From: a virus
Length of the DNA: 35,471 bases
Direction: 5' to 3' (one strand)
Virus record (IMG/VR): IMGVR_UViG_3300048591_001657
Span: 1-35,471 of that record
In this document: one piece after another, positions 1 to 35,471 of the stretch
Position numbering within the stretch: position 1 is the first letter of the stretch
Layout: every line of letters starts with the position of its first letter
Position numbers and translations under genes: made by a program
The notes under the pieces: model-generated
Told to the model about the DNA's origin: nothing
Seen by the model: the letters and a program-made list of their open reading frames with translations, nothing else
The model's database searches: none

Positions 1-825
1 GATAATTGAATCACGACGAACTTTTTCACGCAGTTCGATCGTCCAAACACTCAACGGGTAGTCCTGCTCCGTTGCCTCTTCGAAAGCCGCTTCACCATTT
101 TTTACGTACTCCCTGCCATCGAATGAAATGTTTGACAGCGTCAGAATCCGATTGAGCTTCTTTATCAGCCAGGGAGGGACACCAACAGGGTTCACTGTCC
201 CAATACCTACCTGCAGTTGATAAATCTCATAGCCGACACCTTTCAGCGTTTCAAGATTATAATCCTCGTCTTCGTATTCTGTGTGGCTACTCGTCGGCTG
301 CTTCATCTTCAACAATCCAGGTATCCTCATCCGCGGCCTAAATCCTGTCTCAAAGAACATCCCGTCCTTAAATTCTCTGTGAAAGTACTCCAAACAAAGA
401 GAATTTTCAATTCTTTCAGAAAGTTTAAAAGAATAAATAAATACCACAGGTGTACCAGAACCGAGTTCCAATTGCAGATAGTAATCGCCCTCATCGAATA
501 TCGACTGAGGCAACGCTGCTTCATAAATAAACTCTGTCGGATCGTATACGTTCTGCCGGACCTGACTAACGGACGTCGTCGCCAGTACGGTGCCATCACA
601 TTTGCACTGCTTGACTGTAATGGGACCGTAGGTTGAAATAAATTGAAGTGGGATACTGTCTGATTTTTGCCACAGCGGAGGCCAAACAACATGCTGCTCC
701 CAACTCTCAATGGTCTCCTCAAATGACCAGGCGTCGATATGTCGGGAAACATACGCCGGCACTTCGTCAGGCGTCATCTTCACAAAGTGAACCGGATTTA
801 GGTATGGTATCTTAAAAACTGCCAT
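1..825 (-). CDS. Tail-region protein, open at window edge
   Basis: The ATG at 825-823 lies directly after the stop of the upstream gene (826-828), and the frame stays open for 275 codons to base 1, so the C-terminus is outside the window. The protein begins MAVFKIPYLNPVHF and is rich in aromatic and beta-type residues, with no signal peptide or membrane segment. I do not recognise a family. It is the third gene downstream of the tape measure direction (tape measure, 746-residue protein, this one), the usual place of distal tail, baseplate or tail-tip proteins. That role is inferred from position only. The plus-strand frame over 217-636 and the other minus frame over 327-752 are shadows. Confidence 0.85.
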   Translation of the reverse strand, partial: MAVFKIPYLNPVHFVKMTPDEVPAYVSRHIDAWSFEETIESWEQHVVWPPLWQKSDSIPLQFISTYGPITVKQCKCDGTVLATTSVSQVRQNVYDPTEFIYEAALPQSIFDEGDYYLQLELGSGTPVVFIYSFKLSERIENSLCLEYFHREFKDGMFFETGFRPRMRIPGLLKMKQPTSSHTEYEDEDYNLETLKGVGYEIYQLQVGIGTVNPVGVPPWLIKKLNRILTLSNISFDGREYVKNGEAAFEEATEQDYPLSVWTIELREKVRRDSII

Positions 826-3066
826 TTACATTACGAATTTTGAAAGATCAACATCAGGGGCACACAGCAACTTCAGCGACTGGGACTCCTCTGTATTTAT
901 TGCTATCGATACTTTTACATTGAAACCTTTGTATGTCTCACCATTCCAATCGAACGAAAAGCACCGATTTGGGTTAGCCTCTAAAAGATCGATCAGATCC
1001 TGAGGAACCTCTGTTTCAAATTCAAAATAGAGTGGCTTGAAGAGTTTTCCGCCCAGCGAACTAATCGCAATGGCAGCCTTCTCCGCTATCGTCAGACCGT
1101 CGAGAGTCGTCAACAAATCTTTGTTTCGATCTGTACTGGTAAATTCGAGGTTTGTATTATCAAAAGGATGAAAGACCGACCTCAGCCAGGGACCATTTTT
1201 TAAAGCCAGTCGTTTCGGCGTTAACTCCTCAATATTGAATACATCAGATGTAGGCACGCCCTCTATAGTGTCATAATTCTTACGGGTCAGTTCATGCGGC
1301 AATCCGGAAACAATAGTCAAGGTTACCGGCGCGCCAGCGACGTTAGTCACAGGCTCTTCGACCACTATGATGATTTGCCCCAACAAAGGCAAAAGAGACA
1401 CCACAGTAAACGGCCCCGGGTTGGTAGTGTCTGACGTTATAAATTTTGTGCCTGGCTGTACCGGTATGGATGATGATACCGCTCCAATGGTATACTGACC
1501 TCCCAAATCCTGAAAGGCGACAAAACTATCGCTGTATTGACTCGGAAGCGGAGTGACATTCAAACAAAAAACCTTGTTATCTGCAGAGTCGTCCGTCGTC
1601 GTCTTTCCATCCAAATTGATCCGTGTGATCTCAATTTCATAAGGGTCTGAACTGTACGGGCTCAACATCGTTAAATCCCGCACAACCCGAGTAATTTCAG
1701 ATTGTAAATTCAGCGAACCATTAAAGGCAAACTTTCCATTCACATCCTCCACGTCAGGTGGCTGCCAACCCATTTTCAACTTGTTCCCTTGTAAATCCGT
1801 TGCGAAGGACCGTTTGAAATTCTTCACACTCCCCAAATGGATTGGGTCACTTGCGTTGTAGTATTTCTCGCGAGGCGCAATTTCAATTTTACTATTGATA
1901 ATGCCCTCGCCGGCAAAATGTACCGGGTTACAATGGTCATAAAACTGCGCTAAACTTGTCTTTATAACTGCCCCTTCCAATCCCCTAACAGCATCTCCTG
2001 AAGTCAAAACCAAGTTGCTCTCTTCCTGCAAAAGAGTACTAACAGCATCGTCAGCGTTACCTGTGATTTTTTCAACCAACTTCCGAAAAAGGTCGTAGGG
2101 CTTGAATGCCTTCACAAATGTTTCCTGGTACCGCGACTCATACTTGATCGTAAATGTGGACTCGTTCAACACCATCGTATCGAGGCCTCCGACTGGCAAA
2201 ATGATCAAAAACCATTTCTCGTTTTCCTCGCTGTCGAACTGAAACGTGAAATCGTCAATTCTCCCCGATGACACTAATGCACTCGCCACCAGTAGGTTTT
2301 TGCCGAGGCTCGACTTCAACCTTAGTTCAACGCTTGTGGCGTTGCTTAAACTTGTCCAACTCAGTGAACCTTTCAATTCAATATCGTCAATGGCCTGGGC
2401 CGTTACCAGAAAGTATTTATCAGATGTCGATAAGTCACCCGGCTCGTCCTCCTTAAAAACCGTGAAGGTCGCGACGCCAAAAGCCGCACCCTCTTTGTTG
2501 ATAAATGACAAGCCCAATAAGTTATTACCGACACTCAGCCCCGTTTGAGATAGCCAGGTATGGCTTTCCTGAAGCGGTAAACCGTCCATTTTGACCAGAA
2601 TTGCATCGTCATCAAACGGAATTTCGAAAACAGTCGATTCCTTTGCTTTCAGTAATTTATCCAGACCGCCCTCCATGATGCTGCAGCTAACGAAATCCTC
2701 CTCGTCCTTCATTGTCGATAAATCGATTTCCCCTTTGTAGAGGTACTCGTATCGCTGCCGAAAAGTAGTGTCATCCGTGTAAGTTTTCAGCCGCTGAATG
2801 ACGTGAAACAGTTTGTGCTCATAGTTAACGTTGTAAGCGTAGTGACGGATTATCCTGGCTGCATCGAGCACATATTGAAGCGGCGTCGTGAAAGTCCTTT
2901 GGATGCCATACCGGTTGTTGATACGCTCCCAGGAGATAACCACATCCTTTGCGCCAGCAGGAGGATTCTGCAAATGCTTTGGCTGTGAAGATGGTGTTAC
3001 CACTCCATTTACAACCGACAAACTCCGGCCGTCCTCCTCTGTTATAAAGTGCACATTTGTTCTCAT
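826..3066 (-). CDS. Large tail-associated protein, probable distal tail or baseplate component
   Basis: 746 residues. Its ATG overlaps the tape-measure stop by one base (TGATG at 3068-3064), indicating translational coupling. The protein looks like a multidomain beta-rich structural protein with no signal peptide or transmembrane stretch. Residues about 60-130 are rich in Tyr, Arg and Lys. The middle contains many short beta-type segments, and the C-terminus includes an FxFDWNGETYKGF segment. No named family can be assigned from sequence. The position immediately after the tape measure in a siphovirus tail operon is where distal tail and tail-hub proteins are encoded, and the large size fits. 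The structural role is therefore likely and the exact role unknown. Confidence 0.75.
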   Translation of the reverse strand: MRTNVHFITEEDGRSLSVVNGVVTPSSQPKHLQNPPAGAKDVVISWERINNRYGIQRTFTTPLQYVLDAARIIRHYAYNVNYEHKLFHVIQRLKTYTDDTTFRQRYEYLYKGEIDLSTMKDEEDFVSCSIMEGGLDKLLKAKESTVFEIPFDDDAILVKMDGLPLQESHTWLSQTGLSVGNNLLGLSFINKEGAAFGVATFTVFKEDEPGDLSTSDKYFLVTAQAIDDIELKGSLSWTSLSNATSVELRLKSSLGKNLLVASALVSSGRIDDFTFQFDSEENEKWFLIILPVGGLDTMVLNESTFTIKYESRYQETFVKAFKPYDLFRKLVEKITGNADDAVSTLLQEESNLVLTSGDAVRGLEGAVIKTSLAQFYDHCNPVHFAGEGIINSKIEIAPREKYYNASDPIHLGSVKNFKRSFATDLQGNKLKMGWQPPDVEDVNGKFAFNGSLNLQSEITRVVRDLTMLSPYSSDPYEIEITRINLDGKTTTDDSADNKVFCLNVTPLPSQYSDSFVAFQDLGGQYTIGAVSSSIPVQPGTKFITSDTTNPGPFTVVSLLPLLGQIIIVVEEPVTNVAGAPVTLTIVSGLPHELTRKNYDTIEGVPTSDVFNIEELTPKRLALKNGPWLRSVFHPFDNTNLEFTSTDRNKDLLTTLDGLTIAEKAAIAISSLGGKLFKPLYFEFETEVPQDLIDLLEANPNRCFSFDWNGETYKGFNVKVSIAINTEESQSLKLLCAPDVDLSKFVM

Positions 3067-6000
3067 CAGTCAATACCATTCATATCGAAATACTCTCGAT
3101 GGCCGCGCCGGTATTTGACAGCTCTCTGAGCCGGCGTCAAACCATTGAAATGTATTTCCCTTTTATTTTTGATAGTGCGATTAAGCGTGTTCAATCCCCT
3201 GCTCATAACTGACACTACAGGTTTTAGGTCAACGGATCCGTTATCCCTTTTGTCGAAATACTCCTGAGCCCGGCGCCGAACCCTTTCTGCATTCGCGTTG
3301 GCCAACCTCATATACAAGTCAGCATCTGGGAAAATCAAATCATCCCGCTTTACGTGTGTAACCGTGGGAGTCGTTCCGGAAACTTCCGTCGATCCGTCTG
3401 TGCTCAACTTTAATTCACGCTTGCCACCGTCACCCCAAATTGCAAAACCTTCATATTTATCGCCTGGGCCCTTACCAAATTTGTATCTGGGAATTTCTGT
3501 GGACAGAACTCTGAGAAGTTGTAAACCACCAATAGCACCAACCGCGATAGATAAAGGAATATTGGGCAAAGCCTCAGTGACTGCGCTGGCAGTATCGCCA
3601 ATTATCTTAGCAATCTGAGCGACCCTCTCAAACCTTGCGCGTTGCTGATCTACCCTGCGTTGCTCCGCTTCCAGGACTCTGCGGCGCGCTGCCGCTCTTG
3701 CCTCAATAATTGAAATTGCAGCTTCCCTACGCTCCTCATTGGCTATTGTCTGATTTACCAGCTCGATTTCCTTTTGAGACTTCTCGTCCAAAAGATCGAT
3801 CTGGTCCTGAATGGCATTCTTTTCTCGCTCAAATCCTGCGGTAAATAAACCTGCTGCCAGATCAATGATCTGTGACCGTGCATTTATTAAATAATCTACA
3901 GTTTGCTCCCACTCACTTTTTGTTTCTTCGGCTGCCTCTTTATTTGTACGAATGGTGAATTCGCTGAGTTCGCGCTCTAACTTGGCAAGTTCCCGAAGTG
4001 CCTTTTCCTTCTCGTCGTTCGACAATCCGCTGATTTTGACAACCTCGCGGTAATAAGCAATCTGCGCCAACAGGCTATTACGCAGATATTCAGCTTCAAT
4101 CCTTTGCTTTCTCTCCTCATATTCCTCTTTGCTGATGGCACCAGCAGCAAACAGTAAATTGAGATTCTTTAGCTCAGTATCTTTGTCGATCGACAAAACA
4201 CTCGCACGACTGTCATTCTCTTTGTTTAGTTTCTTCAGCGCTTGCTCAACCGCCTTCAGCTCCTCATTGGCTATTTCTTGCGCTTGAGCAATGATCAAAT
4301 CCTCCTCTTCCTGCCGTGCTTTAATTCGAGCCGCCGTAGTCTTCTCGATAAATTCCAAGCGCAATGCATAAATGTCGCGTTCGGCCTGCGCAATGATCAC
4401 TTTCCGCTGCGTTTCGGTTACACCTTCAGAATTCAATTCGAAATCCCGCGTTGCCTCGATCATCATTTTGCGCAGCTCAAACTCACGATCAAGCGCACGC
4501 TCCCTAGGACCGTCTTGAGTGCTGATATCTGCCTGGGCCGCGGACAGTTCGGCCTCAGCCTCCAATTGCAGCAGTAGTAAATCGAGCCGAGCACGACGCT
4601 CTTTTTCGGCATATTGTCGGGCATCGCGAAGCCTTTTATCGGCCCGCTCTTGTTCTTTTTTTCGAGCCTCTTCAGCAAGTGCGGCCTTCTCGTTTTCCTC
4701 GGCCAGCGCTATTTCATTTGTTTTATCAATAGCCTGTTTCCTTAGCTCTTCGAATTGTTTATTGTAGAGTCCTAGAAGTTGAAAAAGCCTCGCCTTCTCT
4801 TGTTTCGCAAACGTATCATACCATTTTGTGTCGGGTCCCAAACGGCTCAGCCCTGCCTGTGTTTCGCCTATAGCTTTGGAAATTTTATCTTGTTCCTCCA
4901 ATATGGCTCTAAGTTGATCCCTACGATTATCTTGTTCTGATTCGAAAATCCTATTCCTGTCATCCGTTTGTTGTCGAAGTTTGGCGAGCTGCAAATCACC
5001 GGCGGTGTCAATAATTTTGAGTTGTTCGTTGAGCAGGTCAATTTGCCGCTGCAGCGATTCGTTTAAATCATCCACTTCCTTTTTGGCCGCTGCTGTCTGC
5101 GTACCAAACAGACCCATGGAGTCAGCCATATCCAAAAGCATAGCAGCAACACCGAGTAATGCAATACTTTTCAGAGCAACCCCAAATCGTGCAGCAGCAG
5201 TAGCCCCTTTTCCGAAAAGAATACTACCCTGTTCGAGTACGGTATTGTAAAGTTTATTAGCGACAGTGCCCTTTGTTGTCAACTCATTAGCGATCGACTG
5301 AACGCCTTGAGCGACATTCTGAATCGCTACCAGTTTTTGGAGGGATCTTTCAACCGTCTGGGCATTGGCGCCAAAAGCAGTGGCCGCCCCCGCACCTATC
5401 TGCCACGCGGACGCCAGTAATTTCACTCCGCCGGCAAACAAATCAAACTGCCTGGTATCGGATGACAGCGCTTTAATTTCATCTTTTGTGTCGGCAATTT
5501 GATCGGTCAATTGCGCCAGACGCTTCTGAACATCAGTGTACACCTTCGTATTTCTCAAACCAGCGTCTTCTAACTCAATGAGGCGCTTCCGGAATTCACT
5601 GAGCTCCTTTTGTAAATCACCAGACTTCGCTGCAATATTTAAGAAACGAGGTTGTGTTGTAATCCGATCAAGAACCTCAAACTGTTTGGTAGTCTCTGCT
5701 AAACGGGCATTTATTTGACCGAGTTCGTCGGATCCGCCCTGCAACTTGAATCCAATTGGATTGGATTTACTCAGATTTTGCAGCTCATTTTGCCGGTTCT
5801 TCAGCGTCTCAATTTCTTTCTCTACATCCTTTAACGCATCAACAATAATTCGAGCGGACCCTTGATAGTTTCCCACGTTACGCTGAAACCGGCCTGAAGA
5901 CTGTTCCAACTCGCTCACAGCCTTATTGAGCGTATTGACGTTGTTGAGCAACTGAGCACCAATTTCACTTTGCCTGTCAGTCTCCGAAAGCTTATCCCAT

Positions 6001-6542
6001 GCCATCTGGGCGAGCGACAACTGAGCTCGCATCTCATTAAGGGACCCCTCTGCCGCCTGTGCTTCCTTTTCTAAATTCTTAAGCGAGAGATTCACCTGTT
6101 GCTGGGAAACCGAAAAAGCTGTCTGTTGCTCCTTTATTTTAGCCAATGAAAGCAGGTACTGCTCTTCAGAAATCTTTCCATCCTTAAAGGCTTTTTCAAC
6201 CTCCTTTTTCGAGGCAGCCAATCTCTTCATCGCGATTTCATTCGCTGCCGCTACTGCCGCCAGTTCAGAATAGCTACTACTCGCAATTTTTGCTGCTTGT
6301 GCCGCAACCTTTTCTGACTCCGCCAGTTTCTTATTGGCCTCCGTTGCTTTTTCAAATTCCTTCACCGCCTCTTTTGTCACTTGAACCGTTTCCGTCATAC
6401 CGACCGGTGTACCCAGACGGAACCGATAGCCATCCAATTTCTTGAAGGCCTCATAAACCTTGTTCAGTTCCTTCAGGACAAACTCTGTATCCTGAGCAAA
6501 ACCGGTTCGGTCAACGTACTCTTCTATTTTATCCTCGTCCAT
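3066..6542 (-). CDS. Tail tape measure protein
   Basis: 1158 residues, mostly heptad-like alpha-helix rich in Ala, Glu, Lys and Gln. A central hydrophobic, Ala/Gly-rich stretch at about residues 370-480 (around AGGVKLLASAW and LLGVAAMLLDMAD) is interrupted by a long polar coiled coil from about 490 to 960. This is the layout of siphovirus tape measures, which set tail length and sit inside the tube before ejection. A second Ala/Ile-rich patch is near residue 1010 (IPLSIAVGAIGGLQLL). It is by far the longest gene in the window, follows chaperone-type genes, and is followed by tail-tip genes, as expected. The start overlaps the upstream gene by 14 bases. No peptidase or lysozyme domain is visible. 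Confidence 0.93.
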   Translation of the reverse strand: MDEDKIEEYVDRTGFAQDTEFVLKELNKVYEAFKKLDGYRFRLGTPVGMTETVQVTKEAVKEFEKATEANKKLAESEKVAAQAAKIASSSYSELAAVAAANEIAMKRLAASKKEVEKAFKDGKISEEQYLLSLAKIKEQQTAFSVSQQQVNLSLKNLEKEAQAAEGSLNEMRAQLSLAQMAWDKLSETDRQSEIGAQLLNNVNTLNKAVSELEQSSGRFQRNVGNYQGSARIIVDALKDVEKEIETLKNRQNELQNLSKSNPIGFKLQGGSDELGQINARLAETTKQFEVLDRITTQPRFLNIAAKSGDLQKELSEFRKRLIELEDAGLRNTKVYTDVQKRLAQLTDQIADTKDEIKALSSDTRQFDLFAGGVKLLASAWQIGAGAATAFGANAQTVERSLQKLVAIQNVAQGVQSIANELTTKGTVANKLYNTVLEQGSILFGKGATAAARFGVALKSIALLGVAAMLLDMADSMGLFGTQTAAAKKEVDDLNESLQRQIDLLNEQLKIIDTAGDLQLAKLRQQTDDRNRIFESEQDNRRDQLRAILEEQDKISKAIGETQAGLSRLGPDTKWYDTFAKQEKARLFQLLGLYNKQFEELRKQAIDKTNEIALAEENEKAALAEEARKKEQERADKRLRDARQYAEKERRARLDLLLLQLEAEAELSAAQADISTQDGPRERALDREFELRKMMIEATRDFELNSEGVTETQRKVIIAQAERDIYALRLEFIEKTTAARIKARQEEEDLIIAQAQEIANEELKAVEQALKKLNKENDSRASVLSIDKDTELKNLNLLFAAGAISKEEYEERKQRIEAEYLRNSLLAQIAYYREVVKISGLSNDEKEKALRELAKLERELSEFTIRTNKEAAEETKSEWEQTVDYLINARSQIIDLAAGLFTAGFEREKNAIQDQIDLLDEKSQKEIELVNQTIANEERREAAISIIEARAAARRRVLEAEQRRVDQQRARFERVAQIAKIIGDTASAVTEALPNIPLSIAVGAIGGLQLLRVLSTEIPRYKFGKGPGDKYEGFAIWGDGGKRELKLSTDGSTEVSGTTPTVTHVKRDDLIFPDADLYMRLANANAERVRRRAQEYFDKRDNGSVDLKPVVSVMSRGLNTLNRTIKNKREIHFNGLTPAQRAVKYRRGHREYFDMNGID

Positions 6543-7245
6543 TTCGCTCCCGATTTAGTTGATCCAGATATTTATTCAGCTGGTGTACACGATTGCAATA
6601 CTCAAAAACAGTTATGTTGTCTGTGATGGAAAACCCGACATGATTGCTCAATGCGATCAACACCCCCTGAAAATGCCGGCGTGTGGGCTTGGTTGTTTCT
6701 TTTTGCTGCTTTTCCTGCATTGCCTCCAATTGACTGCTTTTTAACTTGATGTCAATGAGGATTGATTTACTTCGGTTGATCGCCCGATCCAAGGCCTTAT
6801 CGTAGTCCTCCGGAAGCTTCGGATTGAGGTTCAAATTGTATCCGAGATACTTGGTCAGCAGTCTCGCCAGCTTCTCATTATAATACCGACGCAACACACC
6901 AACCAGTTCCAATATCTGCTCATAGAGGAGATTCAGCCTGTTGATTTCGCGCATCGTTTTATTTAGCAGATCAAATTCTCCGTCTTTCATCACCTCCGCG
7001 TATTCACGCTGCACCTGGTCAAACGCCGTCAACAGATCCCGTTCAGTCGGTGTCCCGGATATCACCAATGCGAAAAGGTTGTCATCAACAACCAGATCGA
7101 TAAAGCGAGACAAAGGCAGATCATCAATGCTGCGAAACAACTTCAACGACGAGCATTCGGTTGGCGATTGCTTGATCGTGCTCGCAGTATCTGAATTCGA
7201 GCCCTTCTCGGTAGATGGCAACTGTTTTTTCTTGCGCTTGAGCAT
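6529..7245 (-). CDS. Putative tail assembly chaperone-type protein
   Basis: 238 residues. It starts with a very basic tail (MLKRKKKQLP), then a helical region with a negatively charged core (residues about 40-130) and a Lys/Gln-rich stretch near 170-180. It overlaps the tape-measure start by 14 bases at its end and overlaps the preceding 66-residue frame by 122 bases at its beginning. In siphoviruses the one or two genes immediately before the tape measure normally encode tail assembly chaperones, often as overlapping frames. I assign this role from position and overlap only; no sequence motif proves it. It could instead be an unrelated structural gene. Confidence 0.6.
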   Translation of the reverse strand: MLKRKKKQLPSTEKGSNSDTASTIKQSPTECSSLKLFRSIDDLPLSRFIDLVVDDNLFALVISGTPTERDLLTAFDQVQREYAEVMKDGEFDLLNKTMREINRLNLLYEQILELVGVLRRYYNEKLARLLTKYLGYNLNLNPKLPEDYDKALDRAINRSKSILIDIKLKSSQLEAMQEKQQKETTKPTRRHFQGVLIALSNHVGFSITDNITVFEYCNRVHQLNKYLDQLNRERNGRG

Positions 7246-7324
7246 ACTGTTTCGCTAATTGACGGACCCTCGCCAGTTCCTCCGCCTGACCACGCGGCCC
7301 CGTAATACAACTCTCACAACTCAT
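7124..7324 (-). CDS. Small N-terminal CxxC protein overlapping the next gene
   Basis: 66 residues beginning MSCESCITGPRG, then a mostly helical stretch (EELARVRQLAKQYAQAQEK). Its ATG at 7324 is 4 bases after the stop of the upstream gene. It shares 122 bases with the following gene, which is read in the +1 frame relative to it. The CxxC at the very N-terminus could bind metal or form a disulfide, but one pair alone is weak evidence. The tight spacing to the upstream gene supports translation. The long overlap could mean a chaperone pair analogous to gpG/gpGT, or simply two genes sharing sequence. No canonical slippery site in the right phase was found. Confidence 0.5.
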   Translation of the reverse strand: MSCESCITGPRGQAEELARVRQLAKQYAQAQEKTVAIYREGLEFRYCEHDQAIANRMLVVEVVSQH

Positions 7325-7328
7325 TTCA

Positions 7329-7817
7329 TTAGTTTTTTCTCATTCGTAAACCCAATTTCTCAAACATCTTGTCACTCAAAACCGGCATCAGGTAGTCTTT
7401 CAGAAATATTCGCTTGTAGCTGCCACCCAAACCGTTGATGTTTTTATATTTATCCGCAATCTCATCGCCTTCACCCCAGGTCGTCGTATGGAGAATCACA
7501 TCCGGCAATACAACCACCTTTCGACTCTCATAATAGTATCCGTTTATGTATAAGTTGGGCGTGCCCGGATTTCTCCTAATGTTCGGCGTGATTTTGTCCT
7601 TCCAATCCGAATAAGCTGCAGCATCCTGGTATGTTTCGAAATACGGATCCTCGAAATAACTCGGGCGGATATCGGTTCCTAGTTTTGTTTTACCGTCATA
7701 CAACTGCTCCTTGTTCAAATCCTCGAAATCGGTTTCCACTTCTTTCATTGCCTGATACACGACAAGGTCTGTGTTCAGTTCTTTAAACTTTCGCATCATA
7801 GAAAGAATGGTAGCCAT
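7329..7817 (-). CDS. Hypothetical tail-module protein
   Basis: 162 residues, starting MATILSMMRKFKEL. Helical acidic N-terminal third, then a Tyr/Pro/Asn-rich middle (PNLYINGYYYE) and a basic C-terminus (KLGLRMRKN). No signal peptide, membrane segment or recognised motif. It lies between the tail tube protein region and the putative chaperones, with a 4-base gap to the next gene. By position it belongs to tail assembly; I cannot name the family. Confidence 0.75.
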   Translation of the reverse strand: MATILSMMRKFKELNTDLVVYQAMKEVETDFEDLNKEQLYDGKTKLGTDIRPSYFEDPYFETYQDAAAYSDWKDKITPNIRRNPGTPNLYINGYYYESRKVVVLPDVILHTTTWGEGDEIADKYKNINGLGGSYKRIFLKDYLMPVLSDKMFEKLGLRMRKN

Positions 7818-7871
7818 AGCAAAAAGGGCGGGCTTTTATACCCGCCCCTAACAATTGAGTGAATGAAAACT

Positions 7872-8048
7872 TTATTCTGTGTTGGCTGAGCCGTCCTGAT
7901 CAGTACCGGAAACCTGCTTTTTGCATGCATCATAAGCCTCGCGAAGCTTTTTCTTCGTCAAACCATGATGCTTATGCTCCTCGCAGAACTGCTCAAAGGT
8001 GACGCCGGCCGCCCACGACTCATTGAAATTGATTCCTTCGAATACCAT
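7872..8048 (-). CDS. Small hypothetical protein (58 residues)
   Basis: ATG at 8048-8046, TAA at 7874-7872. The product begins MVFEGINFNESWAAGV and ends GSANTE. It is mainly helical with clusters of His and Lys (EEHKHHGLTKKKLRE). It fills the otherwise empty space between the tail tube gene and the 162-residue gene, in the same orientation. A reading frame of this length with normal composition, in a gap of just this size, is good evidence for a gene. The helix plus basic patch after a short acidic start might be a small DNA- or protein-binding fold, but I recognise no family. Confidence 0.65.
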   Translation of the reverse strand: MVFEGINFNESWAAGVTFEQFCEEHKHHGLTKKKLREAYDACKKQVSGTDQDGSANTE

Positions 8049-8110
8049 TTGTCAAGTTTTAACGTGATTGAATTTCAGTTTGCAAGTCGAGGCTGAAACT
8101 CAAAACCGCT

Positions 8111-9082
8111 TTACTTGGTCAAGATCACCGGCAACAGTTCGATATTGGGCACATCTGCACCGTCCAAAACGGAGGGTACAGGGCCAAAGAATTTTATTTT
8201 AGCGCCGCTACTCAATGCTGTATGGGCTGTACTGTCCAAAGTCACGGTGAGCGCCTTCAACGTGTTATCTACAGCAACGGATGTGACAGCCATGGAAGTC
8301 GCGTAATTGGTACCAGTGCCAGCACCAAACGTCAGCGCAGCGATGGCCGCACCAAATTCGTCAAATATATTCAGGTCACCGCCCAACTTCGGTTGTTGGT
8401 TGTACATGCCCACCTTGTACACATTGTCCACATTGCTGAGATATACCAACTGTACCGGCTTCAATCCTTCAAAATCACTTGGAACAGTATCTTCCAACGT
8501 GATGTAGGTGCCGCGCTTTTCGAAATCATCTACCGAAAGGTAGCTGATGGTGATACGAGCCTGACCTGATTGCGCTGAAGCTCCGTCTTCAAAACCGGAA
8601 CCTTCAATATCAATGTAGGCCATCTCGCCTTTAAAATTGTTGGTATTGAGTGTGCCAGCTGCCGCTCCTGCACGATAACCCCAAACATTCTGGCCCTCAT
8701 CGAACGTATACACGGGAACAGTCTTGCCGTCAAATGCAAGGAGGCGCTGGTATTGATCCCAGCCGATTTCTACGGTGTAAGTGTAGGAAGGCTTCCCCTT
8801 CGTCAAACGACGAGAAGGACCATGTTGCAGGTTTCCACGAGTCGCGGCGGGTGTGTTGATCGTCACCTCCCCCACTTCAGGGAAAGGAAACAGTTTGTTT
8901 GCGTTGCCCTGTGGCAACTTAATTGCCGCCTGGAACGCTGCTTTAAATGTCGCAGGATCGCCATATTCGGAAGCCGGAAACTCTTTGCTTCCGACAGTAA
9001 AATTTAAAGGACGCTTGCGTTTGGTATCGCAAAGTACGGGGCCGGTATTACCACCGATAAGGCCGCAAAGATTGGTAGACAT
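8111..9082 (-). CDS. Probable major tail (tube) protein
   Basis: 323 residues, rich in Gly, Thr, Val and Ala, with the alternating hydrophobic pattern of beta-barrel structural proteins and no membrane segment. The N-terminal two thirds (to about residue 240) would form the tube domain. The last 80 residues (LTFGAGTGTNYATSMAVTS onward) look like a separate Ig-like or decoration-type C-terminal domain, as in several siphovirus tail tube proteins. Position supports it: after the connector-type genes and before the chaperone and tape-measure genes. No sheath gene accompanies it, consistent with a long non-contractile tail. The assignment is by composition and order rather than a diagnostic motif. 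Confidence 0.7.
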   Translation of the reverse strand: MSTNLCGLIGGNTGPVLCDTKRKRPLNFTVGSKEFPASEYGDPATFKAAFQAAIKLPQGNANKLFPFPEVGEVTINTPAATRGNLQHGPSRRLTKGKPSYTYTVEIGWDQYQRLLAFDGKTVPVYTFDEGQNVWGYRAGAAAGTLNTNNFKGEMAYIDIEGSGFEDGASAQSGQARITISYLSVDDFEKRGTYITLEDTVPSDFEGLKPVQLVYLSNVDNVYKVGMYNQQPKLGGDLNIFDEFGAAIAALTFGAGTGTNYATSMAVTSVAVDNTLKALTVTLDSTAHTALSSGAKIKFFGPVPSVLDGADVPNIELLPVILTK

Positions 9083-9100
9083 GAGCTGAGTATTGTTGGG

Positions 9101-9679
9101 TTAACAAGTCTTGTTTGGGTTATAGAGTAGGGTTAGATTCACTCGAAAACAGTGCACAGGCTGTAAGTCAACATTTTTCAAACCTTGATCACGGAGGGAA
9201 CCGGGATATTCTCTCAACACATTCTCAATGCCGGTTTCAACGCTGGTTATACGGAATCCGAAAAATCCATACTGCCCAATAACATTCACCACTGAGCGCC
9301 TGAATTCCTCATCGCCCCGATAATCAATCTCCTCACCTATACCGTTCTTCAGCGCCAGTTTGCTGAGATTGCCGAAAAACACAAGGTGTATGTCCTGGCG
9401 AAACGATAGGCCCTCAGTTTGAGCTTGAAAGCCGATACCAAAAAACGACACGACGCTCAGGTTGTCATCCCAGTAGAGATCCTTTGAGTATTCGTTTTGT
9501 CCGTTATACACCTCCGCCACATACCCGTCCTCTCTTCGATTTCGGTAGCAACGACCGTGACAATGATACTGATCAGCATCTGCCAACCCCCACGCTGCAA
9601 TCAACTTGGAATGCATGTGTCGCTGCAACTTGGAAATATACCAGTCAACGCCGGTCGGATTAGCTTTCTGAATCAGCAT
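9101..9679 (-). CDS. Putative tail completion or terminator-type protein
   Basis: 192 residues, mixed alpha/beta with many aromatic residues (FFGIGFQAQ, YGFFGFRITSVETGIENV). The stretch YHCHGRCYRNRRE near residues 38-50 is rich in Cys, His and Arg and might bind metal, but no defined finger is present. It overlaps the preceding gene by 7 bases. Its size and its position just before the tail tube gene match head-tail connector, tail completion or tail terminator proteins of siphoviruses. This is an inference from gene order only. Confidence 0.6.
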   Translation of the reverse strand: MLIQKANPTGVDWYISKLQRHMHSKLIAAWGLADADQYHCHGRCYRNRREDGYVAEVYNGQNEYSKDLYWDDNLSVVSFFGIGFQAQTEGLSFRQDIHLVFFGNLSKLALKNGIGEEIDYRGDEEFRRSVVNVIGQYGFFGFRITSVETGIENVLREYPGSLRDQGLKNVDLQPVHCFRVNLTLLYNPNKTC

Positions 9680-10722
9680 AGTATCACTGTTTTCGCTTTG
9701 GGTTTCGGGTAAAACGCTTCCCGAACTCGGGCCGCTTCTTTCTCAAACCGTTGACGTAATCCAAAAATGTGCGGGGCATCAGTGATCGGAACGGTACCAG
9801 ACAAATCCAGCATCAGACCAAATTGATCAATGTTGTGTTTTATCTGGCGCTCATCCTTGTTTGAACGTTGGCTGTAAAGAATTGCCTCGGCAACCTGGCA
9901 GGCCATTGCCAACCCCAAAAGATTATCGAACAGCCATGGCTGATTGACGATATTCTGCGTATGATCCACAAAACCTGAAACATGAAGATTCAAGCCAGCA
10001 GAATCACCGCGAATACCCACCTCATTTCGTTCGAATGTGGTCGCACCGGTTGCCACTGCATCTATCGAATCCGCGCCGAATACAAGTGTCCGATTCCAGC
10101 AAACTTGTTCCTGAATAGCCTTACCGCCGGCAAGATCATCCTGGAAATACACGATATAAAAAACCGTTCCCTCTTTTCGGGAGAGAAACCAATCATCAAG
10201 CTGAATAGTCGTTTTTTGATTGGCAACGCTCGTAACAGAGGCGGTCTTTATTGCTGCTGAATTCCCGGCAGCGAACAGATACAAATTGAAAGTAGCTGCT
10301 GAGTCGAGGTAGAAGGTCGCGGTATTGATCCGGACCGTGTGCCCTCCTTTTGATGCCAGCCGAATCCTGTAGCCGATCGCCCTGCCTGGTAAGTCAAGCG
10401 TCTGCTCATCCTCAGTGATGCGATCATAAAGATGAACCTGCTCTATTGCCTCATTGATGTTAAAAACAGTATTCAGACAACGAGCAATGACTGCCTGTTG
10501 AAGCGTCGTAAACGCGGTGTTCCATGCAGCAGAATCCTGCTGAGCCGGGAAAACGGACTTTATATTCGCAACAGATACGACCGAATGAAAACTTCCGTCA
10601 TCAAACTTGCGACCGCTTTTGCTTGTCTTGTTCTCGGTGCTTAAAGTTGATTCAGACCAACCCAGCCTTCCGAACAAAGCAGTAGTTGCCGCAGTAAGAT
10701 CGTATCCGTTTGAATAAGCCAT
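9673..10722 (-). CDS. Hypothetical structural protein of the head-tail region
   Basis: 349 residues from the ATG at 10722 (MAYSNGYDLTAATTALFG). A GTG two codons further upstream is possible but less likely. Residues about 120-240 have a beta-sandwich-like pattern (TATFYLDSAATFNLYLFA, IVYFQDDLAGG). The remainder is more helical, and the C-terminus ends EAFYPKPKAKTVILC. Lacking a signal peptide, it probably acts in the cytoplasm or in the virion. It lies between capsid and tail tube genes, so a connector, adaptor or decoration function is possible. I do not recognise the family. Confidence 0.7.
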   Translation of the reverse strand: MAYSNGYDLTAATTALFGRLGWSESTLSTENKTSKSGRKFDDGSFHSVVSVANIKSVFPAQQDSAAWNTAFTTLQQAVIARCLNTVFNINEAIEQVHLYDRITEDEQTLDLPGRAIGYRIRLASKGGHTVRINTATFYLDSAATFNLYLFAAGNSAAIKTASVTSVANQKTTIQLDDWFLSRKEGTVFYIVYFQDDLAGGKAIQEQVCWNRTLVFGADSIDAVATGATTFERNEVGIRGDSAGLNLHVSGFVDHTQNIVNQPWLFDNLLGLAMACQVAEAILYSQRSNKDERQIKHNIDQFGLMLDLSGTVPITDAPHIFGLRQRFEKEAARVREAFYPKPKAKTVILC

Positions 10723-10751
10723 ATGCACTTATGTCAAAGAACATTTATTGA

Positions 10752-11165
10752 TCAGTCGTGCTTTTTGACCACGTACCAGACCTTTAATTGGGCATTCATG
10801 GTACCGGACCCGACAGCCTGAATGCCGTACTGTGTGCCACCGGGTGCGCCTCGGGTAAATAGCGTGGTATTAATAGCTGTGTTCAAACTGGTAACGGAGT
10901 CAAGCCGCACCCAGTTCGTCCCATCGAGGCGAGCTACCAGGTAAATCTTACCGGCAACCGTGCCATCGATTTTCGTTAACACAGGCTGCATTGCTACGAC
11001 CGAGTAACCTGCAGTAACCGGGATGTACTTGGTCACAGTCCCGGTGTTGGAGACGGTATCACCTGCCACCAACGAAAGCTGCCTGGCATTTTGGGCCTGC
11101 GCCACAAAAGAGGCGCAGGCGACCAAAACGACTGAGAGCAGCATACCAAAAAACTTACTTTTCAT
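10752..11165 (-). CDS. Signal-peptide protein in the head module
   Basis: 137 residues. A classical signal peptide is visible: basic start (MKSKFFG), hydrophobic core (MLLSVVLVACASF) and an AQA site near residue 25, so signal peptidase I would release about 112 residues into the periplasm. The Cys in VACAS does not make a convincing lipobox at that spacing. The mature part is Thr/Val/Gly-rich and beta-like (TKIDGTVAGKIYLVARLDGT), resembling a small structural or carbohydrate-facing domain. An exported product between the capsid gene and the connector genes is unexpected for a virion assembly protein. It may modify the host surface, or be a decoration-like domain that acquired a leader. Confidence 0.8.
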   Translation of the reverse strand: MKSKFFGMLLSVVLVACASFVAQAQNARQLSLVAGDTVSNTGTVTKYIPVTAGYSVVAMQPVLTKIDGTVAGKIYLVARLDGTNWVRLDSVTSLNTAINTTLFTRGAPGGTQYGIQAVGSGTMNAQLKVWYVVKKHD

Positions 11166-11228
11166 ATCGTGATATGAGGGTAAAAAAATCTGTTTAGGGA
11201 ATCAACTGAAAGCGGGCTCAACTATCAC

Positions 11229-12248
11229 TTACGACAGTTGAGAAGCCTGAATAATCACGCTATCCGTCCGGTTGGTTGTGTAATCCAGAGGAGCTTTGTT
11301 CAGACTGGTGTCCAATGAAAGCTCAAACTGCATCAACACGTCCTGAGTGTCACCATTCGAACCGCTCGTATCGGCCCGCTCTGCATATCCATGCAGCGCG
11401 AACAGCAATCCACGGTAACGGAATACACCATAACCACCCAAAACAGACATGTAATCGCCAAATCCAACGCGGTTCTGCTTCGGAATCCAGTTCAGTGCAG
11501 CCACAGATCCCTGAGGCATCACCAAAACAGAACCCTCAGAATAGTTGGCATCGCTCAGATCCAACGACTCGGCAATGTTCATGTTATTGAACTGGAAGCC
11601 GTAGTTCGTGGCATTCCCGCCACCCTGTGCGCCAAGAAACTCAGCATTCACCTGCATGAGGCTATCAGCAACTACATCCAACATGCCGCCGAAATAGTTT
11701 TGACGGGCTACTGAACGAAGACGCTGGAAAAACTGCTTTTGGTCGGCAGCCGCGATTTCAACAGCATCATTGGCCGCGCTGAAGGACGCTCCCTTCAGAG
11801 TGGGCTGTTGAGTTGCGCGTTGCGCACGCAGGTAAGCAACCGCTTCAGTTTCTTTGTCTTCCAGGATGTTCATGCAACATTGTTCCAACTTGTTAGCCAG
11901 TACAGTATTGAAGTCGAAAACAGACTTATCCAGAAGTTTAAGGCTGATGGAGGTTTTGTCGGACTTGGTAGTCCATGCCAGTGTTACCTTTTGCGAATCA
12001 TCGATCGTCCCCGTGTGGTTATGGGTACGAGTGCTGCCTGATGCACGCTTTGTACGACTCAACAAATGAGCCTCAATTGGGCGATCATCGCGGGTTTTCA
12101 ACTGCTCTGCTGCCTGAATAAGGAAATTATCATTCCCTGACAGCATGGCAAAAACCGGCGTAGGCTGTAAGCGCATTTCGGGCGCTTTATACTTGTCCGA
12201 CACCATGGTTTGTGCAGTGACCAGGTTGGACACATCAAAATTTGCCAT
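11229..12248 (-). CDS. Major capsid protein
   Basis: 339 residues from the ATG at 12248 (MANFDVSNLVTAQTMV). The frame is open to 12371, but the upstream part has only a TTG start and consists of leader repeats, so I treat it as untranslated. The protein has the features of an HK97-fold capsid: a helical N-terminal arm, a central region with long amphipathic helices (residues about 90-190, including FDFNTVLANKLEQCCMNI), and Gly/Asn-rich loops near 220-290. It directly follows the scaffold gene and a terminator, the canonical place of the capsid gene. No prohead protease gene is seen upstream, so maturation cleavage is uncertain. Confidence 0.85.
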   Translation of the reverse strand: MANFDVSNLVTAQTMVSDKYKAPEMRLQPTPVFAMLSGNDNFLIQAAEQLKTRDDRPIEAHLLSRTKRASGSTRTHNHTGTIDDSQKVTLAWTTKSDKTSISLKLLDKSVFDFNTVLANKLEQCCMNILEDKETEAVAYLRAQRATQQPTLKGASFSAANDAVEIAAADQKQFFQRLRSVARQNYFGGMLDVVADSLMQVNAEFLGAQGGGNATNYGFQFNNMNIAESLDLSDANYSEGSVLVMPQGSVAALNWIPKQNRVGFGDYMSVLGGYGVFRYRGLLFALHGYAERADTSGSNGDTQDVLMQFELSLDTSLNKAPLDYTTNRTDSVIIQASQLS

Positions 12249-12276
12249 TTGATTAAAAAGAGAATTGCGAGAGTTT

Positions 12277-12369
12277 TTGGAGCAACCGCCCCGGATACTT
12301 GCAGCTACCGCCGCTATAGACTTGGAGCAACCGCCCCGGTGTGACTTGCCGCTATACCCAGCAACCGCC
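12277..12369 (-). repeat. Repeat-bearing leader of the capsid gene
   Basis: An 18-base segment, TTGGAGCAACCGCCCCGG on the plus strand, occurs at 12277-12294 and 12322-12339, and its core AGCAACCGCC again at 12360-12369. The sequence between the copies is also related (CTTGC...GCCGCTATA after each). On the transcribed strand each full copy can fold into GGGGC-GGTT-GCTCC, a 5-pair stem (one G-U) with a tetraloop. The repeats end 28 bases upstream of the capsid ATG. They probably act in the mRNA, as a stability or translation element, but no function is proven. Confidence 0.6.
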
Positions 12370-12371
12370 AA

Positions 12372-12480
12372 AGCATAACAACAACCCGAAGATAGGAAAA
12401 AATTTGAATCTCAAAATATTTTTTCTGAAATTTCAATTTTAAGTGAAATTTATTGCTCATTTAAACTCTCCTCCCATGCA
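12372..12480. other. AT-rich spacer upstream of capsid leader
   Basis: About 110 bases of strongly AT-rich sequence lie between the terminator and the repeat leader. A capsid promoter would be expected here because the terminator at 12492-12518 isolates the gene from the scaffold. On the minus strand I see only approximate -7 boxes (TATTTTG at 12418-12412, TAAAATTG at 12441-12434), neither with a TTTG at proper distance, so no promoter is called. Confidence 0.35.
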
Positions 12481-12491
12481 CTTGTAAAACA

Positions 12492-12518
12492 AAAAACCCG
12501 GCACTAAGCCGGGTTTTT
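12492..12518. terminator. Bidirectional rho-independent terminator after the scaffold gene
   Basis: Perfect inverted repeat: AAAAACCCGGC, loop ACTAA, GCCGGGTTTTT. The 6-bp GC stem is flanked by A and T runs, so it works in either direction. It starts 15 bases after the scaffold stop codon at 12534 and should separate scaffold from capsid transcription, at least in part. Confidence 0.9.
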
Positions 12519-12533
12519 CTCTTCTGTTCAACT

Positions 12534-13376
12534 TTAGGCATCAAACTTAAAGTCCTTGTTCGCAGCCGCTGCTTTCGACACTTCATTCTGAAACTCTTCG
12601 CCGAGTTCATTCTTTCCTTCCGCTTTAAACCGTTCGCGGATCTCGCTGAGTTTCGTGTAACCGCCTGTAGGAGGTGCGCCACTGCCACCACGGCCACCAG
12701 GAGGCACTCCTCCACCTTTATCTTCCGCTTTCCATCCCGTGCGCTCAGTAAAAATATCTCCTACCACATCCGAAACCTTACGAGGGTTCTGCGTGCCCTT
12801 CTCGCGGACCAATTCGCCATCCTTCTTTGCCTGGATCGATCCGTCCGCAGCACGCTCGAACGTGTAGTTCGCTTTAATCAGCGTCAGATACTCCTGATCT
12901 GTTAACGTGCTGGCACGTTCCTTTGGAAAGGCTGCCAGGATATCGCGATCGATTTCAACCGCAGAGGCCCGCTGCTTTTCCTGAACAATTGCCTGCTCTT
13001 TATCCTGCACCTCTCTTTGCAGCAGCTTTACCTGGTCGTCCAACTGCCTTACCTTTTCATCCACCTTGATACCGGCATCAGCCGTCGCTTTCTCTGCGAT
13101 GGCTTGCGCTAGTTTCCCCGGATCACGCGCCGGCGCATCTTCCGGAAGGCCCGCGGCTTTCTTCACTTCTTTCATTCCGATCTCCCGGCCTGCTTTCTCA
13201 CCCTCCTTTTTCATGTTCGCATCCCGGGTTGTCAACTCTTCCTCAGTTAAAACCTGCAGGTTGCCCGGTATTTCCAGATCAACCTCGTTCGCGTCTTTCA
13301 ACGCAGCATCGAAATCTGCTTCCTTTATTTTGAGCAGATCAGCTATTTTCTTTTTTACTTCCGCCTTCAGTGCCAT
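12534..13376 (-). CDS. Capsid scaffolding protein
   Basis: 280 residues from the ATG at 13376 (MALKAEVKKKIADLL); an in-frame upstream ATG at 13397 would add seven residues. It is highly charged and helical, with a long coiled coil at about residues 100-145 (KVRQLDDQVKLLQREVQDKE), a Gly/Pro-rich hinge near 220-240 (GGGVPPGGRGGSGAPPTGG) and a basic, helical C-terminal segment that in such proteins binds the capsid subunit. Size, composition and its place immediately before the capsid gene match phage scaffolds. The first part overlaps the end of the preceding gene by 38 bases. Confidence 0.85.
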   Translation of the reverse strand: MALKAEVKKKIADLLKIKEADFDAALKDANEVDLEIPGNLQVLTEEELTTRDANMKKEGEKAGREIGMKEVKKAAGLPEDAPARDPGKLAQAIAEKATADAGIKVDEKVRQLDDQVKLLQREVQDKEQAIVQEKQRASAVEIDRDILAAFPKERASTLTDQEYLTLIKANYTFERAADGSIQAKKDGELVREKGTQNPRKVSDVVGDIFTERTGWKAEDKGGGVPPGGRGGSGAPPTGGYTKLSEIRERFKAEGKNELGEEFQNEVSKAAAANKDFKFDA

Positions 13377-13662
13377 TTTGGTCAATTGATTGTTCAATAA
13401 ATGGGGTTTCGGTCGTTATCAGCATGGGGTGAAACTTGTGGCCAAACAACATCTGACGGTAGTATAAGCGACGATTTTTGACAATCTGCTCAATTTCTTC
13501 GTCAGACAATTCAAAACATGCTATCATCGAATTGATGATCTGCACATCTTCGCCATCTTCATTCTTTACTATTCTGGCCTCTGCATGAACATGCAGCGTT
13601 TCGTACTCATCCTGATGTTCGGCGAGCTTACAGTTCGCCTGTGGAAATGTGACTGATTTCAT
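13339..13662 (-). CDS. Hypothetical protein of the head module
   Basis: 107 residues. Starts MKSVTFPQANCKLAEHQDEY, with a beta-like N-terminal half containing HVHAEARIVKNEDGE and a helical acidic segment (ELSDEEIEQIVKNRR). The ATG coincides with the end of the previous gene (shared base 13662), and its tail overlaps the scaffold start by 38 bases, so it is translationally embedded in the operon. No family recognised. Perhaps a small head assembly factor by position. Confidence 0.7.
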   Translation of the reverse strand: MKSVTFPQANCKLAEHQDEYETLHVHAEARIVKNEDGEDVQIINSMIACFELSDEEIEQIVKNRRLYYRQMLFGHKFHPMLITTETPFIEQSIDQNGTEGGSKKENS

Positions 13663-13961
13663 CAGCTACTTTTTTTTTCGAAATCAACGTCAAAAAGAAA
13701 TAATGGCGCCGCTTGTTTGACTTTTTGTTTGGTCTGGGAGTAGAACTCGCGAAGCAGTTTCTCAAAATCCGCTTTATCAAGCATGCAATACAGTTCAACT
13801 CCGTTCGCGAACCCAATAATTACGCCTCCGCGACGGGCTTCGAAGTAATACGCAATCAGGCTCGGGTCAACAACAGCCTTGACAATTTTCTCATTTTCGC
13901 TGATTCCGTTCCGATCGGTACCCGCAGCGAGTACCGTCGGAATGGTTAAGAATGTCTTCAT
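13662..13961 (-). CDS. Hypothetical protein of the head module
   Basis: 99 residues, starting MKTFLTIPTVLAAGTDRNG. The N-terminus is mildly hydrophobic but not a convincing signal peptide. The middle (YYFEARRGGVIIGFANGVELYCM) reads as a beta-hairpin pair, followed by a helix (DKADFEKLLREFYSQTKQK) and an end rich in Phe and Lys. It overlaps the upstream gene by ATGA and shares one base with the next gene. Function unknown. Confidence 0.7.
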   Translation of the reverse strand: MKTFLTIPTVLAAGTDRNGISENEKIVKAVVDPSLIAYYFEARRGGVIIGFANGVELYCMLDKADFEKLLREFYSQTKQKVKQAAPLFLFDVDFEKKSS

Positions 13962-14392
13962 CGGCCAGGCACTTCGCCCGTTTTGAAGTAATACGAGCCG
14001 TTTTTGTTGCCGCCGGTCAACATACCATTGTTAAGCGTCTCGGCCTCTTCCTTGGTGATCTTCACTACTGGGCGGACAACTCGAATCGGGTCGGCCTTAC
14101 CTCGCGAAAAATCGCAATGCCACTCCTCGTAGTGATCAGCCCCCTTTTTGGCGCCAGGCTTAGCTTTGCCTTCTTTCTGATCACCCTCGTTCGCACCGGG
14201 TTTCGCGCCTTTTTTCGCCTTGCTTTCTTCACCCTCGTTCGCACCATCACCATACAACTGATCCAACACCTTTTCCAAATCCTTGCCTTCTACACCTTCC
14301 GCTTCCAAGAGCTCAGAAAGCTCCTCACGGCTGGTTTCTTTTGCAGTCGGTTGGTATTTTTCAACCAACTCTTTTAATTGTTTCTGTGTCAT
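13958..14392 (-). CDS. Hypothetical protein with Lys/Gly/Ala linker repeats
   Basis: 144 residues in three parts: an acidic helical N-terminus (residues 1-50), a low-complexity linker of about 40 residues with the repeated unit KKGAKPGANEG and variants, and a compact C-terminal part (DHYEEWHCDFSRGKADPIRVVRP onward). The linker suggests two separately folded ends joined flexibly. It ends in an ATGA overlap with the next gene. It lies among small genes between portal and scaffold. No known family was recognised. Confidence 0.7.
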   Translation of the reverse strand: MTQKQLKELVEKYQPTAKETSREELSELLEAEGVEGKDLEKVLDQLYGDGANEGEESKAKKGAKPGANEGDQKEGKAKPGAKKGADHYEEWHCDFSRGKADPIRVVRPVVKITKEEAETLNNGMLTGGNKNGSYYFKTGEVPGR

Positions 14393-14425
14393 TCTGACTA
14401 TTTTTTTCTATCCAGAGAGCCAATT

Positions 14426-14626
14426 TTATTGCCACACATTCCGCGTCCATCGTCCAATAGCACGATCAAACCCCACTAAAATCTCCGTGTATAACTGGAT
14501 CCGTTCCGCTACCCACAGACCTGTAAAGCCAATACGCTCGTCAGCCGGCATGGATTGATACCATGCTCTATAAAATTTGAGCTTATGGCCTACTATTTTG
14601 ATCCTCTGTCTTTTTCCACCACTCAT
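14426..14626 (-). CDS. Small basic hypothetical protein
   Basis: 66 residues starting MSGGKRQRIKIVGHKLKFY, strongly basic in the first third and aromatic throughout (RAWYQSMPADERIGFTGLW). The first 44 bases overlap the end of the preceding gene, and there is a 33-base gap before the next. The sequence is not obviously membranous. Short Trp-rich helices like this occur in phage head genes of unknown role; nothing more can be said. Confidence 0.6.
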   Translation of the reverse strand: MSGGKRQRIKIVGHKLKFYRAWYQSMPADERIGFTGLWVAERIQLYTEILVGFDRAIGRWTRNVWQ

Positions 14627-14864
14627 TTAATCGCTTTTCAAATTCTTCGATAGATAACTCTATTTTACTGGAATCGCCATTTCGCATGATCAAACAGACG
14701 CCTTCCCGATCGTCCTCATCGTTGATGTCTTCGAAGTACTGTCTGATATCAAACACCAGTACTCTCATCTCGACATCGTGATAACTCCTTACGCCCGTAA
14801 GATTTTCCTGCTTAGTAGAGTAAATCCGAATGGGCAGCAATATGAATCGATCGGTAAAACTCAT
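14583..14864 (-). CDS. Hypothetical protein following the portal gene
   Basis: 93 residues. N-terminal half is beta-like (FILLPIRIYS, MRVLVFDIRQYF), with an acidic segment EDINDEDDREG in the middle and a helical basic end. It overlaps the portal stop by ATGA at 14864-14861. The position just after the portal gene would suit a small head protein, but there is no motif to support a specific role. Confidence 0.65.
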   Translation of the reverse strand: MSFTDRFILLPIRIYSTKQENLTGVRSYHDVEMRVLVFDIRQYFEDINDEDDREGVCLIMRNGDSSKIELSIEEFEKRLNEWWKKTEDQNSRP

Positions 14865-16555
14865 GCAGGTTGCGGTATCGGTTTTGGTTCAAGTGGTTTT
14901 TTGTCTGCAACAAAAGCTTTCAACTGGTTTTTCAACTCCTCTACACTGTATACCAGCAACATTGCATCGTTGACCAGCGCAAGCCATTCAGAGAAATATA
15001 GCTTACACAAATAATCGGTCGGGTCTGCATCCAAGGCCTTCAACTGCTGCACTGTCATATGCACGAACGGCTCTACATACATCAGCTTTTGAGCAATCGC
15101 CAGGGCCATCGGATCGCTCTGATAGTTCGATTCATAATACTCCGAAAGCAGCGTATCAAGCACGTTCTGCGGCGCCCCTTTCGTACGAGCGTTGGAATAC
15201 TTTTCCCAAATCGCATCCGCACCCTCGATCATGTAACGCCGGCCGTACGAGAGATTGCACCCGCCGTAGTTGTTATTGACCTGTACCAGTATCAGAAGAT
15301 CCAGGATAAACTTCTCGCGGCGCTCCGCTGCTTCGCTAATCGGCAACAACCGGTCACTCTGTGGCTTCAATTCATCTACAATCTCAGTAGCCGTCTTAAT
15401 GTCACCGTTCCCATTTGCAGACATACCCGCCGTCTTTAATCTCGACGGTGTACCCCAAACCGTGACACTCATGGCATTTTCCAAATCCAGCATCTCACCG
15501 GCAGAAATCTCGAAATACGTTTTATCAGGGCTGATGTACGCCGCCACCTGGTCGGGCGTAATCACCGGCTCATCCTTTTCCGGATAAATCAAAAGCTTCA
15601 TCGACGACGGAGTTACCATAGCCATCCGGCCGCTACCCTTACAGGAAGGGCAATCCTCTCCCTCCACCAACATACTCCCGTTACACGTAGGACACATATC
15701 GGCAAACTCAGCATATTTCGGGAAACCATGCATGAACTTGTGCACCCGTTTGATCGAGCCATCCAACAAAAAATCGTCTGCCAGTCCGATGATATCATCA
15801 AACAGGGAGACGAACACCTTTTTACCCTCAGGATCCTGAAAGTCTGAATTTGAAATGGCCGGGACCTTCCTAAAAATATTTGGATAGGTATGCTGTTGAA
15901 CAATTTCAACGCTCTGATCGTGGCGCCTGACGATGTAGTCATACGCATCGTCAATCACCCGGTACAAATCTGCATTATCATCAAAACCATAAGAAGCATT
16001 TTGCCGCTTGTCTACGGCAACCGCCAGGTATTCACAAATTGTTCCGTTGAATAGATAGTCGTAAACCTGTTTTGATCGGAGGTATACCGGGAAAACAAAA
16101 CTTCGATTTTGCTGTTTTGCCAAAATAGCCTCTCTCTGTGGCAATATTTCAACCAGAATCAACCCTGCAGGATCATCAAGAAAGTGAGGGCGCCAATGAA
16201 CCTCCATCCACTTCCTTAAAGACATGCCGCCCACAAGACTATCGGCAAGTCTTCTTGCTTGCTTTTCCTGCGACTCAGCAAGGTTGTAATAAATGCTCCC
16301 ACCTTTGGCCGAAAATACTTTGTCGATCGGGCGGGAAAGCCGGGAAAACAAATCCTTATTGCTCCTCGCATATTTGGCCCGGGCGTCGCGGATCTCCTGT
16401 TTTTCAAACCCGGGAATCTTCGTTAGCGAAGTCTCCAAGCCATCGCCATACATGTGCTTACGCAGCAGATCATTGTACTCCCGGGCCGACCTTACCTTAT
16501 CTCGGTTGGGATTTTCAATGATCACCTTCGTCAATTGCTCGGAACTTAGTATCAT
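14861..16555 (-). CDS. Portal protein with an embedded CxxC zinc-knuckle pair
   Basis: 564 residues following the large terminase after a 9-base gap. Position, length and the tunnel-forming helical architecture expected of phage portals support this. Residues about 287-309 contain CPTCNG and, ten residues on, CPSCKGSG, a DnaJ-type CxxCxG pair that should bind one zinc ion, inserted between a helical segment (IKRVHKFMHGFP) and a beta-like one. The C-terminus is Pro-rich (LEPKPIPQPA). The portal is the dodecameric ring through which DNA enters the head and to which terminase docks. Assignment rests mainly on order; the sequence is not obviously of the SPP1 or HK97 portal type. Confidence 0.82.
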   Translation of the reverse strand: MILSSEQLTKVIIENPNRDKVRSAREYNDLLRKHMYGDGLETSLTKIPGFEKQEIRDARAKYARSNKDLFSRLSRPIDKVFSAKGGSIYYNLAESQEKQARRLADSLVGGMSLRKWMEVHWRPHFLDDPAGLILVEILPQREAILAKQQNRSFVFPVYLRSKQVYDYLFNGTICEYLAVAVDKRQNASYGFDDNADLYRVIDDAYDYIVRRHDQSVEIVQQHTYPNIFRKVPAISNSDFQDPEGKKVFVSLFDDIIGLADDFLLDGSIKRVHKFMHGFPKYAEFADMCPTCNGSMLVEGEDCPSCKGSGRMAMVTPSSMKLLIYPEKDEPVITPDQVAAYISPDKTYFEISAGEMLDLENAMSVTVWGTPSRLKTAGMSANGNGDIKTATEIVDELKPQSDRLLPISEAAERREKFILDLLILVQVNNNYGGCNLSYGRRYMIEGADAIWEKYSNARTKGAPQNVLDTLLSEYYESNYQSDPMALAIAQKLMYVEPFVHMTVQQLKALDADPTDYLCKLYFSEWLALVNDAMLLVYSVEELKNQLKAFVADKKPLEPKPIPQPA

Positions 16556-16564
16556 GGTTGTTGA

Positions 16565-18082
16565 TTATGCAGCTTGTGAACCCCGCCGCTTGCCGCGGGC
16601 CTTGTAAATGTTGAATTCACGCTTCAACACGGTACAAATCAAATAACGCTTCGTGTCGGTAAAGTGACCATACTGCTCATACGTTATACCCGACTCCTTA
16701 TCTTTCACCTTCTGTTTCAACACGCGACCGTCCATATCTTCTTTGGTCATCGTGTAATCCTCAATAGATTTTCTGTTGTTCGAACCGATCAAAATAGACC
16801 AACCCTCAAAATTGGATTCATATATCTCATTGATGAACGAACCGCTCATCGCAACTTCCGGCGCTGATTTCTCAATCCTGCTCAAAAAGCGAACCTTCTC
16901 TGTCTTCAACACCAGTTTGAACTTGTCGAAAAAACTTCGCCCGTCATCATCCGTCGTACTCTTTGCATTCGCTGAAGGATCACCATAAATAAAAACGATC
17001 TCCTCGTGAGCCACCCGGTCTAACCATCGCACAAACTGCTTTGCAGCCTTCACAGCTGTATTATCCGGCGAAACACATGGCAACTCTGCCACCTGAATAA
17101 ATCGCTTCGCTTCCCGGTCAATCTGCCACATGGCGAGCGTAACATAAGGATGCACGTTATTGTCAATCGTAACATGCACCGGCAGTTTGGGATTGAAGGC
17201 CACCAAACCGGTGTGTATCCCTTCATCAAAGCTTTTCCAGAAACTGCCCCCTGTCTTCTTGAACCCCCACAGACCCAACGTATAAGTTTGGTACCAATAC
17301 GAATTATTCTTACTGCCCTTGTAGCTCTCATACAGCGCAATCCGCTGAGGTGAACAATACGGATTGTCCTTGTACGTCGAATGTGTCGCGCGGATGTACA
17401 GCATCATATACACCTGCGTACCGCCCGACTCATCGTTGACAACCTTCACATTGCCAGGATACTTCCCATCAGGATAGCGTTTCAATGTTTCGACGGGTAC
17501 CGGGATTTCCTTCACCCACTCCCAACTGAGTTTCTCTGTGTGCGAGAAATATTCCTGCCACAGCCAGAACTCCGTATAAGTTTTGTCGCACTCCGGATTG
17601 AACGTGAACCAGGTTTTTACCCTGACCTTCGCCCGTAAGCTCGTCAGGATCACCACAAAATCCGTCGAATCAATCTGGTTGCCCTCTTCTACCCAACAAT
17701 GACTGGGGTTGTTGAATGATTTGATTTTGCCCACATCGTCCAACCCCCTGCCGTAGAAGCCATTCTTATTGGCCTTGCAAATGATCTCCATCCGGCTTTC
17801 GTTTACCCGGAATAAATGACTGATCCCCCACTCATCAATAACCGATTTGATCAGGTCAAATTGCGAGCCGCGCACTGTATCCAATACCTTCCTGATCAGC
17901 AGACATTTAAAGTAACCCGGGCGCATGCAATCAATTACCAACTGCATCGCCACATGCCGGCTCTTACCGGAATCCCGGCCTCCATACAGAAAATCTATAT
18001 CAAAGAACTGCGACTCGTCGATTAAATGACGATAGCATTCAAGAAACACATCCTCATCTATATCAACATTAATTCTCGCCAT
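16565..18082 (-). CDS. terL: Terminase large subunit
   Basis: 505 residues. ATPase domain: Walker A GGRDSGKS at 34-41, Walker B HCWVEE at 128-133 with catalytic Glu, coupling motif TFNP at 160-163. Nuclease domain: acidic residues D307 (TIDNN), D368 (YGDPS) and D476 (GHFTDTKRY), the three-carboxylate pattern of the RNase H-like fold. TerL pumps DNA through the portal and cuts the concatemer. Its start shares one base with the terS stop at 18082. It reads as a complete, intact phage terminase. Confidence 0.95.
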   Translation of the reverse strand: MARINVDIDEDVFLECYRHLIDESQFFDIDFLYGGRDSGKSRHVAMQLVIDCMRPGYFKCLLIRKVLDTVRGSQFDLIKSVIDEWGISHLFRVNESRMEIICKANKNGFYGRGLDDVGKIKSFNNPSHCWVEEGNQIDSTDFVVILTSLRAKVRVKTWFTFNPECDKTYTEFWLWQEYFSHTEKLSWEWVKEIPVPVETLKRYPDGKYPGNVKVVNDESGGTQVYMMLYIRATHSTYKDNPYCSPQRIALYESYKGSKNNSYWYQTYTLGLWGFKKTGGSFWKSFDEGIHTGLVAFNPKLPVHVTIDNNVHPYVTLAMWQIDREAKRFIQVAELPCVSPDNTAVKAAKQFVRWLDRVAHEEIVFIYGDPSANAKSTTDDDGRSFFDKFKLVLKTEKVRFLSRIEKSAPEVAMSGSFINEIYESNFEGWSILIGSNNRKSIEDYTMTKEDMDGRVLKQKVKDKESGITYEQYGHFTDTKRYLICTVLKREFNIYKARGKRRGSQAA

Positions 18083-18585
18083 TAATTACTCCCGCCACTC
18101 CTGGTTATTCGAACGTTCAGGCCTTCGCCTTCATCGTCATCGAAAACACCTAAATGCTTCGCGAGCATTTCGAGAGCGCGTATCTTGTCGTAGCGACGGA
18201 CCTTCCGCACAACAGTAATCACCTTTCCGTCCTCCTGCTTTTCCTCCGTCGTATCAATACCTGAAATCGTCGCAGCAGTGTCAGGATCCATTTGGTGCAA
18301 ACTCTTTAAGGAGCCATCCTCATTATAGGCGCCCCTCAGAGAGGTAAAGGCCAGGCGGCTTATCTCAAAAACAACCCGCTCCTGCGTAACACCTGCAGCA
18401 GCAGCGCGCAATTTGAAAAGCTCTTGAATCTTTTTTTGGACTAGAGGTTTCTGTAGCAACTGATAAGCGAGACTGGAAGCGTTTGCCTTAGTGTAACCGG
18501 CGCGCATAGCTGCCTGAGTTCCATTGAAATCAACAATGTACTCATTACAAAACAACAACTGTTTCGGGTTAAGCTCTTTGGACAT
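18082..18585 (-). CDS. terS: Terminase small subunit
   Basis: 167 residues of the Terminase_2 type: N-terminal MSKELNPKQLLFCNEYIVDFNG with the typical helix-turn-helix that follows (TQAAMRAGYTKANASSLAYQLL), then a helical oligomerisation region and a C-terminal acidic segment (GVFDDDEGEG). It recognises the packaging site and recruits TerL. It is the first gene of the late block, 17 bases after a well-placed -7 box. The stop overlaps the TerL start by one base. Confidence 0.93.
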   Translation of the reverse strand: MSKELNPKQLLFCNEYIVDFNGTQAAMRAGYTKANASSLAYQLLQKPLVQKKIQELFKLRAAAAGVTQERVVFEISRLAFTSLRGAYNEDGSLKSLHQMDPDTAATISGIDTTEEKQEDGKVITVVRKVRRYDKIRALEMLAKHLGVFDDDEGEGLNVRITRSGGSN

Positions 18586-18601
18586 ACATCTCTGTGCTGT
18601 T

Positions 18602-18633
18602 CAAAAGTAAGACGAAAAATACAAGTTTTCAAC
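18602..18633 (-). promoter_or_regulatory. Putative late promoter upstream of terS
   Basis: On the minus strand, TACTTTTG at 18609-18602 fits the Bacteroidota -7 consensus TAnnTTTG exactly, and GTTG at 18633-18630 sits 20 bases upstream in place of TTTG (three of four match). The box ends 17 bases before the terS ATG, so the leader would be about ten bases. It could drive the packaging, head and tail genes. Spacing and sequence are read directly; activity is inferred. Confidence 0.6.
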
Positions 18634-18650
18634 TATTTCTGAACTTTCGA

Positions 18651-18662
18651 TTTCACGTGAAA
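18651..18662. promoter_or_regulatory. 12-bp palindrome at the putative late promoter
   Basis: TTTCACGTGAAA is a perfect palindrome lying 17 bases upstream of the -33-like element, around position -60. This is where an activator could sit. No regulator for it is identified in the window. Confidence 0.4.
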
Positions 18663-18868
18663 CACTTGAATTAAATGATACACCCTTAATGGGCATCAAT
18701 TGTCCAAAAGAATTTTCTCAAAAAACGGTGAAATCGCTGTGAAAAACTCCTGAAATCCGGTGTGGTGGCTAATTTCAGAAGACATACCGCTTCTTTTCCA
18801 CAGTCTGTTAATATTACTGGGTTGGAATATATTAAATGTCGAAATAAATTCGTGGAAGACGTTAAATT

Positions 18869-18958
18869 AGTAAGCCCGGAAGGGGGTTTCTCAAAAGCCG
18901 TAAAGTAATGCCCTGCAAGGCATCATGTACAGGCCCACTCCCCCTTCCGGGCTTTACT
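18869..18958. ncRNA. Long stem-loop, possible structured RNA
   Basis: Arms AGTAAGCCCGGAAGGGGG (18869-18886) and CCCCCTTCCGGGCTTTACT (18940-18958) pair over 18 bases with a single bulge. The 53-base interior holds a second stem, ATGCC/GGCAT, with a six-base loop at 18908-18923. In the minus direction the RNA would lie about 280 bases before terS. It could be a stable small RNA, an untranslated leader, a transcription attenuator, or a packaging recognition element. It lacks a clear terminator T-run. Strand is undetermined because the fold is nearly symmetric. Confidence 0.45.
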
Positions 18959-18972
18959 TTGTAGACGATAAA

Positions 18973-19006
18973 TATACAAAGTGTATAGTAACTTTGTTAT
19001 CACAAA
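18973..19006. promoter_or_regulatory. Two adjacent inverted repeats in the control region
   Basis: TATACA-AAG-TGTATA at 18973-18987 is a perfect inverted repeat, followed at 18993-19006 by TTTGT-TATC-ACAAA. Plus-strand TAACTTTG between them fits TAnnTTTG but has no TTTG at the right distance and no gene downstream on that strand. They are candidate operators. The rest of the 478-base gap, apart from the promoter, palindrome and stem-loop listed separately, shows no gene. Confidence 0.35.
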
Positions 19007-19063
19007 TTAACTGCAACGTTTCGCTTCGCCCCCTATTAATTACTAACAGGTTGGGGAAAACAT

Positions 19064-19339
19064 TCAAGTTATTTTCGAAACAATCACAATCGTCTCATTA
19101 TTAATTCTTTCAGACTGCCCTTCCACCTCATTCCAACAATCCCTAACACATCGGCCGTAGCGTTGGGGACCTACGCCGGCATAGGTCATTGTGCTGTAAA
19201 GTGTTTTGCGCCCTCGCAATGTAAACTGAACTCCAAAAGGTAATTCACCCAGTCGGTAATTACCTCCTATTTCAATTTCATCGCTTCTGAGCACGCGCCC
19301 GTGCCAGCGACCGTCTGCAGGTTTGGTGTATCGCTTCAT
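19064..19339 (-). CDS. Hypothetical protein
   Basis: 91 residues starting MKRYTKPADGRWHGRVLRSDE, basic and rich in Gly, Arg and Tyr. It reads as a small beta-barrel (IEIGGNYRLGELPFGVQFTLRG), ending in the hydrophobic INNETIVIVSKIT. It is the last gene of the early block before the long control region and follows the next upstream gene after 9 bases. No family recognised. Perhaps an accessory host-directed protein. Confidence 0.65.
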   Translation of the reverse strand: MKRYTKPADGRWHGRVLRSDEIEIGGNYRLGELPFGVQFTLRGRKTLYSTMTYAGVGPQRYGRCVRDCWNEVEGQSERINNETIVIVSKIT

Positions 19340-19348
19340 AAGAATATT

Positions 19349-19726
19349 TTAAAAGAGCCTGGTACAATAACGGAAACCTTGAAAGCCCTTCAGCACTCTC
19401 TTGTATGGACATTTTTCAAACGGACCTGATAGTATCACAAAAGGCTTATCCATGAGTTTTTGCCGGCCCGTTGCACCAAAACCTACTATATCAGCATCCT
19501 GGTTACGGCGAAAGCCGCCGCAGTATACCCGCCCATAGAGTCTGTTAGCCACGATAATGTAAATGTGGTCGATATCCGTTTTCGGAAAGTTTGATATCGT
19601 GTGCATCCAGTAGTTACCTGCTTCATGTCCCGCCATGGTTTCCTGGAATGCCTTCAAAAAAGTTCTCAATCCGCCTTGTTCACTTATCATTTGCTTACCG
19701 AACGTCACGACAATGCCCTCAGGCAT
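19349..19726 (-). CDS. Hypothetical protein, start revised by overlapping microgene
   Basis: 125 residues from the ATG at 19726 (MPEGIVVTFGKQMISEQGG). An ATG 13 codons upstream at 19765 is open, but would put 47 bases of the preceding microgene inside this gene. Using 19726 gives an 8-base overlap, in keeping with the ATGA-type junctions of this operon. The protein has mixed beta/alpha character with Tyr- and Phe-rich stretches (DHIYIIVANRLYGRVYCGGFRR) and a C-terminus with Gly/Phe (FEKCPYKRVLKGFQGFRYC). It slightly resembles the small PUA/ASCH-like nucleic-acid-binding folds, but I do not assign a family. Confidence 0.65.
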   Translation of the reverse strand: MPEGIVVTFGKQMISEQGGLRTFLKAFQETMAGHEAGNYWMHTISNFPKTDIDHIYIIVANRLYGRVYCGGFRRNQDADIVGFGATGRQKLMDKPFVILSGPFEKCPYKRVLKGFQGFRYCTRLF

Positions 19727-19892
19727 AATTGATTGATCTTTCGAATACCCCCTTTCTGTAATCATGGCTATCTGAATTGCGGTAAATACGGTTGTTTTCT
19801 ACGATATTAAATGATACATTGGCTTCAGCTTCCTTTTTGATAAGGTTATAGTAGTAAGTCCGCTTCAGTCTTGTTGCGGGCTCTTTTCTCAT
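19719..19892 (-). CDS. Basic microprotein, 57 residues
   Basis: ATG at 19892-19890 overlaps the stop of the upstream gene as ATGA (19892-19889), and TGA is at 19721-19719. The product, starting MRKEPATRLKRTYYYNLIKK, is basic and tyrosine-rich, with no membrane segment. Two short overlaps, 4 bases at its start and 8 bases at its end if the next gene begins at 19726, make it fit the operon perfectly. I recognise no family; the Arg/Lys-rich first half suggests a nucleic-acid binding role, but that is speculative. Confidence 0.6.
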   Translation of the reverse strand: MRKEPATRLKRTYYYNLIKKEAEANVSFNIVENNRIYRNSDSHDYRKGVFERSINYA

Positions 19893-20224
19893 TTTTTGGG
19901 ATGTGCAAAGGAATTATCACGGCCCGCCGTTATCCGTTCCTGAATTTTATATCGGACAACTACATATCCTTTTCCCTGCATAAATATTTGTGGCGTGCCG
20001 TAATCTTGTTTCGGGCTTTCCCGAATTCTATACCTCACAGCACGATAACCAATCCAGTTCAGATATGCAGTGTCGAAAATGTTGACTTTATTTACCGACC
20101 AATCAGTTTTATAGTATACCGCCCTTACATCGATGGACAGCTTTTTACCCCTAGGCGGGCTGAATTCACGTATCAAAAACGACGCTACAGCACAAACGGT
20201 TAATGCCAGGAAAATGAGTTTCAT
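19889..20224 (-). CDS. Membrane-anchored or secreted hypothetical protein
   Basis: 111 residues. A hydrophobic N-terminus (MKLIFLALTVCAVASFLI) acts as a signal peptide or anchor, followed directly by REFSPPRGKKL. No obvious signal peptidase I site follows, so it is more likely an N-terminal anchor with the rest outside the inner membrane. The remainder is beta-like and rich in Tyr, Val and Arg. Its tail overlaps the next microgene as ATGA. The opposite-strand frame over 19871-20203 is a shadow. Possibly an envelope-acting moron. Confidence 0.7.
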   Translation of the reverse strand: MKLIFLALTVCAVASFLIREFSPPRGKKLSIDVRAVYYKTDWSVNKVNIFDTAYLNWIGYRAVRYRIRESPKQDYGTPQIFMQGKGYVVVRYKIQERITAGRDNSFAHPKK

Positions 20225-20229
20225 GTTGT

Positions 20230-21189
20230 TTATTTTTGATTAATTTGTTGCACTATCCAGTCGTACATTTCAGTCATATAATCACGTGCGCCAACGGCAA
20301 ACATGTCATCGCCGGGATATGAACCGTTTGCCCACTCTATCGCCCGCTCCCTTGTTGGGAAGGGGGATTCATTGGATGGTATTAACTTTAATAAGTCTTC
20401 CAGTTCGTGCCTTCTTTCTATTAGAAAGTTGCTGGTATCTCTTGCGACACGACGCTTAAATTCAGGTTGCGTCATATCCCAACGTTCTTTACATACTTCG
20501 GCGTCTGTTTTTTTAAGATAGGAAATCCGCTTTTCAATCTCTTCCCTGACCCAACTTACGCCGATTGTAGGCGCGGTTTGGGATTTTGCCTTGCCTGCTG
20601 CATTAATCACTTCTTTTAATAAACCATCTTCCTGTGCCAAAACTTTATCGAACCATTCCTCGTGCTGCCTCCTTTGCGCCCTATAGATCGCGCGAGCTCC
20701 GGGCCTTCCTACCGATGCGCCATAGCCAACGACTACTCTTTCAGGGGTATTTTGTACGTTCGATAACGGTGCATGGCCGTGGGCTGACGGGTATTCCTGC
20801 CCTTGCTGCTTACGGCCCTCTGTAAATCCGGTTTGGTAGATTTTGTAAAGAGGAATCTGAAAATGATGGTAAATGAAGTCATTCGAGATATTTACATCCG
20901 AGAAATTGTAGCTAATCTCGTCGTCCATATCAAACCACTTCACATCAAATCCTTCGTCTGATGCCCCGGTAACAGTACCGCTAATAATAGTTCCGTCTTC
21001 GTTAAAGGTTCGGACAATCTCCCCTTGCGCCGGGGCGGGTGGTTCAGCCGTATAAGCACTCAAGGCTTTCCGCGCAATATCTCCAAACTGTTGAGGTTTA
21101 AATGGAGGGTCGGCTACATCATCGTATGCGTCGATAGACTGAAGTGCGTCAATTAATATCTGCACTTTCTGTTGATCTTGTTGGGTCAT
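20230..21189 (-). CDS. Multidomain hypothetical protein of the early block
   Basis: 319 residues. The first 50 residues are helical, then comes a small beta domain of about 70 residues (GEIVRTFNEDGTIISGTVTG, VKWFDMDDEISYNFSDVN), a linker, a helical basic region at about 150-240 and an acidic-aromatic C-terminal segment (AVGARDYMTEMYDWIVQQ). It overlaps the upstream gene as ATGA at 21189-21186. The small beta part resembles a chromo- or SH3-like barrel, which would bind a peptide or nucleic acid, but this is a guess. No family recognised. Confidence 0.65.
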   Translation of the reverse strand: MTQQDQQKVQILIDALQSIDAYDDVADPPFKPQQFGDIARKALSAYTAEPPAPAQGEIVRTFNEDGTIISGTVTGASDEGFDVKWFDMDDEISYNFSDVNISNDFIYHHFQIPLYKIYQTGFTEGRKQQGQEYPSAHGHAPLSNVQNTPERVVVGYGASVGRPGARAIYRAQRRQHEEWFDKVLAQEDGLLKEVINAAGKAKSQTAPTIGVSWVREEIEKRISYLKKTDAEVCKERWDMTQPEFKRRVARDTSNFLIERRHELEDLLKLIPSNESPFPTRERAIEWANGSYPGDDMFAVGARDYMTEMYDWIVQQINQK

Positions 21190-21440
21190 AGGGCGTTGTT
21201 TTTATTGATTGGGTTCCATTTATTCCAAGCCGCCACCACGCTATCAGCGGTGTCCGTGATTTTGTTGCAATCTTCATGCTCGCATATAGCTACGAAATGC
21301 ACGTCCTTTCTGCGGCCGGCAACGATTTTCTGAATCTTAGGCAGACATCTGTGAACGATGCACGGGTTCAGTTGGCCCTCATACAAGTGATTCAGCGATT
21401 CACGGCTATGCGTTTTTAATTGAAATTGAATGACGCTCAT
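21186..21440 (-). CDS. Lar-like zinc-finger protein
   Basis: 84 residues from the ATG at 21440, which has AAGGAG five bases upstream. A GTG at 21446, overlapping the previous stop as GTGA, is the alternative. The end has the pattern of phage restriction-alleviation (Lar-like) small zinc proteins: a CEHEDCNK motif, then about ten residues to AVAAWNKW; the first half contains CIVHRC. In Lar families, two Cys pairs bind zinc and a final AWN motif is typical. Such proteins reduce host type I restriction. The resemblance is moderate. Confidence 0.5.
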   Translation of the reverse strand: MSVIQFQLKTHSRESLNHLYEGQLNPCIVHRCLPKIQKIVAGRRKDVHFVAICEHEDCNKITDTADSVVAAWNKWNPINKNNAL

Positions 21441-21442
21441 GC

Positions 21443-21652
21443 TCACTCCTTTTCTTTTAAAAGCAATTGTACTGATAACGGCGATTTGTAATTCAGTATT
21501 CTCATTATATCACGAATACTAAACCCTTCTTTTCGCAAAACATGCGCATATTGTTTACGCCTATTTATCAGGCTTGCAGGCATTTTTTTCGGTGCTGATA
21601 TTTTCCCTCGACCTTTACAAATTGGGCATTTTATGTTGTCGTGTTGGGTCAT
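21443..21652 (-). CDS. Zinc knuckle plus helix-turn-helix microprotein
   Basis: 69 residues. Residues 9-16 are CPICKGRG, a single DnaJ-type CxxCxGxG half-finger. Residues about 25-65 form a helical segment (QYAHVLRKEGFSIRDIMRIL) that reads like a resolvase-type helix-turn-helix, followed by a basic end. It overlaps the preceding gene as ATGA and abuts the next. Two such chains could complete a zinc site in a dimer. It may be a small DNA-binding regulator. Confidence 0.6.
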   Translation of the reverse strand: MTQHDNIKCPICKGRGKISAPKKMPASLINRRKQYAHVLRKEGFSIRDIMRILNYKSPLSVQLLLKEKE

Positions 21653-21951
21653 GAGTTATCGTTTGTGCCCGTAGGGGCGGTGGTGTTTGGGTAATTGTAT
21701 TTTTTCTTTAACTCTTTAACCATTTTTCTGACATCACCATATTTCATATTTCTGTAAGAAGCATACCGCTTAATAAATTCCTCTGTTTTGCAAAATGGGC
21801 ACGGGAAATCATCCCCTTGCTCATAAAGCATTCCATTTCCATCACACTTATCCAAATCATATAATTTCCCATCAATGCAAGTAGCGTCGGGATAACTTGC
21901 ACCAAAAAACGGAAACTCGGGGCATCCATTTATATTTTCAACTGCTTCCAT
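21649..21951 (-). CDS. Hypothetical CxxC protein
   Basis: 100 residues with Cys at about residue 10, CID in the middle, and DFPCPFCKTEEFIKRY at 48-63, whose CPFC pair may bind zinc with earlier cysteines (C10, C25, C36). The C-terminus is basic and helical, with a Thr/Asn-rich tail. The ATG is 2 bases after the stop of the upstream gene, and its stop overlaps the next gene as ATGA. Likely a small metal-binding early protein of unknown role. Confidence 0.65.
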   Translation of the reverse strand: MEAVENINGCPEFPFFGASYPDATCIDGKLYDLDKCDGNGMLYEQGDDFPCPFCKTEEFIKRYASYRNMKYGDVRKMVKELKKKYNYPNTTAPTGTNDNS

Positions 21952-21953
21952 AT

Positions 21954-22289
21954 TTATTTATCGCCCATCTGGGCCAGTTTGGTTAGTAATCCGTTTGCAA
22001 GCTGCCTTGATCCGTTACAATTTGATACCTGTGCAATAGCCGTCAAGGTGCCTTTAATTTCCATTAGCAAATCATGCGGCACTGGTCGCGTCCCTTCCGG
22101 CAGCGGGCGCAGGTAAACAGCATCTTCAAACTCGTCAGGTAAATCAAGCCATCTACCGTTCTGAAATGTATGTGGGTATATTACCCTGTGTGAACATCTC
22201 CTGTATATTAAATCGTAAGTACCGTTTTCTAGCCCCTCCGTCTCGGTGATAGGGGTCAGAGCGTACAGGGGTAAGGTGTGTTTGCTCAT
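21954..22289 (-). CDS. Hypothetical protein
   Basis: 111 residues starting MSKHTLPLYALTPITETEG. The middle (DLIYRRCSHRVIYPHTFQNG) is beta-like, and the C-terminal third helical (LMEIKGTLTAIAQVSNCNGS). No signal peptide or metal motif. It overlaps the preceding microgene as ATGA at 22289-22286. The family is not recognised. As part of a chain of short early genes it may be an accessory host-takeover protein. Confidence 0.65.
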   Translation of the reverse strand: MSKHTLPLYALTPITETEGLENGTYDLIYRRCSHRVIYPHTFQNGRWLDLPDEFEDAVYLRPLPEGTRPVPHDLLMEIKGTLTAIAQVSNCNGSRQLANGLLTKLAQMGDK

Positions 22290-22393
22290 GGTTTATGTTT
22301 AAAGTAGTGTTTGCAAATAAGAAAGCCAGCAATGATGCCGATTCCAATACCTTGAATGAACCAATAAATCATTATCATTACCTCTCTATCCAT
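22286..22393 (-). CDS. 35-residue single-pass membrane microprotein
   Basis: Too short for a usual length cutoff. ATG at 22393-22391, TGA at 22288-22286, overlapping the next ATG as ATGA. The product is a 7-residue polar start (MDREVMI), a hydrophobic core of about 20 residues (MIYWFIQGIGIGIIAGFLI) and a basic end (KHYFKHKP). The positive-inside rule puts the C-terminus in the cytoplasm. It is preceded by one copy of the repeated GC-rich spacer. Candidates are holin-like, regulatory or superinfection-exclusion roles; none can be shown. Confidence 0.6.
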   Translation of the reverse strand: MDREVMIMIYWFIQGIGIGIIAGFLICKHYFKHKP

Positions 22394-22408
22394 TATACTA
22401 TTTTCATT

Positions 22409-22438
22409 TTACCCCCACCATCAGGCGGGGAGGGGTTA
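22409..22438. repeat. GC-rich intergenic spacer repeat, copy A
   Basis: TTACCCCCACCATCAGGCGG, then GGAGGGGTTA. It lies between the 92-residue gene and the 35-residue microgene, and on the transcribed strand begins with the TAA stop of the upstream gene. It shares the C-run, middle and G-run with copies B and C, and can form a CCCC/GGGG stem. Confidence 0.7.
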
Positions 22439-22714
22439 AGATTTCTTTTTCTTGCTCAATGCTTCCCGAACTCGCCTCGCCATTTCATTTCTATCAATTT
22501 CAATGGCACCTTTTCGTACAGCCAACAGCCTCTTGGTCGCGGTAAGGTCATAGTGCGGAATTGCGGTACCTGGTTTATCATCCAGCCAGCTTCGCTTCAT
22601 TCCGATACTTTCAGCGAACTGATGGAGCTCTTCCAAATCCCCGTCAGTTGTCATGTGGCACGACGGACCATATTTCCAGCCGTAGTCAATAAGCATGTCT
22701 ACAAAAATTGCCAT
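22436..22714 (-). CDS. DUF4031 family protein
   Basis: 92 residues. It matches the DUF4031 pattern: N-terminal MAIFVDMLIDYGW, a CHMTTDGDLEELHQFAESIGM segment, then PHYDLTATKRLLAVRKGAIEI before a basic end. These small proteins occur widely in phages and bacteria; their function is not established, although conserved His and Asp residues (H20, D24, H54, D56) suggest an enzyme or metal site. It is flanked on both sides by copies of the GC-rich spacer. Start MAIF is the only reasonable ATG. Confidence 0.8.
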   Translation of the reverse strand: MAIFVDMLIDYGWKYGPSCHMTTDGDLEELHQFAESIGMKRSWLDDKPGTAIPHYDLTATKRLLAVRKGAIEIDRNEMARRVREALSKKKKS

Positions 22715-22723
22715 ACTTTCATT

Positions 22724-22757
22724 CCCGCCATTACCCCGGCAGGGGGAGGGGTTAATG
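22724..22757. repeat. GC-rich intergenic spacer repeat, copy B
   Basis: CCGCCATTACCCCGGCAGGG, then GGAGGGGTTAATGG. The ends CCATTACCCC and GGGGTTAATGG pair as a near-perfect inverted repeat with one bulge. On the transcribed strand it starts at the stop codon of the 104-residue gene and ends close to the next ATG. Confidence 0.75.
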
Positions 22758-23066
22758 GTTCGTTTGATTTAGTTCTGTTTCTGCTTTTCGGATTGTTCTC
22801 CACATCCATTCATAGAAATAATTATCAAGATTAACCCGTTGCGCCCTTTCATTGAAATAGCAATACTTTAAGGTCTTTCCCCCGTCGTTTCTCTCCCATA
22901 CCGCGTTAAACATAAATTGAGAAAAACTCTTACCTCGGTCATCGCCACTTAAAAAATCCTGGATTTTCTGCCTAAAAAAACGGCAGTCAGCTTCAGAGCT
23001 ATCGTACACAAAAACCCTTTTGTAGAGTGTTTTGTCGCTAACTATTTTTGGGTTGTCTCGATTCAT
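22752..23066 (-). CDS. Hypothetical protein
   Basis: 104 residues from the ATG at 23066 (MNRDNPKIVSDK), with GGAGAGG just upstream and a GTG at 23069 as a less likely start. Beta/alpha mix with several aromatic clusters (YKRVFVYDSSEADCRFF, NYFYEWMWRTIRK). No motif. It is bracketed by copies B and C of the GC-rich spacer. Unknown function; charged and soluble. Confidence 0.65.
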   Translation of the reverse strand: MNRDNPKIVSDKTLYKRVFVYDSSEADCRFFRQKIQDFLSGDDRGKSFSQFMFNAVWERNDGGKTLKYCYFNERAQRVNLDNYFYEWMWRTIRKAETELNQTNH

Positions 23067-23077
23067 CACCTCTCCGC

Positions 23078-23105
23078 ACCATTACCCCGGCACGGGGGGG
23101 GTTAC
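23078..23105. repeat. GC-rich intergenic spacer repeat, copy C
   Basis: ACCATTACCCCGGCACGGGG, then GGGGTTAC. It contains a run of eight G on the plus strand and has the same ACCATTACCCCGGCA opening as copy B. It lies between the 125-residue gene and the 104-residue gene, again beginning at the upstream stop codon. Confidence 0.7.
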
Positions 23106-23479
23106 ATTTCGGGTGATACATGTTGAATATTGATGCCGGGGTAATAAGCCAAACAATCCTCGGTAGGATCGCAACAGTTATCAATCAGAATGTCAGCGGC
23201 CCAAAACACACGTCGCCATGAAGTTGAAGCAGCCTGGAATTTCCTTACCAAAAATTCATACATCAAAGCCCGGTTATCTACTTCGTCGCTTTCATCTTCC
23301 TGCAGTTCCTTTTTGATTTTCAGGATTAGCTGCTTATCCTCATCTTCGTCGTCTAAGTCTTCCCAATTATCCTCTGGGGCAATAAAAGAATATCTCGCTC
23401 TCTCCAATGACATTTCCGCTGCATTCATAAATGCCTGAACAGCGTCCAAATCTTCACGATCTGCTTTAGCTAATTTCAT
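23102..23479 (-). CDS. Acidic hypothetical protein
   Basis: 125 residues with many Asp/Glu, including EDNWEDLDDEDEDKQ, in an otherwise helical chain, ending in a Cys-containing segment (NCCDPTEDCLAYYPG). Its ATG at 23479 overlaps the true frame end of the zinc-finger gene as ATGA. Highly acidic early phage proteins sometimes mimic DNA or bind basic host proteins; nothing here proves that. No family recognised. Confidence 0.65.
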   Translation of the reverse strand: MKLAKADREDLDAVQAFMNAAEMSLERARYSFIAPEDNWEDLDDEDEDKQLILKIKKELQEDESDEVDNRALMYEFLVRKFQAASTSWRRVFWAADILIDNCCDPTEDCLAYYPGINIQHVSPEM

Positions 23480-23586
23480 CCCTTACCTCCTTTTTCTGTG
23501 TGGATTCTTTCTGCAATAACTGCTTCGGCTTCACCAGGATGCTTTTTCTTCATGTGTTCAGCCAGGTTCTGAAACGTTCGATTTCA
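23476..23586 (-). other. In-frame continuation beyond TGA completing a C2H2-type finger
   Basis: Reading through the TGA gives 35 further codons: NRTFQNLAEHMKKKHP, then a helical tail to the final TGA at 23478-23476. That stop overlaps the next ATG as ATGA. The retained pattern (C, two residues, the TGA position, then H-x4-H) means this was a functional frame very recently or is still read. It is either a nonsense change, a base error, or recoding. Other genes here use TGA as a normal stop, which argues against wholesale reassignment. Confidence 0.7.
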
Positions 23587-23949
23587 ACACGGGCAAACGC
23601 CAGCATAAACCCGACGCAACTTGTTTTTCGCTTTTGCTGCCTGTATCTTCTGGCCAATGGCCAAACGCTTTTCCCTGTCAGCCTCTTCCTGCCAGTATCT
23701 TATCCGATTATTCTTACGCTCGATTTCTTCCTGTTTTTGCTCAAGCTCCTTTTTCAGTTTCTCGACCTTTGAAACACTGTAGCATTGGTGATGCCCATTA
23801 GGACAATAAAATCCTGTCCCCTGCTCTAAAAAATTGCGTCGAAGATTATGAGGAACACCGAAAGGCACCCCGCAACTAAAGCACACAATTACTTCCATGT
23901 GTACCATTGAATCGTATTTAATGCCTTCCGCGTTGAGAATTGTAGACAT
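23584..23949 (-). CDS. Zinc-finger coiled-coil protein, stopped inside its second finger
   Basis: 121 residues to the TGA at 23586-23584. An N-terminal zinc site (CFSCG, then CPNGHHQC), a coiled coil at about 62-105 (KVEKLKKELEQKQEEIERK), and an end RVYAGVCPC. In the phage family it resembles, the chain continues as CPCC followed by an aromatic and a HxxxxH pair, a second finger. Here the second CxxC Cys codon is TGA. The next 35 codons are open, as described in the separate entry. The first part is intact, so the short form may be partly functional or the gene may be damaged. Confidence 0.8.
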   Translation of the reverse strand: MSTILNAEGIKYDSMVHMEVIVCFSCGVPFGVPHNLRRNFLEQGTGFYCPNGHHQCYSVSKVEKLKKELEQKQEEIERKNNRIRYWQEEADREKRLAIGQKIQAAKAKNKLRRVYAGVCPC

Positions 23950-23956
23950 TGCAAGA

Positions 23957-24343
23957 CTATTTAGGGTTAATGATTTCTACGAAATCAGGCACTTGTAGCT
24001 GAAATATGCCCTGCCAGTTTTTTGTGACAGCATAATCCTTCACATCAAACATGTAGGAAAAATGCCGCAGGTTCGATAGTGGGTAAGCAATCCGACCCGG
24101 AGCGTTTTCAATACAGGCAGCTTTCGCGTCATGATCTGTCATTGCACGCATCTCCCCAACATTTACTAAACAAACTGCTTTGCCGGCAAACGTGCTTCCT
24201 TTTGAAATTCCTTTATCGCAGCAGAAAACCACGTCCCCTGTAAGTTGAGAAAGCCGCCTCATTCTGGTTTCTACAGTCTTGATGCCATAGTAAACTTGGC
24301 TGATATAGGGCTCATTGAGTATTATTGCCGGATAGATTCTCAT
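23957..24343 (-). CDS. ASCH-like domain protein
   Basis: 128 residues from the ATG at 24343 (MRIYPAIILNEPYIS), ten bases after the previous stop. Longer frames start at non-credible upstream codons. The opening IILNEPYISQVYYGIKTVETRMRR is close to the ASCH signature (hydrophobic-x-P-x-x-x-x-I-x-x-G-x-K-x-x-E-x-R), followed by a beta-rich domain with VVFCCDKGI and AGKAVCLVNV. ASCH domains are PUA-like barrels that bind RNA or act on modified nucleosides. In phages they may modify or counter modified bases. The assignment is moderately strong. Confidence 0.7.
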   Translation of the reverse strand: MRIYPAIILNEPYISQVYYGIKTVETRMRRLSQLTGDVVFCCDKGISKGSTFAGKAVCLVNVGEMRAMTDHDAKAACIENAPGRIAYPLSNLRHFSYMFDVKDYAVTKNWQGIFQLQVPDFVEIINPK

Positions 24344-24353
24344 TGAACTTTTT

Positions 24354-25244
24354 TTAGTACCATTTCTTTCCTCGCAGAGACTCGCCTCGCATTTCGATAA
24401 TGTTAAAGCACTCCTTGATCCGATCGACGAACCTGGCGCCATACTGCGACAACAGTTGATCTCCCGTCAAATTGGTCGTCACATGCCGATGCCAGTAGGG
24501 GACCAAATTCTCGTAGGCATCCAGGAAGATTGACTCCATCACATTCACTGCATTCCCGTAATGCTTCGCCGGCACTGTTTCCACTCCCAAATCGTTAAAA
24601 AATATTCCAGTGAACGGCTGAAAAAAATTATACTCGCTCGCTGATTCCGTCATCACATTTTTGTACCGCGCGATTGCGTCATCACCGTACTGAGTGTATG
24701 CATGCACGAGCTTTGGGGTTTCAACGAGCTCGTAGCAAATCCGCTTGTTAAAGCGAAACATGTCAGCCATGAGTGTCTTGCCGCGGCCAGGATTAGACCA
24801 TAGCCAAATACCTTTCTGAAGCGAAAACGGAATACCCAATGAGTTGTATTGAGACGGATCGAGATCCTCAAACATTTCGCTATTCGTGAAATACAACGAA
24901 AGCGCTTTCAATACGGGCTGCTGAAAATCGACTGGCTCAAAAACCAAACTTTCCTTGCCCGTCCTCGCGCGAATAATTTTGGTAGCCCGGGCCCTGGCAA
25001 CCTCGTACAACTCATTCGCCAACCAAGGCCGACGCATATCAGCTCTGCGTTTCTCTGCCAGTTTCTTGCGGCGCTCGTCTTCCAGGATAGCCAACTTTTT
25101 TTCCCGGGCTGCATTGAGCGCCTCCTGCGTTTCTGCTTCCGTCAATTCCACGTCTTCAAATCGCACCGAATCCTTCAGCGTGTCCGGTAATAACTGCCCG
25201 ATTTGTACCGTCTTTTCGAGTCTCTCCTGTTTTTCCTGATGCAT
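24354..25244 (-). CDS. DnaC-type helicase loader ATPase
   Basis: 296 residues. Helical N-terminus (1-90, with a basic coiled coil), then an AAA+ domain: Walker A SNPGRGKT at 150-157, Walker B IFFNDLG at 214-220, sensor 1 TTNLT at 256-260, and box VII YGARFVDRIKE at 268-278 with its conserved arginines. This is the DnaC/IstB layout. It loads the host DnaB helicase onto the origin opened by the initiator. It starts 89 bases inside the end of the initiator gene, so the two are co-translated. The next Met is at residue 70, so this start is the best available. Confidence 0.88.
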   Translation of the reverse strand: MHQEKQERLEKTVQIGQLLPDTLKDSVRFEDVELTEAETQEALNAAREKKLAILEDERRKKLAEKRRADMRRPWLANELYEVARARATKIIRARTGKESLVFEPVDFQQPVLKALSLYFTNSEMFEDLDPSQYNSLGIPFSLQKGIWLWSNPGRGKTLMADMFRFNKRICYELVETPKLVHAYTQYGDDAIARYKNVMTESASEYNFFQPFTGIFFNDLGVETVPAKHYGNAVNVMESIFLDAYENLVPYWHRHVTTNLTGDQLLSQYGARFVDRIKECFNIIEMRGESLRGKKWY

Positions 25245-26133
25245 TGGCGTTTAAGCTTTGAATGATTGATTGAAAATGTTTTGCCACCTGGCTGATCGAA
25301 TACCGCTGCAGAAAACTGTCTGATGCGATGTGTCTGATCACCTCCCTCCACACCTCAGTGATCTTTGGCGAGGATCTGTCAAGCGTGTTTTTATCCAATC
25401 CCTTCCAATCGCAAATCTTCGTGATCAACTCCGCAAGCGGAGGGAAATCTGAGGATTGAGAAAATGGGTAACTCGGGAAAAATTTCATCCACGCCGCAGC
25501 CATCTGCGAAACAGGAAATTCGGCAAGCCTTTCGGTTTCTCCTCCCACACCCTCCTCTTTAGATTTAGTTAGAATTACATTTGCATTTCCATTTGCATTT
25601 ACATTTCCTATATATGCTGGTGGCGTATGCTTTAAGGGTTGGCTTAAAGGTTTGCTTAAGCACTGGCTTAAGGCTTCGCTGAAGGCTTGCTCGTTTTGTT
25701 CCTTTGAATTTTCTGTTTGCAGCGTCGAGAAAAGTATCTCAGAAAGCTCTCTAATCTTTTCAGAATCCATTGATTGCTCGCGCCGGGCCTTTTTGATATA
25801 GTAGCCGACAAGCCCCCGTTTTGCCTGTGTCGATTTATACTCCTGGCGCTTCTTTAAATTGAACTGCTGAACGCTGTTGATAAGCAACCCTTGCTCGTTT
25901 GCTTCAAACTTCTGCTTAAGCCTACCCTTCCAGGCTTGCTTGAAGCGATCGTACTGGCTGAACTTAACATTTGCCAACGTCGCGAGCTCCTCTACATCAG
26001 GTGGAAGGCCATCAGGCTTGTCGGCCTGATGGCACAATAATCGCAAATACCACCCCAACTCGTCAGCATCCCAGCCGGCACAGCTCACAAGGATATCTTT
26101 GTAGTACAATAAAAATGCTGGGTCCTTCGCCAT
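25156..26133 (-). CDS. Replication initiator with internal repeat array
   Basis: 325 residues. The N-terminal 110 residues (MAKDPAFLLYYKDILVSCAG, followed by WYLRLLCHQADKPDGLP) match the DUF1376-type domain of phage replication initiators, which carries a winged-helix DNA-binding fold. A Gln/Asn/Lys-rich linker follows (residues about 130-195), with an exact 12-base tandem repeat in the DNA. The C-terminal part (from residue about 205) is helical and probably binds the loader encoded next. As in lambda O, the origin is likely inside this gene. Overlap with the loader gene is 89 bases. Confidence 0.8.
   Translation of the reverse strand: MAKDPAFLLYYKDILVSCAGWDADELGWYLRLLCHQADKPDGLPPDVEELATLANVKFSQYDRFKQAWKGRLKQKFEANEQGLLINSVQQFNLKKRQEYKSTQAKRGLVGYYIKKARREQSMDSEKIRELSEILFSTLQTENSKEQNEQAFSEALSQCLSKPLSQPLKHTPPAYIGNVNANGNANVILTKSKEEGVGGETERLAEFPVSQMAAAWMKFFPSYPFSQSSDFPPLAELITKICDWKGLDKNTLDRSSPKITEVWREVIRHIASDSFLQRYSISQVAKHFQSIIQSLNANASGKTGETRKDGTNRAVITGHAEGFGAI
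25578..25693. other. Candidate replication origin inside the initiator gene
   Basis: Two tandem arrays. CATTT repeats five times at a strict 6-base period (25578, 25584, 25590, 25596, 25602) in an AT-rich tract. GCTTAA-type repeats follow at a strict 12-base period (25642, 25654, 25666, and GCTGAA at 25678), with a degenerate copy near 25629. Iterons next to an AT-rich region within the initiator gene is the lambda-type origin layout. The arrays also encode Asn/Ala and Leu/Ser repeats, so a pure protein explanation exists. Confidence 0.5.
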
Positions 26134-26161
26134 TCATTCGCGTTTTAAAAAGGTTCAGATT

Positions 26162-26293
26162 TTAAAGTGGGATTCGAACTATTGATTCCGTCACCAGTTT
26201 CGGGTACCGCTTCGCATACGATGCAGCGACAAACTTTCCGGTCTTCTTACTACGGAACTTCTTAACCGTCACGTAGCACTTTTTCTTTGGCAT
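26162..26293 (-). CDS. Small basic protein, 43 residues
   Basis: Read from the ATG at 26293 (MPKKKCYVTVKKFRSKKTG). The longer frame to 26353 has an atypical start that cuts into the upstream gene. Strongly basic with KKTGKFVAASYAKRYP, a pattern like short ribosomal or DNA-binding proteins carried by phages. It lies between the nucleotidyltransferase gene and the initiator gene. Role unknown. Confidence 0.6.
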   Translation of the reverse strand: MPKKKCYVTVKKFRSKKTGKFVAASYAKRYPKLVTESIVRIPL

Positions 26294-26304
26294 ATAATTG
26301 AATT

Positions 26305-26952
26305 TTAGGTTACAAATCGGATATTGGCAGGGATGTACTGAACGCCCAACCAATCGAAAAACTCCCGCTCACTCGCCCAAGCCGGAGGCAGCGTTGGATT
26401 CTTTTGCACACACAGCCATTTCGTCTTTCCTCCACCGATGTCCTTCGCATAACACTCCTCTCGTTTGCGCAATCCATCACTTGTACCGCACCAACCCAAT
26501 TTCACCCATGCTGCCGCTATAACCTTGGCTGTGTACTCAGCACTGCCTGTGCGAATGGCATACTGTCGGTAATAGTCGTCACGACGCGGAAAGAAAAAGT
26601 CAACGTTGATCTTTGGTGCACCAGGCCCTTCAAGTTTAACCTCAACCTGCATGTACCGGCCTGAGGCACTTCCCTTGATCACCTTGCCAATACCCTCTGT
26701 ATTTTTAACAAAACCAGCATGAGGGACCAACTTCCGATCATCCTCTCCAAAAAGCGAGACCGAACCTGTAGGGACCATCTTTGGAATACAAAGAATCTCG
26801 ATGTCTTTCACCTCGAACTTTCCACGCCGGATACTGCCAGCAATGTTGATGACCTCTACATAAGGCTTTAACGCCTCACAAATCTCAATTGCTTTTTTCT
26901 TGGCTCTGTCCCGAGAAATCATCGCATTAGGGGTAAATGGTTTTGATGCCAT
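26305..26952 (-). CDS. DNA polymerase X-like nucleotidyltransferase
   Basis: 215 residues. The palm motif of Pol X/minimal nucleotidyltransferases is visible: AGSIRRGKFEVKDIEIL at residues 38-54, with D50 and E52 at the DxD position, and the third acidic residue D118 in KINVDFFFP. The usual second Asp is a Glu here, so activity may be altered. The fold would be a single palm domain plus helices, without fingers. The function may be gap filling, nucleotide transfer or a tRNA/DNA-end modification. It sits next to the methyltransferase and initiator genes. Confidence 0.75.
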   Translation of the reverse strand: MASKPFTPNAMISRDRAKKKAIEICEALKPYVEVINIAGSIRRGKFEVKDIEILCIPKMVPTGSVSLFGEDDRKLVPHAGFVKNTEGIGKVIKGSASGRYMQVEVKLEGPGAPKINVDFFFPRRDDYYRQYAIRTGSAEYTAKVIAAAWVKLGWCGTSDGLRKREECYAKDIGGGKTKWLCVQKNPTLPPAWASEREFFDWLGVQYIPANIRFVT

Positions 26953-26964
26953 ACTGAATTTGAT

Positions 26965-27216
26965 TTACTTTCTGTCAATTCGTTCCAAGAACCTTACTCC
27001 TGCTGCTATTGTCCTAATGGCTGCTTCCCTCAAATCCTTTTGGCTCCCAGAAACTTCTCCCTTTCCATACTTCACCTGGTCAGCCTGCTGCATTAGTCTC
27101 CCGGCCTCTATTCCTACCACTGCAGCCTGTGCGCTCAGATGGTCAGGGAACGACCTGCTTTTCTTCTGGCGCTTCAGTTCGCGCAGTATCTCGACTATAA
27201 GGCCCTGGCGGTTCAT
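26965..27216 (-). CDS. Hypothetical helical protein after the methyltransferase
   Basis: 83 residues, all-helical, starting MNRQGLIVEILRELKRQ. Its ATG overlaps the methyltransferase stop (TAATG at 27218-27214). The pattern GIEAGRLMQQADQVKYGKG and later REAAIRTIAAGVRFLERI resembles the short helical part of MazG-like pyrophosphohydrolases, but the catalytic ExxE pattern is not convincing. It may be a partner of the methyltransferase or a nucleotide-pool protein. Family not assigned. Confidence 0.55.
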   Translation of the reverse strand: MNRQGLIVEILRELKRQKKSRSFPDHLSAQAAVVGIEAGRLMQQADQVKYGKGEVSGSQKDLREAAIRTIAAGVRFLERIDRK

Positions 27217-29111
27217 TATGCTACCTGTGTTTTAGTGTGGTCAATCAGTTTCTGGGCCATTGCCTCTGTCCATGCTTTTACAACCTGCGGAACTACACTG
27301 TTGCCGATGAACTTTTTCTGATCACTCTGGTTGCCTTCCAACTGATAGCCGTCCGGAAAACCCTGAATCTTCAGCAGCTCATGCACGCGAAGCATTCTCA
27401 TTTTGATATCTGCAAGTCCGTAGATGGCCATGAACTCTTTAATCTTAATTGCGATATCGCTATCATTGTCATAGATCGGAACCGCGACAATACCCTTTTC
27501 AGCAATCACAAGCGACAAAGGGGCCTTGTCCTGCCTGGCTACTATCACCGGGCATGGAGTATCTGTTGAGGTCGAATGTCCACCATGCGAAGGATTAACG
27601 ATGTATGTGTGATGTCGGTCGGCTGTAATGGTATGAGCAGGCTCATCAATGCTTCGCGGTTGGTTGTCGAAATTCGTAGGCATAATGAAAGGCTGAACCT
27701 CTACCAACCTATGCTTGTCATTCGGCATAATCGTCCCGGCCGGCTGTTCTACCGATTGATTTTGAGCAGCTCCAAAATGTTTATCGAGGAAGTACTCAGG
27801 TTGTACCAATGTTGCGCCGTCCTTCGTTCGTAAAGTGGGGCAAGGATCCTCGACAGAGGAACAATACCCGTTCCCGTAGTAGTGTGCGAGAAATTGAGGC
27901 TGAATTAAACCCAGCCGGTTTTGGCAAACTAACGTGGGTGCTGGATCGTCTACCGATGGCGGGTAGTGATTTCCCTTTTTGTCGGTGCTGTTGTATTTAA
28001 GGATGAAGGGTTTCGCTTGCACTAAATCCTGATTCCCGCCGGTGCCAGTTATTGTTCGCGACGGCCCTTCCACAGAGACTATCTTGCTTTCCGGATCGCC
28101 TGAATTCCGCTGTACTATAAATGGCTGTGCCTGTACTAACGCATGATGATCTATTGTAGTTATTGACCCAATAGGCTGAGTTAATGGGAGATCACTGCAG
28201 GCTATCGGCTGCACAAGCGTATTGCCGCCAAAAGTTGTGATAGTCGGGCACGGCTGATCTACACTGTTCACCTTGCTCTTTGGCTTACCTGAAAAATATT
28301 TGCTGATAAAAGCCTTGTCTCCTTTAGCCACGTACTTCAACAGGCCGGCGTATATCCGTTCAAGCGTCTTATCGCTTAAATCCTTTACTCGGTTAAAAAT
28401 GCTTTCCCCTTCATCCGAAAAATCGAGGCAATGTTTCACCGGGTTCCAAGGCCTCAAATCACCGTGAAGGGAAAATTTATGAGGCGCTTTCGAATGTGTA
28501 GGCTCGGGCCAGGCAATCGGAAGTTCAGGGCGTTCGAATATGCCAAACAAACGGTTTCGGCTGGTATATGCCCCATAGTTCGCAGAATTCAATTCGTTCC
28601 AGGAATCATAGTAGCCGTGCGACTTAATCATTTCACGCCACTTCAACCAGTCCTGTCCGTTCTTACGCGAAACAGGTTTCCCGTTTTCATCGAGCGGGCC
28701 CCAGCACATAAATTCAACCACATTCTCGATCTGAATGAAATCAGGATCCAGTGCCACCACGTAGCGTTCCAGGTCATTTGCCAGTGTACGAGAATCAGCA
28801 TCACGGGGCTGTCCACCTTTGGCTTTTGAAAAGTTAGTACATTCAAGCGACGCCCACAGAACAATATACGCTTCAGGAAATTTTTTGCGATACGCTGAGA
28901 CTATCTTAATCAGCTCGGTAAGGTCAAGAGTGCGAATATCTTCCTCTAAGTGCTTTACTTCAGGATGGTTGCGCCAATGGCTTTTGATAGCCTTCGGATC
29001 GTGATTGACGCAGGCAATGACTTTTGCAAGTGTGTTGCCCTCTAATTCTGCAAGGGCAAACCCGGTAGTAGTTCCCCCGGCGCCACAGAATAAGTCAACA
29101 ACAAGAAACAT
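27216..29111 (-). CDS. C5-cytosine DNA methyltransferase with a repeat-rich target domain
   Basis: 631 residues from the ATG at 29111 (MFLVVDLFCGAGGTT); a GTG six codons upstream is less likely. Motif I DLFCGAGG at residues 6-13. The catalytic Cys in motif IV is in LECTNFSK (C91), with Glu instead of the usual Pro. Motif VI IENVVEF follows, motif VIII is SRNRLFG, and IGNSVVPQVV (motif X) is near the C-terminus. Between about residues 290 and 560 the target-recognition part has about eight repeats of S[VI][DE]xPxxT[IL] with LVQPxF-type endings. It probably protects phage DNA from host restriction. Confidence 0.93.
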   Translation of the reverse strand: MFLVVDLFCGAGGTTTGFALAELEGNTLAKVIACVNHDPKAIKSHWRNHPEVKHLEEDIRTLDLTELIKIVSAYRKKFPEAYIVLWASLECTNFSKAKGGQPRDADSRTLANDLERYVVALDPDFIQIENVVEFMCWGPLDENGKPVSRKNGQDWLKWREMIKSHGYYDSWNELNSANYGAYTSRNRLFGIFERPELPIAWPEPTHSKAPHKFSLHGDLRPWNPVKHCLDFSDEGESIFNRVKDLSDKTLERIYAGLLKYVAKGDKAFISKYFSGKPKSKVNSVDQPCPTITTFGGNTLVQPIACSDLPLTQPIGSITTIDHHALVQAQPFIVQRNSGDPESKIVSVEGPSRTITGTGGNQDLVQAKPFILKYNSTDKKGNHYPPSVDDPAPTLVCQNRLGLIQPQFLAHYYGNGYCSSVEDPCPTLRTKDGATLVQPEYFLDKHFGAAQNQSVEQPAGTIMPNDKHRLVEVQPFIMPTNFDNQPRSIDEPAHTITADRHHTYIVNPSHGGHSTSTDTPCPVIVARQDKAPLSLVIAEKGIVAVPIYDNDSDIAIKIKEFMAIYGLADIKMRMLRVHELLKIQGFPDGYQLEGNQSDQKKFIGNSVVPQVVKAWTEAMAQKLIDHTKTQVA

Positions 29112-29181
29112 TGGATCGTTGCAGATCACGCGGTTCGGTTTTAACAGTTAGAGATTGGGTACGGCAATTCAAATAGTTCAA

Positions 29182-29625
29182 TTACATCTCAGCGGGCTTT
29201 GCGTGGCGGCTCTTTTTCAGCCCCAACTCGCGGGCATCTCCGTCATTTTCTTCTACCCAGTTGTTACACTGTGCACAGGAGGCCATCCAATCCTTCTCAT
29301 TCATCAGCTGCTCACCTACCCGCCCCTTCACATGATGAACAGTCACCGCTAAGCCACCGCAGCCGTGTAATTGCAATTGGCAATACCGATGCTCGGGCTT
29401 ATCGAGAAATTCCTTCACCTTTTTCTTATATGCTGGCATCTTCGCCTTCATACCCTTACTTCGAACCGGCGGAAGCTTTTTCGATTTCGCGGCTGTTTTC
29501 TGCTCGGGTAACGATTCACCTGATTCTGTTTTGAAGCCGGAATATTCTCGATGGAAGACACAATACAGTTTCCCTCCCCGGTCAGCTGCACGACAGCAAC
29601 CGGGAAATGCGCAAGTTGGGACCAT
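29182..29625 (-). CDS. HNH-type zinc protein
   Basis: 147 residues. First zinc site at the N-terminus (CAFPGCC, later YCVFH), a basic linker (residues about 40-80) and a C-terminal HNH-like site: YCQLQLHGCGG, then TVHHVKGRVGE and CAQCNNWVEEN. The HH and the two CxxC pairs match the betabetaalpha-metal nuclease pattern. It could nick DNA in packaging, recombination or exclusion of competitors. The active-site geometry is plausible but not certain. It lies between the DUF2303-like and methyltransferase genes. Confidence 0.7.
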   Translation of the reverse strand: MVPTCAFPGCCRAADRGGKLYCVFHREYSGFKTESGESLPEQKTAAKSKKLPPVRSKGMKAKMPAYKKKVKEFLDKPEHRYCQLQLHGCGGLAVTVHHVKGRVGEQLMNEKDWMASCAQCNNWVEENDGDARELGLKKSRHAKPAEM

Positions 29626-29637
29626 AAATAATTCGGT

Positions 29638-30375
29638 TTATATGGTGATCACTGGAATCCCTTCACAGGCCTTGAGCTCCTTTTCAATCAATAGCTCGCG
29701 TTCAATTTTTACTATTTCATCAAGCTCCACACTTTCAAACCAAAATCGAACATTGGAATCTGTCGTGTCAATGCAGATATCTACCAGGAATGTCCGCGAA
29801 ACATCGCCTTTAAAAATCGGCATGCAAATCTTGAACTGCTCGGGGATATTCTGAGAGTTGACGGTCTTTTTCAGCAACGCCTCTTTATTACCGCGTGTGT
29901 CGCTCGCCTGCTGAATATTAGCCGAGATATCAAGAGAAAGGCGCTGATATGCAGACATCACTTTTGCATACTCCTCCGGATCAGCAAACCAACGACGCTG
30001 AAATTTGAGGAAATCAACGAGCTGTTGACGGTTCCACATCTTCTGAGCGTTTATTCCAAAGGCAAGAAAGTCATCATCAAACAACACCCTTCCTGTTACT
30101 ACAGTGCCGTAGATGTCGTTTGGATTCAAAACCAACCTAATCTCTCCCTTTTCACGGTCAACTGAAGCGAGAGCTTTTGTCGGGTCAAAAAACTGTTGAT
30201 CAGATCCTGAATATGCACCGGTCCTGCGACTCAAAAAGGACGATATTGCTGTGATGTGGCCTTCGATGTTTATTTTCTGAGGAGGATGTAGTTCAAGGGC
30301 ATTGCCTTCGCGAAAAATAAGTTCCCGAACGCCGTCAAAATTTAGGTTGTTCTCAAATATTTGTTTCTTTTCCAT
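29638..30375 (-). CDS. DUF2303-like protein
   Basis: 245 residues from the ATG at 30375 (MEKKQIFENNLNF). The order of features resembles the DUF2303 (YfdQ-type) phage family: a beta domain at 30-120 (HITAISSFLSRR, RLVLNPNDIYG), a helical segment of NRQQLVDFLKFQRRWF type near 135-150, then FKICMPIFKGD and the FLVDICIDTT and VRFWFESVELDEIVK segments before a final IPVIT. DUF2303 proteins are common early phage proteins of unknown activity. The call is by pattern and not by a catalytic motif. Confidence 0.6.
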   Translation of the reverse strand: MEKKQIFENNLNFDGVRELIFREGNALELHPPQKINIEGHITAISSFLSRRTGAYSGSDQQFFDPTKALASVDREKGEIRLVLNPNDIYGTVVTGRVLFDDDFLAFGINAQKMWNRQQLVDFLKFQRRWFADPEEYAKVMSAYQRLSLDISANIQQASDTRGNKEALLKKTVNSQNIPEQFKICMPIFKGDVSRTFLVDICIDTTDSNVRFWFESVELDEIVKIERELLIEKELKACEGIPVITI

Positions 30376-30423
30376 TATAGAGGGGTTAAAAAGTTTCAAA
30401 AATAGAATTCAGAGACCGGCAAA

Positions 30424-30849
30424 CTATTCGTCGTTAGCAGCCTTTCGCATCGGGAATGGAAGACGGCTTTTTTCATCCGGACGAAGGCGCCGGCTGCTGA
30501 CAAAATCGCCTTGGTCATCGTAGACTACCATCATACCCCTTTCCCGGTCTGCAATACTGTAAAGTGTGCCCTTCACCTCAGTCTTCCGGTGTCGCACCTC
30601 AGTAAGCAATACCTTGTTCTCCAATTTCAGCGGTTTAGTAGCCGCTTTGTGTGCTTCCTTCGCCGCGTCCAACTCCTCGTCATGGCTCGAAATTTTCTCC
30701 AAATTCGAAACCAGCTGTTCACGCTTACTATCCAGATCATCATCCGATAGATCCTTCATGTAGGTTGTTTCGTCCACACTGTCAGCGTTGTCACGCAGCA
30801 ATATCCTGCGCTGCTCAAGTGGCAAATCGGGCATAAATGATTCAGTCAT
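30424..30849 (-). CDS. Hypothetical coiled-coil protein
   Basis: 141 residues, with an acidic first third, a long coiled coil (residues about 35-75) and a beta-type C-terminal part (TEVKGTLYSIADRERGMMVVYDDQ). Starts MTESFMPDLPLEQRR. It is soluble and lies between the DUF2303-like gene and a 67-residue helical gene. No family recognised. Confidence 0.65.
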   Translation of the reverse strand: MTESFMPDLPLEQRRILLRDNADSVDETTYMKDLSDDDLDSKREQLVSNLEKISSHDEELDAAKEAHKAATKPLKLENKVLLTEVRHRKTEVKGTLYSIADRERGMMVVYDDQGDFVSSRRLRPDEKSRLPFPMRKAANDE

Positions 30850-30881
30850 ATTTGATACCGGTTTTAGGTTTTGAGAGTAAT

Positions 30882-31085
30882 TTATACAGGCTGTGCAGCC
30901 AACTCTTTACGGAGCTTCTCCGCCTTTTCCTCATATTCATTCGCACGCAGAACCATGTGAGCCGCCTTCTTTGCGTACGATTCCGCCAACTTCTTATACC
31001 TGGCTGCATTGCTCCGATACTTTTTCGATACAGTCAGCGTCAACTCATAATGCCGCTCTTTGTCGTACTCGAATTCGTTTGCCAT
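30882..31085 (-). CDS. Small helical hypothetical protein
   Basis: 67 residues, nearly all helix and highly charged, starting MANEFEYDKERHYELTL, with a continuous Lys/Glu/Ala heptad pattern from residue 20 to 62. It probably forms a coiled-coil dimer or a helical bundle. It is the first protein gene after the RNA-rich segment on this strand. Function unknown. Confidence 0.65.
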   Translation of the reverse strand: MANEFEYDKERHYELTLTVSKKYRSNAARYKKLAESYAKKAAHMVLRANEYEEKAEKLRKELAAQPV

Positions 31086-31345
31086 AGCTGAAGTTTTTAA
31101 AATGTGCCGGTTGTCGTACCGGCGAACGGGCGCTTCCTGCTGGTGTTCGGCTTAAAGGCATTGCTGCCCGTAGGTACTTACTCTCGCCTTCATAGTAGAT
31201 TTCGTTGTGCCACCAACTACTTTCGCCTCAGGCTACCCTGAACCGCCATTTATTCGATTAAAGAACTTGTTTTAAAGTGTGCCGGTCTTTTTCACCCGGC
31301 CTTTCGCAATCGAATCACTGTTGGAAATAACCGTCCTTAGTGTTG
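31086..31345. other. Hairpin-rich non-coding segment
   Basis: No convincing gene. Perfect or near-perfect hairpins: GCCGGT-TGTCGT-ACCGGC (31106-31123), TCAGG-CTAC-CCTGA (31228-31241), GTTG-TGCCAC-CAAC with outer AGTAG/CTACT (31194-31221), and GCCGG/CCGGC (31281-31300). TTTAAAATGTGCCGGT at 31096 recurs with one mismatch at 31271. Together with the tRNA and tRNA-like element next door, it looks like the continuation of an RNA cluster on the minus strand. Confidence 0.5.
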
Positions 31346-31417
<72 letters not shown>

Positions 31418-31423
31418 ATGTGA

Positions 31424-31445
31424 GCCCTCTGTAGACACAAAGGGC
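31424..31445 (-). ncRNA. 22-base hairpin H1 with conserved loop
   Basis: On the minus strand, nine pairs (GCCCTTTGT with ACAGAGGGC, one T-G pair) close a GTCT loop. It shares the apical TGTGTCTACA with H2. It lies 6 bases upstream of the tRNA-Met 5' end, which suggests a processing or maturation element. Confidence 0.5.
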
Positions 31446-31513
31446 GATCTGACGAATGCTGCATGTCGGTTAGAGCATGCTGCTTCAATGAACCACCAAA
31501 TAACGAACCTGAA

Positions 31514-31535
31514 TCCCCGTGTAGACACACCGGGA
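31514..31535 (-). ncRNA. 22-base hairpin H2 with conserved loop
   Basis: On the minus strand, TCCCGGTGT and ACACGGGGA pair (one G-G mismatch) around the same GTCT loop as H1. Compared with H1, pair 1-22 changes from G-C to T-A and pair 6-17 from T-G to G-C, both keeping the pairing. H2 lies about 20 bases after the tRNA-like element. Confidence 0.5.
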
Positions 31536-31558
31536 CAATAACAATTCCAGTTCAACTG

Positions 31559-31627
31559 CCGACGGCCTGCGAGTCGAACGCAGATCAGAAGTAGCATCCA
31601 CTCCACTCCTGCGGCCAATTGCCATCG
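31559..31627 (-). ncRNA. tRNA-like element, possibly a decayed tRNA
   Basis: In the minus direction the 5' CGATGGC and 3' GCCGTCG pair over seven bases (one G-U), and the T arm CTGCG-TTCGACT-CGCAG is perfect with a canonical TTCGACT loop. The middle gives a weak anticodon-type stem (GGAGT-GGATGCT-ACTTC) whose loop lacks the universal T33, and no proper D arm. The region is about 4 bases too short. It contains a tandem duplication GGAGTGGAGT. A degenerate tRNA, or a tRNA mimic, are the two readings. Confidence 0.45.
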
Positions 31628-31631
31628 GGGT

Positions 31632-31673
31632 ACCGGCGAACACTGCTCTCTGAATGGTGTCTTCGCCGCCGGT
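31632..31673 (-). other. Long hairpin upstream of the tRNA-like element
   Basis: ACCGGCGAACAC and GTGTCTTCGCCGCCGGT pair as a long stem with two small bulges around a 13-base loop. It lies a few bases before the 5' end of the tRNA-like element in transcription order. GTACCGGCGAAC (31630-31641) is an exact copy of 31116-31127 at the far side of the RNA cluster. Confidence 0.45.
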
Positions 31674-31713
31674 TTCCTTGCCCCATTTCTATAGCGCCAG
31701 GACGGACGAGCGC

Positions 31714-31917
31714 TTAAGGATTTGCTGGTAGATCATAATCCAAACCGAGCTTGCCATCAACCCAATGACCATAGTTCGGAATGTCTGCCACTGCATCAAC
31801 CTTATCCCGCTGCTCCTTGAAGTCCAAATAACAATACCACACACCAAAAGGAATGATGACCAAAACGACCAAGAAGGCAGCAATTATGCTGATCAAAAAA
31901 AGAACTTCCATGTTCAT
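31714..31917 (-). CDS. Single-pass membrane protein, 67 residues
   Basis: Starts MNMEVLFLISIIAAFLVVLV and has one hydrophobic core of about 24 residues ending in the aromatic WYCYLDF, then a polar soluble tail (KEQRDKVDAVADIPNYGHW). The ATG overlaps the preceding microgene as ATGA (31917-31914). The other minus frame across 31689-31883 is a shadow. It is the last of a chain of three membrane proteins. Candidates are regulatory, lysis-timing or exclusion functions; none can be shown. Confidence 0.7.
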   Translation of the reverse strand: MNMEVLFLISIIAAFLVVLVIIPFGVWYCYLDFKEQRDKVDAVADIPNYGHWVDGKLGLDYDLPANP

Positions 31918-32018
31918 ACTGCATGTTTTAATAGGTATCGAATAATCAGGAAAAAGCCCACCGCGACAACTGATGCCAGAATTAAACTCAAGCCAACTGC
32001 CGCAAGCGTTTCTCCCAT
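31914..32018 (-). CDS. 34-residue single-pass membrane microprotein
   Basis: ATG at 32018-32016, one base after the previous TGA; its own TGA overlaps the next ATG as ATGA. Sequence starts MGETLAAVGLSLILASV and continues VAVGFFLIIRYLLKHAV. The hydrophobic core of about 22 residues is followed by a basic end, so the C-terminus faces the cytoplasm. Too short for standard gene callers. Small phage proteins like this include holins, antiholins and exclusion factors. Confidence 0.65.
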   Translation of the reverse strand: MGETLAAVGLSLILASVVAVGFFLIIRYLLKHAV

Positions 32019-32019
32019 T

Positions 32020-32106
32020 TCATTTGCTTTTAGAGTCCCAAATCGGTCTGTACAACTTCCAGAGGATGATCAGGACGATGATCGTTGGTAAATACTGCTC
32101 TATCAT
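32020..32106 (-). CDS. 28-residue single-pass membrane microprotein
   Basis: ATG at 32106-32104 overlaps the preceding stop as ATGA. Product starts MIEQYLPTIIVLIILWKLYR and ends in the basic PIWDSKSK. Only about 13 residues are strongly hydrophobic, enough for a short membrane helix with Trp at the interface. Start and stop both sit tightly against neighbouring genes, which is strong evidence for translation of so small a frame. Confidence 0.6.
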   Translation of the reverse strand: MIEQYLPTIIVLIILWKLYRPIWDSKSK

Positions 32107-32306
32107 AATACGCGAGTTACTTGCACTGTGGAACTATCGACACCGGTCGTCCAAACAGCAACTTTTGCAAGCGCCAGAGCAGCCCTTACACGATGCCCAA
32201 CATTTAGCCACAGCTTGCGGCCAATGACAACTGATTCACCAACCTTCGCGCTTCTCAGCGACTGGGTGGCCTCAATAAGCATCTGTTCTGTTTTACCTCG
32301 TACCAT
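32103..32306 (-). CDS. Hypothetical soluble protein, 67 residues
   Basis: Starts MVRGKTEQMLIEATQSLRS, with KVGESVVIGRKLWLNVGHRV and then an Ala/Val-rich helix (ALALAKVAVWTTGVD). The ATG follows the preceding stop immediately (TGA at 32309-32307), and the tail overlaps the next microgene as ATGA. Perhaps a small DNA- or RNA-binding protein; no family recognised. Confidence 0.65.
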   Translation of the reverse strand: MVRGKTEQMLIEATQSLRSAKVGESVVIGRKLWLNVGHRVRAALALAKVAVWTTGVDSSTVQVTRVL

Positions 32307-32450
32307 TCAGTTTAGTTTTGCTGCGTTCTCGCAGTAGTGTCGAAAACAAGCCAGGAAACCATCAAACCGATTCAACGCAAACGGCAGGGACCGCGATGCC
32401 ACATACTGGCTCAAAATGCGATGCATCGGCCCTACAGGAATCAGTTTCAC
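32307..32450 (-). CDS. Microprotein with GTG start, 47 residues
   Basis: The GTG at 32450-32448 overlaps the previous TGA as GTGA. The stop is at 32309-32307, immediately before the next ATG. Read as MKLIPVGPMHRILSQY, it has an aromatic and basic middle (LNRFDGFLACFRHYC) and no long membrane segment. The packing against both neighbours, with no spare bases, is the main evidence. No family recognised. Confidence 0.55.
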   Translation of the reverse strand: MKLIPVGPMHRILSQYVASRSLPFALNRFDGFLACFRHYCENAAKLN

Positions 32451-32623
32451 GCCAACCCCCTTTCTCGCAAATGCGCCTTTGTTAAGTCCAACCTGGCTTT
32501 GCGACGATGCTGAGCCATGGTCATCGGCCTAACAGGGACCGGTTTCCCGGCCCCCTTCGACCTTGAGACCACACCCTCTGAATCAACAGCCTCAACTTGC
32601 TTTTTTATGCGAACGCTTGCCAT
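32447..32623 (-). CDS. Basic microprotein, 58 residues
   Basis: ATG at 32623-32621, TGA at 32449-32447. Starts MASVRIKKQVEAVDSEG, followed by an Arg/Lys-rich segment (PVRPMTMAQHRRKARLDL) and a helical end. A nucleic-acid binding or regulatory role is possible from the charge. It is the first microgene downstream of the Cro-like gene and is separated from it by only 15 bases. Confidence 0.6.
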   Translation of the reverse strand: MASVRIKKQVEAVDSEGVVSRSKGAGKPVPVRPMTMAQHRRKARLDLTKAHLRERGLA

Positions 32624-32638
32624 TACTAACTATTTTAG

Positions 32639-32869
32639 TTACTTTTGCACCGACTCCTTTTCCTCTGATACCTCAAGTATCTCACCGACATCCACTCCAG
32701 TCTCCGCGGAAATCGCTTTCAACGCATCCATTTTAGTCAGGCGACCATTATCAGCATTCCCACGAATGTGTACAGCCACTGTAGCCTCACCAATTTCCAA
32801 TGCCAATGCCAGCCGGGTCCTTGCCATAGGATTATTGATCTTGTCCACTATCCATTGCTTAATTTTCAT
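32639..32869 (-). CDS. Cro-like helix-turn-helix regulator
   Basis: 76 residues from the ATG at 32869 (MKIKQWIVDKINNPM). A start at 32899 would leave almost no leader after the promoter's expected start site near 32905. The helix-turn-helix is in ARTRLALALEIGEATVAVHI, with a tail helix (TKMDALKAISAETGVDVGE). It is divergent from the repressor gene, as in lambdoid switches, so it probably represses the lysogeny genes when the early operon is on. The end is acidic. Confidence 0.78.
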   Translation of the reverse strand: MKIKQWIVDKINNPMARTRLALALEIGEATVAVHIRGNADNGRLTKMDALKAISAETGVDVGEILEVSEEKESVQK

Positions 32870-32911
32870 GTGTTTTTTTCGTGGTTTTTTGTTGTACATT
32901 TATTTCGTTAA

Positions 32912-32944
32912 CAAATATAAGTAAGATTATATTACACTTCCAAA
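32912..32944 (-). promoter_or_regulatory. Early promoter of the minus-strand operon
   Basis: On the minus strand, TATATTTG (32919-32912) matches TAnnTTTG exactly, and TTTG (32944-32941) stands 21 bases upstream, the proper spacing of the Bacteroidota promoter. Transcription would begin near 32905, about 36 bases before the Cro-like ATG. It probably drives the early block until the control region at 18586-19063. Confidence 0.8.
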
Positions 32945-32998
32945 AGAAAATGAAGTATTTTCTTACATTTCGAAACTTTTAAAAATCCTCATTCTTAC
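32921..32998. promoter_or_regulatory. Candidate operator half-sites in the divergent region
   Basis: The hexamer TCTTAC appears three times in the 134-base divergent region: inverted at 32921-32926, directly at 32961-32966 and 32993-32998. The first lies between the -33 and -7 boxes of the early promoter. They could be repressor and Cro-like binding sites. No classical plus-strand promoter is found; TACATTTC at 32964-32971 is the closest. Confidence 0.4.
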
Positions 32999-33003
32999 TT
33001 TAG

Positions 33004-33525
33004 ATGGAATTGAAGGAAAGGTTCAAAAACCGAATAAAATCTATTAAAGCGGAGCTTAGAGACAGCGGGGAACCCGCCACAGTTGGGCATATTGCAGCCA
33101 AACTGGGCTATTCGCGCGAGCACCTTCAAACCTTAATCGGGAAGAGCGGTGTAGTAACTGAAGCCCATTTGCGGCTGCTGAATTCGTACTTTCCAGAAAA
33201 GAAAGAAAATATTACAGAACGAGCTTCCGTTACAACCGAGAAGGATTTGCTTTCCGTGTTGGTGACCTTGATGAAAACACAGAATCACATCTTAACTGAA
33301 CAGAAGGTCGAAATAATTGACAGAGTGAAGCGGATGGATACTAATTTAAACACAGCACTATCCGGAGTGGCTCAACTTTCGCTACACGTGGAATCCGCAC
33401 GAGAGGTAATTCTTGAATCTCTGACCAGGCTTGAAAAAAAGGAGCCGGGAACACTCGCCGGCGAAGCGGACAAAATTGTGATGAAGCTAATGGCTGAGCA
33501 GAGTAAACAGGGCAATCCGACCTAA
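33004..33525 (+). CDS. Putative lysogeny repressor with coiled-coil C-terminus
   Basis: 173 residues, plus strand, starting MELKERFKNRIKSIKAEL. Helix-turn-helix at about 25-55 (PATVGHIAAKLGYSREHLQT). The rest is a long helix with heptad character (residues about 80-155), ending acidic. There is no S24 peptidase domain with its Ser/Lys pair, so RecA-triggered self-cleavage as in lambda CI is unlikely. Oligomerisation through the coiled coil would give the cooperativity. It faces away from the Cro-like gene, and lies beside DUF4468 and integrase, the classic lysogeny block. Confidence 0.7.
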   Translation: MELKERFKNRIKSIKAELRDSGEPATVGHIAAKLGYSREHLQTLIGKSGVVTEAHLRLLNSYFPEKKENITERASVTTEKDLLSVLVTLMKTQNHILTEQKVEIIDRVKRMDTNLNTALSGVAQLSLHVESAREVILESLTRLEKKEPGTLAGEADKIVMKLMAEQSKQGNPT

Positions 33526-33542
33526 AGGAGCAATTGTTGCAA

Positions 33543-33603
33543 TCAACTTTCATTGGTACTCTTTAAATTAATGGTATTATTACTGAAATCTAACGAAAGT
33601 TGA
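33543..33603. repeat. Inverted repeat downstream of the repressor
   Basis: TCAACTTTC (33543-33551) and GAAAGTTGA (33595-33603) are exact inverted copies, 43 bases apart. The flanks also match approximately. The spacing is too long for a good terminator hairpin, so it may be a binding site pair. Confidence 0.35.
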
Positions 33604-33714
33604 CGTTGGCGGCAAGGGTAATTTACTACGTAAAAGTACGACGAACCATAAGACACGCACAACACTAAGTGTTTCCCATTACATCAATAACATTAATCTA
33701 TCCTGTGTTATCTA

Positions 33715-33722
33715 TAAATTTG
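33715..33722 (+). promoter_or_regulatory. -7 box upstream of the DUF4468-like gene
   Basis: TAAATTTG matches TAnnTTTG exactly and ends 17 bases before the ATG. No TTTG lies 19-21 bases upstream, so the promoter is incomplete by the consensus. It would allow expression of the cargo gene in the prophage state. Confidence 0.45.
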
Positions 33723-33739
33723 ATTTTGCATTAACCATT

Positions 33740-34231
33740 ATGAAAATTCTACTCACTACCATTCTTGTTTTGACCTTCGTTCCGACCATGGCGCAAAATG
33801 AAATGCCAACGAAAGAAGGCAAAGTACATTACGAGCATGTTGATTCTATTCCAGGGGCTACCAGAATAGATTTGTATAATCGGGCAAGGCTGTGGCTGGC
33901 AGATGCGTTTGTTGACTCAAAGGAGGTGGTTCAGGTCGAAGATAAAGAGTCCGGACTGCTGGTAGGTAAAGGATCTTACCGCTTTCAACAGGGCATCATT
34001 CCGTATCGAATAAAATTTAGCGTACGACTTGACTGCAAAGATCAAAAATACCGTGCCCAAATTTACGATGTGTATATACTTTCAGGGACGAAAGAACAGC
34101 AATACACTGCTGAATTTTATAACGAAAAGAAGAACTGGGACAAAGTGAAGAATAAAGTCAACGAGCGTATGGCAGAAATCATCGAAGAAATTCGGACAGC
34201 GATGAGCAAACCGATCAGCCAAGACTTTTAG
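33740..34231 (+). CDS. Secreted DUF4468-like protein, probable lysogenic cargo
   Basis: 163 residues. Signal peptide MKILLTTILVLTFVPTMAQ with a cleavage site near MAQ-N. The mature part has the DUF4468 pattern: YNRARLWLADAFVDSKEVVQ, then DKESGLLVGKGSY, RFQQGIIPYRIKFSVRL and a final helix. These TBP-like-fold proteins occur mainly in Bacteroidota and are exported. It has its own putative promoter, lies between the repressor and integrase, and is not needed for phage growth in any obvious way, so it probably changes the lysogen's envelope. Confidence 0.78.
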   Translation: MKILLTTILVLTFVPTMAQNEMPTKEGKVHYEHVDSIPGATRIDLYNRARLWLADAFVDSKEVVQVEDKESGLLVGKGSYRFQQGIIPYRIKFSVRLDCKDQKYRAQIYDVYILSGTKEQQYTAEFYNEKKNWDKVKNKVNERMAEIIEEIRTAMSKPISQDF

Positions 34232-34241
34232 ATACCCGGAT

Positions 34242-34252
34242 TGTTGCAGTTT
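34242..34252. repeat. 11-bp direct repeat, left copy
   Basis: TGTTGCAGTTT lies directly next to the integrase stop codon, and an exact copy at 35450-35460 begins at its ATG. The two copies bracket the gene. Possibly arm-type binding sites; the length is too short to be sure. Confidence 0.25.
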
Positions 34253-35450
34253 AAGCCTGCTTTCTATCCGGCATCTTCACCACTTTCGCGAACGATGGGC
34301 TGTTGTCAATTATCGTCTGCGCGTATCGCTCCCGAACTGCCTGAGCGTAGATCTCAGTCATTTGCTTGCTGCGGTGTCCGTACAGCGTCTTCAATACATC
34401 AAGCGAAATATTTGCGTGGATCTTGTCATCCGCCCCCTTGTGCTTAAGGGAATACATTTTGCAATCAATTTTCAGGTCTTCCTGTACCAAATGGCGCCAC
34501 CTGGTAGTTGGGGTATTGGGGTGGTATGGACCGGGACCAGGTTGGAAATTGTTGCTGCTGAAAATGTACCAATCCGGCGGGAGTGAGTTCACGTCTCGGG
34601 CTAATAATACCTGAAATACATCGTCGGCCAGGGGCACGATCCGTTCGGCATTGGTTTTGGCTACCTCCGGCCGGATCGTCAGCTGGCGCCGCAGAATATT
34701 CACGTCCTTCACCTGCAGGAGTAACAATTCCTTCCGGCGGATTCCGCACTGATAAATAAACAGGATGAACTCAAAAAAAGCAGGATCCTTTTCCAGGATG
34801 TGTTCAGCGACTTTTTGTTGCTCGGCATCGGTCAGCCTTTTGTAGCCCAACGTGGCCTCTTCCGGCTCGGTTTTGATCCCATGGGCCGGATTAAAAGAAA
34901 TGATCTCCTGATCAACCAACGCGGTCAGAATCGATTTAAGATGTTCCAGGTACTTGTTTCGGGCCTTCGCGGACCATTGGCGCGTTTCTTTCGCGGTTGC
35001 CACTATCAGTCGGATATCTTTCCGGAGGATCTGCGTAATGTCGGCATCGATCAATCCGCACTCCTTTGCTGCAGCCTTCATAAAGCGCACGGTGCCCTCA
35101 TAATCGTAAGTAGTCGATTTTGATATGAACGGGCGCTTTAATTCCAATCCGCGATCGAGCGCGGCCTCAAAAGTCAGGGATAACAATTCAACGGGTGCAT
35201 CGTCGAACTTCGGATATTTCGTCGTGAGCGGATTCCAACCGCTACGCAGCGCATCCCAAAGGGAGTCGGCCAGGGCCTGCGCCTGTTTAGCACGTTGACG
35301 GACCGGCATCTCGTTAATGCCGGTTGAATAACGCCGCTGATGCTTTCTTTTTTCCTTGTCGTACACAACAAAAAAAGCCTGATAGAGATTGTTCCCTATC
35401 AGGCGTACGACCGGCCTTGTAGCCGAAAATCCTTTGAAGTTGTAAGTCAT
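34251..35450 (-). CDS. int: Tyrosine integrase
   Basis: 399 residues from the ATG at 35450 (MTYNFKGFSATRP); the frame is open to base 35471, so a start outside is possible. Counting from this ATG: N-terminal arm/core-binding domain to about 200, catalytic domain with Arg in CGIRRKE (R238), Lys in AKTNAER (K265), YSLKHKG in place of HxLRH (K336), GH at 358-359 and the nucleophile Tyr368 in MTEIYAQ. The substitution of the second Arg by Lys and His by Tyr is seen in several Bacteroidota integrases, so it need not mean inactivity. It would integrate and excise the prophage. Confidence 0.92.
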   Translation of the reverse strand: MTYNFKGFSATRPVVRLIGNNLYQAFFVVYDKEKRKHQRRYSTGINEMPVRQRAKQAQALADSLWDALRSGWNPLTTKYPKFDDAPVELLSLTFEAALDRGLELKRPFISKSTTYDYEGTVRFMKAAAKECGLIDADITQILRKDIRLIVATAKETRQWSAKARNKYLEHLKSILTALVDQEIISFNPAHGIKTEPEEATLGYKRLTDAEQQKVAEHILEKDPAFFEFILFIYQCGIRRKELLLLQVKDVNILRRQLTIRPEVAKTNAERIVPLADDVFQVLLARDVNSLPPDWYIFSSNNFQPGPGPYHPNTPTTRWRHLVQEDLKIDCKMYSLKHKGADDKIHANISLDVLKTLYGHRSKQMTEIYAQAVRERYAQTIIDNSPSFAKVVKMPDRKQA

Positions 35451-35460
35451 GTTGCAGTTT
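35450..35460. repeat. 11-bp direct repeat, right copy
   Basis: Exact copy of TGTTGCAGTTT found at 34242-34252. It starts at the first base of the integrase start codon. See the other copy. Confidence 0.25.
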
Positions 35461-35471
35461 TTCTGGTGCAT

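Follow-up and report, generated by a model that had tools for sequence, protein, structure and literature searches.

A putative zinc finger encoded in the early region of a phage genome is interrupted by an in-frame TGA, and the locus raises the question of whether this codon is a genuine nonsense mutation, an error in the sequence, or a recoded codon through which the finger is completed. The DNA analysed here (the window) is the whole 35,471 bp of the IMG/VR record IMGVR_UViG_3300048591_001657. The short reading frame ends with the residues ...RRVYAGVCPC and is followed directly by TGA (23586–23584, minus strand), beyond which there are 35 sense codons (translation NRTFQNLAEHMKKKHPGEAEAVIAERIHTEKGGKG) and then a second TGA at 23478–23476, which shares an ATGA junction with the start codon of the next gene (ATG, 23479–23477). 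The read-through product is 157 residues rather than the 121 of the short form, and it contains the motif C119-P-C-C122...H132-x4-H137, with the TGA at the second zinc cysteine; an intact C-x2-C...H-x4-H finger is present in the read-through frame only and is absent from the 121-residue product. The initial annotation had described 121 residues ending in CPC, the TGA, 35 further codons, the finger and the ATGA overlap, and on re-reading this description is exact. The features are as follows:

23587–23949, minus strand: part of the phrog_33336 gene that the short product retains, 121 codons, with its ATG at 23949 (the gene with its stop is 23584–23949)
23584–23586, minus strand: in-frame TGA where the relatives have TGC or TGT for the invariant zinc ligand C122
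23476–23583, minus strand: remainder of the cut-off finger (NRTFQNLAEHMKKKHP, with H132 and H137) and the C-terminal tail, 35 codons plus a TGA stop
23102–23479, minus strand: next gene in the operon, 125 amino acids, without a family match, its ATG overlapping the ancestral stop (ATGA)

An open run of 35 codons would be unremarkable by itself, and it is the sequence comparisons that indicate that its homology is not due to chance. Against the phrog_33336 profile the short form scores 49.4 bits and the long form 72.4 bits, and with the tail included the match spans positions 9–133 of the 136 in the profile, which places the gene in this family. With a family profile built from 193 non-redundant relatives, from which the window was left out, the scores are 110.7 bits and 152.9 bits for the short and long forms respectively, such that the tail adds 42 bits; when the tail was shuffled 1000 times the best score was 114.6 bits, and none came near 152.9.

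Relatives in phrog_33336 are present in Gordonia and Mycobacterium phages (e.g. Gordonia phage CarolAnn gp64 and Mycobacterium prophage prophiGD08-3 gp13) and are phage proteins to which no function has been assigned. We collected relatives from viral contigs, retaining 80 of the 136 with a match, together with 39 bacterial genome contigs; the window gene has no close relatives among them, the best match having 45% identity. The window protein shares with the family, at about 30% identity, a CxxC...CPxGH zinc ribbon, a coiled coil, and a CPCCxRxFxNLxxHMxxxHP finger, but the known members have a cysteine at the TGA site, and most of them end 19–35 residues past that cysteine. In a set of 78 non-redundant finger-bearing relatives, assembled from phage matches and viral-contig loci without reference to the C122 codon, the residue is cysteine in every one (62 TGC and 16 TGT codons), and either codon is a single substitution away from TGA. 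Alignments A2 and A3 show C122 to be invariant, and the same holds for C119, H132 and H137; from this invariance we take C122 to provide the second ligand for the metal in a C2H2-like finger.

The N-terminal zinc ribbon has the ligands C23, C26, C49 and H53, and is followed by a long coiled-coil helix (residues 61–115). The read-through frame, modeled by AlphaFold with 59 relatives (mean pLDDT 91), shows the ribbon, the 61–115 helix, and a small finger that contains a helix at 129–136. No fold in a search with this model matched at E ≤ 0.001, and a profile search of solved structures gave weak zinc-finger matches alone (e.g. DBF4 and Ros). The gene sits among early-region genes and adjoins a DnaC-like helicase loader, and this position, together with the zinc modules, makes nucleic-acid binding a possible role. 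The homologue alignment called for by the initial annotation, which had also proposed that the long form is ancestral, bears this out: because all 78 finger-bearing relatives have the cysteine, C122 is invariant, and the read-through model is confident, the long form is the ancestral product.

The most probable explanation, and the one we favor with some confidence, is that the codon, which is covered by one assembly, is a recent and possibly strain-specific nonsense mutation, with the TGA read as a stop to give a 121-residue protein without the finger. A base substitution is needed because the frame is unbroken both before and after the TGA, and the event would be a TGC or TGT to TGA transversion in this early-region gene. 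If the UGA is read as a stop, the C-terminal C2H2-like finger would be lost from the product, while the zinc ribbon and the coiled coil would be retained. The nonsense change appears to be young, since the tail is undecayed. Finger loss is likely to be tolerable, because fingerless relatives occur naturally: four in bacterial genomes (L259, L261, L262 and L263) and one in a viral contig (L004) keep the zinc ribbon and end before the CPCC, and an intact finger is thus not a strict requirement for membership of the family. Sporadic lesions also occur in the family, as one relative (IMGVR_UViG_3300035698_011561, minus strand) has a frameshift ahead of its finger, which goes on in another frame. 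We infer that the phage itself has the TGA and that it tolerates the short protein. The locus resembles nonsense-interrupted phage genes generally, in which a single substitution creates a stop while the flanking frame and the homologues remain intact, and it differs from them in nothing other than that the stop lands on a cysteine codon.

The main rival is a base or consensus error, with the phage itself having TGC or TGT and making the full 157-residue protein; this is less likely than a real nonsense mutation, and we regard it as unlikely though deserving of consideration. The TGA is in a single record, the site is otherwise invariant, the tail behind it is undecayed, and one substitution suffices to explain it. 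Two sister assemblies from other samples bear on this. One (IMGVR_UViG_3300048590_001406) is 100% identical over window positions 1–18585 and ends 5 kb short of the TGA codon, and the other (IMGVR_UViG_3300048589_001130) is 100% identical over 15194–22315 and ends 1.3 kb short of it. That both end short of the site could reflect uneven coverage or a mixture of strains, which would favor an error; against this, there are no mismatches between the window and the two assemblies over positions 1–22315, which speaks for a low rate of base errors in the record. Moreover, the site has no homopolymer, and an indel error cannot yield the pattern seen. An exact-DNA scan for independent copies of the codon region, with the window's own record excluded, found none, and neither phage nucleotide searches nor a search with the neighboring helicase loader identified relatives. 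The first of the sister assemblies also runs approximately 13 kb past window position 1, in sequence with no match to the rest of the window, and we conclude from this extension that the window contains only part of the genome of the phage.

The other alternatives require that the UGA be decoded. The initial annotation had left recent nonsense mutation, base error and recoding as three options; the first two still stand, the former as the better one, and recoding finds no counterpart in a recurrent TGA, a SECIS, an RNA fold, or a suppressor or Sec tRNA, with TGA serving as a normal stop. Pattern scans over 2.9 million viral contigs for CPC-TGA in the family context gave no second genuine TGA at the site, whereas the corresponding TGY pattern was found in at least 120 stretches of the same collection. 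The two TGA scans gave one match each (L012 and L264), and both are due to chance, as their frames are closed by other stops and they are without family homology, and two further candidates for a second stop at the site were rejected, one having an N base there (L244) and the other being the frameshifted relative noted above (L031). TGA terminates 16 of the 44 listed genes in the window, several of them at ATGA or TGATG junctions, and UGA is therefore an ordinary stop here; a genome-wide reassignment of the code 4 type is ruled out by the same count. The RNA around the TGA does not fold above shuffled sequences at lengths of 52, 70 or 121 nt (z of 0.84, -0.63 and 0.95). An Rfam scan found no SECIS and had a tRNA as its sole match, and with ARAGORN and Rfam the window record contains no suppressor, Sec or UCA-anticodon tRNA, and only the following:

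31345–31417, minus strand: single tRNA-Met(CAT), in the integrase-proximal region, identified by ARAGORN and Rfam

Selenoprotein genes are recognized by a UGA common to some of the homologues, and none of the 78 non-redundant finger-bearing relatives has one. With no UGA-bearing homologue and no SECIS-like hairpin directly 3′ of the UGA, Sec insertion, which would also call for a host with selA, selB and selC, is unsupported. Programmed readthrough is likewise not indicated, as the stop is not conserved among the relatives and there is no stimulatory structure. Unregulated low-level readthrough of the UGA-A by a near-cognate tRNA (mainly tRNA-Trp), giving a little long protein with a faulty finger, has somewhat more to recommend it, in that no stop codon is leakier than UGA, tRNA-Trp of E. 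coli tends to misread UGA when an A comes next (PMC5289835), and the downstream frame is open. Tryptophan is no substitute for a zinc cysteine, however, and with neither a stimulatory structure nor any sign that the TGA is conserved we consider this explanation improbable. Programmed recoding, with Cys or Sec placed at the UGA either by a host selC* tRNA-Cys(UCA) and CysRS* or by SelB and a SECIS, is more improbable still. A conserved cysteine column turned UGA is the classic pattern of Sec/Cys exchange, as in selenoproteins with Cys homologues, and Desulfobacterales with opal selC* tRNA-Cys insert cysteine at Sec UGA codons (PMC7609411, PMC9437257); such decoding could be supplied by the host, and the tRNA scan covered the phage record alone. 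In contrast to those systems, the cysteine in question has no redox function but binds zinc as a structural ligand, a role in which Sec would be unusual, and the SECIS-like hairpin, the Sec or UCA-anticodon tRNA in the record, and the UGA in other family members are all missing. That the host would have an opal tRNA-Cys (or Sec) system and that the finger would be completed only by UGA decoding, tying its synthesis to the decoding state of the host, is the least probable of the scenarios we have entertained. Were the UGA recoded, the locus would offer a rare example of a stop codon through which a zinc ligand is provided, and no evidence here points there.

The ATG of the next gene lies at the ancestral stop. 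A sequence resembling a ribosome binding site is present within the tail:

23486–23492, minus strand: AAGGAGG Shine-Dalgarno-like motif, with a putative function in initiation of the next gene, 6 nt ahead of its ATG

Because it has this motif of its own, the next gene may not need ribosomes arriving from the tail, and the motif may keep it expressed without readthrough; with the finger gene truncated, the downstream gene is probably still translated. We note elsewhere in the window two open reading frames at 19349–19765 and 19064–19339 (minus strand) that lie in one frame, are parted only by a TAA and three codons, and have no family matches; they may be two neighboring genes or one further gene that is split.

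If the TGA is an ordinary nonsense mutation, as we favor, it matters for annotation only, with the gene truncated at 121 residues, and it would show that the conserved finger of an uncharacterized phage protein family can be lost.
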